Below are positions 1-64,000 of a stretch of 64,000 nt of DNA, one piece after another. How positions within the stretch are numbered: the first letter of the stretch is position 1; every line of letters begins with the position of its first letter. The stretch comes from Mesostigma viride (lineage: Eukaryota; Streptophyta; Mesostigmatophyceae; Mesostigmatales; Mesostigmataceae). Location of the stretch: positions 3,498,641 to 3,562,640 of the forward strand of contig RPFO01000165.1 of the NCBI GenBank assembly GCA_009746045.1. The letters are read 5' to 3'. The position numbers and the translations under genes are program-made. The notes below the pieces were generated by a model, which was not told where the DNA came from, ran no database searches, and saw only the letters and a program-made list of their open reading frames with translations.

Positions 1-40
1 GGTCATGGGTGGGGCGGGTTTAGGGCGGCTGGGCGTGTGT

Positions 41-41
<1 letters not shown>

Positions 42-93
<52 letters not shown>

Positions 94-97
94 TGTG

Positions 98-157
<60 letters not shown>

Positions 158-176
158 TTTGTGCGTGCATGCGTGC
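42..176. repeat. (TGCG)n tetranucleotide microsatellite
   Basis: About 135 bp of nearly pure GTGC/TGCG repeat with a few T substitutions. Open frames through it only reflect the repeat. It lies upstream of the first recognised TAF5 exon, probably in an intron. Confidence 0.95.
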
Positions 177-990
177 GTGGGGCGTGCGTGTTTTCGAGGG
201 GAGGGGCCAGAATGGATATGCCGCTAGCATACTGTTCAACTGCCGGCGTTGTGTCGCGAAATCGTGCGTGCCTTGTCGACACTCTGCCGCTGTGTTCGGC
301 TGTGTTCAAAGACCATGCTGTGTTCCGCTGAGGTTAAAGACAAGGCTGTGCGGTGCTGTGTTTAAAGGCAAGGCTGTGCTCCGCTGTGTTCATAGGCATG
401 GTTGTGTGCTGTTGTCTTCGCGAATATGCGCTGTGCGGCGCACTGGTGGATAGCTGGCAGTTCTCTCCCTGACTTTTAAGCTTCACCTTCTGGACATTCT
501 GCCTTACAACACTCGGCCCTTCTCTCGGCCTAAGTGGTTTGTTTTGAGAGTCTGCTGCTGTGTGGTTTGGTCTTGTCTCGTCAGGATAAGTTGCGGGTCC
601 ATCTCAGGTAGGGGTGGCACTATTTGCCGGACATATTTAAGCACCTTACTTTAAGCTCAATCATAAGCATATGTAAGCACCACAAGCATATACATAAGCA
701 CCACAAGCACATCCATATAAAAGCACCTTCCGTGCCACCCTACTGCTAGAGACTTATTGGGCCAGTGTGTCATTTGCCTGACATATATAAGCACCTTATT
801 TTCCATCTTTCTTCTGGACACTTCGCCCTTTCCTTGGTCGGGCTGATCTCAGGTCCCCCACAGGGGGAGGCGGCACTATACTACTATAAGCATAGCAGTG
901 TATAAGCATGACTTGCCATCTTTCTTCTGGACACTTAGCCTTCTCCTTTTCTTCTGTTCCTTGGTCGGGCTGATCGTGGGTCCAATACAG
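177..990. other. Intronic or upstream sequence with degenerate repeats, no exon recognised
   Basis: No frame here matches the expected preceding part of TAF5 (LisH and start of NTD2). Bases 290-420 are a loose tandem repeat around 'GCTGTGTTC'. Bases 801-875 are a diverged copy of the real 3' splice site and exon start at 915-1005, including 'CAGGGGGAG'. A weaker third copy is at about 486-620. Confidence 0.6.
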
Positions 991-1069
991 GGGGAGCTGA
1001 GCCGCGTTCTATACCCCATGATGGTGCACTGCTACCTGGAGCTGGTGGCCAAGGACTGCTTTAAGGACG
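991..1069 (+). CDS. TAF5: TAF5 exon (NTD2 start)
   Basis: Follows acceptor 'CCAATACAG' and encodes GELSRVLYPMMVHCYLELV..., the start of the TFIID NTD2 helical domain. Ends in phase 1 at donor GTGCGT. Confidence 0.88.
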
Positions 1070-4000
1070 GTGCGTGGTGGGCAAGGGCTGATTCAAGGAC
1101 AGTCGGGGCATGAGCCGCATCCAGGGCGGTTCGGGCGAAGGACTGTTTAAGGGCAGCAGGGTACAAGGAGCTTGTTAGGGACCATAGCCTGTAAGAGCAC
1201 TTGTGTGTGTGTGTGTATTTGTAACTCTTGTTTCTGCTTGCGAGCACAGCCTCCCACTTCCTCCTTCAACGTGTATATGCGTGTGTGTGTTTACATATAC
1301 AATGCTGATAAAATCGTGTGCTGATAGGATTGTGTGTTTGTTTGTTTGTCTTGGCCAAGTCCCAACTGGAGGGGGGGTGGCGATTTTCTTTGTACTGTGG
1401 GCGTCTGACTGCCTGTGCCTGCATGCGAGTCTGACTGCTCCGTCGGCGCGTGCAGCCTCTCTCTTCCTCCAGCACTTCCGTGTCGAGCACGACAAGCAGC
1501 ACGCGCACGAGCTGGCGGTGCTGGAGGGAATATCGCTGCCGCAGCACGTGCAGGTTAGACCCTACTTCTTTTTCTTGATTCAGCAATCGCATCCAGGAAT
1601 CTCTCGCTTGTCTGCCGCAGCACGAGCAGGTGATCCTCTTGCTCAGCGAGTGCGCTAGGCAGTTCCGGCACGGAATAACCTCCATCCTTGTGCTGCTTCA
1701 GCAAGTGCGGGTGAGACCCCCATTTGTTTGCTTGATTCCGCACGTGCAGGTATCACCCTCTCGCTTGCCCTGCTCAGCAAGTGCGGGGGAGACCCCTATA
1801 CTTTTTGAATTTGCAACGCGCAGATGCAAACCTCTAGCTTGTCTGCTTCAGCAAGTGCAGGTGCAGGTGTAGGGTGAGACCCCACCCGTTTGCTCGTTGC
1901 GGCACGTGCACGTACAAAGCGCTTGCTTTCCTTCTTCAGCGGTTGCAGGTGACACCTCCATTTCTTGCTGCAGCACGGTTTGGATAAGCCATGTCCCTAC
2001 TTGATGGCTTCTGCTTTATGAGACGGTTCAAGCTTGGTGATTCCCAACCAGCCACGCGATTCCCGAGCTGGTTGGTAGCGTGACCATCAATTTCAATAGC
2101 CTTTATCATTTGTGGCACAATTCTACCTAAACCACTTTATTACATCTATACACGAAACTACGACACTAAGTAACTAACAACTTACGACCTAAACTAACTT
2201 AGATACTATGAGCTGTATAAGTCTGACTAAGAAGAACATTGAGGAGACACTTTTCTGCTATGAATGATGAATATCCCTCCCTGCTGCCCCGTACTGAATC
2301 ACGGGGCCTTGGCCTCACATCGTCTTTATTTATATTTTTATCAAATCGTCAAATGGTCAGCAAGACGATCGCTACCCTTTTGTGAACCGATCGTCTGGCT
2401 GGCCTGGCTGACCTGGTGTCGTCCTGCCGCACCTGGTCCGGGGCCTTGGCTGCGTTTCCTCTTACCTTTTCTGCAGGAGAATGCGCTCGCGCGCATGTTC
2501 CGCGAGAACAAGATCGACGTTCGGCTGTCACAGGTAGCGTGAATCCCTTTAACCTGTCCGGGCATGCGGGTCCCGAAATCTCTCCGGCCACATACATAAT
2601 TGTATTACTGCAAGTTCCCTACTGCAAGTTCCCTGGTATAATGGCAGGTTCTGGGCATGCGGGTCCTTAAATGCATTTTTCTCCGCTCCCACTCGTGGTA
2701 CCGGATGGGTCGGTTTGGGTCGGGTCGGGTCGGGGTGGGTCGGTAGTTCCCATGGCTGTTAGCTGCTCCGCAATCCTGCTACTGTCTATCGAGGCTACCA
2801 TGTGTGAATGCTATCGTTCTGTAAAATTCTTTTGTTTTTCGAAGTGCCGTCGTCTGTACATGATATATCTATCCTCAACATCCATTTTTTTTTTTTATGC
2901 GCCATCCTCTATATTTGGGTGAACCCTGGGTATGCCCCTAAAAACCATCAAGCTCCGGGAGAGGCCTTTATATTCCCAAACCAGCGCCCATAAATGAGTT
3001 CCAAGCCTATCTGTGGCCTCTGAACGATCGATGGGTAGCCCTACTGCATCCGCTATGCCTTAGCTACTTGTTGTTATGTTGCACCCACAGTTGGGCCTGC
3101 CCGCTTGAGGCAGGGAGAGAGAAGCTAAGCCCTTAACCTCCCCTCTGCATGCTGCGTTCCTGGTCCTGCTTCTCTCCTTCCTGCACTTGAGCTGGAATAC
3201 TACTTTATACCCATTGGGTGTGTGCATTGTCATGGACACAATGGCCCTTTTGTCTCCCCCGAACCTTCCCCTTTTGTATGCAGTACTCGCTGGAGCTGCT
3301 GCTCTCCTTCCTGCACTCTATGGGCTCCATGCTGTTGCTGCGCATCCTGAACGAGCGCCTCAACATCAAAGGTGCGCAATCAACTCGTTTCAATGTTGAG
3401 GCTGTCGCATCGACTCTGGCGCACAATCAACGTGCTTCAACCAAGCGCCTGCACCAGAGTGGACGTGACAGGAACCATCGTTCCATGATTAGCCACGCAC
3501 ACACACCTGACAAGCTTAGGTATTTGAATGTTATATGTACTGTCATGTAAAGACATGTTGATAGTAGTAGTGGATATAAAATGTTTATATTATACTACGT
3601 AGTAAGTAAGTAAGTTCGTGAACTAAAGGCATGCCACGAGTACCTGATGAGGTACTTTTCTACGCGTATATAGTATACATACATACTACGTAGTAGTATG
3701 TATACTATGTAATAATAGTATGTTTACTTTTATGTATACTAATATATTGTAATAATAGTAGTATGTGTACTACTATATTTGAGAGTAGCCTAACACAGGC
3801 TCGACCACCGGCAGTGTAAACACAACCATGGTCAGCTACACGTCCACACACTTGCTCCGTTTGACATTGGCAAGGTGCCACTGTGTTGGCCGTTGGCGCC
3901 TCTGGTCATGGCGGTCATGGGTACACGATGGCTACGGCAATTGGTGCATGATGGCTACGGTAATCGGTGCATGATGGCTACGGTAATCCTGCTGCCCCTG

Positions 4001-7000
4001 CCCCTTGACACATGCTGCCCCGGACGATTGCCCGGCATGGTGTCATACTGCCCCGACGGTTGCCCGGCATGAGGTCATACTGCCCCGACGGTTGCCCGGC
4101 ATGGTGTCATACTGCCCCGACGGTTGCCCGGCATGAGGTCATACTGCCCCGACGGTTGCCCGGCATGGTGTCATACTGCCCCGACGGTTGCCCGGCATGG
4201 CGTCATACTGCCCCGACGGTTGCCCGGCATGAGGTCATACTAGTATATAGTGACCGTTGGCGTTCTTGTGAGCTGCTTCGTGCTTGCACTGTGCACTTGC
4301 GCACAAAAGGTTTTGGTTGTCACTGGTCGGATATGCTCCCCAGTTTTTGTGCTGTGTCTCCTCCCACGGCATCCCCTTGTCCCTGTGTTTTTCACATGCA
4401 TGCACACGCTCTTTCTAGTATTCCTTCCTGTCATTCTGATCTTCTATTCCTATTAGTCCCTCCTACTTGCTCCTTGCTATCCATTCGTTTTCGCACGCAG
4501 CACGGCCCCCCTCTCCCGTCTCGCCACCAACAGCACGTCCTTGCCCTGGGTCCCCTCACCTAGACGAGCACGCCCTTCCTATTTATTCCTTCCCACTCAA
4601 CTTCTTCCTATCTATTCCTACATATCGTCCGCAGTGCATGTCGGCCAGCCATCGTTCTCAGGTCCCCACCGCCGGAAACATGATGACGGGGAGGAGGAGG
4701 AGGAGGAGGAATGGGTGGGAGCAGATGGGGAGGACACGGAGGAGGCCATCACGGTCACAGGGATATCGGACAAGTCATTGGAGGCCATGAACCAACGGGA
4801 GATCCGGTGGGGGGTAAGCGAGCATTATGGTTATGTTCAGGCCATTGTTGTGCATGGGTGGTGGGGTGGGGTAAACAAGCGTTGTGGTTGTGTCCAGAGC
4901 ATTGTTATGCATGGGTGGGGGTGGGGGTGGGGGTTAAGTGAGTATGGCTATGTCGGAGCGTAGCTATCTGACCCCTTTGGAAGGGGCCGCCTTCGGAAAG
5001 CCTATCTATTCGGTGGGGGGTAAGTGAGATAGATGATGGCTATGATGTCCAGGGCGTCGCCGTGCATGCGTGGGGTGGAGCGATGATGGTCATCGTGCCT
5101 AGGGGGACCGTAGTGCGTGGGAAGTGGGGTACCATAGAGCATGGATCGCGTATCCCAGCCAAGGCTGCTTTGACACTAATACTCCTTAATGATGCATCCT
5201 TAACGATGCACCCTAATTGTGTTTCATCTCCTGGTGCAGATACTGGAGGACTCCCGTAGTTGTGCGGTCAACTAATAAGGCTGCCTTGACACTGATTGCT
5301 GCCCTGATGTTATGGAATGTATCCTCAACATCATGGAACGTGTCCTGGCACAGATACTGGAGGACTCGCTGGAGGCCAAGGCGCTGGACCAGGAGCGGGG
5401 GCAGCAGGCAGCAGAAGCAGGCACCAAGGTACCGTGGCAGTCAGCACGCTGCCTCGCCCACCAGCACGCAACCGTTCCCATCAATGGTGGTTGGAAAATG
5501 AAAAGCCTGGCTAATAATGCCTTTGAAATATGGAAGAGTAACGAAATGGAATGAATGTTAAACCTCTAGTCAACGCCATGATCTCGTTGTATGTATCCAT
5601 TTTTTCCGCGCAAGCAGGGAGACATTTCCAAGCTCTCTGTTGTATGTATCCATTTTGTAATCTATTTGATAACAGTATCATTATAACTATTATTTGGTTA
5701 TCTATGTGATAAATTGTTTACGCATTTTCGTGAGCAGGATGATGCGTCCAAGCCACCCCCCGCCAAGAAGCAGGCGGTGAAGGATAAGGATAAGGACGCC
5801 GCGGTGGCGGCCACCAGAACGACAGGGATCAGCCCCGCTTTTGCCGACATCCCTCGCGTCAAGTCGGCCATCCCTCTACCCAAGCTGTGTGTACGCTAGT
5901 CTAGCCCATGAGCTATAGCACGTTGCTAGTCTAGCTGTTCGTACGCTAGTCTAGCCCATTAATTATAGCACGTAGTCTAGCTGTTCGTACGCTAGTCTAG
6001 AAAATTAATTTAAGCATCTTGTTAGTCACATTTTCCGAGTCAAATAAGCTATTCCTCCGCTCGAGCTGTTTGTAATATACTTTTGTGGAGAAGTGTCGTG
6101 TACTCACATTCCCCCGCATCACATGCCCGCCCGTTTTTTTTATTGTTTGTTTGTTAACCCAAGCTGCATGATCACTGCCTACTTTGCCTTGACTCTTCCC
6201 TCCTTTGCCTTGATGCTCTAATGCCAATCCGAGTCTGTGGAGCATACATGGCTCATGACTTCGTCACGCCCAATTCTGTCCCCACTTCCCCCTCACACTC
6301 GTGCGTCCCTTCCTCGGTGTCTCACCCTCCCTCTCCCCCTGGTAGGACCCACACTCCAGCCCTACTCACCTCAACCTCGCCTAACATCTCACACACCCTC
6401 TTCCCACTACATCACCCACCCTCCCGCACTGCGCGCTCCGCCCTCGCCCCAACGCTTCACCCACCCTCTTTCTGAAGCATCAGCCACCATATTCTCGTTT
6501 GGCTGCAATATGCACCCATCCACTTCCTCTCGGTTTAACCCACCCTCTTCCCTCTCGAATATCCCCTTCTCGCCCTTCTGGCCCCTTCTGGCTGTTGTTG
6601 GCCCTTGTGGCTATTGTTGGGCCCTTCTGGCTATTTATGGCTATTTTTGGCCCCCTTCTGGCTATTCCTGGCTACATCTTCACTTTCCCCTTTTCGGGCG
6701 CCCGCAGGAGCGAGCGTGCGGAGCTGGACATCCTCAACGACCTGCGCCAGCAAGTGCGCGTCACCGCCACCGCGCTGCCCTCGGTCTGCTTCTTCACCTT
6801 CGCCAACACTTACAACGGGTAGGCGAATGGATGCTGGAAAAGCTTAATGATATACTGCAACTACTGTCAGTATGCGAAATAAGGTGCTTAAGTTTCCGTT
6901 GCTGACCTCCGTCTGCTTCTTCATTTGGCGCCAACTGTTACATGGGTAGGAAAATGGACATTCAAAAGGTTTAATATAGTATTTCAAGTAGGATCAATTT

Positions 7001-10000
7001 TGTATTATTAGATACGCTTCTGCATTGCGCAGCCAGTGTACAGAGAGGGCCTCTCTGATGCTAGCACGTACGTGCCAATTGTTTTATGAAATTAGGCCAT
7101 TGTGGTCTAAAAGTAAAATAATAGAGGCGCACTTTCTAGTCACTATTGCCAATCGTTCACTGTTGCTTCTTTAACTTCCGTACCGCACAGTAGGAGGCAC
7201 ACACACACAGTTACTCTACATAAATGAAATGTGTATGGTCCATTGCAAAGCGGTTTCATGGTTCTGACCCAGGCCCTGGATGGTCTGTGCTGTTGCAAGT
7301 GCTAAGGACTGGCACTTGTCATTTGGCCCAAGACACAGTTCATGAAAGAGCCTCCCAGGCAGCCTCCTGGCAACACTTTGATTGCATATTTGAGTGATGC
7401 ACATCTTTTGTGTTTGCGTCGATGCAAATGTCACTCAAATGCAAGTTGGTTGCACACCCCTGTCACGTATGTGCGTCACCTCTCGCTTGCGATAGGCAGT
7501 CTCCTCGCGTAACGGATAACCTGTGTTCCAGACATAACCTGCTTGCTTCTGTTCCCTGCTGTCATCAGCTGCTTTTATTCTGATGTTTACTGTGTCCGCG
7601 TATTGCCTCGGTCGAGGCCTGTATTCAAGGTGTCTTTCATGACCTGCTGCTTGCACTGGCACACACGTAACCCAGAGGTTGCTGGATTCCGTGTATGGAA
7701 CGTCGCTGGAAACGCGCCACCAATGCTCCTGTTTGTCCTGTCTTGTTCAACCTGCTCCTGTTCGTTGTGTCTTGTTCAACCTGCTCCTGGTGGTCGTGGA
7801 TTGTTCAACCTGCTCCTGGTGGTTGTGTCGTGTTCAACCTGCTCCTGTTGGTTGTGTCTTGTGCAACCTGCTCCTGGTGGTCGTGTCTTGTTCAACCTGC
7901 TCCAACAGCCTCAATGGAATCGCGCTGTCGTCCGACGGGCAGTACGTCGCCGGAGGTTTCGCGGACTCCTCAGTGAAGGTGTGTCGTTGACTGCAGTGAA
8001 GGCATGTCGTTGACCTCCGTTAAGGTATGTCGTTGACCATGGTGTCATGAACCCCAAAAGGATTGTTTGGTGTAGGTCATGAAGGATTGATTGGGGTATG
8101 TCATTAAGGATTGATTGGGCCACCTGCTATAACGTTTGCCCCCGCCATCCACTCGGGTTGCCTGCTTCAATGACGTGTCCCCCCTCAGCTCTGGAGCTTG
8201 AACCAGAAGCAGGAACGCAGCAAAGGGGCGGCGCCAGCATCAGGGCCAGCCGCGGGCGCGGGTGTCAACGCCACTCCTTCGCCAGGGGCAGGAGTGGGTG
8301 CGGGTGAGCTTGATCTTTTTCGTATCTAGTGCATCGATGGCCTAATACTTAGGTCATGTGATAGGCAATGGAACTTGATAATACATTAAGTGAGACCACT
8401 GTTCCTATAAATCATTTGAAATCACGTCGTTTTCTAGGCCCGCCCTTCATAGGTTTAACTAGGTAGGCGGAATCGCCCTGGGCCCTGGGCATCACGTGGC
8501 TGCTTAGGTAATAACCACCAGCAATAACCACCTGCGCTATGTCAGTTGTGCCGGAAGCTGGGCATGCCTTCATACCTGGATGGTTCCGACTCTGTTCATT
8601 TAATGGGCATGTCTAGGTGCTCGATGCTATCACCCGCATCAATCGGGACGCCGCGCAGGCCTGGGTAGTGACTGTGTTGATGGATGAACGCGCATGCGCG
8701 TGTGCTTGATGCTGTCAACTGTGGCGGGTGATGTGCAGGCCTGGGCCCCTACCGGTCCCTGCGTGCTCACAGCGACGCCGTCTTTGGGCTGGACTTCAGC
8801 TCGGACAACCAGTTCCTGCTCTCGTCCTCATCCGACAATACCGGTAGGGTCCTGTCTGTTTCTTTCTAATTGGATAACGATATGAACCAGTCCCTGCTAT
8901 CACACAGTCCTCATCCGATATCACTGGCGGTCATGTTACGGAGCAAACGCTTGCCCACTATGCCTGCCCTAAAATAGAACAAAAATAGTTTCAACAATAA
9001 CAAAAATGAATCAATTAGAGCACAGGCTCCAGCTTTCCCAGTTGAGACCATGAGCACAGGCTTTGCACCTCCCCCACAGGTGCTGCAATGGGGCATCATT
9101 AAAGATTTGCATCCCTTGCATGAGACACCACTTTGCCCCGCCGGTAAGACCAAGTGATGCAGGATGGCAGCCATGCATGCATCCTGCTCTCTAGCGTTCC
9201 GCAAAGATGCTTCTGAGTACAACAGGGTTCACAGGGGGGTGGCGGGGATTGGATGTCCGAATCTTGTCCTTTTGCGTGGCACACATCGTGTACGCACCTT
9301 ATTGCCTTTGGAAACATGCCTGAGTCGACGTCTTCATTCTGAGGAAACTACTAAATTGGTCTTGCACTTATCCCCCCCCGTTCCCGTCCTATTTCAGACG
9401 CATACACACATATGCACGCGCACGTACACACACATGCACGGACATGCACGGACCCGCACACACACATTTGCTCCCCACCACCACCACCACACACGCATGC
9501 ACGCACGCACGCACGCACTCACTCACTCACACACATACACACACACACATATTTTGCTCCCGCACACACACAGTGCGACTATGGAGCCTGGAGCTTGGCG
9601 CAAACCTGGTCGCCTACCGGGGCCACGCATACCCTGTCTGGGACGTGCAGGTGGGTACCTCCTGCGCCCTTCAGAGTTTTTTGCGTGGGGCTGCGTGCGG
9701 GCTGGTGCAACTTGCAAGGCAGACTGCGATGGTCAGCACTAAATGGCAGCGGTGTTGGGTGGTCGTATGAAGCCGTGGCGGTCAGCATTATATTGCTATG
9801 GGGCCCAAGTGTGCTGAGGCAAGATATCGAGACTGGATCTCAAGAAGCGCTGGTGCGTGGGACAGACAACTATTTCGTAGCGCCGTAGCGCTGTGCTTTG
9901 ATCGGACTGATTGTACTGCGATCATATATGAAGCACCGAGAAGGCAAGAACTGATTCGTAGCATCCTGCGAGAATCGCTGTGTCGCGGATGGGATCCATG

Positions 10001-10606
10001 GGGGAGCACGATTACGTCTGCGTTATTGTTATTTTTATTTATTATTTCATTTATTATTTTTTAATGGGCGCGCGATGAGCACCAAAATGGATTTCTTGTG
10101 TCACAAAACTTGTTGCCACAGCCAAAGCAAACATGGGAGGGTGGGGGAAGCCAAAGCAAGTGCGAAGAATTTGACACAAATTTCATTGTGTGTATACGGG
10201 GGGTGGGGTTGCAGGGGAAAGCAACATGCGGCGGCAGGGTGGGTGGGTGGGAGAAAGCAAACGTGGGGGGGGGGAGGGGGGGGGGAGGGAGGGGGGGGGA
10301 GGGGGGGAGGGGGGGGGGGAGGGGAGGGGGAGGGGGGGGGGGGGGAGGGGAGGGGGGGGGGGGAGGGGGGGGGGGGGAGGGGGGGGAGGGGGGGGGGGGG
10401 AGGGGGGGGGAGGGGAGGGGGGGGAGGGGGGGGGGAGGGGGGGGGGGGGGAGGGGGGAGGGGGGAGGGGAGGGGGGGGGGAGGGGGGGGGGGGGGGGGGG
10501 GGGGGGGAGGGGGGGGGGGGGGGGAGGGGGGGGGGGGGGGGGGGGGAGGGGGGGGGGGGGAGGGGGGGGGGAGGGGGGGGGAGGGGGGGGGGAGGGGGGG
10601 GGGGGG

Positions 10607-10665
<59 letters not shown>

Positions 10666-10673
10666 GGGGGGGG

Positions 10674-10708
<35 letters not shown>

Positions 10709-13700
10709 GGGGGGGGGGAGGGGGGGGGGGGGGGGAGGGGGGGGGGGGGGGGGGGGGGAGGGGGGGGGGAGGGGGGGGGGGGGGGGGAGGGGGGGGGAGG
10801 GGGGGGGGGAGGGGGGGGGAGGGCAAACGTGCTGTTGCATCCGGCTTGTGTGGCGCTGCCGTCACTTTCATCGGCAAGTTCAGCTCCAGTTGCTTGGCTG
10901 GTACGGTTGCCAGCTATACCAGCCAAGGCATATGGTTCTGTTCAGCTGGTATGGTCGATCTGCTGTTCCGTCCCGTCCCAAGGTCGCTGTGCCCGTGTGC
11001 CCCTTTGTCCTCATGCTCCTTATCTCAAAGGCCCTTCATGCTCCGCGGCTCCCCAACTGCGTGACTAACTAACCAAGTTGCAATGCCCCTTGTGCTATTT
11101 GCCCCGTGTTCCTTATGCCCCTTAGGGCAACCGGGGGTGTAGAATTACAGCGCCTTGCTTCAAGACCCTGTGCCTTCATGTCCCCTTTCTCTTTGTCCTT
11201 TTGCCCTGATTCTCCGCCGCGTCTGTACGCTGTAGTTTTCATCCCGCTGGGCTACTACTCTGCCCTAATGCCCCTGCGCCCCAACACCCCTCCTCTCCAC
11301 CCTACCACCTACAGTTTAGCCCTCTGGGCTACTACTTTGCCCTAATGCCCTTGCCCCCCAACACCCCTCCTCTCCGCTCGATCACCTACAGTTTAGCCCG
11401 CTGGGCTACTACTTTGCGAGCGCGTCGCACGACAAGACGGCGCGCATCTGGAGCACCGAGCGCCCCGCCCCGCTGCGTATCTTGGCAGGGCACCTGGCCG
11501 ACGTCGACGTAAGCGAGCCTTTAACGATCTGTTTATCAGCCTTTTGTGGGGCCTTTTGTGAGGCCTTTTGTGGGGCCTTTTGTGAGGCCTTTTGTGAGGC
11601 CTTTTGTGGGGCCTTTTGTGAGGCCTTTTGTGAGGCCTTTTGTGAGGCCTTTTACTAGCCTTTTATTAGCCTTTTGTGAGCCTTTTGTGAGCCTTTTGTG
11701 AGCCTTTTGTGAGCCTCGTGTGGGCCTCGTGTGGGCCTCGTGTGGGCCTCGTGTGGGCCTCGTGTGGGCCTTTTGTGGGCCTTTTGTGAGCTTTTTTATG
11801 AGCCTTTTGTGAGCCTTTTGTGAGCCTTTTGTGAGCCTTTTGTGAGCCTTTTGTGAGCCTTTTGTGAGCCTTTTGTGAGCCTTTTGTGAGCCTTTTGTGA
11901 GACCTTTTGTGAGGTCTTTTGTAGGCCTTTTGTGAGCCTTTTGTGAGCCTTTTGTGAGCCTGTTGTGAGCCTTTTGTGAGGCCTTTTGTGAGCCTTTTGT
12001 GTGAACCTTTTATGAGCCTTTAATGAGCCTTTTGTGAGCCTTTTGTGAGCCTTTTGTGAGCCTTTTGTGAGCCTTTTGTGAGCCTTTTGTGAGCCTTTTG
12101 TGAGCCTTTTGTGAGCCTTTTGTGAGCCTTTTGTGAGCCTTTTGTGAGCCTTTTGTGAGCCTTTTGTGAATGCTTTTGTGAGGGCTTTTGTGAGCCTGTT
12201 GTGAGCCTGTCGTTGAGCCTTTCTTGTGGTGTAAAGCCTTCATGTTGTGTGTAGGAGTCAAAGGTTCCTTTCTTGGTACCCACGTGACGCAGCCTACGTG
12301 ATTATTGTTTAGCTTATACGTTATGGAAGCCGCTTTGTGTGTTTGGTTACTGGCCAGGATTTACTGGCTGTTGCCACGTGGCGAAAGCAAGCTCCTGTGT
12401 GTGGCAACTGACAAGAAATTTACTTGCTGCGCCATCTAGCTTTGCAAGCCCTAATGTGTGCAAGTCTTGGCAAGCTCTTATGTGTGGCTGATGAAAAGGG
12501 TGTAAGCTGCACCATATTGCTCGAGCAGCCTTCATGTGCTACATGGAATATGGAGTATGCTGTGGTCATGTAGCAGAGCGTGGTAAACTTAGCAGAATAA
12601 AAAGTCAAGGGTATTTGGCGCTAGGAATGGACTAGGCCGGCAGTCCATCTGCCAGATATGCCTTCAGGGGCGGGGTCTGTAGCACTCTTCACGTTGGAGT
12701 GGCAAGAAGGGCGGTCTGTTATTCCTTCTCATGCATGCTGTACGAGTCCACGCCCATGCTGATTCCATTTTTTTATTTTTGGGTGGTTGAGTATACATCT
12801 GCTGACCATTATCAGGCCAGCTACGGACATGCTGACCTCTTCCTGACTTGTAGATTAGCTTCAGAGACTTGCCCATTAACTTCAGAGAAAACCGATTTCT
12901 TGATTGTTTCGTGACTATCTCCTGGCTGGCCACATGCGCTGATCAATCCCGGACAAACGCTTTCTCTTGTGGCTATTTCCTTCCACTTTACCAAGTGTAC
13001 GACCGAGCCAACGGACCCTCGAGTGTTTCACAGCCATATACCATGTTATTACACCTTATTAATTCGAATCTTTACAATCCTATACAATGTGATAACACCT
13101 CATTTATTCGAATCTCTTACATTCCTATAGCATGTGACGACACCTTACACAATGTTTTACGGGCCATCAATCATCCAAATCCCCCGCTGCCCCCACCCCA
13201 CCCCAACCCCACCCTCTGCTGCCCCCGCTGCCCCCACCCCCCCCACCCTTCCAGTGCGTGCGGTGGCACCCCAACTGCAACTACGTCGCGACGGGATCCG
13301 CCGACAAGACCGTGCGCCTGTGGGACATCCAGACGGGGGAGTGCCTGCGGCTGTTCCCCGGCCACTACGGCGCGGTCATGGCGCTCGCGATGTCGCCGGA
13401 CGCCCGCACGATGGCGTCCGCGGGGGAGGACGGGCTGATCCATATTTGGGACTTGGGCTCGGGCAAGCGCATGAGCACGCTGTCGGGCCACACGGGCGCG
13501 ATCTGGTCGCTCTCATATAGGTGTGTTTGTTATGTAGGTAGAGTTTCTATGCACGGCTACTGTGTATTGTATAGGCATGATGTGGTCGCTCTCCTTCAGG
13601 TGTGTCTGCGGTTGAGCATGTGGGTAGAGTTTTTGTTTACTGTATTGTACGGCTGTTCTGTTTTTTCTTTGACCCCTTCACAGCTAGTAGTTCACTTTTT

Positions 13701-16348
13701 CGTATTAGATAAACAAGCCGGGCCGCTGACTTGTCGAGGACAGGTTCATCACTGAGCTGCCTGCATGGGGCTCCGCCGCCTCATTTGAGCCCTACCATTA
13801 GATAGCTGAACCATTAGACGGTCACATCGCTTGTGCATCATGCCGTTGCCGTAACCAGTCGCTTGCTCATGGGCCAGGCACTGTTAGACGCCGTGAGGCC
13901 AGCACGTTCAAGTAGCAACGTGTAGAAGACATGGGGGGCTTAGACCTCTCCGTGACGTGGAAAAAGATGCACAGGCCACATTGGCTCAGGTAGTAGAGGA
14001 CAACGAACCCTGCCCCCTGTGGGGTAGTAGCGCGTTTCCAGATATGGGAAGAATGCCAGGCAAGCCCGCTAGGGCCTGGTACGACACATTACCTGGCATG
14101 CCTTCGGATCAGTTAGTGTAGTCTCCAGGTAGATAGAATAGAACCGGTAGGATGGTTTGCCTCCATCCATCCATCGGGGTTAATACTCCGTGACTCCCCA
14201 ACGGGAGAACAGGTTTAATAATTAATTAACTAACTAATCGCTTGCTCGATCCTTGTGCCTTTTGCCTTGATGCGCACCGTCGAGGGCGCAGTGCTGGCGT
14301 CCGGCAGCGAATAGCTCACCAGTAACACGGTCCGGATTAGCATTCTTATTATTTTACCATCATTGTTGTTGTTGCTGCTGCTGTCATTATTTGCTTCTTG
14401 CATGTCGTGCCGCTGCTATCACCAATGCATTGTGCTGTTTGCTCCGCAGCGGCGAGGGGACGGTGCTGGCGTCCGGCAGCGCGGACAATTCGGTCTGCCT
14501 GTGGGACACCAACCCCAACGCACCAAGTAATGCTGCTGCCGACACAGCGGGCCCCGCCTCCAACACAGATGCTGCAGCTGCCGACGCAACCAACCGTCGC
14601 GGGTAGGTTCTAGGTACCTGGTAAGGCACCAAACCAGGACCAAACCATGGCTATTTAAGCTGTTAGTTCTGACTTTGTATCCAACCGCCGGGGGTAGGTC
14701 CTAGCTGACTGCTGGTTCTCCCCCTTGCCTGTGGCTGCTATTTGTGTGCTGTCATCTGCCCCAGGCCCGCCAAGGGCAGCCGCCTGCTGCAGATGCTCCC
14801 TACCAAGTGCACGCCGGTGTACACGGTCCAGGTGAGTGCCGGATGGCAGCACCTCTTCGTGATTATTGAAACAGCTAGGAACCACGTGTTCATGATTGTT
14901 GTAACGCCTAGACCTCTTCCATGATTGCTGTAGCACCTAGGCACCACCTTGCCATGAGTGTTGTAAAGGCTAACGTCATCATGCGCTATGCTTCATGTGC
15001 GACATAAATAGGCTATTAATGCGTAATTTGTGCCGCTGGGGCGTAAATAGATTATCAATGCATGCTTCCGACGGCTGTGACCAAGTGGTTCTCTCATGAG
15101 CAGCGTGGATTTTTTTATCTCGCTACAGGCCTTTCGATTGGGAACCTCAGTGCCAATGGTTAGTCTCATCTTCAGCATTAATGTGGCTGGTGTTCTCTTT
15201 CTTATATCGAAGGGGATGCGCCATCGATGCAAAAGATGCATCAAGTTTCGTTTAAGTGGCCAGCCGGAGCGGCTGCTTAGGTTTTAGCGGACAAGTGTTC
15301 GAAGCGCGTCATTGGTGAATTACTTGGGAACTTGGGTTTCCCCGCGAAACTCCAACCGCACGTTCAGATTTCCAAATCTCAAGTAAAGTTCGGCGCAACT
15401 TTCTGAACGGGGGCAGTTGACGAGCAGCATTCCTCCGGACGAATGAATTGCGTTCCATACTTGCGCAAAATTTTGAAAGGTAGCTTGCGTGCAGCCCTAC
15501 TAAAATTTGCGCGGACGTTCAGATTTCCAAATCTCGGGTAAATTTCGGCGGAACTTTCTGAACGGGGGTAGTTGGCGGGCAGCGTTCCTCCAGACGAATG
15601 AAATGCGTTCCATACTAGCGCAAAATTTTGAAAGGTAGCTTGCGTGCAGCCCTACTAAAATTTGCGCGAAGTGTGGGACTGAAAATTCGTAACGGAAACG
15701 TTTTGGTAGTTGCCGTCACTTCCTTTTGTGCAAACGTGTGGGAGTGAAAATTCGTAACGGAAACTTTTTGGTAGTTGCCGTCACTTCATTTTGCGCGAGT
15801 GTTGGGCTGAAAATTCGTAACGGAAACTTTTTGGTAGTTGGCGTCACTTCCTTTGGTTCGACTGAAAATTCGCTGAAATTCGCTGAATTCGTACCGTAGC
15901 CTAATTTTTAGTACCTCGAAGTGACGGGGCACCTAAAAATTTGCCCACAAGTACACTTGGCAGCGCGCTCACTGGGAAAAATTGTACAGCCGCTCCGGCG
16001 GGCCACTTGAACGAATTGTAATGTGCGCGTGATACATCCTGTCTTGGTTCTGCCTCACCTCATTCAATGCAAAAGGCTGTGCCATCCTGCGCGCCTGGGG
16101 GAGATGTGCGTCAACCCGCTGACAACTAGCACTGCTATGCACAACCTCGGGCAAGTTTGCATGTGGTTGCTTTCTTGCTGGGCGGACTGATACACCGACG
16201 CTATTAATTAATTAATTAACTTACACGTAACTGTGTCACCGGTACCATACCCTCGTATTTTGTGCCTTGACTGCCGCAGTTCACACGCAGGAACCTTCTG
16301 CTGGCAGCCGGTGGTTTCAGGCCACCTATCAAACGGACGAAGACCTAG
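991..16348 (+). CDS. TAF5: TAF5, TFIID subunit 5 (NTD2 + WD40), 3' part of gene, 17 exons
   Basis: TAF5 is a scaffold subunit of the general transcription factor TFIID in the nucleus. Exons (all with GT-AG introns and consistent phase): 991-1069, 1456-1553, 2477-2533, 3284-3371, 4635-4813, 5354-5428, 5738-5886, 6708-6818, 7909-7978, 8189-8303, 8739-8843, 9574-9650, 11392-11508, 13255-13520, 14450-14602, 14765-14831, 16280-16348 (stop TAG). The sum is 1875 nt, 624 residues plus stop. The first exons encode the alpha-helical NTD2 ('LYPMMVHCYLELV', 'LLLSFLHSMGSMLLLRILNE'). An acidic and basic linker follows, then six WD40 repeats with typical 'ADKTVRLWD' ends, and the TAF5-typical tail 'PVYTV..FTRRNLLLAAG'. 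The N-terminal LisH exons lie outside the window. Introns make up about 88% of the span. The gene is read as functional because no exon carries a stop or frameshift. Gene identity is secure; exact donors of exons 1 and 7 are the least certain points. Confidence 0.93.
1456..1553 (+). CDS. TAF5: TAF5 exon (NTD2)
   Basis: Acceptor 'GCGTGCAG' rather than the nearer 'CCTCCAG', because only this one keeps phase. Encodes ASLFLQHFRVEHDKQHAHEL..., matching the NTD2 'FF..H...HE..L..L' pattern. Donor GTTAGA. Confidence 0.88.
1554..2476. repeat. Intron with array of exon-edge/donor-like repeats (about 1600-1960)
   Basis: At least six diverged copies of a 50-70 bp unit around 'CTTCAGCAAGTGCAGGTGAGACCCC'-like cores (shown here in part) resemble the end of exon 1456-1553 plus its donor. 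The remainder (1960-2470) is unique sequence with nothing recognised. Confidence 0.7.
2477..2533 (+). CDS. TAF5: TAF5 exon (NTD2)
   Basis: 57 nt between 'TTTCTGCAG' and 'GTAGCG', encoding ENALARMFRENKIDVRLSQ. It corresponds to the '...F...K..VRLS' segment of NTD2. Confidence 0.87.
3284..3371 (+). CDS. TAF5: TAF5 exon (NTD2)
   Basis: Encodes YSLELLLSFLHSMGSMLLLR... and INERLNI-like sequence, a strong NTD2 match (family pattern 'LL.FL......L..I.NE.I.I'). Ends phase 1 at GTGCGC. Confidence 0.9.
3600..3780. repeat. AT-rich palindromic intron segment
   Basis: Rich in TACTACGTAGTA and TATGTATACT motifs. A near-perfect palindrome spans roughly 3669-3705, with arms AGTATACATAC / GTATGTATACT. Confidence 0.75.
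4012..4242. repeat. 31-bp tandem repeat in TAF5 intron
   Basis: About seven head-to-tail copies of a 31-bp unit containing 'GCCCCGACGGTTGCCCGGCA', with a GAGGTC/GTGTC alternation that makes a higher-order 62-bp unit in places. It lies upstream of exon 4635-4813. Confidence 0.9.
4635..4813 (+). CDS. TAF5: TAF5 exon (acidic linker)
   Basis: Encodes a low-complexity linker with a run of seven Glu followed by 'SLEAMNQREIRWG'. Phase 1 in, phase 0 out at GTAAGC. Length and phase fit both neighbours. Confidence 0.85.
4806..5080. repeat. Tandem copies of the exon-5 donor edge
   Basis: Several diverged repeats of 'GGTGGGGGGTAAGYGAG' plus about 40 bp of intron ('TATGGTTATGTCCAG...') follow the real donor at 4814. 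Each carries a potential GTAAG or GTAAA donor. Confidence 0.75.
5354..5428 (+). CDS. TAF5: TAF5 exon (linker helix)
   Basis: 75 nt encoding ILEDSLEAKALDQERGQQAA..., between 'CTGGCACAG' and 'GTACCG'. A false copy of the acceptor and the first 15 nt of the exon lies about 110 bp upstream (5227-5257). Confidence 0.82.
5738..5886 (+). CDS. TAF5: TAF5 exon (basic linker, IPLP motif)
   Basis: Encodes a Lys/Ala-rich linker ending in 'SAIPLPKL', the conserved IPLP motif before the WD40 domain. Donor GTGTGT at 5887 was chosen because it gives the phase 2 that the next exon needs; GTACGC at 5891 does not. Confidence 0.8.
6708..6818 (+). CDS. TAF5: TAF5 exon (pre-WD40)
   Basis: Encodes SERAELDILNDLRQQVRV..., then 'LPSVCFFTFANTYNG', matching TAF5 'LPSICFYTF.N.Y.G'. 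Donor GTAGGC. Confidence 0.9.
7735..7908. repeat. 31-bp repeat array ending at a 3' splice site
   Basis: Six copies of 'CTTGTTCAACCTGCTCCTGG'-type units run up to the acceptor 'CTCCAACAG' of exon 7909-7978. The real polypyrimidine tract and acceptor are the last unit of the array. Confidence 0.88.
7909..7978 (+). CDS. TAF5: TAF5 exon (WD repeat 1)
   Basis: Encodes LNGIALSSDGQYVAGGFADS... (WD40 blade with the TAF5-typical 'GGFADS'). The acceptor lies at the end of a 31-bp repeat array. Donor GTGTGT. Confidence 0.9.
8189..8303 (+). CDS. TAF5: TAF5 exon (blade insert)
   Basis: Starts with LWSLNQ, completing WD repeat 1, then an Ala/Gly/Pro-rich insertion before the next blade. Phase 0 to 1, donor GTGAGC. 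Confidence 0.85.
8739..8843 (+). CDS. TAF5: TAF5 exon (WD repeat 2)
   Basis: Encodes YRSLRAHSDAVFGLDFSS... with 'FLLSSSSDNT'. Both flanking introns contain a diverged copy of the adjacent exon edge. Confidence 0.9.
9400..9573. repeat. (CA)n-rich compound microsatellite before an acceptor
   Basis: Mixed CACA, GCAC and CATG short repeats, ending directly in the acceptor of exon 9574-9650. Confidence 0.85.
9574..9650 (+). CDS. TAF5: TAF5 exon (WD repeats 2/3)
   Basis: Encodes VRLWSLELGANLVAYRGHAY... to 'PVWDVQ'. The acceptor is the end of a (CA)n tract. Donor GTGGGT. Confidence 0.9.
10264..10824 (+). repeat. 560-bp G-run tract (GnA) in TAF5 intron
   Basis: Almost only runs of 4 to more than 30 G separated by single A, on the sense strand of TAF5. 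Poly-Gly, poly-Pro and Gly/Arg open frames across it are composition artefacts. Such a tract is expected to form G-quadruplexes in DNA and pre-mRNA. Its exact length may be unreliable in assembly. Confidence 0.95.
11392..11508 (+). CDS. TAF5: TAF5 exon (WD repeat 3)
   Basis: Encodes [20 protein letters not shown] and the start of the next blade, 'HLADVD'. The acceptor and about 20 exon bases are repeated at 11305 and, more diverged, at 11226. Confidence 0.92.
11527..12235. repeat. 11-12 bp minisatellite, GCCTTTTGTGA
   Basis: About 60 copies of GCCTTTTGTGA and variants (GGGGCC, GCCTCGTGTGG blocks) in the intron after exon 11392-11508. The block of GCCTCGTGTGG variants at about 11712-11768 marks a local sub-expansion. 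Confidence 0.95.
12236..13254. other. Intron remainder, no gene seen
   Basis: Unique sequence with nothing recognised, ending in a C-rich tract (13161-13254) before the acceptor of exon 13255-13520. Confidence 0.6.
13255..13520 (+). CDS. TAF5: TAF5 exon (WD repeats 4-5)
   Basis: Largest exon, 266 nt: 'CVRWHPNCNYVATGSADKTV', then 'GEDGLIHIWDLGSGK' and 'GHTGAIWSLSY'. Two and a half blades. Preceded by a C-rich tract. Donor GTGTGT. Confidence 0.93.
13860..14240 (+). mobile_element. LINE 3'-end fragment in TAF5 intron
   Basis: Translation from 13919 gives DMGGLDLSVTWKKM..., matching the C-terminus of the LINE at 59262-59612 ('DMGGLGLSVIWKKMM'). The following UTR, 'CCGTGACTCCCCAACGGGAG', and TTAATTAA tail match 59100-59160 in reverse complement. 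5' truncated, with in-frame stops: a dead insertion on the sense strand of the gene. Confidence 0.85.
14450..14602 (+). CDS. TAF5: TAF5 exon (WD repeat 6)
   Basis: Encodes GEGTVLASGSADNSVCLWDT and an Ala/Asp-rich linker. Its first 30 nt have a diverged copy at about 14280-14312 and its donor edge has a copy at 14677-14706. Confidence 0.9.
14765..14831 (+). CDS. TAF5: TAF5 exon (C-terminal strand)
   Basis: Encodes PAKGSRLLQMLPTKCTPVYT, matching the TAF5 'FPTKSTPVY' segment. Donor GTGAGT. Confidence 0.9.
14836..14975. repeat. Degenerate 37-bp tandem repeat
   Basis: Four copies around 'CATGATTGTTGTAACGCCTAG' cores (first 20 bases conserved) directly after the donor of exon 14765-14831. Confidence 0.75.
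15239..16023 (+). mobile_element. MITE M1, copy 1 (785 bp, about 37-bp terminal inverted repeats)
   Basis: Ends share GTTYAAGTGGCCMGCCGGAG as inverted repeats (15249-15270 against 15989-16012). The interior contains two internal copies of a block with 'CGTTCAGATTTCCAAATCTC' and three of 'GAAAATTCGTAACGGAAAC'. An inverted copy of the whole is at 38383-39154. No coding capacity. The TSD is not clear. It lies in the last TAF5 intron. Confidence 0.85.
16280..16348 (+). CDS. TAF5: TAF5 last exon
   Basis: Encodes FTRRNLLLAAGGFRPPIKRT and KT then TAG. 'FTRRNLLLAAG' is the conserved C-terminus of TAF5. The preceding 1.45-kb intron contains MITE M1. Confidence 0.92.
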   Translation, partial: FTRRNLLLAAGGFRPPIKRTKT

Positions 16349-16765
16349 AAATATGGAATCTGCCCGTGGGTTTGTTTCTCTTCAATTGCAATCTATTTGT
16401 CAAGTTTTTTATTTGCCGCGTTTCAGAGCTAATTAAATTAATTACTTTACACGTAACTGCGTCACGGGAAGAGCTAAGCAGCCAGAAAAAAAAATGCTGC
16501 TACGGGGCACACCTTCTACTATCTACTCAAATGGCCCCAGGCTGGTAACCAAATTAGTTAAGTGAGATAATGATGTGAGACAACTAGAGCATATCTACAA
16601 GTGAGTATATATCTAGGCAAGTATATATCTCACCTACGTAATCTATCATTCTCAATGAATATATCTAGGCAAGACTCCTAGGGTCTGGCACACTCTAGCT
16701 AGATAAGATAGACTAGTAGGATTGTTTGTTACTAGATAGAATAGACGGGTTGGATTGTGTGCACC
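16349..16765. other. TAF5 3' flank
   Basis: 3' UTR and spacer. No clear TGTAA-type poly(A) signal was found. Contains 'ATTAATTACTTTACACGTAA', similar to the truncated LINE ends at 16199-16230 and 22441-22470. Confidence 0.5.
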
Positions 16766-17024
16766 CATACATACATACATACATACATACATACATACAT
16801 ACATACATACATACATACATACATACATACATACATACATACATACATACATACATACATACATACATACATACATACATACAGATCAGAATACATACTG
16901 ATCAGAATACATACATACATACATACATACATACATACATACATACATACATACATACATACATACATACATACATACATACATACATACATACATACAT
17001 ACATACATACATACATACATACAT
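16766..17024. repeat. (CATA)n microsatellite
   Basis: About 260 bp of CATA repeat, interrupted once by 'GATCAGAATACATACTGATC'. Confidence 0.97.
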
Positions 17025-17025
17025 A

Positions 17026-17354
17026 GTCTCGCGTGCAGACACGTGTGTAGTACTCCTACACACAGATCTCGAGTGATTTATCTAGTACCAAATCCGAAAG
17101 GCTTGCATCACTCCCCGGACAGGAGAACTTTTGCGGATGACTGTAGGTGTAAGTTGGCGATGCCATGGTAACCGGAGACGTCCGTCCTATAGTCAGCAAA
17201 ATTGGTGCGAGAGGTCCCCAGTTCGATTCCGGTCGGATTCATTTGCAGATCGCGTTTTCCGCGTTTTCCGCGGCCCGGCACTGAACGCAAAGGTTTTCAC
17301 CTTTGCGGAGTGCCTGATCAGAATACATACATACATACATACATACATACATAC
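17026..17354 (+). mobile_element. Possible tRNA-derived SINE with (CATA)n tail
   Basis: A 300-bp unit between two (CATA)n arrays, containing a tRNA-like stretch with a good Pol III B box and ending in 'CTGATCAGAATACATAC'. The same 'GATCAGAATACATAC' occurs inside the array at 16883-16905, suggesting a second, nearly lost copy. Only one full copy is in the window, so the SINE call is tentative. Confidence 0.35.
17181..17237 (+). ncRNA. Degenerate tRNA-Asp-like sequence (57 nt)
   Basis: Starts TCCGTCC and ends GGTCGGA, which pair at 6 of 7 acceptor positions. It has an A-box-like 'TATAGTCAGC' and a B box AGTTCGATTCC. The anticodon arm is largely missing, so it is not a functional tRNA; best read as the head of a SINE. 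Confidence 0.4.
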
Positions 17355-17356
17355 CA

Positions 17357-17910
17357 AAGAGACAACCAGCGCAGGCCAGAAATCGGGAGAATCCGGACCA
17401 TGGTAGCTCGAGCCTGCCGTTATCTTTTCCGCGTTTTCGAGTCGTTCAGGATGATGAAGATGAATGGTGATGGAAATGTGTATCCTTGTGCATTGAAATT
17501 ATGGCTGGCTTACGTGTGGAGCGACTAGATGACCTAGACGGTGGGGCCGGAAACAGCATGCTTGATCAGGGCGTGTGTTTCTAGCCTAACTGGCCGGGAG
17601 TGTCTAGTGGTGAGCACCATTGCTGCGATCGCTCTCCCACCATTTACGAGGAAATACCCGCAAATGGAAAACCACTGAAAAGGTCTAGCTAGTCAGTCAT
17701 CACGTTAGCCATGCCATGATTCCAAACGTCCAAGAACTGCACACGGTGCAAAGGCAAAAAGCCGGAGGACAGCACTTTCAAATGTGCGGCGGGAACCAAA
17801 AGCCCGCGGATGCCAGAAAACATCGTGTTGCGGCAGCGACGCGACGATGTGGACAACGAATCCAGTGCCAAGCTCGGAACGGCCGCAAAGGAGATCTGGC
17901 ATCACAGGGT
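17357..17910. other. 3' flank of the Penelope-like element
   Basis: No gene. Bases 17596-17643 include a second tRNA-like stretch ('TCTAGTGGTGAGCA') with complementary GGGAG/CTCCC ends but no B box. Confidence 0.4.
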
Positions 17911-20900
17911 TCAGATGTGCGGAGATACTATGCGATCCAGCCGGTCCACGACCTGTTTGTAGAGCTTGTGCCAAGGGGCAGCACCGAACAGATGTGGGTG
18001 ACGTTGCAAAAAACATCGGACTTGACGGAGCATAATGGCTCGGTCATAGTCTTTGACCAATAAACGCTGCAAGAGTTCAACAAGAGTCGTGATGAAATCA
18101 ACACGATAAGAACAAAGACGGGAAAAACGATGTAACTGAGAAAGAACAACACCATATTTTGCTGTGTGGGAAAGGAGACTGTGAATATCGGGGTAACGAA
18201 TAAAAGGAATTTGCTGGTATTTAGGATCCTTGCGCTTATCATAGATAGCCGTACGCCAGCCCTTCTTGTTATGGGTAATGTTAAGATCGAGGTAATTGCA
18301 ATGAGTATCCTCCGACGTGAGCTTTAATGTGAGGGACGCTTGCGGGTAGATGCCAGGCAGACCAGCGGTGATATACAAATGGGTTGCGAAATCAGGGTTG
18401 TCGAAAGCGATGACATCATCAATGTATCGACATGTATGGATAAAACGCCTGATGAGAACATCATCGTTTGAGGCAATGAGATTCTCCATGAATGCAAGCT
18501 CATAAGTGTATAGATAGAGGTTTGCAAGGAGCCCGGCACAGTTAGTGCCCATAGGGATGCCGATAGCTTGTTGGTATACATTGCCCGCAAAACAGATGAA
18601 GGTGTTATCAACAAGATAAGAGATCCAATGGACAAGGTCAGCCTTCGTGATAATATAATTATAACCATCCCGCACGATAGCACCTGCCGCGATCCCTGAG
18701 AGCCACGTTGCCGTGGGCTTGGTCTGAGAAACACGCACGTGCAGGTGGTTGCGCCCGTGAGGCCTACGTGCATACAGACGAGTAAGGAGGCTATCTAAAC
18801 GAGCTTTCAAATCGTGCAAATCTAGTGTGGTATATAGAGTGGTGAAATCATAGGTGGCTATGGGCATAGGTATACGTTTCTCTGCTGCTGTCTTAGAACG
18901 GCTAAGGGCGGCAAGGCGTAGGCGTACTTGGGCTGAGTCTATGACGATCCAACTACCAGCGCATTCATACCCGGCATTCGACAGCACCTCCACCCATAAT
19001 GCATTGGCTTCGGGGAGAAGAGCATTCAAAGCATGGCAGATGAGTTTCGAGAGAGGCATCAGTGGGGCTGAATGCGACGCAGCAATGGTGCGCAAAGCAA
19101 CAGGAGTTTTGTGCAGCTTAAGAGTGAGATACAGATATGGGAACGTAGTGGTGGTGGCGCGTCGCTGCCGCTTAAGGAATGCCCGAGCAAAAATGTTTTG
19201 GCTGTGCAGAAAAGCCCGATGAGCAGCGGTGATACTGGCGGTGGACTGTGCACGCTGAACATAGGTAGGGCTGGACGCCAACTCGTGTTGCAAAGTAGCA
19301 AGGTAGTGCTTCTTGCATATGAAAGCAAAGTTGTTGGCACTCTTGTCAACACACGTGATGATAAAGTCCTGCTTGAAGTGGTCAAGAAGTGCTTTATCTG
19401 TGGTGTTGAGCCAGGTGGTGCGGTGGACCTGCTGGAGACGGTAATCAAGCCTGGTGAGACGTGCATTGCATTCGTGAATGACGGCGCGAAACCACGGTTC
19501 CATGGCAAGGGGAGCAAGCTGTAGGTCCGTGCTCATGGCATTGCAAAATTTGCGCAGTGATGTGGAGAGCAGTGCATTCACCTCTTTGGCACACGTGCGC
19601 TGGACCCACGGCCGAAACTTGGTGCCTTTGGCAAAAAGGTCTACAAGCGTGTGGCTCGGCAGGATGCTGAGGTCAGCGGTCATGACGTGCTGTGAGGTGG
19701 GATCAAGGTACTTGAAATACCGTTGTTGTTGGCAGGGGCAGGGCCCTGCCAAGATGGTGGCCAGCTCGGTGGGCGTTGTATCGCGGCTGACCTTCCCGTT
19801 GCTGAAAACCATTTGTCCCAAGGTGGGAGAGTAATGCCAGGCAGCAATGGGAGTGCCGAAAGTGTTGCGCACCACGAGCGGCATCGCAGCCTGCACTTGC
19901 GGCAAATGCAGAATGTGTGGCAAACACAGCTCATCCATCGCAGCATGAATGAAAGGTGAGATCAGCAAACGGCGCGGACGCAGTGCATCTGCATTCCCAT
20001 TGACACGGTGCCGAATGATACGTGAGAGAAGGCCTCGCAGACTAGTGGCATGGGAGCGGGGGACTTGCAGATCAGCTGGGGAGCACGACCCGACGGCAAT
20101 GTGTAAGCTGGTAAGCTTCTTCAAGCTGCAGGCTTCGAGATAGGATGCATGAAAGTTGCCGCGTTGCATAAGCCGAGACATGTGACGTAAGCAGCGGAGA
20201 CTGGTGGAGTAAAGGGAAGGATCGGTGGACACATGTGTGGAAGGTGGAGGGGCCGGGGTGACGCTGGGGGGATAGGGGCGATATGGGTGGAGATTGTGCT
20301 TCAGACGCCAGGCACGGATGAACATAAGAGGGCGGGGACGGAGGGGAGGCGGGCGGCGGCGAGACCGAGCTTTGAAACTCTTGCCTTCAATGCAAAAACC
20401 GTGGGGCAGAAATGCATGTAACATTCGTTTCCAAAACGTTTCCCGATGCCCTGCGGCTTTGCGAAAAGCGGCGCCGGTAAAGGTGCCGGGGACATGTTCC
20501 AAGGGGACGACTCGCCAATCCCACCACCCGTATTGGGCCATGGCGCCATGTAGGGGGGTGTCGTCGTTGGCGGCAGGGCGGCCAATATGAAGGCGGCGTG
20601 CCGCTCGGACATGTTCCTGAAAACGCGTCCAGGCATCCCGTTGCGTCTGGCCAACGTAGATACGCTGAGGGTACCTGCGGTTGTAAATGGCATAAATGAC
20701 GCGATGGGTGCTTACGGGGTGTGGGCGAGTGGAGTTGGTAAGCGACAAATGCGTGCGCTGTAAGCGCCGGAGGCGACGTAGAGTATGGTCATCCTTGCAG
20801 TGATGGTTATGGCGCGTGTTGATGCGACAACGCTTCCGCCATGCCTGTGAGGAGATACGATAGGGGAACTGCCGAGAAATAGCAGTGTACTTCCGGTAAT

Positions 20901-20967
20901 CAATGCCACTGGATTGCCGTATTCTGTGGAGGGTAAGAGCATGCCAGAAAGTCATAAGGTGTTTCAT
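17911..20967 (-). CDS. Penelope-like retroelement ORF: N-terminal GIY-YIG endonuclease + RT
   Basis: An intact 1018-residue ORF. Residues about 88-180 are a GIY-YIG nuclease: 'VIYAIYNR' and 'RIYVGQT', with Arg 110 region and 'HRETFWKRML' carrying the catalytic Glu. The RT follows: motif A 'TYDFTTLYTTL' (705-715), motif B 'GIPMGTNCAGLLANLYL' (803-819), motif C 'RYIDDVIAF' (847-855). Canonical Penelope elements carry GIY-YIG at the C-terminus; the N-terminal order is that of the Naiad/Chlamys group, known from green algae. It acts by target-primed reverse transcription. The ORF has no stops and (CATA)n flanks it on both sides, so it may be recent. Upstream UTR is about 20968-21538; termini are not defined. 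Confidence 0.92.
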   Translation of the reverse strand: MKHLMTFWHALTLHRIRQSSGIDYRKYTAISRQFPYRISSQAWRKRCRINTRHNHHCKDDHTLRRLRRLQRTHLSLTNSTRPHPVSTHRVIYAIYNRRYPQRIYVGQTQRDAWTRFQEHVRAARRLHIGRPAANDDTPLHGAMAQYGWWDWRVVPLEHVPGTFTGAAFRKAAGHRETFWKRMLHAFLPHGFCIEGKSFKARSRRRPPPLRPRPLMFIRAWRLKHNLHPYRPYPPSVTPAPPPSTHVSTDPSLYSTSLRCLRHMSRLMQRGNFHASYLEACSLKKLTSLHIAVGSCSPADLQVPRSHATSLRGLLSRIIRHRVNGNADALRPRRLLISPFIHAAMDELCLPHILHLPQVQAAMPLVVRNTFGTPIAAWHYSPTLGQMVFSNGKVSRDTTPTELATILAGPCPCQQQRYFKYLDPTSQHVMTADLSILPSHTLVDLFAKGTKFRPWVQRTCAKEVNALLSTSLRKFCNAMSTDLQLAPLAMEPWFRAVIHECNARLTRLDYRLQQVHRTTWLNTTDKALLDHFKQDFIITCVDKSANNFAFICKKHYLATLQHELASSPTYVQRAQSTASITAAHRAFLHSQNIFARAFLKRQRRATTTTFPYLYLTLKLHKTPVALRTIAASHSAPLMPLSKLICHALNALLPEANALWVEVLSNAGYECAGSWIVIDSAQVRLRLAALSRSKTAAEKRIPMPIATYDFTTLYTTLDLHDLKARLDSLLTRLYARRPHGRNHLHVRVSQTKPTATWLSGIAAGAIVRDGYNYIITKADLVHWISYLVDNTFICFAGNVYQQAIGIPMGTNCAGLLANLYLYTYELAFMENLIASNDDVLIRRFIHTCRYIDDVIAFDNPDFATHLYITAGLPGIYPQASLTLKLTSEDTHCNYLDLNITHNKKGWRTAIYDKRKDPKYQQIPFIRYPDIHSLLSHTAKYGVVLSQLHRFSRLCSYRVDFITTLVELLQRLLVKDYDRAIMLRQVRCFLQRHPHLFGAAPWHKLYKQVVDRLDRIVSPHI

Positions 20968-21538
20968 GATGATTCAGATGCACTGAGAGCTAAGACATCA
21001 AACAGAACCAGAGCGGAGCATATTGAGGTAAGTCAATATTCACTGCGTAACACCCGTTACGCGATAGCGGTGGTCCATGATGCATCTCCCCGGGGCAGGA
21101 TGTGGCTAACAACACAGCTGAATGGACTCGGAACATGTGGATTCCCAGTGGGGGGGCCTTCCAATTGTCATACTTGACACCTCTTTCCTGTAACGAAAAG
21201 ATTTCCCTTCTTCATGTTCCAGATGAGTCACCGTGCTCCTGCCTTTGTGTTTTTTTGGCGTTTGTAAAGAGATATGGGAGGGTAAACAAAAGCAAAGGCT
21301 GATATTGCCGTGTGGGGGGCCCGATCCTTGGTTAGTCTCTCAAGTGCCCACAGAAAAACACGAGAGTAGCACACACAGCGCGCAGCCCAGCCTAGCTCCC
21401 TCAGTAAAAGTAAAAGAAAAAGGACAAGAACAGCAAAACAAACGAGAACAAGAAAAAGAACAAAACACAGACACGTAGTGCAATGTGAGCGGAATGATGG
21501 AGGAAGGTGAGAGGGGGACATCGTATTGAATGTGTAGG
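20968..21538. other. 5' region of the Penelope-like element
   Basis: 570 bp between the ORF start (minus strand) and the (CATA)n array. No ORF of note. A-rich run of GAACAA/AGAAAA at 21405-21475. Confidence 0.45.
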
Positions 21539-21667
21539 CATACATACATACATACATACATACATACATACATACATACATACATACATACATACATACA
21601 TACATACATACATACATACATACATACATACATACATACATACATACATACATACATACATACATAC
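21539..21667. repeat. (CATA)n microsatellite
   Basis: 130 bp of pure CATA repeat. Together with 22396-22440 it was probably one array, the 3' tail of LINE H, before the foldback element inserted. Confidence 0.97.
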
Positions 21668-21682
21668 CTATTTTACCCCGAC

Positions 21683-22384
21683 TCCCACGAGTCCGGTTCT
21701 CAAATTCTCAAGTTCTCGGAGGGCGCCGCCCGAGATTAAATAAGAGGTACCTTGAAATTAAATAAGAGGCATGCCTCTATCCAGATATATTTTTGGAGGC
21801 GAGTTTCTATTGGCGTTAAGTTGTAGTATAGTACGACAACGTGTCAGACCGTATAATTTATTCCGACTTCTACATTCAGTTCACCGATTGGTCAAAAAAG
21901 GATCACTTATATCAAGGAAACAACAAAGATCAGTTATATACCCTACTTCTCCGTAAAATCTCATCGACCGGGTTTCGAAACAACCCACGAACGCCGTAGA
22001 TGCACATCCAACGGAGCAAACAACGTCAAGACCGACGCGGCGCCAAATAGTCGCCACGGTTCCTTTTCTGCGAGCCATTTTACAACGTACGTCGCGCCGC
22101 GTCGTGTACCCAAGCCCTTTTCTGAACGTGAGATCCAAAATCCGCTTGCCAGACCGGGAACTCCGTCCAATACCGTCGTGCATTGAATTGAATTGGAACA
22201 TAAGTCCTTCTTTCCGTCACCCTCGACATGTTTTCGTACAATACTACAAATTCACGCCAATAGAAATTCGCCTCCGAACATATATCTCGATAGAGCCATG
22301 CCTCTTATTTAATTTCAAGGTACCTCTTAATTAATCTCGGCCCCCGCCCTCTGAGAATTCGAGAATTGAGAACTCTGGAGCCAA
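21683..22384. mobile_element. Foldback/MULE-like element, about 100-bp inverted repeats, 12-bp TSD
   Basis: Arms at 21691-21780 and 22285-22375 are inverted copies ('GGTACCTTGAAATTAAATAA' in both). Direct repeats TTTTACCCCGAC flank it at 21671-21682 and 22385-22396. No transposase. The 12-bp duplication is longer than hAT (8) and close to MULE (9-11), so the family is uncertain. Confidence 0.75.
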
Positions 22385-22395
22385 TTTTACCCCGA

Positions 22396-22440
22396 CATAC
22401 ATACATACATACATACATACATACATACATACATACATAC
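22396..22440. repeat. (CATA)n tail of LINE H
   Basis: Microsatellite directly at the 3' end (minus strand) of the LINE, next to TTAATTAAT. Confidence 0.9.
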
Positions 22441-23129
22441 ATTAATTAATAGACACGTGACTGCGTCACGTGAGCATAAGTCCTCAGTGGGAGGGGAACA
22501 TGGGATGGAATGGATGGTATAAGCTATCTAGGTCCTAGTTACAGGGGTGTGGGCACCGCGGCCCGAATCGCTATGAATGCCATACTTGGTCACACGCGGA
22601 GCCCCCACAGGCTTGGGGGTGGTCTCCTTCATCACTACTTGCCATCTATCCTTGCGCACCATCTGCCTCCATAGTACAGACAAACCAGGAGGCTGCCCGG
22701 GGGTGAGCCCGTCACGTCTAGTGTAGCACATGTCCATGCCGAGTCTATCACGAAAAGTCCACGGGTGGCGGCCCTGCCGCGCGCGGCCGGGGGCACGCCA
22801 GGTGAGGACATATCGCCCAGGCTGGGCGGGCTTGGTGCCAGCTAGTCTATCTGATGTATCTACCTGATCTGTGCGGGCCAGGTGCCCCGCTAGGCCCAGG
22901 CGCCTGTGCCTAATAATGTGGGAAACATAGGGCAAATCAGCGTACAAATCCTCATTACTAATGTGCAAACCAAGGGGGATGTTAAGGGCCTGGCGCAGCA
23001 TCTTGGTGACGGCGCCGTCGAGTCGTTGCTCCAGCTCCTGCGTCAGTGTCCACGTCTCGGCGCCGTAGGTCAGGATCGTCAGAATGACGACCTTGAAGAG
23101 GTCACGCTTGACGATCCGGGGTAGGGCGG
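22441..23129 (-). mobile_element. LINE H, 3' part (C-terminal RT region and UTR)
   Basis: Minus-strand translation of 22528-23129 gives 'KRDLFKVV', 'LTYGAETWTL', 'DGAVTKMLRQAL', 'RRLGLAGHLART', the post-RT region of RTE-like LINEs. The 3' UTR contains GTGACGCAGTCACGTGT and ends TTAATTAATG(TATG)n. The 5' continuation is at 58818-59060; element F inserted between them and the LINE frame rejoins across its TSD CCGCC. Confidence 0.85.
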
Positions 23130-23746
23130 AGTTGTGAGAGAGTTGTCCTGAATTCCGCCATGGTTCTTGCAGGAATGTTGCCTTTATTAAGAATAAGGAA
23201 CACAGACGTAAGTCACGTCACTTCCAAGACTGCACGCAGCACAGACGACAGGGTCGCAGTGCCAAGAGAACGTGCACGCAAGAACTAGCGTCCCGGTGCT
23301 ACCAAGTCACACATATAGGTTGCTAGGGACGCGTCCAAGTATTCAGCTGCACTGTCACAGCTGAACTGTCAATCAATTGATTACACAGACTCTGGTACGC
23401 CTTTGGCGCGCAGATCTATCAATTGTCCATACGGCTAGTCCTGTGGACCTATCCGTACACTGCTCAGCATCAATTGTCTCATAGGTCCTGGCGCGCTACA
23501 GCACGCCTACCTATCAATTGACCATCAAGTCCTGTACAAGTCCTGTCAACGTCCTGCGGACTATCAAAGTGACACTTGTACATCCTGTCGGTCCGTACGC
23601 GCGCCCACAGTGGCGCGCCGGGTATGTCGGCACAGCCTAGGAAACGTCATAACTTTTACGTTCCTTAACCAAATGAGGCGTTCAAGGTGCCGTTGGAAAG
23701 AACGTAACAATCTTTATCCATCTAACGTAAATCCTTTACGTTAACT
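23130..23746 (-). repeat. Element F 3' LTR
   Basis: 617 bp, AGTTGTGAG... to ...CGTTAACT as read on the + strand. Pairs with 58198-58817 with substitutions and small indels. The flanking purine tract at 23747-23770 (minus: AAAGAAAAGAAGGGATTGG) fits a polypurine tract. Confidence 0.85.
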
Positions 23747-24701
23747 CCAATCCCTTCTTTTCTTTAGGGATCACATCCCCTGCCAGGGACCCTTGAAGTA
23801 GCTTGAAATGTCCTTCACTCCAGCTTGAAGCTTGAACAGATGTCTTTAATGGCTATTGCCATTCCCCCAGCCTTTTCTTTTAAGGAACTGGAAAAGAAAC
23901 AGATCTGCCACAGGAAAAAACCATTCCATGAGAAATGGATAAAAACCTATGGAAGTGGCATTACAGAGTACCACCAGATATTAGGAACACACAAAATTAA
24001 ATACATACAGGTTAATTCTATGAGGTCTTCTCCAGAAATTAATCCCATCACCTCGGTAGAGCCTCCAGTACAATGACCTTCTGGCGGTGAGTTACATTAA
24101 TCCCAGATACTAATCCCATAAAACCCAGTACATATTCAATATAAGTACAATAAATCCATGACAATTAAAATACCACTTGACAAAGTAAGGCGTATTACAA
24201 TAGTTTGCCTGTCATTCTCTCAACAGGGGTCTATTGGCGCCCGTCTTACGGCGCCCGTCTACTTGCCAGATGGTAAACTGCCACAGCAAACAAATGACAA
24301 AATGAAACACATGGGCAACAATTAGATCCTGCCCTGGGGAACTAGGGAAGTCTGAACAGGCAAACACCTGAACAGGCCAGCTTGTAGAAACATAATACCA
24401 GGGAATCGAACCCCGCCCTATAAACCCCAGTATGAAGGTTCCCAGACCATTGTGAGAAGTATGTACAAATATACATTTCTTTTAAAATAGAATACATGGT
24501 CTGTAATGGACCTGTCAACCTTGTGTAGTCAACAGCATGAACCCCAGCCAAAACCTGGCTGTATCCTGAATAAAATCAGAGTGAGTGTACCATGGTCCAT
24601 GAGCCTTAGTACAGACTAAAATACAGGTATTATGCCAGTCACAATGCTGACACTACCACACAATCTGCTCTCCAATGCCCTATAACCAGGCACCAGCTTA
24701 G
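23747..24701 (-). other. Element F 3' UTR
   Basis: 950 bp between the F stop codon (split off by element A) and the F 3' LTR. No gene recognised. Confidence 0.6.
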
Positions 24702-25447
24702 TGTTGAAAGAACTAATGGGTTTGCCCTCTACAATGCTTGTGATTGAAACCCAAATGTGCCTGTCCTTGCAGGTACAGGCTATGGAGGATGGAAGCAAAG
24801 AGACAGAGACTCAGTTTGAGGCAGAATGATAGTGAGGAGTACCTTTGGCAAGGCTCCTCAGTTGTTTTATTAACTCGAGGAAAAAACACAGGCAGAAAAC
24901 TGGAATGACCTGATTGGCTGGCTAGGAATGTGCCTAGGAATATTCTCATGTAATACTCAGGCCACCAATCAGGTTAGGTCAGTGTACAGGCTACCAATCA
25001 GATCTAGACAAGAAATAAATCTTATCTTGTAACTGCTGTACAGCCTTATCTTGTAACTGATGTACAGTCTTAACTTGTAACTGCTGCACAGTAATCTAAC
25101 TATTTAATAAAAGATCTCTCTGTGTGTGATCTGATGATGATGAAGTAAATCTGGCGTGAACATATCAGCGCCACATCTGACATGCACAGTGTACATGTCA
25201 ATCAGTCAGCTGTCCTGTCATAGATTCTCATCTGACATGTCATAGGTCAGCTGACATAGACAGATTTGTCAGCTGCCTATAAGGATCCACTTGGCATAGG
25301 TACTAATCCCTGATTACTAAAACTGGCCACAACTTTCTCATTTGTAGGCCAAATCCAACGGGATAAAAAACAGTGGCTCCTGTACAAGAGCCTCTATCTA
25401 TCTAGCCAGGTCAGGTGGGTACAAATACAAGGACCATGTCCTTGACA
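24702..25447 (-). repeat. Element A 3' LTR
   Basis: 746 bp; near-identical to 30615-31359. Confidence 0.95.
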
Positions 25448-25547
25448 CCCCCTTACAACACATGACCTTGCTCTAGTGCTATCCTGTCAAGTATAACACT
25501 TAGAGCAAAAAAGCTCTCAGCCCCTGTGGGCATATACAACTGCATAT

Positions 25548-26608
25548 CTAAGTAGACACCAGCAGCTTGTCCCGCAGGGTGATGAACCGTGCCCTTCCCA
25601 GGGCCTTGGTGAAGATGTCAGCCAGGTTGTCCTTGCCAGGGCAGTGACGCATGCAGATGGAGCCCCCCTCCACCTGCTCACGGATGAAGTGGTAGCGCAC
25701 GTCGATGTGCTTGGTGCGCTTGGGGTGCACAGGGTCCTTGGCCAGGGCCACCGCGCCAGTGTTGTCGCACAGCACGGTCGTGGGCCCCTCCACAGGTGTA
25801 CCCAGGTCTCCCAGCAGGCGCCTGAGTGGCAGCACCAGCTGGGTGACGCTGCTCGCAGCAATGTACTCTGCCTCGCAGGAAGACAGAGCAACAATGGGTT
25901 GCTTGCGGCTGCACCACTCCACGGGAGCACCCCGGAACAGGACCAGGTTGCCTGTCACAGAGCGTCTGGACTCTGGGCAGTTAGCCCAGTCAGCGTCAGT
26001 CCAGGCCTCCAGCCCCCCTTCCTGACCATACCGCAGACCCTTGTCCCTCGTGGTGTAGAGGTACCGGATCAGGCGGTCAGCAGCCTCCATGTGGGCCGCC
26101 GTGGGTGCCTGCATGTGCTGGGCCAGTTGGTTGACAGCAAAAGCAATGTCTGGACGTGTCCACAGCGCGACATACAGCACGGCACCGGTTTTGGACTGAT
26201 ACAGCTGGGTGTCCGGGGCATTTAGCTGCATTCCCCCCTCGCGTTGGGGACTAACACGGGACACACTGACCGGGGTGCGTACCGGGAAGGAGTGAGAAAG
26301 CCCAAAGCGGGCAGCCAGGGCCTCAATATACACAGTTTGGTGCAAGGAAAGAGACCGGGAAACAGGGTCGACATGGAGAGAAACACCGAGGAAAAAAGAA
26401 GGGTCATCTGACTCGGTGATCTGAAACTTGCTGGCCAAACGATGAGACCACGAGGCCATCCAGGAAGAGGAAGGACTGCCTGCAATAATGTCGTCGACAT
26501 GGACAAACACAAACGTACGAGACGTGGGATACACGTACAGGCAGGAATCCGTTGGGCTTTGTACAGCACCATCGGAGAGAAGATAGGCACTAAATGTTTT
26601 GTGCCAGT
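25548..26608 (-). pseudogene. Element A pol, distal half: RT C-terminus and RNase H
   Basis: Continuation of the Copia polyprotein after the MITE. It holds 'WHKTFSAYLLSDG', RT motif C 'FVFVHVDDIIAG', and RNase H residues 'TDADWANCPESRRSVTG', 'SSCEAEYIAAS' and 'LADIFTKAL'. Ends with a stop near the 3' LTR. Translation as listed upstream of WHKTF belongs to the inserted MITE, not to pol. It would be intact without the MITE and the gag/pol shift. Confidence 0.92.
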
Positions 26609-27143
26609 CCAGCAACTGCGTGAGTGACCCCCTCTTTTCCCCCTGTTCCCCCCTGCGTGTCCCCCCCGTTCCGCGCCGAGTGCTTGGGGACCCCGCAGCG
26701 TGTCCCCCCCGTTCCGCGCCGAGTGCTTGTCTGTTTCCGCGTTTGCCTTCCCTCACCGCTGGCCTCCACGCGGGGGCGCCGAGAGGCCCTATATATAGCC
26801 TATACCCTTTGCAATTTTTCATTACCCATATAATTATTTTTGAAAGAGTCTAAAAAAGAAGTAGTGCAAGAGAATCCAAGCAAGCGTCGCCCATCGGGAG
26901 GGCCGGGGCGGGGGTGAAATTGGCGGGGCCTCTCCGGCCCCTCTCGCCGGTCGGAGGTGGATTACCTTCTCCCCCCTCGTTTGCCCCTTCGCCGCCTCCC
27001 GGGGCCGGGACAGGCGACGGCGGCGGTGGAGATTACAGGACTTCTGTTCGGACCGGGGGCTCCGGGGGGTCCAAGGGGTCTAGGGGGTCTAGGGGGACTG
27101 GGGGCTGCAGAGGCTCTGGGGGGGTAGCTCACGTAGTTGCTGG
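26609..27143. mobile_element. 535-bp MITE inserted in element A pol, 2-bp TSD
   Basis: Terminal inverted repeats CCAGCAACTGCGTGAG (26609) against CCAGCAACTACGTGAG (reverse strand from 27143), extending into a CCCCC run. GT duplicated on both sides. Removing the insert and one GT restores the Copia RT sequence 'KQAPRNWHKTF' in frame. GC-rich ends and an AT-rich centre with TATATATAG; no ORF. Confidence 0.85.
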
Positions 27144-29732
27144 GTTACGTGGTGCCTGCTTGATGCCATAGAGGCTGCGTTGCAGCTTCCACACCAGCAC
27201 ATCACCAGCGGCATCACGCTGCTCAAAGCCAGCAGGAGGACGCACATAGACGTCCTCAGAAAGTGGGGCGTACAAAAACGCAGTGCGAACATCAAGTTGC
27301 TTCAGCACATACCCAGACGAGACACCAAAAGCTAGTGCCAAACGAATGGTGGAGGAACGAACAGTAGGGCTAAAGACCTCAGTGAAATCGATGCCTTCCC
27401 GCTGAGCAAAACCCTTCACAACAAAACGGGCCTTGAAACGGCCATCGCTTTTGACAGCAAACACCCACCGAGATGGAAGGACCTTGGCAGTGCGAGGAAG
27501 GGACTTGGAAGAAACGAGTGAATATACTGCATGCTCGCGAATGCTAGAAAGCTCACTATCCATCGCAGCACGCCACTCAGGGCTAGCATGGGCCTCAGCA
27601 AAAGAGGAGGGGATGGACGTGGAACCTGAGCTAGTGTGGAGTGAGAAAGTATCAAACAGATCACGCACACTCATGTAGTCAGGGTAAAAACGAGCCCATT
27701 TAGGGGAAACACGGTCAAGAGGGGTTGTGGGTAACACCTGAGCGAGGGGATCATGTGCAACGCCGTCGGACACCAGTGCAGCAGTGGCCATAGCGGCAGC
27801 CGGTTGCTTGCCGCGGAGGGCCTGCACTAATTTGTGTAGCTGGGACGAAGAAGGAGATTCAGCAGCAGGTGTGTCTGCCGTCGACACGTGTCCAGGTGGT
27901 GTAGAGGTAGAAGCCGACGACGCCTCCAGCGCAGGACTTGGTGCGAAAACAGGTGCAGACTCAGACTCAGCGGGTTTGGGCTCAGGACTTGGCGCTGGCG
28001 CCTCCTCCAGTGGCGAGCCCCCCTCACCACTGGCATCCCCCGACAAAGCCTCCAGTGGCGAGCCCCCCTCGCCACTGGCATCCCCCAAAGCAGTGCCCCC
28101 ACTGCTGGCAGCGCCCACAGCAGCGTCCTCACTGCTGGCAGCGGCGCGCCGCGCCATGGCTCTAGTCACAGGACCAGAGGGCGGTAGGGCCAGAGTAGTA
28201 TCAGGCCCAGGGACAGAATTCTCAGTGACCGGTGGCAGCAGAAGCTCGGAAGCCTCCTCCCCCTCCACCAGTGCCGGCAGCAGCTGAGGTGATGGCAGGG
28301 CGTCGTTGCGCCAGGCCTCATTGAAGGCCACGTGGCGACGTTGCACCAAAGTGCGAGTGGCGGAGTCCAGGATCAGATATGCCGGCGAGTCGGGAGCATA
28401 ACCGACAAAAATGCCAGGCATGGCCTTGGCCTCCAGCTTGCCACGATGCCCTTCCACACGATGCCAGGCTGGGCAGCCGAAAATGCGCATGTGCGACAGA
28501 TCAGCGTGATGACCTGTCAGCAAAAAGTGTGGCGTGGCATCACCAGGATTCGAGGAGCACGGCAGGCGGTTCAGGATATAAATAGCACACTGGAGTGCCA
28601 ATGCCCAGTATGCCTTCCCCAGGCCGGCGTGTGTCAACATCGCCAGAGTCATGCCCATTGCCAGGCCCCAGAGCCGCTCCGCTACGCCGTTCTGCTCAGG
28701 GCAGTAAGGCGCGGAGAACTCCTGGTGGACGCGGTGTTCAGCACACACCGCCCGCCAGGCTTGACCGGTGAAGACCGCGTCGTTGTCGGTGCGCAGCACG
28801 ACAGAGCCGGCGTAGAAGGGGCGAATATCGCGGACGAGCAGCTCTGCAAACCGCCCCACCGCCTCGTCCTTGGTCTTGAGCGCAAACCCCCATCGCCACC
28901 GAGTGGCATCGTCAGTGATGCCCAAGAAGTAGCGGGCTCCCCCCAGCGACTCGACGCTCATCGGGCCCAGCAGGTCGCCATGAAGCTTGGCGCGCGGCAC
29001 AGTGGATCGCCGCTGCCCTGGCGGAAATGGCTGGCGCTTGATGAAGCCAGCCGGGCAGGATGGGCAGCCAGGAGCAGTTGGACTCCTCGTCGTCAAGTTG
29101 GATGCAGGGATGGCGACCAGCTTCTTGATGCGGTCGGCACCAGCATGGCCCAAACGCCAGTGCAGCAGCAGGTTAACCGGCCGCTCCACCGTCACAGCAG
29201 CCATCGCTGGCGCTGCCTTCGCCGCAGGTAACACGTAGATGTTGTTCTGCATGGCGATCTTGTGATGCTTGTTATCCAGCACCACTGTCTCTTTGTGGAA
29301 ATCCACCTTGTGACCTGCCTTTGCGAGTTGCGCGACTGAAAGGAGTCGTGCATTCAGGCCAGGTACAAGCAGCGCTCCTTGCAAGCGCACGCTGTGGCCA
29401 GGAAGCTCCACAGCGATGGTGCCCTGGCCGGTAGCGTGCAGCTGTCCGCCGGAGCCAGCGATTGCCCTGCTGTGGGGGGTCAGAGACACAAAGTCAGAAC
29501 GGCACGGGGACATGTGGCTGCTCGCAGCCGAGTCCAGCACCCAGGTGAGGTTGTCGCACGTATACTGCGTGAGAGCAGCAGCCTCCAGCGGCGTCGACGG
29601 CGACTCCTCGGCGATGGTGACCATGCAGAAGCCAGGCGGCAGTTCAGCCGCCTCCTGAGTTGCGTTGGCAGCGGATCCAGCAGGTGCGTTGCGTCCCTTG
29701 TTCTGGTTCCCTCGGTTGCCGCCCTTGCCCCC
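27144..29732 (-). pseudogene. Element A pol, proximal half: protease, integrase, RT start
   Basis: Order of domains: protease 'WVLDSAASSHM', GAG-pre-integrase 'LLHWRLGHAG', zinc-binding 'CPSC', DDE integrase core ('HGDLLGPM', 'LRTDNDAVF', 'QNGVAERLWG'), Pro/Ser-rich linker, RT start 'RWVFAVKSDGRFKARFVVKG' to 'LYGIKQAPR'. Joined to gag by a -1 shift at the G6 run (29728-29733). Interrupted by the MITE at 27143. Confidence 0.92.
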
Positions 29733-29733
29733 C

Positions 29734-30601
29734 TGTGCTGGTTGGGGTACCAGCGTGGGGCCTTCTCAGGATGCTCCTTCCAGCAGTCTTTGTCCTTGTG
29801 ATTTGACAGGCCACAGTGACTGCATTTCTTGGTCCCCCCGTTCCCCTTGCTGTTGGTGTGGTAGGCCTGGCCAGTGCCAGCACTCTCCTTTTTCACCACA
29901 GCACGTCCCCCCTTGAGCAGATCCTCCGCCTCCATGAGTGCCCTCTTCACCACAGGTAGTGGGTCCTCCTCGTTGAACCGTACAGACACCAGCGCAGGGC
30001 GGTACTCGTCTGTCAGTGCTCCCAGTAGAATGGCAGCAAAATCACGGTCCTGGATGACTCCCCCTGCAGCCTGGTAGTCAGCACGTAGAAGCTCCGCCCT
30101 CCTCACAAGCTGTTGCATGGTCTCGTTAGGAAGCTTCTGTAGGCGGTGCAGCTTGCTCCTCAGCTCAAACCTGTGACTCTTGGTTAGCCTGGTTTGCTCA
30201 TAGTTCTCCATGAGACACTGCCATGCTTGGCTACCAGTTTTGTTGGCCACAGTGGCCATGAGGCGTGCAGCTTCACCTGTTAGACAGGTGAGCAAAGCTG
30301 CCCACAGGGCCTTATCAGCCCTGTCATTCTCCTCAGTGCCCAGCAGGACAGCATCCAAACTGAAAAGACTGACAACAGCCAAAAACAGATTCTTCCACTC
30401 CTCCCACTTGCTGTAATCATCACCAGCTGCACCAACAAATTTCTTGCAGCTCTTGGCAACTGTTGAAACAAGAGAGGTGTAGTCAGGCTGTCTGGTAGCA
30501 GTTTGGGTGTCTTGATCCTCCATGGTTGATCTGGGTCTGGGTGTTGTCTCTGGGGTAGTCAGATGAATGTCTCTGCTCCTCAAATGCAGGGTAGGCATCA
30601 A
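29734..30601 (-). CDS. Element A gag (UBN2/Copia type) with CCHC zinc knuckle
   Basis: Capsid-like helical domain ('EEWKNLFLAVVSLFSLDAVL', 'LRRAELLRADYQ') and zinc knuckle 'CSHCGLSNHKDKDC'. Starts just after the PBS. The zero frame continues past the G6 run into non-homologous sequence to 29480; the -1 frame there leads straight into 'LPPGFCMVTIAEE' and protease. Confidence 0.88.
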
Positions 30602-30614
30602 ACCTCCGATACCA

Positions 30615-31359
30615 TGTTGAAAGAACTAATGGGTTTGCCCTCTACAATGCTTGTGATTGAAACCCAAATGTGCCTGTCCTTGCAGGTACAGGCTATGGAG
30701 GATGGAAGCAAAGAGACAGAGACTCAGTTTGAGGCAGAATGATAGTGAGGAGTACCTTTGGCAAGGCTCCTCAGTTGTTTTATTAACTCGAGGAAAAAAC
30801 ACAGGCAGAAAACTGGAATGACCTGATTGGCTGGCTAGGAATGTGCCTAGGAATATTCTCATGTAATACTCAGGCCACCAATCAGGTTAGGTCAGTGTAC
30901 AGGCTACCAATCAGATCTAGACAAGAATAAATCTTATCTTGTAACTGCTGTACAGCCTTATCTTGTAACTGATGTACAGTCTTAACTTGTAACTGCTGCA
31001 CAGTAATCTAACTATTTAATAAAAGATCTCTCTGTGTGTGATCTGATGATGATGAAGTAAATCTGGCGTGAACATATCAGCGCCACATCTGACATGCACA
31101 GTGTACATGTCAATCAGTCAGCTGTCCTGTCATAGATTCTCATCTGACATGTCATAGGTCAGCTGACATAGACAGATTTGTCAGCTGCCTATAAGGATCC
31201 ACTTGGCATAGGTACTAATCCCTGATTACTAAAACTGGCCACAACTTTCTCATTTGTAGGCCAAATCCAACGGGATAAAAAACAGTGGCTCCTGTACAAG
31301 AGCCTCTATCTATCTAGCCAGGTCAGGTGGGTACAAATACAAGGACCATGTCCTTGACA
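30615..31359 (-). repeat. Element A 5' LTR
   Basis: 745 bp, TG...CA, adjacent PBS at 30603-30614. Confidence 0.95.
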
Positions 31360-31360
31360 C

Positions 31361-33089
31361 TTAGACAGCTTGCTGAGATGGGTCCATCAGAGACTGAAGA
31401 ACCTTGTATTGCACTGCTGCCTTCTGCACTAGCTTGGTCAAAGCATCAGCAGGATTGTCAACCCCAGGGATATGCTCAATATTGGCCAAGGAGGACAATT
31501 CCTTAAGAAGGAGATAATCCAAGTCCCTACTTCTGGCCATCTGCCTGTGCACAAACTGCACCATCCCCATGGAGTCTGTTTTGAGAAGAGTGGTAACCTG
31601 AAGTGGCCAAGGAGTGTTAGAAGTCATCTGATGAAGCAACTCCTTCAGATAAAGGCTTGTGTGAATCAGCCTTCACAAATAGCCCTGCATTCTGCCACAT
31701 CACTGCTGACAGCCACCCGTTTGTGCAGGCGACTAAACCAGCTCACCAAACTCCCCAGGCCTTCCTGTCTGAGCACAAAGAGCCCTGCAGCCCTGCCCCT
31801 GACCTTGGAGACCTGCCTGCTGTCCATTGAGCTATCCACATACAGCTCCATGCAAATGGGTTGTGATAAATCCACTGCAGACACCAGAATGCCAGATGAA
31901 GCCCTGACCTGATCAGCCACCTTGGCAGACCCTAGCTCCATCAGCATGTCATCAGGCAACCTGGCTATGACCATAAGGTCTGGCCTGGAAATGCCTGCCA
32001 CCCAAGCAACCATGCCCCTGACCATGGGACACAGTGCCTGTGTGATGACTGGAGGAAGCTTGCTAATGAGGGTCTCTTGATAATCATTGCCCCCCACCAG
32101 CAGCATACGCCACTCCCCCCCCCTTCTTCACCAGTGTGGCCTCCATGCCCAGAAACAGCAGAGGCTCATTCTCCACCTGCCATTGCTCCCTACCCAGAGG
32201 AAACTTGGACTTAATGATGGAGATCAGCTCCTTAAGCCACGACGTGGGAGCCAGCAGGTGCAGGTCATCCCCGTGCAGCGAAGCATACACTGGTAGGTTC
32301 TCCCATTGCCCCAGAAATAGACAGGGGTCTACAGGAGAGACCTTCAAGTTGCAATGCTCCTTCAGGAAACGGTTGAGAGTCTCCCTCCAGATTATTGGAC
32401 TTGACCTCAGGCCCTCCAGGCCCTTGAGGATTTTAAGGAACTCAGTGTGAATGTCCCTTTTCCATACAGCAGGCACCCTGACATAGAAAGGCGTCTTGCC
32501 CTCCCACTTTTCCTGTGCCACATCTGCATCCCCCTCCAGAAATGCCCTCTTGAAGTCTACCACTACTGAGCCATAGTCCAAGCCCTTGTTGAGAAGGCCT
32601 AGAAATACACACAGCAGCAGCCTCCAAGTGTCATGCAGCATGCCAGGGGTACACAACTCCTCAGCAGTGCACTCACCAGTACCCTTGAACTCATTCAGCA
32701 CTGGCCTGACATGTGGTACCTTGACCCCGTCCACCTCCTTCATCTTGATGACAAACTTGAGCTTGAGTAGACGTCGCGCAGGAGGCAGGTCATTGACAGG
32801 TTCCACGCATTTCTTGGAGATCCAGTCCTCCCCAGATTTAATCAGACCCAGTGTGACCTGGGGACACATAATGGGAGAGGACATGAGCTTCACCAGGCCT
32901 TGGTAGTTGATAGGGCTGTGTCCAGCAAGTGAGTGAGGACCAATGCCCAAGCTGCTTGGATGACTAGCAGCTGGCAATATGAGGTCATCAACCAAGGGCT
33001 CCTGCCCCTGGCACACTTGCACACGCTTAACCGACCTGGTTACTGCACGTGATAGGTGAGTGGTCCTGAAATTAATCAGTGGGACCTGA
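31361..33089 (-). pseudogene. Element F pol, RT and RNase H
   Basis: Minus strand: 'RRLLKLKFVIKMKEVDG', 'VVVDFKRAFLEGD' (RT motif A), 'VDPCLFLGQWENLPVYASL' and 'HGDDLHLLAP' (motif C equivalent), then RNase H residues 'YVDSSMDS', 'DVAECRAI', 'LLKTDSMGMVQF', 'GVDNPADALTK'. A C9 run at 32115-32123 and a break near 31655 shift the frame. The terminal TAA overlaps the TSD of element A. The upstream part continues across element B in frame. Confidence 0.85.
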
Positions 33090-33582
33090 TGTCAGGATGT
33101 GCCCCAATATGCCTGACAGTCTTCTTATTGAGTGTGGCCAGTTTCGGGTATGCCGGAACTTAATTATGCAACCTTACTATCATATCAGCCTAGTTGTAAC
33201 CTTTCTATAGAACTTGGTCCCGCCGTATTTGGCCAAGGAATGCAACGGATATAGTGTTCCGGTCGGCAGTTCAGCCGGCGGGACAATTAGTCGACAGCAT
33301 TAATTTCCGTGTATTCGATATTTGTACCATGTGTCGGCGCCTTGGCGCCCCATGTTATCCATGTGTGTTTGTGGTCGTTATTAATGCGTCAAGTCTTGTG
33401 TCAACCGTGGGTCAATCGACTCCACATTGTGTCAACGTGTGTCAAGTGCTTGCCGACCAACAGCTTATATGGCGGCGGCACAATGCACCGGTCTGGTCTG
33501 AGGTGCAAAGTCAATTAATATAAATCAGTAAAGCAATATACATTCGATCTTTAAGCCTTGCCACCAGTCTGGAATTCTGACA
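33090..33582 (+). repeat. Element B 5' LTR
   Basis: 493 bp; same as 35408-35900. Open frames inside it occur twice only because the LTR does. Confidence 0.95.
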
Positions 33583-33885
33583 TGGTATCGGTCGGGGTGG
33601 CCTCGTAAATTGCTACAAACTGATCCGACAATTTGGTCCGTCAACCTGGCCAAATTATCGGCAAATTGACTCCCTGCATCCGACGGCACTTTATGCCAGT
33701 CGTGCATATTCTTGAAGGGCTTCCCTGTATCGAAATTCAAGAACTCCAGTATTTGGACGATCGTCTCTATCTAGTATTCGCTGTTCTCAACCATCGTCGC
33801 ATATTAATATTAATCTTTACCATTACGGATTGAGCGTCTCCGGTTTTCTCGGTTGTGACCAGATTTTAACCTTGCCGAGACAATC

Positions 33886-34767
33886 ATGTCCGCAGCCGCG
33901 ACAGCAGCAGCTACGAAAGCGACGAAAGATCTCAACATCTTACAGGCCTGCAAAAATATTACACAGTTCGACGGCCTCGACCCAGTAAAGTGGGATAACA
34001 CGAAGATTCCTTTTCTGGCCGTAGTGACAGCATTCGGGATGCTGTCTGTCCTGCTTGGCACCGAGGTCAACGAGGAACGCGACCTGATTCTTTTTGCTGC
34101 CCTTTGTCAGTGCCTCATTGGACCGGCACTCAAAGTGGCAAACAGTGTTACTCAGAAAACTGGCAGCGTGGCATATCATCGCATCTGTGAAGAATATGAG
34201 CATCTCAAACTGCAGATGAGCAACCGGCGAGCACTACGCCGCAAGCTCAATCGAATGAAACTGGAACCCGGCGTCACAATGCGGCAATATATAACCGACG
34301 GGGAATTAACTTATAACGACCTGATTGCCACCGGCGCTAAAATGGCACCCGAGGATCTGGCCGAGAATCTGCTCGCCGGCGTGACCGAGGATTTGCTTCC
34401 GTCTCTTGCACAATTAAACCTCGGGGACGGTATCACCCTACAGGAAACTAAGGCGGCACTTCTTAAGGCATGGGACCTTGTGCACGGTAACAAAGATTCC
34501 GCGGAGGCCACCGGGGTGTATCATACCTCCCACTCTGGACGCGGTGGCCGTGGAACCGGCCGTGGCAGGGGGCGTGGCGGTCACAATGGCGGGACCCAGC
34601 GGCCCAGCTGCACCCACTGCGGTCGCACCTCCCACCAGGAGCCGACCTGCTGGTGGAAGTATCCCCACCTGCGCAACACTCGCGGCAACACCGGCGTCCA
34701 CCACACCACCGACACCCCGGCGCCCTCCCAGGAGGCCCCGGACCTCCCCCCCGGTTTCTGCTTCTAA
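33886..34767 (+). CDS. Element B gag
   Basis: 293 residues: Ala-rich start, capsid-like UBN2-type domain ('FDGLDPVKWDNTKIPFLAVV', 'LFAALCQCLIGPALKVAN'), Gly/Arg-rich nucleic-acid-binding stretch, zinc knuckle 'CTHCGRTSHQEPTCW', end 'LPPGFCF'. A C7 run at the end sets the stop; the relative TG2 has C6 there and reads on. Presumed to package the element RNA using enzymes of a complete relative. Confidence 0.93.
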   Translation: MSAAATAAATKATKDLNILQACKNITQFDGLDPVKWDNTKIPFLAVVTAFGMLSVLLGTEVNEERDLILFAALCQCLIGPALKVANSVTQKTGSVAYHRICEEYEHLKLQMSNRRALRRKLNRMKLEPGVTMRQYITDGELTYNDLIATGAKMAPEDLAENLLAGVTEDLLPSLAQLNLGDGITLQETKAALLKAWDLVHGNKDSAEATGVYHTSHSGRGGRGTGRGRGRGGHNGGTQRPSCTHCGRTSHQEPTCWWKYPHLRNTRGNTGVHHTTDTPAPSQEAPDLPPGFCF

Positions 34768-35407
34768 ACGTCTTATCCAGCTCCCCCCGGGACCGGGAAC
34801 AAGGGGTAGCAGCCAGCTGGGCCCAGCTAGCACCAGACGTGGGCCCTGGAGCTTTTCAACCTGCACTGCAGCAGGCGACAGCAGCCAGCCCCCCCAACCC
34901 GTCCCCTGGCCCTCCTGCATTGCTAGCGGCTAGTAGCCCGCCCTGCCAGACGTGACAGGAGGCAGGTCTCCATGCCAGCAGCCAGCAGTGACCAGTACTG
35001 CAGTACCAGCATCAACCAGTCAACCTGTGTTATTTCCTCCTGTGGCGCACTCCCAGGGACACCTGGGGGCCACCGGTGTCTTTCACAGATTCCAGCATTT
35101 TCCAGCATTGCCCAGCAACAGCAGCAACGACAACCAGTTCACCAGTGTTTTTTGTTTTCTTCTGTGGCGCACTCCCAGGGACACCTGGGGGCTACAGGAG
35201 GTTTTCTAAGGTCACCGGCATTCTCCAAGCTACAGCCACTGTGGCGCACTCCCAGGGACACCTGGGGGCTACAGTCATCAAGTCTCCTCTCAGTACCACC
35301 CAGATAGCCGTGTAAGGGGGGTGCCAGGGCAGTGTACCCGGCTATACCCTCACTAGCTATAGGTCTCTCTGAGCAAGGGGGGAACAGGCACATTGTATGC
35401 AAGGGGG
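34768..35407 (+). other. Element B 3' noncoding region with repeated hairpin
   Basis: Three copies (near 35042, 35164, 35240) of GTGGCGCACTCCCAGGGACA followed by CCTGGGGGC, which folds as CCCAGG-GACA-CCTGGG. Two copies lie in the same region of TG2 (near 41250 and 41375). Confidence 0.75.
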
Positions 35408-35900
35408 TGTCAGGATGTGCCCCAATATGCCTGACAGTCTTCTTATTGAGTGTGGCCAGTTTCGGGTATGCCGGAACTTAATTATGCAACCTTACTATCA
35501 TATCAGCCTAGTTGTAACCTTTCTATAGAACTTGGTCCCGCCGTATTTGGCCAAGGAATGCAACGGATATAGTGTTCCGGTCGGCAGTTCAGCCGGCGGG
35601 ACAATTAGTCGACAGCATTAATTTCCGTGTATTCGATATTTGTACCATGTGTCGGCGCCTTGGCGCCCCATGTTATCCATGTGTGTTTGTGGTCGTTATT
35701 AATGCGTCAAGTCTTGTGTCAACCGTGGGTCAATCGACTCCACATTGTGTCAACGTGTGTCAAGTGCTTGCCGACCAACAGCTTATATGGCGGCGGCACA
35801 ATGCACCGGTCTGGTCTGAGGTGCAAAGTCAATTAATATAAATCAGTAAAGCAATATACATTCGATCTTTAAGCCTTGCCACCAGTCTGGAATTCTGACA
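35408..35900 (+). repeat. Element B 3' LTR
   Basis: 493 bp; preceded by PPT GCAAGGGGG. Confidence 0.95.
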
Positions 35901-36752
35901 CCTGACCAGCCCCTTCCTTAGTCAGGAGAGAGGACGTGATCACTACCCCATCCTGGCATAGGAAATTCTGCCCCAGAAGAGCAGGTCCCTGATAGCCCTC
36001 CAAGACACAAAAAGCAGTGTCCTGTCCAAGGATAGGAATAGATACCTCACCCAGTACCTTCACGTGTACCCTGCCACTGAAGTCAGACACAAACTGATAG
36101 CTGGGTTCAGTCATGCTGTACCCTGCTGCAGCTCTGGTCCCAATGATGGAAACCTGAGAATTAGTGTCTACCTCTAAGGCAGTGTCCAGCCCCAGATTGC
36201 CATGCCACCTGAGCTTGGCTACCTTGGGCTGCTTCTTGGCTCTTTGGAGAGCCCCAATCAATCCAGCCAAACTAGTCCCCCTGGGCTTGGTTAGAGCCTT
36301 GGGCTTGACAGTTGACTCCCCAGCTGTTGACCTTGCAGCCTGTTCAACAGGTACCTCTGCAACCTGGCCAGGGCTGACAGATTCCCCTGCAACAGATGTG
36401 GTCGTTGCGTCAGTGATGTCACTTGGGACCTGAAAATCCTGCAGATCCTGTGAGCCTTGTGCCTGACTGCCCTCATTCATCAGGTTAGGCTTGACATATG
36501 ACCAACTCAGCCGGTGCACATGCTTTGGTTCGTCCTCCATGCTGACCAAGCATGCGTGGCTAGCTTCATCAACCTGGGTAACCACCCCAGGACTCCAGCT
36601 ACCACGTTTGCCATAAAGGCTAGGTTCCTTCCAAGCTAGGACCTTCTGACCCACTTGTGGCTCCAGCATCTTCCAACCCCGGTCCTTCTCCCTCAGCTTG
36701 GCAAAGGTGACATGTGCAGCTTGCTTCCAGCCCTCCAGCACATGTGGGGGCA
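35901..36752 (-). pseudogene. Element F pol: integrase C-terminus, linker and retropepsin-like domain
   Basis: After the integrase tail 'PPHVLEGWKQAAHVTFAKLR' and 'GSWSPGVVTQVDE', an acidic linker leads to a retropepsin-like domain: 'LEVDTNSQVSIIG' (Asp-Thr-Asn instead of DTG) and 'GPALLGQNFLCQDG' (compare ALLG.DFL in retropepsins). RT follows after element B in frame. In known Copia elements the protease precedes the integrase, and no protease motif was found upstream here. The frame differs from the upstream integrase frame by a shift near 36745. Confidence 0.75.
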
Positions 36753-37805
36753 CAGGCCATGATATAGACCCATTGGGCTGACAGCAACTCCATCATAGTA
36801 GAAATTGACCCTGCTGTTCAGCTGCTGCTCCACGTTCCTCAGCCATGCACTCCTGACAAGTGCAGGTGCAGACAAGGGTACCCAGTCTTCAGAGATGATC
36901 AATTTCTTGACCTCCTGGATTGCCCTCTCTATAGCACCCTGCTGCCCATGAGCCTCCCTAGGTGTAACCAGCAACTCAGGAAGGGTGGGATCACCCTTGA
37001 GATGCTGAAACTGCATGTCCACCTGGATCCTTGTGGTAGGAAACTTGGCTCGTACATTCTGCAGGGCAGCCAGCAAGTACCTGTTCTTCATAGAAGGTAA
37101 ATGCTCTAGCACCTTGTACTTTGTGTACCTGTCCACGCACACCAACAGTTGCATGCCCCTGATGTGTTGGATATCACACTGCAGATCACCAATGCTCTGA
37201 GGTAGGGCTTTGGCATGTGATTTCCTGGGCTTGTTGGAGGACAACTGGCACTTACACCGTGAGGCAGCTTGCTGACACGCCTTGAGAAGGGGTGCCCTGC
37301 CCATACGGAAGGCAAAGTTGTTTGACAGAGAAGTGGCATGCCCAAACATGTTGTGGATTCGGGCACCCAACTCCTGGTACACAGAGGAAGCAGTCCCTGG
37401 CACAGTCAGGACTGTGCTGTCAGGTTGTCCAGCATCACCATGCTGACTTCCATCCTGTTCTGACTCAGAGCCTGAGTCACCCTGCTCATGCCCAACACCT
37501 GGACCGCCAGCAGGGACCACATGCATACCACCAGAGGCCTTCACACCCCTCTGTGGTTGTACATTGGTTTCTCTCAAAATGAGAGGTCCACCCTCGTGCC
37601 CAGCACGAGGATGCATGGGGTCAGACATTCTTACAGCTGCACCAGCTGTCAAGGACGTCTTCATAGGAACCTGTACCTCTCCAGGTGACCTGGGGCCATC
37701 CTGAACCTGGAGATCACCCTCTTGTTGCCCAGATATAAAATCTGCATTGGAGCACCTGGCCCCCCCCTTGGGTGAATTAAGGTGTGTAGGGGTTGCCTCA
37801 GACAG
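36693..37805 (-). pseudogene. Element F pol: integrase
   Basis: Follows the gag TGA in the same frame. Pre-integrase 'RIHNMFGHAT', zinc-binding 'CQQAASRCKCQ', core 'LQCDIQHIRG', 'CVDRYTKYKVLEHL', 'IQVDMQFQ' and 'GQQGAIERAIQEVK', giving a plausible D-D-E triad. Ends out of frame near 36745 at a CCCCC run. Confidence 0.82.
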
Positions 37806-38382
37806 TCACTGCTCCTTGTTTTCTTCTTGTTGACTGCCCTTTGAAGGCTGGCCTGCCTGGGACTTGTTCTTGTTGTTGTTTTTGTTGTTGTTATTCTTGT
37901 TGCTGCCCTGGCCCTGGGTCTTCTTGAAGCTGGGACACTCCTTCTTGATGTGCCCCCACCCCTTGCACAGGTAGCACTGGATCTTTGACTTGCCCTGGCC
38001 TCCTCCCCCGTTGTCAGGCGCGTTACCCTGCCTGGGCTTGCCACCCACCCTCCTGAACACCGACTTGGCATGTGATTGCCCGTCAGGGTCGGGTGAATGG
38101 TTCGCCTTCCGCTTGTTGTGGTTGCCCCCACGTCCTCCTTGGCTTCTGTCAGCCTCAGACGCCTTGGAGGCCCCCTGGGCACGCCCACCTGCATGGGTAG
38201 CCTTCACAGCTGGCACTCCACCCTCAAACAGCTCCTCTGCCTCGAGTGCTTGTTTGATTATGACCTTGTAGGCCTTGAGGGTAGAGTGTGGGGCACACAT
38301 GACCTTTAAAGAGCCACGTGTTGCCTTGTCCAGCCCAGAAACCTTGAGCCAGTTTGTCAGGGCTATGTTGTCAGCAACATCA
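37806..38382 (-). pseudogene. Element F gag, C-terminal part with CCHC
   Basis: Minus strand: 'DNIALTNWLKVSGLDKATRG', Gly/Lys-rich stretch, zinc knuckle 'CYLCKGWGHIKKEC', Asn/Lys-rich tail, then TGA at 37806-37808. The same frame continues past the TGA into pol. The N-terminal part is at 45984-46522, separated by M1/T1. Confidence 0.85.
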
Positions 38383-39154
38383 CATTACAATTCGTTCAAG
38401 TGGCCCGCCGGAGCGGCTGTACAATTTTTCCCAGTGAGCGCGCTGCCAAGTGTACTTGTGGGCAAATTTTTAGGTGCCCCGTCACTTCGAGGTACTAAAA
38501 ATTAGGCTACGGTACGAATTCAGCGAATTTCAGCGAATTTTCAGTCGAACCAAAGGAAGTGACGGCAACTACCAAAACGTTTCCGTTACGAATTTTCAGC
38601 CCAACACTCGCGCAAAATGAAGTGACGGCAACTACCAAAACGTTTCCGTTACGAATTTTCACTCCCACACGTTTGCACAAGAGGAAGTGACGGCAACTAC
38701 CAAAAAGTTTCCGTTACGAATTTTCAGTCCCACACTTCGCGCAAATTTTAGTAGGGCTGCACGCAAGCTACCTTTCAAAATTTTGCGCTAGTATGGAACG
38801 CATTTCATTCGTCTGGAGGAACGCTGCCCGCCAACTACCCCCGTTCAGAAAGTTCCGCCGAAATTTACTTGAGATTTGGAAATCTGAACGTCCGCGCAAA
38901 TTTTAGTAGGGCTGCACGCAAGCTACCTTTCAAAATTTTGCGCAAGTATGGAACGCAATTCATTCGTCCGGAGGAATGCTGCTCGTCAACTGCCCCCGTT
39001 CAGAAAGTTGCGCCGAACTTTACTTGAGATTTGGAAATCTGAACGTGCGGTTGGAGTTTCGCGGGGAAACCCAAGTTCCCGAGTAATTCACCAATGACGC
39101 GCTTCGAACACTTGCCCGCTAAAACCTAAGCAGCCGCTCCGGCTGGCCACTTAA
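38383..39154 (-). mobile_element. MITE M1, copy 2 (main part; interrupted by T1)
   Basis: Reverse-complement copy of 15239-16023. Its last 13 bases are at 45971-45983, because T1 inserted at the TTAA inside its terminal repeat. Lies inside element F gag. Confidence 0.85.
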
Positions 39155-40587
39155 GGGGAGGGGACATGCCTAAAGGGCACTTTTCTGGAAACCATACCTA
39201 TGCATGTGCTAAAAATCCAATTATGATTGGGAACCATAAATATGATTTTAAAAAAAATTTCCAACCACTTGGGGGGGGTACTAGCCCCCACCAGATGCCG
39301 TTTACGCGCTAAAAATAGAAAAAGACGCTACTTTTGGCATATTTTCCCTAGGACAATGGGCAAACATATTTGGACCAAATCATATATTTCCATTTAGTTC
39401 CCCCACTTTTGAGAAAGTCTGCCTAATTTTGAGCACAAAATAATGTTGTTTAGACACATTGATGGATTTTCCCGCAAAAAGGGTACTTTTTTTCACTAAA
39501 AAAAATAAAACAAATCATAAACACATGGAATCATGCCATATCTTATATTTTCAAATACTAGAGAGGGGGGGACATGCAGCCCCAAATTTTCAGGTCATTC
39601 TGACAAGCGCAGCCCTATTTGATGGATATTCCTAGATTGCCACCTGTGATGAAGCTAAGGGAGGTTTTAGCTAGTATTTAACCACACTAACACCCCTTAA
39701 TACATCTAAGCCACGTGAAAACTGGCCAAACCACACACTACCATCCTCTGCACATATGGTACCTCCAATGTTCCAGGTTTGACGACGTTCTGACAAGAAC
39801 TGCCCAAGTTACAACCATTCCAAGACGGCCACCCATGTAGACACTACAAGGAAATTATAGTAACCATTCAGCCACACTAGCACCTCCTTCTTCATCAAAG
39901 ACATCTGCAAACTGACCAAAGCACACATAATTAACTCTTGCACGCTGACGGCAACGCATGCTCAACGTGGGGGTCATTGTGACAAGAACTACTCAAGTTG
40001 ATGGGTTTCCTATATGACCACCTGACAAGGCGCTAAGGACCACTCAGTAAGTTAGTAACCCCACAGTGCCACTTCTTATGCCATCCAACAAGCACCTAAA
40101 CCATGCTGAGTATGTTTACAATGTACAAAGGGGTGGCCACGCACCTCATATGTCTTCATCATCACTCCAACATGGCCAGCCTTGTAAATATGTTCATAGC
40201 CTTGACGATGGTAGCCCTAATATGCCTAAGCAGCATTTCCTATGTTTCTCCCAGGTTAGAGTGTAAGGTTGATGCCAACCAAGCTAATCAACTCAACAAC
40301 ACCTCCTAAACTGTCCTACCCGGCATGGATGACAAACTGGGACTATGGAGGGCAAGGAACCAAGCAGGAACATGGTATATATAGCTTGCATGCAGTCATG
40401 CATGTCAACCATGGTTGGCTCAGCACATTGTAGTCTTGTCACATCATCATAACAAAGGAAAGCTCAAACGACCATTGGTGCCAGCTATCTACATGCAGTC
40501 ACACAAATGCAATATCTCCAACATCATCATCACTAAAACACTTCCATCCCTGCACGATAAAATGCAAAGAAACCACTGGCGGCCCTT
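39155..40587. other. T1 left interior, no gene
   Basis: AT-rich, no coding signal, no internal repeats noted. Confidence 0.5.
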
Positions 40588-40592
40588 CAGCG

Positions 40593-41108
40593 TGTCAAAA
40601 TGTAAGACAGGTGGCAGGCTTAAAGATCGAATAATGCTTTACTGATTTTATATATTGACTTTGAGTCGGCGTACAAACGGGTAGCCATGACAATTGCAGG
40701 GGCAACATTAAGTGGAAAAACACACTGTCGCAGTATCCGTCGATCTGGAAATAATCTACGGTATAAGTTAAAGTGCATCCAGCCGCCACACACAAGTGGG
40801 TGGCTTACATCAACACTAAAATGATGCGTCAGATCACTAGTATGCAAGTACAAGGACATTGCGCCTCCAGGGCAGCACTTAGTGAACATAGGGTCGGCGC
40901 GTAGCGCGGAGCCAGGCAAATTTTGTCAGACGGCTACAGTACCACTGGTTACAGTACCACTAGGGTACGGATGTCAGCTAACTAAGATATTTAGCTAACT
41001 AATATATTTAGTAAAATGTAGAAGAAAGTAGTCATATAAGTTCCGGTATACCCGAAACTAGCACACTCAATTAAAAGACTGTCAGGCATATTGGGGCATA
41101 TCCTGACA
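40593..41108 (-). repeat. TG2 3' LTR
   Basis: 516 bp, uninterrupted; matches the split copy at 42874-42992 plus 44717-45113. Confidence 0.93.
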
Positions 41109-41488
41109 CCCCCCTTGCATACAATGTGCCTGTTCCCCCCTTGCTCAGAGAAACCTATAGCTAGTGAGGGTATAGCCGGGTACACTCCCATGGCACCCCC
41201 CTTACACGGCTATCTGGTTGGAGCTGAGAGGAGACTTGATGACTGTAGCCCCCAGGTGTCCCTGGGAGTGCGCCACAGTGGCGGTCGCTTGGAGAATGCC
41301 GGTGACCCTAGAAAACCTTGGTTGTGGCTGCTGTTGCTGGGAAAAATGCTGGGACCCTGGAAAGACATCCGGTGGCCCCCAGGTGTCCCTGGGAGTGCGC
41401 CACAGGAGAAAAGAACACAGGTTGACTGGTTGATGCTGGTACTGCAGTACTGGTCACTGCTGGCTGCTGGCATGAAGACCTGCACCTG

Positions 41489-42559
41489 TCACGTCTGGCA
41501 GGGTGGGCGACTAGCCGCTAGCAATGCAGGAGGGCCAGAGGACGGGTTGGGGGGGCTGGCTGCTGTCGCCTGCTGCAGTGCAGGTTGAAAAGCTCCAGGG
41601 CCCACGTCTGGTGCTAGCTGGGCCCAGCTGGCTGCTACCCCTTGTTCCCTGTCCCGGGGGAGCTGGATAAGGCGTTTAGAAGCAGAAACCGGGGGGAGGT
41701 CGGGGGCCTCGTGGGAGGGCGCCGGGGTGTCGGTGGTGTGGTGGGCGGCGGGCCCGCCGGTGTTGCCGCGAGTGTTCCGTAGGTGAGGATACTTCCACCA
41801 GCAGGTGGGCTCCTGATGAGAGGTGCGACCGCAGTGGGTGCAGCTGGGCCGCTGGGTCCCGCCATTGTGACCGCCACGCCCCCTGCCACGCCCGGTGCCA
41901 CGGCCACCGCGTCCAGAGTGGGAGGTATGATACACCCCGGTGGCCTCCGCGGAATCTTTGTTACCGTGCACAAGGTCCCAGGCCTTAAGAAGTGCCGCCT
42001 TAGTTTCCTGTAGGGTGATACCGTCCCCAAGGTTCAATTGGGCAAGGGACGGAAGCAACTCCTCGGTCACGCCGGCGAGCAGATTCTCGGCTAGATCCTC
42101 CGGTGCCATTTTGGCGCCGGTGGCAATCAGGTCGTTATAAGTTAATTCCCCGTCGGTTATATATTGCCGCATTGTGACGCCGGGTTCCAGCTTCATTAGC
42201 TTGCGGCGTAGTGCTCGCCGGTTGCTCATCTGCAGTTTGAGATGCTCATATTCTTCACAGATGCGATGATATGCCACGCTGCCAGTTTTCTGAGTAACAC
42301 TGTTTGCCACTTTGAGTGCCGGTCCAACGAGGCACTGACAAAGGGCCGCAAAAAGAATCAGGTCGCGTTCCTCATTGACCTCGGTGCCAAGCAGGACAGA
42401 CAGCATCCCGAATGCTGTCACTACGGCCAGAAAAGGAATCTTCGTGTTATCCCACTTTACTGGGTCGAGGCCGTCGAACTGTGTAATATTTTTGCAGGCC
42501 TGTAGAATGTTGAGATCTTTCGTCGCTTTCGTAGCTGCTGCTGTCGCGGCTGCGGACAT
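41489..42559 (-). CDS. TG2 gag
   Basis: 356 residues, over 90% identical to element B gag by eye, with the same 'CTHCGRTSHQEPTCW' knuckle. C6 instead of C7 near 41690 changes 'LPPGFCF-stop' to 'LPPVSASKR', adding a 70-residue Pro/Ala-rich tail. One codon pair (Asn-Arg) is deleted relative to B in 'RRKL..MKLEPG'. Confidence 0.9.
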   Translation of the reverse strand: MSAAATAAATKATKDLNILQACKNITQFDGLDPVKWDNTKIPFLAVVTAFGMLSVLLGTEVNEERDLILFAALCQCLVGPALKVANSVTQKTGSVAYHRICEEYEHLKLQMSNRRALRRKLMKLEPGVTMRQYITDGELTYNDLIATGAKMAPEDLAENLLAGVTEELLPSLAQLNLGDGITLQETKAALLKAWDLVHGNKDSAEATGVYHTSHSGRGGRGTGRGRGRGGHNGGTQRPSCTHCGRTSHQEPTCWWKYPHLRNTRGNTGGPAAHHTTDTPAPSHEAPDLPPVSASKRLIQLPRDREQGVAASWAQLAPDVGPGAFQPALQQATAASPPNPSSGPPALLAASRPPCQT

Positions 42560-42873
42560 GATTGTCTCGGCAAGGTTAAAATCTGGTCACAACCGAGTCT
42601 CGGCAAGGTGAAAATCTGGAGACAGCCGAGAAAGCCGGAGACGCTCAATCCGTAATGGTAAAGATTAAGACTAATATGCGACGATGGTTGAGAACAGCAA
42701 ATACGAGGTAGAGACGATCGTCTAAATACTGGAGTTCTTGAATTTCGATACAGGGAAGCCCGTCTAGGATATGCACGACTGGCATAAAGTGCCGACGTCG
42801 GATTCAGGGAGTCAATTTGCCCGATAAATCGGACCAGTTTCAGCAATTTAGTAGGCCACCCCGCTCGATACCA

Positions 42874-45113
42874 TGTCAAAATGTAAGACAGGTGGCAGGC
42901 TTAAAGATCGAATAATGCTTTACTGATTTTATATATTGACTTTGAGTCGGCGTACAAACGGGTAGCCATGACAATTGCAGGGGCAACATTAACTCGTCGT
43001 CTGTCCCAACTCAGTCCTCACAGGAGGACTGAGTTGACAATTTTCAACCGCGTGTAGCGACTAGGTGGGGGGTCCATCCCAAATGTTTTGATGTGGATCG
43101 GGGGTGTACTAGATGTCATTTTGTTGGCAAAAATACTGCATATGTGAAAACTTGACCCGAACACCTGAAAATTACACGGACGATGGGCACCCCTCGCGAA
43201 TTTGCATTTTTCGGGATAAGAACGAGTGGGAAAAATTCAATCAAATCCTCGTGCATGAAGAAAAAATATAGGCATGTAAACAATATAGTTCTTGAAACGT
43301 GGAAAAAAACTGGGCTCGATTTGGCCACTGCAACTGCCTGAAACAATTAAAAAACTCTCAGTCCTCAGGAGAGGAATGGGGCTTTTGCTAACTTTGCTAG
43401 CATGTAAGTGCGGTCATACTACACACCACCGTGGCCACCAACCATCCCAATCAACTCATTTCCCTTCAAGCATTACAGGACAACACACTTGCATCATCAT
43501 ACTTCAGGTATATCATACCTTATCATGTAGTGAGAGCCTATGCATGCATGTAGGGAATGGGCTTGGATACCCTACCAACAAAGGGTTATGTTATAAGTGT
43601 CAACCACCAATATAATGGGTAGGTTAAGCATATTTCCATTGTTTCTAACAACAATAGATATGGCTATAACTGTTTTGCCTTGCCATGATGTGGCCAACGT
43701 AGTTGCTGGCACATGATGGCAGTGGTTTGTCACCAAGACTTTTCACTCACCCGTAAAAGCTTGAATGCACCCTTGACGCGGCCCGTGGCCTCAAAATCAT
43801 GCAGTATGAACGTAGCAAAAGAATAACTAACATCTATGAAGGTGTTTAAACCTGCACAGCTCCTAAAACCCTGCACAACTACACTGGGTCAAGGCAAATG
43901 CCTGATAACATCATCTGAAAAGGGGGTTTTAGAGAGGGCAGGCAACGGTCAAGAAAGAGCATCAAGACTTGAACCTGACAACGCCTCGCAAGCTTAAACT
44001 CATGTACGAACATCAAGAAACGAAGAGGCAACGATTATCCGGCTTTACCTGGCACGGCTGGCGTTACCTTGGCCCAGGCGGTGCCCGCAAAAGTGGCACT
44101 TTGCGGCACATAGACCATGACGTGACAGAATGGTCGAAATCATCAAATCTATACTGTCACTCAATTTATTCTAATACAATGCATGTTAAAATGTAGAAAG
44201 AAACCTATCAGCCATTGAAATTGCGCCGGAAAGCAAGCGCAGTCATCAATTCCGTCGACCTGCCTTATCGCAGTTTTTTCCAGCAAGAACAGTGCCGACA
44301 CCGGGTAAATCGCATCCCCGCGAGCTAAAAATGTATTTTTATCATCTTTAGGGCATGTTAAATCTATTTCCTGAGTTTGGACAGCTAACTCGTCCGCAAA
44401 CGTAAACTGCATGCATGGGCGCGAGCCGCCATGGCTAGGTCGTGCATTTCCGGAACTCGCGTTTCACGTGGTAAAGTACCCTTACCACCTGTACTTTGAC
44501 CGTACATTTAGCCGCTCATACCAAATCCAAAAAAATCCCAAAAATATGTCCAAGAAAGATCTTTTCACGTAGTATTTGAATAAATTTTGAGAGAATTTTT
44601 TTGTCAAACATTCTGACCGGGGCGAATTTTCTACGAAACCCAAAAACTCGGTCCTCTAGAGAGGACTGAGTTCAACTCAGTCCTCCGTAGAGGACCAGGG
44701 ACAGACGACGAGTTAAGTGGAAAAACACACTGTCGCAGTATCCGTCGATCTGGAAATAATCTACGGTATAAGTTAAAGTGCATCCAGCCGCCACACACAA
44801 GTGGGTGGCTTACATCAACACTAAAATGATGCGTCAGATCACTAGTATGCAAGTACAAGGACATTGCGCCTCCAGGGCAGCACTTAGTGAACATAGGGTC
44901 GGCGCGTAGCGCGGAGCCAGGCAAATTTTGTCAGACGGCTACAGTACCACTGGTTACAGTACCACTAGGGTACGGATGTCAGCTAACTAAGATATTTAGC
45001 TAACTAATATATTTAGTAAAATGTAGAAGAAAGTAGTCATATAAGTTCCGGTATACCCGAAACTAGCACACTCAATTAAAAGACTGTCAGGCATATTGGG
45101 GCATATCCTGACA
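42874..45113 (-). repeat. TG2 5' LTR, split by T2
   Basis: The left piece ends GGGCAACATTAA and the right piece begins TTAAGTGG. The uninterrupted LTR at 40714 reads CATTAAGTGG, which confirms a clean TTAA insertion. Confidence 0.93.
42993..44712. mobile_element. T2: 1.7-kb TTAA-target transposon with hairpin ends
   Basis: Inverted termini CTCGTCGTCTGTCCC at both ends, TTAA at 42989-42992 and 44713-44716. Each subterminal region is itself a hairpin (AACTCAGTCCTC...GAGGACTGAGTT). No transposase ORF. Confidence 0.85.
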
Positions 45114-45118
45114 CAGCG

Positions 45119-45966
45119 CATGAGCGCTGTGATGCCGCTGTGGCCTGAGAAGAGAGGGTGCGTCACTCTCAAACAACAAGAAGCGTCCATACGCACAACA
45201 TCCTTGCCGGAACACGTTTTATGAAATGCCTTATACCTTCCCAAAGAGCTATAGGCTGCGACTGAAGCGGCCCTGATCACGGCATCAACGAAAACAATCT
45301 AAAGCTGCCAGGTATTCGACAACACCACGGCAAGCAACGGCGAGCTAGCTGGCGGAAACTGCCCAAAAAGAACGCAAAAAAACTCGAACGACGAGCTCAT
45401 AGAAGAAAGCACTGATAGCAGATAACATTCGCGACAAATCTGTACCTCGCCCTCGTAAATCCCTCACCCAGGCGCGCAACAACAGCCGTTCTTCCATGGA
45501 CAGGTCAGACACGCACTGCGCAGGTATGAACAATTACTTACCGATAATGGCCGAAAATCTGGCAAAAAGCACCAGATCGGTTTAGAATTCGATGCAACCG
45601 ATACTAACGCCTGCTTCACGGTCAGAACAGCCCCCAAAACCGCGATTTTACAGCCGCTATCATGAATTCTATTTCATTCCGCGCGACCAAAAAATTCAGA
45701 TTACCCCCCATGCCGATGGCATAAAAAAACAACAGCGATATTGTAAACCAGCTGATTTCCGCCACAAACTAACATCATAAACGCATCGTCTTTTAGATTC
45801 GAGTAAAAATTTTGCATTTCGCCTGCCCTGGTGTGGTAGTTTCGCCTGAACGCAGTCGCCATGGCCACTTCCGCAAGGGGTGCGCGCACCGTGCACGTGA
45901 AATTTATGACCTTCGGTTCCGGCGCGAATTTTTTGGCGCCAAAAAATTCGGGCATGTCCCGTCCCC
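45119..45966. other. T1 right interior, no gene
   Basis: No recognised gene. Ends with the palindromic stretch ATTTTTTGGCGCCAAAAAAT (45925-45950) next to the terminal repeat. Confidence 0.5.
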
Positions 45967-45983
45967 TTAAACGAAACTTGATG

Positions 45984-46522
45984 TTAAAGCCATGAGCCCT
46001 GCCCTCCTCAACCATTTTACAATAGTTAAGGAAGTTTTGGATAAGGTCTCCTTTCACCTCCCACCCTTGGTATTTATCCTGCCAATGGATCCCCACCTTC
46101 TTCCGTTGATCCTCTAGCAGCTCTCTTAGTTCTGCCACGTAGAGTGCCCAGGCCTTGTTGGCCTTCTTGCACTCTCTAGTGAGGTCCTTTATCTGATCTG
46201 TACACTTGCCAAAAGTCTGGCTGCCAATCCAGATCTGATAATAGTTTGTACCACCGTACAAGCTTGGAAACCCCTCTAGCCCCTCCACAAACTCCTCAGC
46301 CTGCTTTGGCTTTGAGTCTGACGTGACAGGTTGCAGTTGATTAACAATAAGTAGACCCTGGGTGGTGAGATCATATCCAGAGACAGCATGTGTATTATTA
46401 TTAATAGGTACATTGGTAATCTCGCCGGTAACCCCCACGTCATCTACGTGGGCGGTCCCACTACCTGCACCTCCATTATTACCACTGGCTGGAGCACCCT
46501 TGCTACGGCGCCCGTCCGCCAT
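45984..46522 (-). pseudogene. Element F gag, N-terminal part
   Basis: Start ATG at 46522: MADGRRSKGAPASGNNGG..., then 'LEGFPSLYGGTNYYQIWIGS' and a helical, Lys/Glu-rich capsid-like segment ending 'AHGFNIKFR' at the M1/T1 insertion. Downstream readthrough to 45701 is transposon sequence. No close family name can be given; position before the CCHC part of F identifies it as gag. Confidence 0.75.
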
Positions 46523-46690
46523 GATGTACAACAAGCTGTCTTAGCAAACACCAGAGTACAGCAGCAAAAGAAAGTATGTACAACTGTCGACGAATGCCGC
46601 CTGCACCGGTGTCGCCGCCGCCCCCCGCGAAACGCCGCTGAAAAGTCGACTAAGCGCCGACGAGCACTGGAAAAAAAATGGCCGACTTAT
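46523..46690 (-). other. Element F spacer between ORF1 and gag
   Basis: 168 bp between the ORF1 stop (46691) and gag start (46522). No ribosome re-entry signal can be claimed. Confidence 0.5.
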
Positions 46691-47270
46691 TCAGTAGTCG
46701 AGGCCCCGGAAATCGCAGTACTCATATGTAAACTCAGGATCCTCCATTTCCGGCGTGTGAGCCGGACCTGCACCGGTATGAATCAAAACCGGTGTGTTCG
46801 CCGGGTTTTGCGTCGGATCGAAAATTGCGATGCGCCGACGCGCGACGAGACGAAGAGGATGAGTAAAAATGGACAGAAGCTCCCAGCCCGCGGGAATCCA
46901 CTCTCGCAAGGCCGAAAGAAATGCGACCAGGTTTATGAGGACCTGTCGCTCGCGAGTGCGAACGCCGCGTGTAAGCAGCGAAAGCAATGCGATGTCCTGA
47001 AACAAATTTGTAGTGACCACCGGCGCGCCCCCCGTGCGCGTCGAGGCCCAGTTTTGCAAATTGCGCTGGTACCCGGTGAGCGATGAAATTGCGTTGTCCA
47101 CCTCCTCGATGGCGGTGGTGACTTCGTTCACCGAACGCAGGCCGCCTCGGACCTGGACCGTAAAAGCCGAAAGAATATTTCGGATTTGGTCTAATGGCCC
47201 GCGAATCGCCGGCACCAGCTGCGGCAGACGGGGGTCCTCGGGAAAATCTCCCAGCAAAGGGAGAGCTGCT
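46691..47270 (-). pseudogene. Element F ORF1, C-terminal part (unknown function)
   Basis: Minus strand 'ALPLLGDFPEDPRLPQLVPA' to 'YEYCDFRGLDY' and stop. Mostly amphipathic helix with hydrophobic stretches ('IALLSLLTRG', 'VLINLVAFLSALREW'). Joins 58004-58173 in frame when element E and one TSD copy are removed, giving about 250 residues. No homology recognised. The 17 residues preceding it locally come from element E repeat B2. Confidence 0.65.
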
Positions 47271-47412
47271 TGTCGCGTCTGCGTGCCACAATCTCCGGCG
47301 CCACCATGGCGGCTGGCCACTCAGCTTAATTTGGTAAAACCCAAATGAGCTGAGCTGATGTGCCTGCCTTAACTGCATGCCCTGTGGGGTGGGCGAGGAC
47401 CTGTCCCATGAT
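47271..47412 (-). repeat. Element E repeat B2 (terminal)
   Basis: 142 bp, same as 48552-48693. Contains a near-perfect stem CTCAGCTTAATTTGG / CCAAATGAGCTGAG. Ends the element with GCGACA (minus). Confidence 0.9.
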
Positions 47413-48549
47413 TAAAGAAAGGAGGGCTCTCAGCCGAGGACAAGGAACTGTCCCTCGTGCCTGATGACCACCTTATTGCCTCCCCTGCTATAGAATAATG
47501 CTTTCACAACACACACTTTGCACAGTCTGATGATGAAGCCGCACATGCGGAATTTATTGAGAAAGTTAATACAATTACAACACGTTGATAGTCTCAATAT
47601 CGATGCACTCCATGCTCACGAGCCCGCAGTTAGGCAGCGCTCCATGACATGCTACCGGCCTTGCTCCCAAGGAAAGGGAGAAACACGAAGGCCACTAACG
47701 AGAGACTCGAAGAGACTACACGCTGCGTGAGAGTCCTCTTCGACTATGAACCAAACCATTCGTCATGCCACACGCATGACACACGCCACACTTGTCAGTC
47801 CAGCCAGGAATGCCAAAACTATCTTGCTGCCTGAACCATGCGAATAGAAACCGCATTCCAGTTGCCGTCCTGGCTTTCTACCACACATGCCAACAAAAGC
47901 AGGAAGGCATCCCGACAAATCTAAATTGCTACCCTGTTGCCGATCTCATCTCCTAGAGGCTCCGGCATTTCTGTCCCTGGGAATGTCCGACATTGAGTCA
48001 CGTCCAGCAAGGTCGAAGCATAATATCCTTCAGACAATCTGCACGCTCACACCTTGCGTGTGAGTGGCCCAGCAAACATTGCGTCTAATCGTTCCTTTCT
48101 AGAAGAAATCCCTTTTTAGGGCTGCCAGCGATTTCGCATTCATTCCAGCGATCTGGCTCCGCACCGCAAATTGTCCTTTTCCATTTTCTGTCCAGTCCTC
48201 ATAACGTTGACCCGCTATTCTACACCACAAAGACACCTGGCCTGTCAATAGCCTCGGCGCTGTTGAAGTCCAGCAGTCCAGCTTCAGCTCCAGCTGTCCA
48301 CTAACACGCGTATGATCCTCTCGACGCTGCACACTTGTGCTGCCGTCCGCTCAAGTCAGTGCTGCGCGCCCAGCTGTGCCTGGCCCGGCGCGCGTGCACG
48401 TACACTTTCGTCCGCTCTTATGCTGCAAGTGCTAGTGTCCCCCCCGGTCACTAGCCTTTGTCGAAAATGCGTAGAAGACAAATTCCTTGCGCACGTCACC
48501 GGTCTTGTGCATAGTGGGCGCCCGGATGACATAGCGCGCGTCCGTGACA
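47413..48549 (-). repeat. Element E repeat A2
   Basis: 1136-bp copy of 56863-57998. Joined to B1 through GACAGCTGTC (48546-48555), a 10-bp palindrome that looks like an LTR-tail/LTR-head junction. Confidence 0.9.
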
Positions 48550-48551
48550 GC

Positions 48552-48693
48552 TGTCGCGTCTGCGTGCCACAATCTCCGGCGCCACCATGGCGGCTGGCCA
48601 CTCAGCTTAATTTGGTAAAACCCAAATGAGCTGAGCTGATGTGCCTGCCTTAACTGCATGCCCTGTGGGGTGGGCGAGGACCTGTCCCATGAT
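48552..48693 (-). repeat. Element E repeat B1 (internal)
   Basis: 142-bp direct copy of B2, directly after a purine tract (minus GCGAGGGGGGGA at 48692-48704) downstream of the pol stop. Confidence 0.9.
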
Positions 48694-48720
48694 TCCCCCC
48701 CTCGCTGGCGACCGGCCCCA

Positions 48721-51700
48721 TCACGAAGACAGCGATCGTACCAAGACAAGGGCAGCGGTGACCGCAGTCAAGCTGCGGGAGGTAAACTGCGCAGCGGTGC
48801 ACACTGGACAAAACCAATCCCCCTCCGGAATGCTGGTGACCACGGGCTGCAAGCACTGCATGTGCCAACCACAGTTACACTGATCACACAATAACATGGA
48901 CTCCGCCTGATCGACCCGGTGACAAACCTGACACTGGGCGTCCTTGACTCGGCGAGATGTGTGCGGTTGGAGGTCGTGGACCAAATTGGGCAGTGAGCAG
49001 GGACTGAGATTGCTGAGGTTGTCTGTCGTACGGCTCCCGTCGGCGCCCTCCAAAATTGCCACTCCCGATGGTTTGATAGCCACAATGCGCAAAATGGTGG
49101 GCCCCGCCTCCACATCCAAAGTGTGCTTCAGCTGAGTGCGCAGGAAAACATACTGCCCTGGCCTAAACCGCAGCTGGCGAGCCATGTATGCGCCCCCCCG
49201 GCGCTGAGCGTAACGCAGGGAGTCCCTGTGCTGAGCAATGAACAAGTTGTTCATCGCGATGGGCATGACCTTCTTAAAAGTCTCTGCCCTGGCCAGCACC
49301 TCAACCAAAAATTGCTGAGCGTTGTCGAAGGCCATGGGTTCGGGGTGCGCAACCTGTGCCTCCGTAGGCAAAAGAGGATTACGCCCGAACAGAAGGAAAT
49401 ACGGGGAGAAGGTAGCGAGAGACTCCTGGGGAGACATGCGATAACCCATGGCAATCCATGCCAACTCGCGATCCCACCTGGCCGACTCCGGCACCTGCAG
49501 GCTCCACTTGCGCAGCGCCTGCTTGACGGTCTGCACCAATCTCTCAGCCAAACCATTGGCCTGAGGATGCTCCCGAGAAGTGCGACGGTGATCAATAAGA
49601 CATCCATCCAGCAACTCCTGGAACTCACCCCTGAACTCACCACCCTGGTCCGTGACTACCTCCGCGGGAGCCCCAAACCTGGTGATGATGTCTGCAAAAT
49701 GCTTCGCTGTGGTAGCGGCATGCTTGTCAGCAATGGGGATCAACTCAACCCATTTGCTAAAGCTCTCCACGCATACCATGACATAGAGGTTGCCGTCAGG
49801 GCTCTCCTGAAACGGCCCGCACAGATCGACGTGCCAGCGATAAAACAAGCCCTTGATGGGAAGCGACATCAGCTCCTTGGCACCATGATCTGCGCTAAAG
49901 TTAGCCTTGGTTCGAGCACACGGGACACAGCTGGCCACTACCTGGGCCACTGTGTGTCGCATGTTATTCCACCAATAGCTGGTCCGTACGAGGCTGAGCG
50001 TGCGATTGCCACCCAAGTGACCATACCGCTCGTGGTACGCCTGCACTATAGCAACGCGCTTGTCAGGCGGTGGGACGACCACCCTACGCTTGCCCAACAG
50101 CTTGTACAAAACCCCATCTTCCCAACCATAGGTTGCAGCCCTGTGCTGCACCCTGTTCAACTCCGTCGCCTTCTGAGCAGGAGTCCAATCGACTGGAGTA
50201 GGAGTCAAGACAGCACCCTGCACTTGCTCCAAAACTCGACCATCTAGCCAGATATCAGCGGTGTAGCAATCAGCAAGAGAGCTACGCGCTAAGAGAGCCT
50301 GCACAGCGATCAGCTGCTGCAGAGAAGGATCAATGTCAAAGGACAGAGACCTACCCTCTTCCATAGCGCACACAGCTTTGGATGGCGTGAATGGCGACGG
50401 CCGCACCGGGTCGTCGCTGATGCCGAAGTCCGCCACAGAGTACTCGACACTGCGCCACCACGCCTCCTCCTCATCGTCGGCCGCATACCCAGCAGCGTTC
50501 ACAAAGACCACAGAACCCGACGAGCCCTCGGCACCCATGGCCCGGGCTCCAGTGTGGTCAACAGTGGTAGGCATGGCGTATCGGGATAGCACATCGGCGT
50601 TGACATGGTCCTTGCCGGCCCGATGCACAATGGTCATGTGGTACTCCTGGATAATCATGGCCCATCGGGCGAGCTTACCCGTCAGGTTGGTGTTGGTCAT
50701 TAGCCACTGAAGCGGCTGGTGGTCTGTCACCAGAGTAAACACGCGCCCAACTAAATACGGGCGAAAGTGCTTGATGGCCCACACCACAGCCAGTGCCTCC
50801 CCCTCATAGGAAGAATACCGGCTCTCCGCTGGGTTGTTGCTGCGACTAGCATAAGCAATAACGTGCTCGCGCCCATCACCATCCTTTTGCGCCAAGACCG
50901 CACCCAGTCCTACCTTGGACCAGTCGGTATATAACACAAACGGCAAAGCATAGTCAGGGGCGCGCAGAATCGGGGCCGACGTGAGCTCCTGCTTGATTGT
51001 CTCGATGGCGCGTTGCTGTGCGGGACCCCACGCCCACACGCACCCCTTCTTGAGTAACTCGGTCAAGGGCTTCACCTTGCTGCTGAAGTTCTCAATGTAA
51101 CCTCGGTAATAGCCAGCCAAACCCAAATACGCCCGCACCCCTGAGACATCCGTGGGTACGGCGGCCTGCACAATGGATTCGACCTTGGCGGCATCAGGCG
51201 TCCGGCCACCCGGCACAATCTGATGACCAAGGAATGAGAGGGTCCGCTGGGCGAACTTGCACTTCTCAGGGTGCAGCCGCATATTATGCTCCTCGAGAGC
51301 CAAGCGAACCTGCTCCAAGTGCGCCAGGTGCTCCTCAAATGTCGCGCTAAAGACGATTACATCATCAATGTAACAAGCGGCGAAAGGAAGACCTGCAAGC
51401 ACTTTGTCCATAGCTCGTTGGAAAACAGCACTAGCGTTGCGGTGCCCAAAGGGCATGCGCACCCACTCATACAAATTGCCGCCCCCCCAGAATGCAAGCT
51501 TCCGCTGATCCTCCGGCGCAACTGCGATCTGATGAAAGCCGCTACGCAGGTCCAGCGAGGACACAAACTTCACATGAGGAGATATCTTATCCAGGACATC
51601 ATCCACACGTGGCATGGGGTAACGGTCCACGGGTGTGTGTGCATTCAGCAACCGCAGATCGGTGGCCATGCGCATACCCGTCCATGCCCCGGTGATAGCG

Positions 51701-54700
51701 TCCTTCTTGGGCGCAACGACAACGGCAGCGGCATAGCTGGAGGAAGATTGCCTGATGATACCGGCATCCTCTAACTCCTTGCATTGCTCGGCTACAAAAT
51801 CCAACTCGGCCTGACTCAGGCGATGCTGGCGTCGGAACAAAGGGGTGTCAGTGTCCAATGGAACACGCATGGTCCCACCATTGAAACACCCCAGTTCATC
51901 ACTTGTGAAAGCGAAGGCCCCCCTTGCAGTGCCTAGCCACTTTAGCATGGCTGAGCGCTGCGCATCAGAAAGGTGTTCGCCAATAGCCCAGGGGTGCGTA
52001 TCCGCGGGATCACCCACAGCTACCGCATGTGCCTCAAGATGCGGCGCCCTAGCCGCATCGTCGTGGAACAAGGAAAAGGCTGCCACGCCTGGTGTGACAC
52101 CCACCGCCGGAGCCTCGCGTGCCGCACGGTGTATTACCCGATGCAGCGTGGGCTCGCCGGCCAGCACGGTGCTGGTCAGCAGGGCGGTCATGAGAATGAT
52201 AGTCCACACCTGTCGCAGACGCCACCCCCATGCTGATGAAGTCCCCGTCGCTGCAGGGCGCTTCAGTTTGGCTGCGCGCGCCTCAACCTGCTGAGGCGGA
52301 TTGGCTGGGGACGCCCCCCCAGACTGGCGCACGGCAACCGATGCAAGCAGCACATACCCGACCTGCAACACCGACATAGCCTGGCCTATCAAAGACCAGC
52401 GCTCACTCTCGAGCACGCCCGGCAGCGCCGAGGCCCCGACATGAAAACCCATGCTGGCCTCACGAAATTCTGCGGGTGGCTGCACCAACAGACCGGTGGT
52501 AGTGTCCCAAACGAGACCCTTACCCCGATCACGGTATGCTGTCGACCCTTGGTAACTGACCAGGGTCGGCAGTGCACACATGGGGCTCCCGACCCGGTTG
52601 ACGCGTGCATACGGTGGGCGATCCTCGCTATCCACCTTCTGCGTGACTAGGTGGGAAGGCAATGCTACCTCCGCAGACACACTCGGATGCTGCCTTGCTA
52701 CGGCCCCCAAGACCGCCTGCACATCGGTCGCACACGCCACGTTGGTCCAATAGGCACGCAAACGATGCGTGAGCCCACCCAGCCCTGCGTTGTCACACAC
52801 GATGGGCTCCCCCAGGAGTGCCACGATTGTAGCCCAGTCCTCCCGCACCGCCTGATGTGGGCTGTCACCCGCCACAACGTTCTCAAACAGATACGCAGGC
52901 GGATGGGGCTGACGCGACTGCAACAGTCCCACCACACGCAACAGTTCCCAGAACAGCGCGCTACGCGGATCGGCTAGCCCCCGCCCTTGCCCTGCCTGGC
53001 TCAGGCCCTGGCACTCCCAACCCGCAATTACCAAGTCGATGGCATGATGCCTGCGCAACAACTGCTGCACCTGCACCTCACCGATGGCTCGGATATCTTG
53101 AGGACATTCCCCAAACGGGTCACGCCATGCTGATGGCGGAAACTGCGCGGGATACTCTCGCGACAACACGCCACAGTGACTGAAGTACACCTGACGCGCC
53201 TTGTGCGATGGCTCTACCGCGATGAGTTTACGGCACACGCCGCCTGCGGCCAAAAAGCCTGCAATGCCCCCTCCGATCCCCGCAAACAGTTCCAACACTA
53301 CCGCACCCTTGGCAAAATCAGGGGCCTGCGGTAAGATTGCAGCAGAAAAATTACCTTGGGCCTCCGAGACACCCGGTTGCAGCAAAGTGAGGCCATGGCT
53401 GGCCATCTGAGGAATGGTGATGACGGCTTCAGTTACCCGCTTGCGCATAGCCAGCTGCCGCGTGGACGTCACAGCATCCAGCGACCACTGCGTGCGCATC
53501 TTGGCAATGCTCGCCGTTGGCTGGGGCAGCACCGTCCGATGCTTGTCCCACGCCGATGAGCCCGCCGCCCGTACCTCCACCATGCTGACCTCCACCACGC
53601 CCGCAGCCGCGGAAGGGTTGAGGCGTGCAGCCCCGGCTGAAGAACTGAAGCATGAGACCGGCACGCTGGCCCGCTTCAGGCCAGCCCCATCCCAATCAGG
53701 GATGTAAGATGCCTCCTCCGCCCTATAGTCCACCTGAACCATGGCGCGAGCAAGGACATCCACCCCGAGTAGTGCGGAATATCCACACTTGTTGACCACC
53801 AGCGCATACGCGGACACGGTGGTCATGCTAGAGGCGCGCAACGGATTGAAAATCACGTTGACTTTAACCGCCGTCATAGCGTACGGCTTACTAGCCGGAC
53901 CCTGCCAACCTGACACAGACACGGGGCTTTCCACTAAGCCACCGTTCTCGTAGGTCAGGTTCAGCATGGTGGCCAAGTCCGTGCTGATGACTAGCGGCTG
54001 AGCACCGCTATCAAGCTTGACTGCGCCAACCAACGGACATGTCACCATGTCGCTCCATACATCTCCACAGGCTCCAACTGCTTGGAACGCCATGGACGGC
54101 TCACCATTGGGGTATGGAACCACCGTGGGAACCTGGGGGACTGCACTAGTGCGCTGCTGGCTACTTGTGCTGACCACTCCCGCTTGCACCACGGGCACTG
54201 CGGCTTCTACCGGCTGGCGCCCGTAGGTGACGGACTCAGAATTGCGCAAGGTGCGCACATCATGCCCATCTGCGAACAACTGGATCTCGGACACAACCGA
54301 CCCCAGCCACTCAACCCCCTTCTGCCCGAAGGTGTCGACCACCTGCCGTGCTGAAAACATGGGTACGTCCACAATGAACGGCATTGGGTACACAGGCGCC
54401 AATCGCCTACGCTGCTCCAGCCCAGCAGGGTTCGCATGCTCAAAAGCAGATTGCACCCCAGCCAGCGGCATGGAAAAGGACGCGGGCAACTGCCCGGCAG
54501 GCAACATGGGTGCCTGCTGAAAAGAAAGCGGGCTGCGTGCCTGCTTGCCTTTGGTAGCCTCCGCAGCGTTGATCTCGACGTCACCCGGCATGGGCGCCCA
54601 GAATGGGTCCTCCCGGTACACCGTCTCGAATTGGTTGGGGGGCGCCGTCGCCTCCTCACCATGCTTGATGGCAGCCACCTGGGCTTCCATCGAGTCGGTC

Positions 54701-54759
54701 TTGCCCGCCATCTCGGCGAAGTGGACCGTCTTGATGCCCGCGGCTGGACACTTGTTCAT
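48721..54759 (-). CDS. Element E pol: protease, C5-methyltransferase, RT, RNase H, integrase, PHD finger
   Basis: Intact 2012-residue ORF. Protease about 245-340 ('KLDSGAQPLVIS', 'ALLGVDVL'). Cytosine-5 methyltransferase about 486-806: motif I 'LELFAGIGGG' (489-498), motif IV 'WECQGLS' with catalytic Cys 583 (the usual Pro before it is Glu), motif VI 'FENVVA' (625-630), motif VIII 'THRLRAYWTN' (664-673), motif X 'RWSLIGQAMSV'. The ENVVA and HR.R..W.N patterns are DNMT3-like. Hydrophobic segment 851-867. RT with 'YIDD' (1130-1133); RNase H ('TDWSKVGLGA', 'EGEALA', 'VTDHQPL'); integrase HHCC (C1611, C1614) and D1645, D1704, E1739; PHD finger C4HC3 at C1943, C1946, C1958, C1961, H1966, C1969, C1984, C1987. 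The same frame extends upstream of Met1 through a zinc knuckle 'CFLCDKDGHLSREC'. Likely expressed as Gag-Pol by -1 shift. No stop or frameshift inside. Confidence 0.93.
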   Translation of the reverse strand: MNKCPAAGIKTVHFAEMAGKTDSMEAQVAAIKHGEEATAPPNQFETVYREDPFWAPMPGDVEINAAEATKGKQARSPLSFQQAPMLPAGQLPASFSMPLAGVQSAFEHANPAGLEQRRRLAPVYPMPFIVDVPMFSARQVVDTFGQKGVEWLGSVVSEIQLFADGHDVRTLRNSESVTYGRQPVEAAVPVVQAGVVSTSSQQRTSAVPQVPTVVPYPNGEPSMAFQAVGACGDVWSDMVTCPLVGAVKLDSGAQPLVISTDLATMLNLTYENGGLVESPVSVSGWQGPASKPYAMTAVKVNVIFNPLRASSMTTVSAYALVVNKCGYSALLGVDVLARAMVQVDYRAEEASYIPDWDGAGLKRASVPVSCFSSSAGAARLNPSAAAGVVEVSMVEVRAAGSSAWDKHRTVLPQPTASIAKMRTQWSLDAVTSTRQLAMRKRVTEAVITIPQMASHGLTLLQPGVSEAQGNFSAAILPQAPDFAKGAVVLELFAGIGGGIAGFLAAGGVCRKLIAVEPSHKARQVYFSHCGVLSREYPAQFPPSAWRDPFGECPQDIRAIGEVQVQQLLRRHHAIDLVIAGWECQGLSQAGQGRGLADPRSALFWELLRVVGLLQSRQPHPPAYLFENVVAGDSPHQAVREDWATIVALLGEPIVCDNAGLGGLTHRLRAYWTNVACATDVQAVLGAVARQHPSVSAEVALPSHLVTQKVDSEDRPPYARVNRVGSPMCALPTLVSYQGSTAYRDRGKGLVWDTTTGLLVQPPAEFREASMGFHVGASALPGVLESERWSLIGQAMSVLQVGYVLLASVAVRQSGGASPANPPQQVEARAAKLKRPAATGTSSAWGWRLRQVWTIILMTALLTSTVLAGEPTLHRVIHRAAREAPAVGVTPGVAAFSLFHDDAARAPHLEAHAVAVGDPADTHPWAIGEHLSDAQRSAMLKWLGTARGAFAFTSDELGCFNGGTMRVPLDTDTPLFRRQHRLSQAELDFVAEQCKELEDAGIIRQSSSSYAAAVVVAPKKDAITGAWTGMRMATDLRLLNAHTPVDRYPMPRVDDVLDKISPHVKFVSSLDLRSGFHQIAVAPEDQRKLAFWGGGNLYEWVRMPFGHRNASAVFQRAMDKVLAGLPFAACYIDDVIVFSATFEEHLAHLEQVRLALEEHNMRLHPEKCKFAQRTLSFLGHQIVPGGRTPDAAKVESIVQAAVPTDVSGVRAYLGLAGYYRGYIENFSSKVKPLTELLKKGCVWAWGPAQQRAIETIKQELTSAPILRAPDYALPFVLYTDWSKVGLGAVLAQKDGDGREHVIAYASRSNNPAESRYSSYEGEALAVVWAIKHFRPYLVGRVFTLVTDHQPLQWLMTNTNLTGKLARWAMIIQEYHMTIVHRAGKDHVNADVLSRYAMPTTVDHTGARAMGAEGSSGSVVFVNAAGYAADDEEEAWWRSVEYSVADFGISDDPVRPSPFTPSKAVCAMEEGRSLSFDIDPSLQQLIAVQALLARSSLADCYTADIWLDGRVLEQVQGAVLTPTPVDWTPAQKATELNRVQHRAATYGWEDGVLYKLLGKRRVVVPPPDKRVAIVQAYHERYGHLGGNRTLSLVRTSYWWNNMRHTVAQVVASCVPCARTKANFSADHGAKELMSLPIKGLFYRWHVDLCGPFQESPDGNLYVMVCVESFSKWVELIPIADKHAATTAKHFADIITRFGAPAEVVTDQGGEFRGEFQELLDGCLIDHRRTSREHPQANGLAERLVQTVKQALRKWSLQVPESARWDRELAWIAMGYRMSPQESLATFSPYFLLFGRNPLLPTEAQVAHPEPMAFDNAQQFLVEVLARAETFKKVMPIAMNNLFIAQHRDSLRYAQRRGGAYMARQLRFRPGQYVFLRTQLKHTLDVEAGPTILRIVAIKPSGVAILEGADGSRTTDNLSNLSPCSLPNLVHDLQPHTSRRVKDAQCQVCHRVDQAESMLLCDQCNCGWHMQCLQPVVTSIPEGDWFCPVCTAAQFTSRSLTAVTAALVLVRSLSS

Positions 54760-56594
54760 CAGGTGCCACTTCGTGTCTGCCCCATGCGGCTTCGTGCAGC
54801 GGCTTGGACACTCGCGACTAAGGTGCCCATCCTTGTCGCAAAGGAAGCAGCCCGATTTGCGCGCATCCGTCCTAGTACCCGTCTGTGAGGACGTGCCCCC
54901 CCAGCTCGCGTCGGGGCGGCAGCGTCTTTGTTGCCGCCAGCGGCGTTACCCTGGGTTGCATCATGCGATGAGGCGTTGCGAGACCCCCCTTGGTTCCTGC
55001 TAGCACCGTGGCCGCCTTGCGGGCGCGCTTGTCTTGTGGCAGACGACTCACCCGACTTGGCCTTGGTCAGCGCGTCGACCTTGGCCTGCAGCTCGGCCAC
55101 CACCGTGCTTACCGAGATCCGGCCTTGCGCGTGTCGTCGCATCATGGCCCTGACCTCAATGCACAGTGACCGCAATCGCCACGGCTGGCCGTTGGGCGGC
55201 GTGGGCAGCTCCATCTCCTTGGAGCCTAGCGCTTGCAGCCATTTCTGACACGCCAGCTTTTCGGACCAGTCCTCCACTTCGCCGGCGAACTCCATGAGGC
55301 GCTCGTAAGATTGCTCCGGGGTTTCACCCTCGGCTATCTTGAAACTGCGCCACTCACGCTCTGCCTTGATGGTCTCCACCGGGTATTCCTGGCGAAGGAG
55401 GCCCCACAGTTCCTCGGCAGGGTCGACACCATACATGATGTTGTCATAGTCGGGCTGGCCACGCCCGTCGAAGCCGAACCACACGTCCGTGTGACGCGTG
55501 TACAGCGAGACCTCTCTCCACTGCTCCACCAGCCTAGCCACTCGCCTCAGCGTAAGGCCGTGAAAGAAAAAATGCATGTTGTTCATCACAAACTCATGCA
55601 TTACAGCGCCTTGCGTAGTCATGTATTGCAGATCAATCCATGACTTGTACGCGTTGTAGGCCTGCGCCAGCGTGGCCAGATTGCCGGTTGTGGAGAACTT
55701 CTCGCGCATGTCCACCCGTGGTAGGGTGGGCATCTTCGCGCCTTCCGGTATGAGGCGCACCCTTTGCGGGTACTGCACCCCATCGGCATCCTCCGGCGGT
55801 CGCTGAGCTGCGCGTCCCTGCGCCAGCGTGCTTGGTCGTGCTGCCTCCCGTACTCGGAAAGCCAGCGGCGTGGTTATGTCCTCCATGGGCGGAATGCGCC
55901 CGATTGGCACACTTGACCACCGTGCAGTCGACCCGCCGGTCAGCGCCCCACCGCCTCGCCCAAACGGAATTGAGGCCCCGCCTGGCAGCATGCGTCCTGG
56001 TGCACCCCTGTGTGGGTCCATCGCGCGCGCCAGCCCTGCCCCGTTCTCCTCGTGCAATCCGTCTCGCGCTTGATCGAAAGGCAGGCGCCTGGGCGCCAGC
56101 GTATACTCGCCCCGTGGCTGACCATCCGCCTCACCAAGCAAGTCGTGTTGGGTTAGCGACCCAGCCAAAACCCCCGGTTCCATCGAAGCCCTTCCCGCCG
56201 CATTACCTGAGGTTGGCGGCTGGTCCCGCTCCCTCGGCTCCGCGGCAACACCACTGGGGCCCGGCATCGATGCCTGCCCGTCCCATGGTGTGGACTGCAG
56301 ATGACGACCCTCTACGGCCACCAATCTGTCGGTCACTTCCCGCATCTGCAGCGCCAATTGCTGCTGCAACTGTTGCGACTGTTGCTGCATCTGCGCTTGC
56401 ATCTGCGCGAACAGCGCCACCATACTCAGCGGCGCTTCTTGGTCGCGACTCTCACCCACTGCGGGTACGGCGGGAGGAATCCCGCCATTCGACCCCGGAG
56501 CGGACGTGTCGGCATCTGCTCTATTTGCATCTGCCATGGCTCGAGTCTGCGCTCGCGTCAGTGGCATGCACCAGCTGACCGATGGGCAAAACAA
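54759..56594 (-). CDS. Element E gag
   Basis: Most likely start is the Met at 56567 ('MPLTRAQTRAMAD', a Ty3-type Gag start); an upstream Met is at 56594. Gln-rich coiled coil ('MQAQMQQQSQQLQQQLALQM'), Pro/Gly-rich linker, capsid-like domain ('YNAYKSWIDLQYMTTQGAVM', 'ELWGLLRQEYPVETIKAERE', 'KWLQALGSKEMELP'). The last 45 residues after the G7 run are probably not the native end, since the zinc knuckle lies in the -1 frame. Confidence 0.88.
   Translation of the reverse strand: MFCPSVSWCMPLTRAQTRAMADANRADADTSAPGSNGGIPPAVPAVGESRDQEAPLSMVALFAQMQAQMQQQSQQLQQQLALQMREVTDRLVAVEGRHLQSTPWDGQASMPGPSGVAAEPRERDQPPTSGNAAGRASMEPGVLAGSLTQHDLLGEADGQPRGEYTLAPRRLPFDQARDGLHEENGAGLARAMDPHRGAPGRMLPGGASIPFGRGGGALTGGSTARWSSVPIGRIPPMEDITTPLAFRVREAARPSTLAQGRAAQRPPEDADGVQYPQRVRLIPEGAKMPTLPRVDMREKFSTTGNLATLAQAYNAYKSWIDLQYMTTQGAVMHEFVMNNMHFFFHGLTLRRVARLVEQWREVSLYTRHTDVWFGFDGRGQPDYDNIMYGVDPAEELWGLLRQEYPVETIKAEREWRSFKIAEGETPEQSYERLMEFAGEVEDWSEKLACQKWLQALGSKEMELPTPPNGQPWRLRSLCIEVRAMMRRHAQGRISVSTVVAELQAKVDALTKAKSGESSATRQARPQGGHGASRNQGGSRNASSHDATQGNAAGGNKDAAAPTRAGGARPHRRVLGRMRANRAASFATRMGTLVASVQAAARSRMGQTRSGT
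54760..54895 (-). CDS. Element E zinc knuckle in the pol frame
   Basis: Minus strand in the pol frame: 'DARKSGCFLCDKDGHLSREC', a CX2CX4HX4C knuckle, directly continuous with pol. The gag frame reads the same bases as Arg-rich sequence and stops at 54759. Access requires a -1 shift at the G7 run (54896-54902). Confidence 0.82.
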
Positions 56595-56862
56595 GAACCA
56601 ACAAGCCTAGGTTTCGCTGAGAAGAAGCAACAACCAAAGGCTTTATAACAGGTGTCAAGGATAACGACTCGACTAGCCTGCCAGAAAAAGACAAGAGCCA
56701 GCAAATTCTGGCTAGTTCTATTTTCTTAAAATCTGTCTCAAGACACTTCCTTTACAAACTGTCAGCCAGGCCGTTCCCTGTACTGCTGATGGTTGCTAAA
56801 CACTAAAGCCAACGTCTTGGCTTCGAACAGAAGGAAGCAGACTACCGGGTAGTCTCTTCGAG
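56595..56862 (-). other. Element E leader
   Basis: 270 bp between A1 and gag. Begins (minus) CTCGAAGAGACTACCCGGTA with the hairpin GACTACCCGGTAGTC. No TGGTATC-type PBS seen at the A1 edge, unlike A, B, TG2 and D. Confidence 0.6.
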
Positions 56863-57998
56863 TAAAGAAAGGAGGGCTCTCAGCCGAGGACAAGGAACTG
56901 TCCCTCGTGCCTGATAACCACCTTATTGCCTCCCCTGCTATAGAATAATGCTTTCAAACACACACTTTGCACAGTCTGATGATGAAGCCGCACATGCGGA
57001 ATTTATTGAGAAAGTTAATACAATTACAACACGTTGATAGTCTCAATATCGATGCACTCCATGCTCACGAGCCCGCAGTTAGGCAGCGCTCCATGACATG
57101 CTACCGGCCTTGCTCCCAAGGAAAGGGAGAAACACGAAGGCCACTAACGAGAGACTCGAAGAGACTACACGCTGCGTGAGAGTCCTCTTCGACTATGAAC
57201 CAAACCATTCGTCATGCCACACGCATGACACACGCCACACTTGTCAGTCCAGCCAGGAATGCCAAAACTATCTTGCTGCCTGAACCATGCGAATAGAAAC
57301 CGCATTCCAGTTGCCGTCCTGGCTTTCTACCACACATGCCAACAAAAGCAGGAAGGCATCCCGACAAATCTAAATTGCTACCCTGTTGCCGATCTCATCT
57401 CCTAGAGGCTCCGGCATTTCTGTCCCTGGGAATGTCCGACATTGAGTCACGTCCAGCAAGGTCGAAGCATAATATCCTTCAGACAATCTGCACGCTCACA
57501 CCTTGCGTGTGAGTGGCCCAGCAAACATTGCGTCTAATCGTTCCTTTCTAGAAGAAATCCCTTTTTAGGGCTGCCAGCGATTTCGCATTCATTCCAGCGA
57601 TCTGGCTCCGCACCGCAAATTGTCCTTTTCCATTTTCTGTCCAGTCCTCATAACGTTGACCCGCTATTCTACACCACAAAGACACCTGGCCTGTCAATAG
57701 CCTCGGCGCTGTTGAAGTCCAGCAGTCCAGCTTCAGCTCCAGCTGTCCACTAACACGCGTATGATCCTCTCGACGCTGCACACTTGTGCTGCCGTCCGCT
57801 CAAGTCAGTGCTGCGCGCCCAGCTGTGCCTGGCCCGGCGCGCGTGCACGTACACTTTCGTCCGCTCTTATGCTGCAAGTGCTAGTGTCCCCCCCCGGTCA
57901 CTAGCCTTTGTCGAAAATGCGTAGAAGACAAATTCCTTGCGCACGTCACCGGTCTTGTGCATAGTGGGCGCCCGGATGACATAGCGCGCGTCCGTGAC
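56863..57998 (-). repeat. Element E repeat A1
   Basis: 1136 bp, same as 47413-48548 apart from a few changes. Lacks the B block that follows A2 on the other side. Confidence 0.9.
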
Positions 57999-58003
57999 GT
58001 GCT

Positions 58004-58173
58004 CGCTGTCGACGATGTAACTCGTCGAGGGAAACCGTGACTTTGTCAAGAAGTGCTTGCCACGATGGAGCAGCCGGCCTTGGCTCGCGCGGACGCGGAG
58101 CCGGTAATGGATCAGCCGGCGGAGCAGCTACCTCCTCGTCGGTGGGAATGCGGAATTCTTCGGAATTTGGCAT
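58004..58173 (-). pseudogene. Element F ORF1, N-terminal part
   Basis: ATG at 58173, 25 bp after the 5' LTR: acidic then Pro-rich ('EEVAAPPADPLPAPRPREPR'), 'SWQALLDKVTVSLDELHRRQ'. Element E inserted after 'RQRA'. A second frame here (from 'GRLLHRGKHFLTKS') also looks protein-like, so the reading is not certain. Confidence 0.6.
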
Positions 58174-58197
58174 GATCGTGAAAAGGCGAGTAATACG

Positions 58198-58817
58198 AGT
58201 TGTGAGAGAGTTGCCCTGAATTCCGCCATGGTTCTTGCAGGAATGTTGCCTTTATTAAGAATAAGGAACACAGACGTAAGTCACGTCACTTCCAAGACTG
58301 CACGCAGCACAGGCGACAGGGTCGCAGTGCCAAGAGAACGTGCACGCAAGAACTAGCGTCCCGGTGCTACCAAGTCACACATATAGGTTGCTAGGGACGC
58401 GTCCAAGTATTCAGCTGCACTGTCACAGCTGAACTGTCTGTCAATCAATTGATTACACAGACTCTGGTACGCCTTTGGCGCGCAGATCTATCAATTGTCC
58501 ATACGGCTAGTCCTGTGGACCTATCCGCACGCTGCTCAGCATCAATTGTCTCATAGGTCCTGGCGCGCTACAGCACGCCTACGGCTATCAATTGACCATC
58601 AAGGCCTGTACAAGTCCTGTCAACGTCCTGCGGACTATCAAAGTGACACTTGTACATCCTGTGTCCGTACGCGCCCACAGTGGCGCGCCGGGTACTGTCG
58701 GCACAGCCTAGGAAACGTCATAACTTTTACGTTCCTTAACCAAATGAGGCGTTCAAGGTGCCGTTGGAAAGAGCGTAACAATCTCTATCCATCTAACGTA
58801 AATCCTTTACGTTAACT
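58198..58817 (-). repeat. Element F 5' LTR
   Basis: 620 bp, AGTT...AACT. Differs from 23130-23746 by several substitutions and a 4-bp TGTC-type indel, which indicates age. Confidence 0.85.
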
Positions 58818-59060
58818 GGCGGGGTTGCTCCACCAGCGGCGGTGGTCATGGAGGTGCGCCCACGCCATGCCGATCCGTGTCGTCATGTCGTCCTCGCAGT
58901 TGGGAAGCCAACTGCCGAGCAGCTTGAAGCGGCCTGAAGGAGGGTAGTTGACCTCGGCATCGTCTAAGAGGCGGAGTGTGGGTGGGGGCCCTGCCATGCC
59001 GAGGGCCAGGGCCTCCGTTTTGGGGCTGATTTCTAGACCAACCGCCCGAGCCTCGAGCGC
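58818..59060 (-). mobile_element. LINE H, 5' piece
   Basis: Minus strand: 'LEARAVGLEISPKTEALALG' to 'AHLHDHRRWWSNPA', homologous to LINE G ('IEARAVGLEVSKKTEALAVG'). Truncated at 59060 against (CATA)n. Continues at 22441-23129 across element F. Confidence 0.85.
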
Positions 59061-59101
59061 CATACATACATACATACATTAATTAATTAATTAATTAATT
59101 A
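59061..59101. repeat. (CATA)n(TTAA)n tail of LINE G
   Basis: 3' tail of LINE G on the minus strand, abutting the truncated 5' end of LINE H. Confidence 0.85.
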
Positions 59102-60100
59102 GACTCGTGCTCCCGTTGGGGAGTCACGGAGCATTAACCCCGATGGATGGATGGATGAGTGCAAACAGTCCTACCGGTCTAATCTATCTACATCAGCTAC
59201 ATACTACATCTATCTAACAGCATTCTAACTACAGCATCTATCTAGACAGCCGCACGCTGCCCTAGGGGAGCTGTCTGGCGTGCCTCCCACGGGATTGCAC
59301 ACGCGGGCGCTTCCCCACTGGGGGGGGCTCGTTGTCTTCTATGACCTGGGCCCACTTGGCCTTGTCCATCATCTTCTTCCAAATCACGGAGAGGCCTAGG
59401 CCCCCCATGTCCTCTACTAGCTGTTCTTTGAAGGTGCGGGCCTTGCGGCGTCTAACATCACTGGGCCCGGCCCACGTCAGGAGGTGCCGGCCAGGCTGGG
59501 CTGGTCGCAGTCCTGCGGGGGGGCCACGTGAGGTGTCTACCTGGTTGGTGCGAGCTAGGTGCCCTACTAGCTGCAGGCGTCGCTGCTTAATGGTGCTGGT
59601 GATATACGGCATGCCCTAATACAGGTCCTCATTGCGGACATGAGCAGCATATCCTACTCTGAAAATGGAACGCAGCATGTTGGTGACCGCGCCGTCCAGC
59701 TTGCGGGCCAGGTCGGCGGTGAGGGTCCACGTCTCGGCCCCATACGTGAGAACAGGAACTTAGGACGAGGACCTTGAACAGGTCCTGTTTCTCGATCTTG
59801 CCCAGGGGCTTGCGCCACAGGGCCCGGTACTGGCGTAAAGCGTGCCAGGCGAGGGAGATGCGATGGTCCACATCAACCTCGCAGCTGGGGAGCAGGCTGC
59901 CCAGCAGCTTGACGCGGTCCCGATATAGGACTTGAGAGCCGTCGAGGAGATAGAGGGGCGGCGGTGAGTTGGTGAGCCCAACCGCCAGGGCCTCTGTCTT
60001 CTTGCTGACCTCAAGCCCCACTGCACGGGCCTCGATAGCCAGGCAGTCAAGCCATGTCTGCACGTGCCCAGTGTCCTCGAAGAGAGTGGTGTCGTCTGCG
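59102..60100 (-). mobile_element. LINE G, 3' part: RT catalytic core to 3' UTR
   Basis: Minus strand begins 'YADDTTLFEDTGHVQTWLDC', then 'IEARAVGLEVSKKTEAL', 'KQDLFKVLVL', 'GAETWTLTADLARKLDG', 'LVGHLARTNQVDTSR', 'DMGGLGLSVIWKKMM'. A frameshift near 59757 and a TAG near 59618 break the frame. UTR has CTCCCGTTGGGGAGTCACGG and a (GGAT)3 stretch. RTE-like by structure. The N-terminal part is at 63551-64000. Confidence 0.88.
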
Positions 60101-60256
60101 TACACCGTCCGCATTAGAAGTTTTAAATAAATAATTAGCTTTTGGAAAATGTTCTGGCTGAAAACCATAAAAAAAACAAAAGAAAATTAATTAATTAACT
60201 CCGGGGGCTGAGGACTGGACTCAACAAACAAACAAACAAAATTAATTAATTAACTC

Positions 60257-60775
60257 TGTTTGGGAATTAATTAATTATTCCCAGTGGCCACATGCCTGAA
60301 TTATTTCTATTCTGGGCAGGTGGGTCTTTTGTGTGTTGTTTGTGATTTCTTGGAGTGTGTTTGATTAGCTACGTGCTGATATTTTTACTGACTTTTTTGA
60401 ATCAGTACTTAGCAAGATATTAATCTATGTTGTGTGTGTTTTTTGTTATAGTGTACGGTTCTCAACTAGTATGCCAGCAGCTATGTCACTACGTTACATG
60501 GACAGTGATTCTTTATTCCATGGACAGGTGTCACTTTACTGGATGAGATTCCATGCATTATATCAGGGTTGATTTTACAGATGACATTTGGCAATCATAC
60601 AAACAATATTCTAGAATCTGGCGATGGTTCTTTGGTTGTTTGCCATCTGGCAGTACCTCTTTTCTGCCTATAAAAATACGATGCGGGCCATACCTAAAGC
60701 ATCGTCTCTCATGCCATGTCTCTCGTAATAAATTCATCAATAAACGACATTCAACCCATTCATGTATTTTAAACA
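60257..60775 (+). repeat. Element D 5' LTR
   Basis: 519 bp, TGTTTGGGAA...TTTTAAACA. Confidence 0.95.
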
Positions 60776-60811
60776 TGGTATCGGGAGGATGTTCGATCAC
60801 CGTTTCTCCTC

Positions 60812-61198
60812 ATGGCAGATTCTCCTACTTTTGCAAACGACGATGATTTTTTGCCTGATGACGATTTTGTCAATCGTCCTTGGGACTTTGACGTACTTGA
60901 CGATCTCGAAGACTTTTTCGGACAGCCGGAACAAGGCGTCATTGTCGCCGAAGAACCTGTGATTGCGTATCCCGTTGGCTACGAGCAATTCGAGAAACCA
61001 GGATTTTATCCTGAGAGTTCTCTGAGGTCTGTTTACGTTCCTCCTGCCAAAATCATTATCCGGTGGCAAGGAGCTGTATTTCGATTCGAATCGTCAAGCT
61101 TATCGGAAATTGAGAGTCTCTTGAAACCCTACCTGGCGTCTAAAATTTTATCCGTCGTAAATGCAGGCGAACGCACTCAAGGAGACGGCCCTCATTAG
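60812..61198 (+). CDS. Element D accessory ORF, acidic, unknown function
   Basis: 128 residues starting 37 bp after the PBS: 'MADSPTFANDDDFLPDDDF', 'WDFDVLDDLEDFFGQPEQG', later 'AKIIIRWQGAVFRFESSSLS'. Very Asp/Glu-rich first half, mixed beta-like second half. Overlaps the start of gag by 38 bp in another frame. Not present in B or TG2. No homology recognised; it could also be an N-terminal extension of Gag if ribosomes shift frame. Confidence 0.7.
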   Translation: MADSPTFANDDDFLPDDDFVNRPWDFDVLDDLEDFFGQPEQGVIVAEEPVIAYPVGYEQFEKPGFYPESSLRSVYVPPAKIIIRWQGAVFRFESSSLSEIESLLKPYLASKILSVVNAGERTQGDGPH

Positions 61199-62005
61199 TG
61201 CCGTCAGCGGAATTCCTATTTTCAACGGTACCAGACTGGCCGACTACCCTGCTTTTAAAATTCGCTTCAAATCTGTCGCGGGAGCATTCACCATGCTCAG
61301 TGTGCTGCACGGTGACGACGTCAACGACCGTCAAGACCGCATTCTTTTTGCTGCACTTTGTTCGCGCCTGGACGGTCAGGCGCTTACCGTTGCTGATCAA
61401 GCTGAGCCTCGTCATGGCAGCGTGGCGTTCAAGCTCGTGGATGCCGTGTACGACCAGCCACGGCATACCCGGTCTCACAAGCAGGAGCTCCGTCGTCAGC
61501 TACACCGCTGCGAGCTGGCTGAGGACGGCGACATGGGCCTGTACTTGACGGAACATGAACTACGCTACCGCGAGTACTTAAAGCTGGGGGGACGCTGCCT
61601 GAGACTGAATTCGTCCAGAATCTGCTGGATGGCCTCCCGGCCAAATATCGTCCACTTGTCGCTGCAGTTTTTGTGCGTGATGACATTTCTCTCACTGACG
61701 CACGCGTCCTCCTCCTCCAAGCCGCTGACCAGCTCAAGGACCGCCAAGCCGGTTCGACTGCGCCCGCCGGCTCGGCTGCGACTTCTCGCGACGAAGGCGA
61801 GCTCCCACCGGGCCAAGCATTTGCAACTCGCCCGGTGTGCAGCCATTGCAAGCGCCCTGGCCACCGTGCCGAGCGCTGCTGGACCAAGTATCCGGAGCGT
61901 CGCCCCCGGCCCAACGGCGGCGCCGTGCATTTTACGGAAACCAATCCTCTCATGGGCACCTCGACAATGGAGGCACCGGAAATGCCGTCCACATTTGCAT
62001 TTTAA
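61161..62005 (+). CDS. Element D gag (with -1 shift at G6 run)
   Basis: First frame: 'ALISAVSGIPIFNGTRLADY', 'LFAALCSRLDGQAL', 'LTEHELRYREYLKLGG' to the G6 run at 61586-61591; then the -1 frame: 'LPETEFVQNLLDGLPAKYRP', zinc knuckle 'CSHCKRPGHRAERC', end 'PSTFAF' and TAA. The unshifted frame runs to 62054 without homology. Aligns with B/TG2 gag along its length and, like them, stops where protease would start. Confidence 0.85.
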
Positions 62006-62468
62006 ATTTTTCAGCCGGTTTTCCATCTTTTCGTCGGTTATTGCTGAACCGTAAAAAAGCATCTCTTCGGGTTTTGTTGCTAAGCCCTATGTCAAAAAGC
62101 ACACTTTTCAGCGTTGTCCCGTCGTGACCCGCTGCATATAGTGGCCCCGTCGTGGCCACCTCGGCGTAGGTAGTCTACGTAGTGCACTAGTCCCGTCGTG
62201 ACTAGTCTTTTTTGGTTCGTGGTCAGCCAAAAACCACCTTGTACCGGTATGCTTCTGCCTTAAAGCCTATTGCCCGCTCACTACGGGGCATGTGTTTGAG
62301 GGGGGTGGCCCGTAGCAATCACCTGCCCTAGTCCTAGTTGTAAAGGTCCTTAGCCCTGAGTGCAATGACCGCTAGGAAATGGTTACTAGTTTGATAGGTG
62401 AATATAAACTGGGACATAGTACTAGCACTACTAGAGTGTTTCCCTCTTTAGGCAGTTGCCAAGGGGGG
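62006..62468 (+). other. Element D 3' noncoding region
   Basis: No ORF. Contains TCGTGACC/GTGGCC-type repeats ('CCCGTCGTG' three times, 62118-62200). Confidence 0.6.
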
Positions 62469-62987
62469 TGTTTGGGAATTAATTAATTATTCCCAGTGGC
62501 CACATGCCTGAATTATTTCTATTCTGGGCAGGTGGGTCTTTTGTGTGTTGTTTGTGATTTCTTGGAGTGTGTTTGATTAGCTACGTGCTGATATTTTTAC
62601 TGACTTTTTTGAATCAGTACTTAGCAAGATATTAATCTATGTTGTGTGTGTTTTTTGTTATAGTGTACGGTTCTCAACTAGTATGCCAGCAGCTATGTCA
62701 CTACGTTACATGGACAGTGATTCTTTATTCCATGGACAGGTGTCACTTTACTGGATGAGATTCCATGCATTATATCAGGGTTGATTTTACAGATGACATT
62801 TGGCAATCATACAAACAATATTCTAGAATCTGGCGATGGTTCTTTGGTTGTTTGCCATCTGGCAGTACCTCTTTTCTGCCTATAAAAATACGATGCGGGC
62901 CATACCTAAAGCATCGTCTCTCATGCCATGTCTCTCGTAATAAATTCATCAATAAACGACATTCAACCCATTCATGTATTTTAAACA
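62469..62987 (+). repeat. Element D 3' LTR
   Basis: 519 bp, as the 5' LTR. Confidence 0.95.
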
Positions 62988-62992
62988 AACTC

Positions 62993-63548
62993 ATGTGGGC
63001 ACGGGGTCGTCGCCCTGTGAGAAAACAAACAAACATAATGTATTATATAATATAAAGTACATAAAACCTTCGAAAATACCTTGCCTAGTTGGACAGGCGG
63101 GGAACATGAAATATCGTGAAAATCCGCGAGACGCAGGCCGAGCGCGGGGTGAGGCGCGAACTTCACCTTAACAACATGCGCAGTGAATGTCTCCCCCCTG
63201 CCGGCGGCCGAGTGCTGCAGTCTAGATACTTATGGGCCTTGAGCAATTAAATAGGGTATCACTGACCTGAGACCTCCACTGACTATAGCCTGTGGCCGCC
63301 GAATGGGGGGCCGCCGGGCCGGGTTGGGGACTGCGTGTACCATATCTACCAAACAAACAAAAGAAATTTAATTAAATAAGTACCCACGTGCCTTGAACGG
63401 CTGCAGGACAAACAAACAAACAAAAGGTTTTAATTAAATAATAAAAACCCGGGACTTAACTGGCTCCCCAACAAACAATCCAGGGTTATTCGTAATGCAA
63501 ATACGGCAAAAATTGACCCATAATAACAAACTTCCAATGCGGACGGTG
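62993..63548. other. Right half of the TA-target MITE, no gene
   Basis: AAACAAAC/TTAATTAA-rich ends, GC-rich centre. No coding signal. Confidence 0.6.
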
Positions 63549-63550
63549 TA

Positions 63551-64000
63551 GATGATGTCTGCCAGCCGAATCTCCGTGTCCGCACCACCATGCCAGAATT
63601 TGTTAGCAACCTGCACTCCTGGTTCCCTGCCCACGATGCGGGCAAATCGTTTGCGCGCCTGAATCATTACGTATTCGACCACAATAATGAACAGGTAGGG
63701 CGAGAGCACGCAGCCCTGCCACACACCCTTCTGTAAAGGGCATGGGGGCGTGGTCCCGTAAGAAGTGCGCACCAAAGTGGTGGACCCTTCATACAGGTTG
63801 CGGATGACAGCAATAAGGGGGCGGGGGATCCGGAACAACTCGAGGATGTCCCAAAGCGCAGGCCAGAAAACCGAATCGAAGGCTTTGATGAAGTCCACCA
63901 GCACAAGGTGCAAAGGGGACTCACCAGGCTGAAGGCGTTGCAGTTCCTCCACCAGGCGGCGAGTATAGCGAAGAGCGCCTGTACTGTGTTGCGACCTGAA
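63551..64000 (-). mobile_element. LINE G, RT N-terminal part (continues past window end)
   Basis: Minus strand 'FRSQHSTGALRYTRRLVEEL', 'LVLVDFIKAFDSVFWPAL' (RT motif A with catalytic Asp), 'LQKGVWQGCVLSPYLFIIVV' (motif B), 'GGADTEIRLADII', then the MITE where YADD should follow. Open to the window edge. Confidence 0.9.

Follow-up and report, generated by a model that had tools for sequence, protein, structure and literature searches.

A Ty3/Gypsy retrotransposon family of Mesostigma viride with a DNMT3-type methyltransferase in pol and split direct repeats

Results

The window, a 64,000-nucleotide stretch of the genome of Mesostigma viride NIES-296 (contig RPFO01000165.1, assembly GCA_009746045.1), contains on its reverse strand an element of 10,729 bp (47271–57999) whose boundaries are common to the sampled copies and whose parts run A1-gag-pol-B1-GC-A2-B2. 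The termini of the family are TGTC...GACA, the window copy having C as its first base, and a target site duplication (TSD), AGCA on the element strand, lies at the 5′ end (58000–58003) and at the 3′ end (47267–47270) of the element. No tRNA was found in the window. The host is a freshwater streptophyte (charophyte) alga, not the chlorophyte-like organism that an earlier reading of the sequence alone had supposed; the Mesostigma protein P0008 matches it with 100% identity at one place. Its genome is 440 Mb, for which reason a prokaryotic or viral origin of the window was rejected.

The gag ORF (615 aa, 54759–56606, reverse strand as are all features below) is so called by position and is without a Pfam match. 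The 2074-aa pol ORF (measured from stop to stop, 48721–54945) is in the −1 frame relative to gag, with a G-run within the overlap. A weak CCHC zinc knuckle lies at 54802–54852 (Pfam E 0.0018, below cut-off). The domain order read from the pol sequence is an aspartyl protease (weak, 53746–54018, Pfam match below cut-off), a DNMT3-type cytosine-5 methyltransferase (residues 546–880, 52306–53310), reverse transcriptase (RT; 51217–51711, Pfam RVT_1 1.7e-27), RNase H (50641–51030, Pfam 2.3e-38), a DDE integrase (H2C2 and rve, 49564–50073, Pfam 9.4e-17 and 1.5e-10, with D-D-35-E read in the sequence) and a PHD finger (48799–48933, Pfam 8.5e-9), for which BAZ2B is the closest solved chain (2.4e-15). 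In the related protein P0017 the protease match, ahead of its methyltransferase, is above cut-off. An integrase tree had three outgroup rows only and displayed little beyond grouping.

The order protease-RT-RNase H-integrase is that of Ty3/Gypsy elements, with a weak protease and the methyltransferase inserted between protease and RT, and the TG...CA termini and short TSD also agree with that group. In place of an identical whole LTR at both ends, there is A at one end and A-B at the other. Gypsy by its domains, the element is thus a variant in repeat layout, and on the evidence of its copies it is a member of an abundant and very young family (F1). The recent activity that had been suggested for it was borne out: pol is 100% identical over 2074 residues in all 23 scored full-length F1 copies, and 113 near-identical copies of the methyltransferase were scored among 526 first-look candidates in the genome. 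L100 and L101, considered as a further family (66% and 64% match to P0008), proved to be variants of F1.

The sequence-only reading had described an LTR retrotransposon that carries a DNMT3-like methyltransferase of its own between protease and RT, and had proposed a Pfam DNA_methylase search as a check. That search gave a PF00145 match well above cut-off (42.1 bits versus 22), with motifs I, IV, VI, VIII and X in order, upholding the description. The catalytic domain of DNMT3A/3B was the closest solved fold and the best profile match. A 12-sequence profile that included four phage-like enzymes was closer to DNMT3A/B than to DNMT1, DNMT2, DRM or HhaI; with the window domain alone as query against the PDB, DNMT3A/B was not listed at E up to 1. 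In a tree without plant or protist DNMT3/DRM, and with P0008, P0010 and P0016 left out, ten element enzymes formed the sister group of DNMT3A/B (86/85), with phage enzymes nearby. The window enzyme differs from DNMT3A/3B in sitting inside a polyprotein, in having an extra stretch between motifs I and IV in the alignment, and in reading ECQ where they read PCN.

Motif IV thus has Glu-Cys in place of Pro-Cys (ECQ for PCQ; Glu644, Cys645), the same substitution beside a retained Cys that had been noted before. Among 39 viral ORFs examined, from 45 loci, PCQ was present in all 31 in which the motif was found. ECQ is common to the element methyltransferase clade in the tree and hence no chance inactivating mutation; it amounts to a naturally occurring alteration of an active site that is otherwise highly conserved. 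The motif I F-x-G, the Cys, the motif VI Glu-Asn and the motif VIII RxR are kept in the window, in a second Mesostigma family (F2, below) and in P0003, P0007, P0017 and P0018. Chlamydomonas reinhardtii CHLRE_09g398141v5 (P0006) is, like the window pol, a PHD-finger Gypsy protein with the order RT-RNase H-integrase-PHD. Its methyltransferase-derived domain groups with the element clade on a long branch, but lies between RNase H and integrase, whereas that of the window lies between protease and RT, and its catalytic motif is lost. These sequences appear to form a new methyltransferase clade that has Pro-to-Glu in the catalytic PCQ motif, occupies two different positions in pol and includes a degenerate Chlamydomonas member.

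F2, from the same genome, keeps the domain order and has 67% identity to F1. Between the two families the methyltransferase is 65% identical and its flanking linkers 33% and 49%, so that the domain is, in sequence, better conserved than the linkers adjoining it. Rough dN/dS values were about 0.11 for the methyltransferase, 0.14 for the PHD finger and 0.25 for the RNase H-integrase linker; five of eight regions gave no ratio. The value of 0.11 must be read as rough because synonymous sites are near saturation (pS 0.71–0.87) and because the linker, too, is below 1. The conservation of the methyltransferase domain and its ratio are signs of purifying selection on it. Ratios for F1 versus L100/L101 were discarded because the pieces run over one another at frame breaks and so inflate some domains (in L101 the 335-codon domain counted as 351 codons, and RT gave 0.98 in both).

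The repeats are split. A1, the 5′ repeat (1137 bp, 56863–57999), pairs with A2 (1137 bp, 47413–48549) at a spacing of 9449–9450, and B1 (143 bp, 48552–48694) is identical to B2 (143 bp, 47271–47413), which forms the 3′ end of the element. At the B1-A2 joint lies a palindrome, GACA.GC.TGTC (48546–48555), the proposed integrase site; a 29-mer spanning B-GC-A was found at 191 genomic places, against 0 for the control. A polypurine tract, GAGGGGGGG (48695–48703), directly precedes B1. A simple reading in which the LTR is A only was rejected, since the ends and TSDs are at the start of A1 and the end of B2 and the polypurine tract is before B1. Directly after A1 is a 14-nt putative primer-binding site (56849–56862), whose complement lies within A1 itself (57155–57168); such complementarity was reached by none of 500 internal 20-mers of the window element. 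Self-priming LTR elements of the Tf1 type have a primer-binding site complementary to their own LTR. The window element shares with them a self-complementary site next to the 5′ repeat, 14 nt long in F1 and F2, and self-priming is proposed.

F2 has the same layout, with the 2-bp GC gap, the palindrome, the 14-nt complement following A1 and GAGGGGGGGG as the polypurine tract ahead of B1, but its repeats have only short matches to those of F1 (best E 0.003). The A1-pol-B1-GC-A2-B2 arrangement of split direct repeats, which F2 shares although the sequences of the two families' repeats are nearly unrelated, appears to be new. The split repeats, the self-complementary primer site and F2, as well as the PHD finger and DDE integrase, were absent from the earlier reading.

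Most sampled copies have the form A-pol-B-GC-A-B. Twenty of the 23 F1 copies were sampled, and 6 were not assessable; a 4-bp TSD was present in 11 of the 14 assessable copies and absent in 3. The window copy, L049 and all four F2 copies with ends fetched also have a 4-bp TSD. The A|B junction was altered in 3 of 12 F1 copies with a TSD and B2 (by one base, by a truncated A2, and by about 89 bp of filler), and the genome contains 73 exact A|B joints. In L049 a truncated internal end is joined straight to B with a perfect TSD, and the F2 copy C1579 is A-pol-B with the TSD TACT; both structures are expected from the cutting of circles. An unrotated form, B-GC-A-pol-B-GC-A, is seen in copy C133 (L021/L041/L052), and C111 (L009/L029) has a tandem arrangement; either may be another product or an artefact of assembly. 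That the termini are exact while the A|B junctions vary is compatible with integration of end-joined (circular) cDNA via the LTR palindrome; this end structure suggests a circular DNA, instead of linear ends, as the inserting form.

Discussion

DNA methylation is usually directed at transposons; in this case a transposon encodes the enzyme itself, and selection appears to maintain it in F1 and F2, two diverged families in an alga that branches early among streptophytes. Retrotransposons bearing a DNMT are already known from dinoflagellates and Klebsormidium (PMC5890265), in agreement with the earlier reading, which pointed to captured methyltransferases in dinoflagellates and a charophyte alga. 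Among the matches listed in open-access PMC, no title or abstract start concerned a retrotransposon DNMT of Mesostigma. KnitGypsy-Dnmt3 of Klebsormidium nitens resembles the window element by its description: an LTR element of the Gypsy group from a streptophyte, its Pol ORF including a Dnmt3-type DNMT. The figure legend gives it repeats laid out as in DIRS and Gypsy domains (PMC5890265). This comparison is by description alone, in which ECQ, palindrome and priming are not mentioned, the main text being without mention of PHD or Ty3 (PMC5890265); no match in the homologue searches was named Klebsormidium, most matches carrying no name. SymbioDIRS-Dnmt3 of Symbiodinium likewise has a Dnmt3-type DNMT in Pol and split repeats, but is reported as a DIRS structure with a tyrosine recombinase (PMC5890265), whereas the window element has a DDE integrase, H2C2, a PHD finger and 4-bp TSDs. 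The window element shares split direct repeats with DIRS/PAT elements but has a DDE rve integrase and 4-bp TSDs in place of a tyrosine recombinase and no TSD; Pfam searches of gag and pol gave no match to a tyrosine recombinase.

The reading that we prefer, and hold to be probable by a modest measure, combines a young Gypsy family, self-priming, integration of end-joined cDNA, methylation of the element's own cDNA and targeting by the PHD finger. Element RNA would prime itself via the 14-nt site after A1, and reverse transcription would yield linear cDNA with B-GC-A as LTR (polypurine tract to primer site). Joining of the cDNA ends, in a circle or a head-to-tail joint, would create the A|B junction, and the DDE integrase would cut the palindrome CA.GC.TG within an LTR and insert TG-A...B-CA with a 4-bp duplication. 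Two LTRs would give A-pol-B-GC-A-B, and one LTR or a truncated end A-...-B. The layout offers a concrete, testable route for a retroviral-type integrase to use a palindrome resembling a circle junction. The PHD finger may steer insertion through the histone H3 tail (the PHD specificities of BAZ2B, CHD4 and ATXR5, like the motif numbering used above, are general background). The methyltransferase, travelling inside the particle alongside RT and integrase, would mark new double-stranded (circular) cDNA before insertion; we infer that the element's own cDNA is its substrate. Such a mark would match the CG-methylated host genome and avoid recognition as foreign DNA. The Mesostigma genome is reported to contain 5mC, with CG the most abundant site (PMC6947507). 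DIRS-borne DNMT3 domains are described as giving de novo CG methylation in yeast, and KnitGypsy-Dnmt3 as giving no methylation there, a result that its authors call inconclusive (PMC5890265).

A wider generalization is more tentative, possible rather than probable: that a DDE-integrase lineage integrates circular or end-joined cDNA via an LTR palindrome, which would account for the split direct repeats of a Gypsy element; that, DIRS elements being considered as well, it is the retrotransposons with double-stranded circular intermediates that repeatedly acquire DNA methyltransferases, a proposed rule that would follow if a free circle needs a host-like mark; and that the ECQ clade has long accompanied PHD-finger Gypsy elements of green plants, its catalytic function lost in a Chlamydomonas element.

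The enzyme might instead act on integrated copies or the host genome, keeping copies methylated (as self-limitation, or to hide in silent chromatin) or shifting the host methylome, as proposed for Symbiodinium. We regard this as rather unlikely. The dose could be high with 113 near-identical methyltransferase copies, a PHD finger that is part of one polyprotein with the enzyme could recruit it to chromatin, and the host genome is, as reported, CG-methylated (PMC6947507); but Klebsormidium is reported to have such elements and no unusual methylome (PMC5890265). Moreover, CpG transitions make up only 1 of 28 A1/A2 differences, leaving no trace of methylation-driven mutation, a result that tests little because the differences are few and young. 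Particle packaging is the expected fate of a domain that an LTR element encodes between protease and RT, which also argues against action on the host or integrated copies. The same strain has a published methylome and assembly, so that the effect of a transposon-borne methyltransferase on its own copies is directly testable.

Somewhat less likely again is that the domain is catalytically dead or changed by the Pro-to-Glu substitution beside the nucleophile, and is kept for DNA or RNA binding or for structure; DNMT3L is a precedent for a catalytically dead, retained domain. The replacement of PCQ by ECQ fits this, as does P0006, in which the domain remains in pol without a catalytic motif. On the other side stand the Cys and the residues of motifs I, VI and VIII kept in the window, F2 and the four proteins named above, the clade-wide occurrence of ECQ, and the F1/F2 dN/dS of about 0.11.

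Our preference for end-joined cDNA has to be weighed against a DIRS-type process, in which transcription would continue past A2 as far as B2 and the resulting RNA would provide, at the B1-A2 joint, the template for a circle. The repeat order is as described for DIRS elements (PMC5890265) and the 73 exact A|B joints would accord with it, but this process seems quite improbable given a DDE integrase and 4-bp TSDs instead of a tyrosine recombinase match in gag or pol, and A|B joints variable in 3 of 12 copies with a TSD, which favor end joining. Least probable is that the split repeats arose by ordinary linear integration with later recombination or assembly error and no circular step: tandem and unrotated copies do occur (L009/L029, L021/L041) and a large repeat-rich assembly can mislead, but perfect 4-bp TSDs lie outside A1 and B2 (11/14 assessable F1 copies, 4/4 F2), F2 has the same layout with nearly unrelated sequence, and the A|B junctions are altered while the termini are exact.

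Domain architecture of the element

The element lies on the minus strand and runs, in its own orientation, from 57999 down to 47271 as A1 (1137 bp), gag, pol, B1 (143 bp), GC, A2 and B2, where A and B are split direct repeats and B2 is identical to B1. Its pol ORF (48721-54945, minus strand; 2074 codons, stop to stop) is the one picked out in the sequence-only reading, whose coordinates cover only the stretch starting at Met63. The methyltransferase placed in pol by that reading was borne out by a Pfam match to DNA_methylase (E 9.9e-11). Pfam also matched reverse transcriptase (RT), RNase H, H2C2, rve integrase and a C-terminal PHD finger, with weak matches to a zinc knuckle and an aspartyl protease; the translation has YIDD in the RT and D-D-35-E in the integrase. 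The 615-aa ORF upstream of pol is gag by position and had no Pfam match. The reading frame of pol is -1 with respect to this ORF, with a G-run inside the overlap both here and in F2 (a second, diverged family in the genome; the window element's Ty3/Gypsy family is F1), and a -1 frameshift may occur there.

Split repeats and integration

Both ends were sampled in 20 of 23 F1 copies. A perfect 4-bp duplication around TGTC...GACA was present in 11; three (L019, L026, L028) had none though both ends were located, and six (L009, L014, L018, L020, L021, L027) were tandem, truncated, N-containing or without B2 and so could not be judged. The window copy has AGCA on either side, and its first base is C versus T in other copies. 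Exact matches to the B-GC-A joint lie at 191 places in the genome and to the A|B joint at 73, with none for either control. The F1 stretch after A1 has a 14-nt complement; among 500 random internal F1 20-mers the maximum was 12, and none reached 14.

With a polypurine tract before B1 and a primer-binding site after A1, reverse transcription from the first to the second would be expected to build an LTR of the form B-GC-A, relative to which the inserted form is rotated by B. We propose that the two cDNA ends would be joined, creating the A|B junction, and that the palindrome would then be cut in one LTR, yielding A-pol-B-GC-A-B with TG...CA ends. Such end joining and cutting predict that A|B is free to vary while the outer ends are exact. 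Among the 12 F1 copies that have both a duplication and B2 (the window copy and 11 of those sampled), the A|B joint was plain in nine and altered in three, by one base (L012), a truncated A2 (L013) or ~89 bp of filler (L023). In L049 a truncated internal end is joined to B, with the duplication GAAC (A1 read in part). The altered joints and L049 fit what would be expected if both complete and incomplete cDNA underwent end joining. Counting against this scheme are an unrotated copy (C133) and a tandem copy (C111), neither needed by the model, and the three copies lacking duplications. A circle would be the simplest joined form, though a head-to-tail joint of two molecules may serve instead. The L023 filler, before B2, includes the 3' flank of L021 in reverse-complement orientation; either the A|B junction took up DNA from elsewhere or there is a link between the contigs.

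F2 has repeats (A 1127 bp, B 136 bp) with only a few short matches to those of F1 (best E 0.003). Its B1-GC-A2 lies within the palindrome CGCGACA.GC.TGTCGCG, A2 is joined to B2, a polypurine tract lies immediately ahead of B1, and a 14-nt stretch immediately after A1 is complementary to a site within A. All four F2 copies with fetched ends had 4-bp duplications (CTTG, GGCC, TCTC, TACT), GGCC and TCTC with the boundary taken one base away from the printed cut. Other sequence interrupts A1 in copy C777, and copy C1579 is A-pol-B without A2-B2.

An ECQ methyltransferase clade in two pol positions

Motif IV, around the catalytic Cys, reads Glu-Cys-Gln (ECQ) in the window element, F2 and the database relatives P0003, P0007, P0009, P0010, P0017 and P0018; it is PCQ in P0004 and P0005 and lost in P0006 (Chlamydomonas reinhardtii CHLRE_09g398141v5). 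A scan of 39 viral ORFs from 45 loci, permitting either E or P, found PCQ in all 31 that showed the motif. P0006 and the ECQ rows included in the tree form one group (92/92; fork unstarred), inside which P0003, P0018 and P0006, a long branch, are nested (93/88; fork unstarred). The domain lies before the integrase, or between RNase H and integrase, in these three, and after the protease and before the RT in the window element and F2; P0017 has a protease and then the methyltransferase. One enzyme clade thus occupies two places in pol, which both a single capture with a later move and two captures would fit. Pfam alone placed the methyltransferase above cut-off in the window element, P0004, P0007, P0016 and P0017, and not in P0003, P0005, P0018 or P0006. 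It found the PHD finger in the window element, P0003, P0018 and P0006, and the F2 alignment covers the PHD stretch of the window pol.

Signs of selection on the enzyme and its possible role

In F2 (e.g. locus L098) the first ORF, 1081 aa long, has a C-terminal part that aligns at ~40% to the zinc-knuckle/protease part of the window pol; the second, of 1642 aa (methyltransferase-RT-RNase H-integrase-PHD), is 67% identical to that pol. F1 and F2 share 65% identity in the methyltransferase, 82% in the RT, 76% in the integrase and 65% in the PHD finger, versus only 33, 49 and 41% in linkers. The methyltransferase dN/dS is ~0.11, with synonymous sites near saturation; the ratio for the RNase H-integrase linker is likewise below 1 (0.25), so the identity contrast is the more telling, and we read it as pointing to selection that maintains the methyltransferase. 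Two F1 relatives, L100 and L101, differ from the window element by ~4-5% over the first 450 pol residues and are identical or nearly so in large integrase parts; they are perhaps recombinant.

The closest solved relatives of the PHD finger are BAZ2B, Lid, CHD4, BAZ2A, an MLL3 homologue and ATXR5, several of which read H3 unmodified at K4; the finger may steer the element to or away from certain chromatin.

The Mesostigma genome is methylated, CG being the most abundant site (PMC6947507). DIRS-borne DNMT3 domains gave de novo CG methylation in yeast; the Klebsormidium domain gave none, a result its authors call inconclusive, and they suggest cDNA methylation as a role (PMC5890265). Following them, the methyltransferase would be carried alongside RT and integrase and would mark the free DNA. 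Split repeats are common to DNMT-bearing DIRS, KnitGypsy (the Klebsormidium element) and the Mesostigma elements, and other DIRS elements carry adenine methyltransferases (PMC5890265). A correlation between split repeats and carried methyltransferases is worth testing; the Symbiodinium LINE case is at odds with it.

DNMT-bearing retrotransposons as a kind have been known since 2018, and retrotransposon-borne DNMT3 is named again in a 2025 paper whose main text mentions neither Mesostigma nor Gypsy (PMC12344493). Among the titles and abstract openings listed by searches of the open-access literature, none reported a Mesostigma DNMT element family; within that scope, the new parts are the ECQ clade, its spread, its two pol positions and the interpretation of the repeats through the palindrome.

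Host genome, copy number and other window features

The genome searched comprises 439,911,974 bp in 2243 contigs; the published size for Mesostigma viride NIES-296 is 441,847,188 (PMC6947507). The Mesostigma EukProt protein P0008 matches it at 100% identity in one place and 99% elsewhere, and a second Mesostigma protein, P0016, shares 99% identity with the window pol across the 28% of the query that was matched. The host is therefore a streptophyte alga, not the chlorophyte-like one first supposed. The matched part of P0019, a 159-aa EukProt protein from the dinoflagellate Prorocentrum lima, shares 99% identity with the C-terminal part of the methyltransferase; cross-contamination is the likeliest explanation, though transfer may account for it.

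All 23 scored full-length pol copies (from 6080 first-look candidates) were 100% identical over 2074 residues, and comparing A1 with A2 across 16 copies (the window copy and 15 of the 20 sampled) gave 28 differences in 18,136 positions; the assembly is polished, so copy identity may be overstated. A search with the methyltransferase domain gave 526 first-look candidates; 113 of these were scored, none with an E-value weaker than 5.8e-240. Their open frames vary (2074, 1195, 1042 aa and others), indicating that many carry breaks elsewhere. The exact lengths 1042 and 1195 aa are shared by many copies, which suggests broken sub-families in which the break was copied along.

Elsewhere in the window, a 1020-aa open frame (17911-20973, minus strand) had no Pfam match at E up to 0.001, and 10001-12000 combines strong local GC skew (0.41), a GC content of 0.64 and two overlapping open frames. 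Pieces of Copia-type retrotransposons (RVT_2, copia gag, rve, SH3) crowd the window, at 25548-34767 and 41489-42586.
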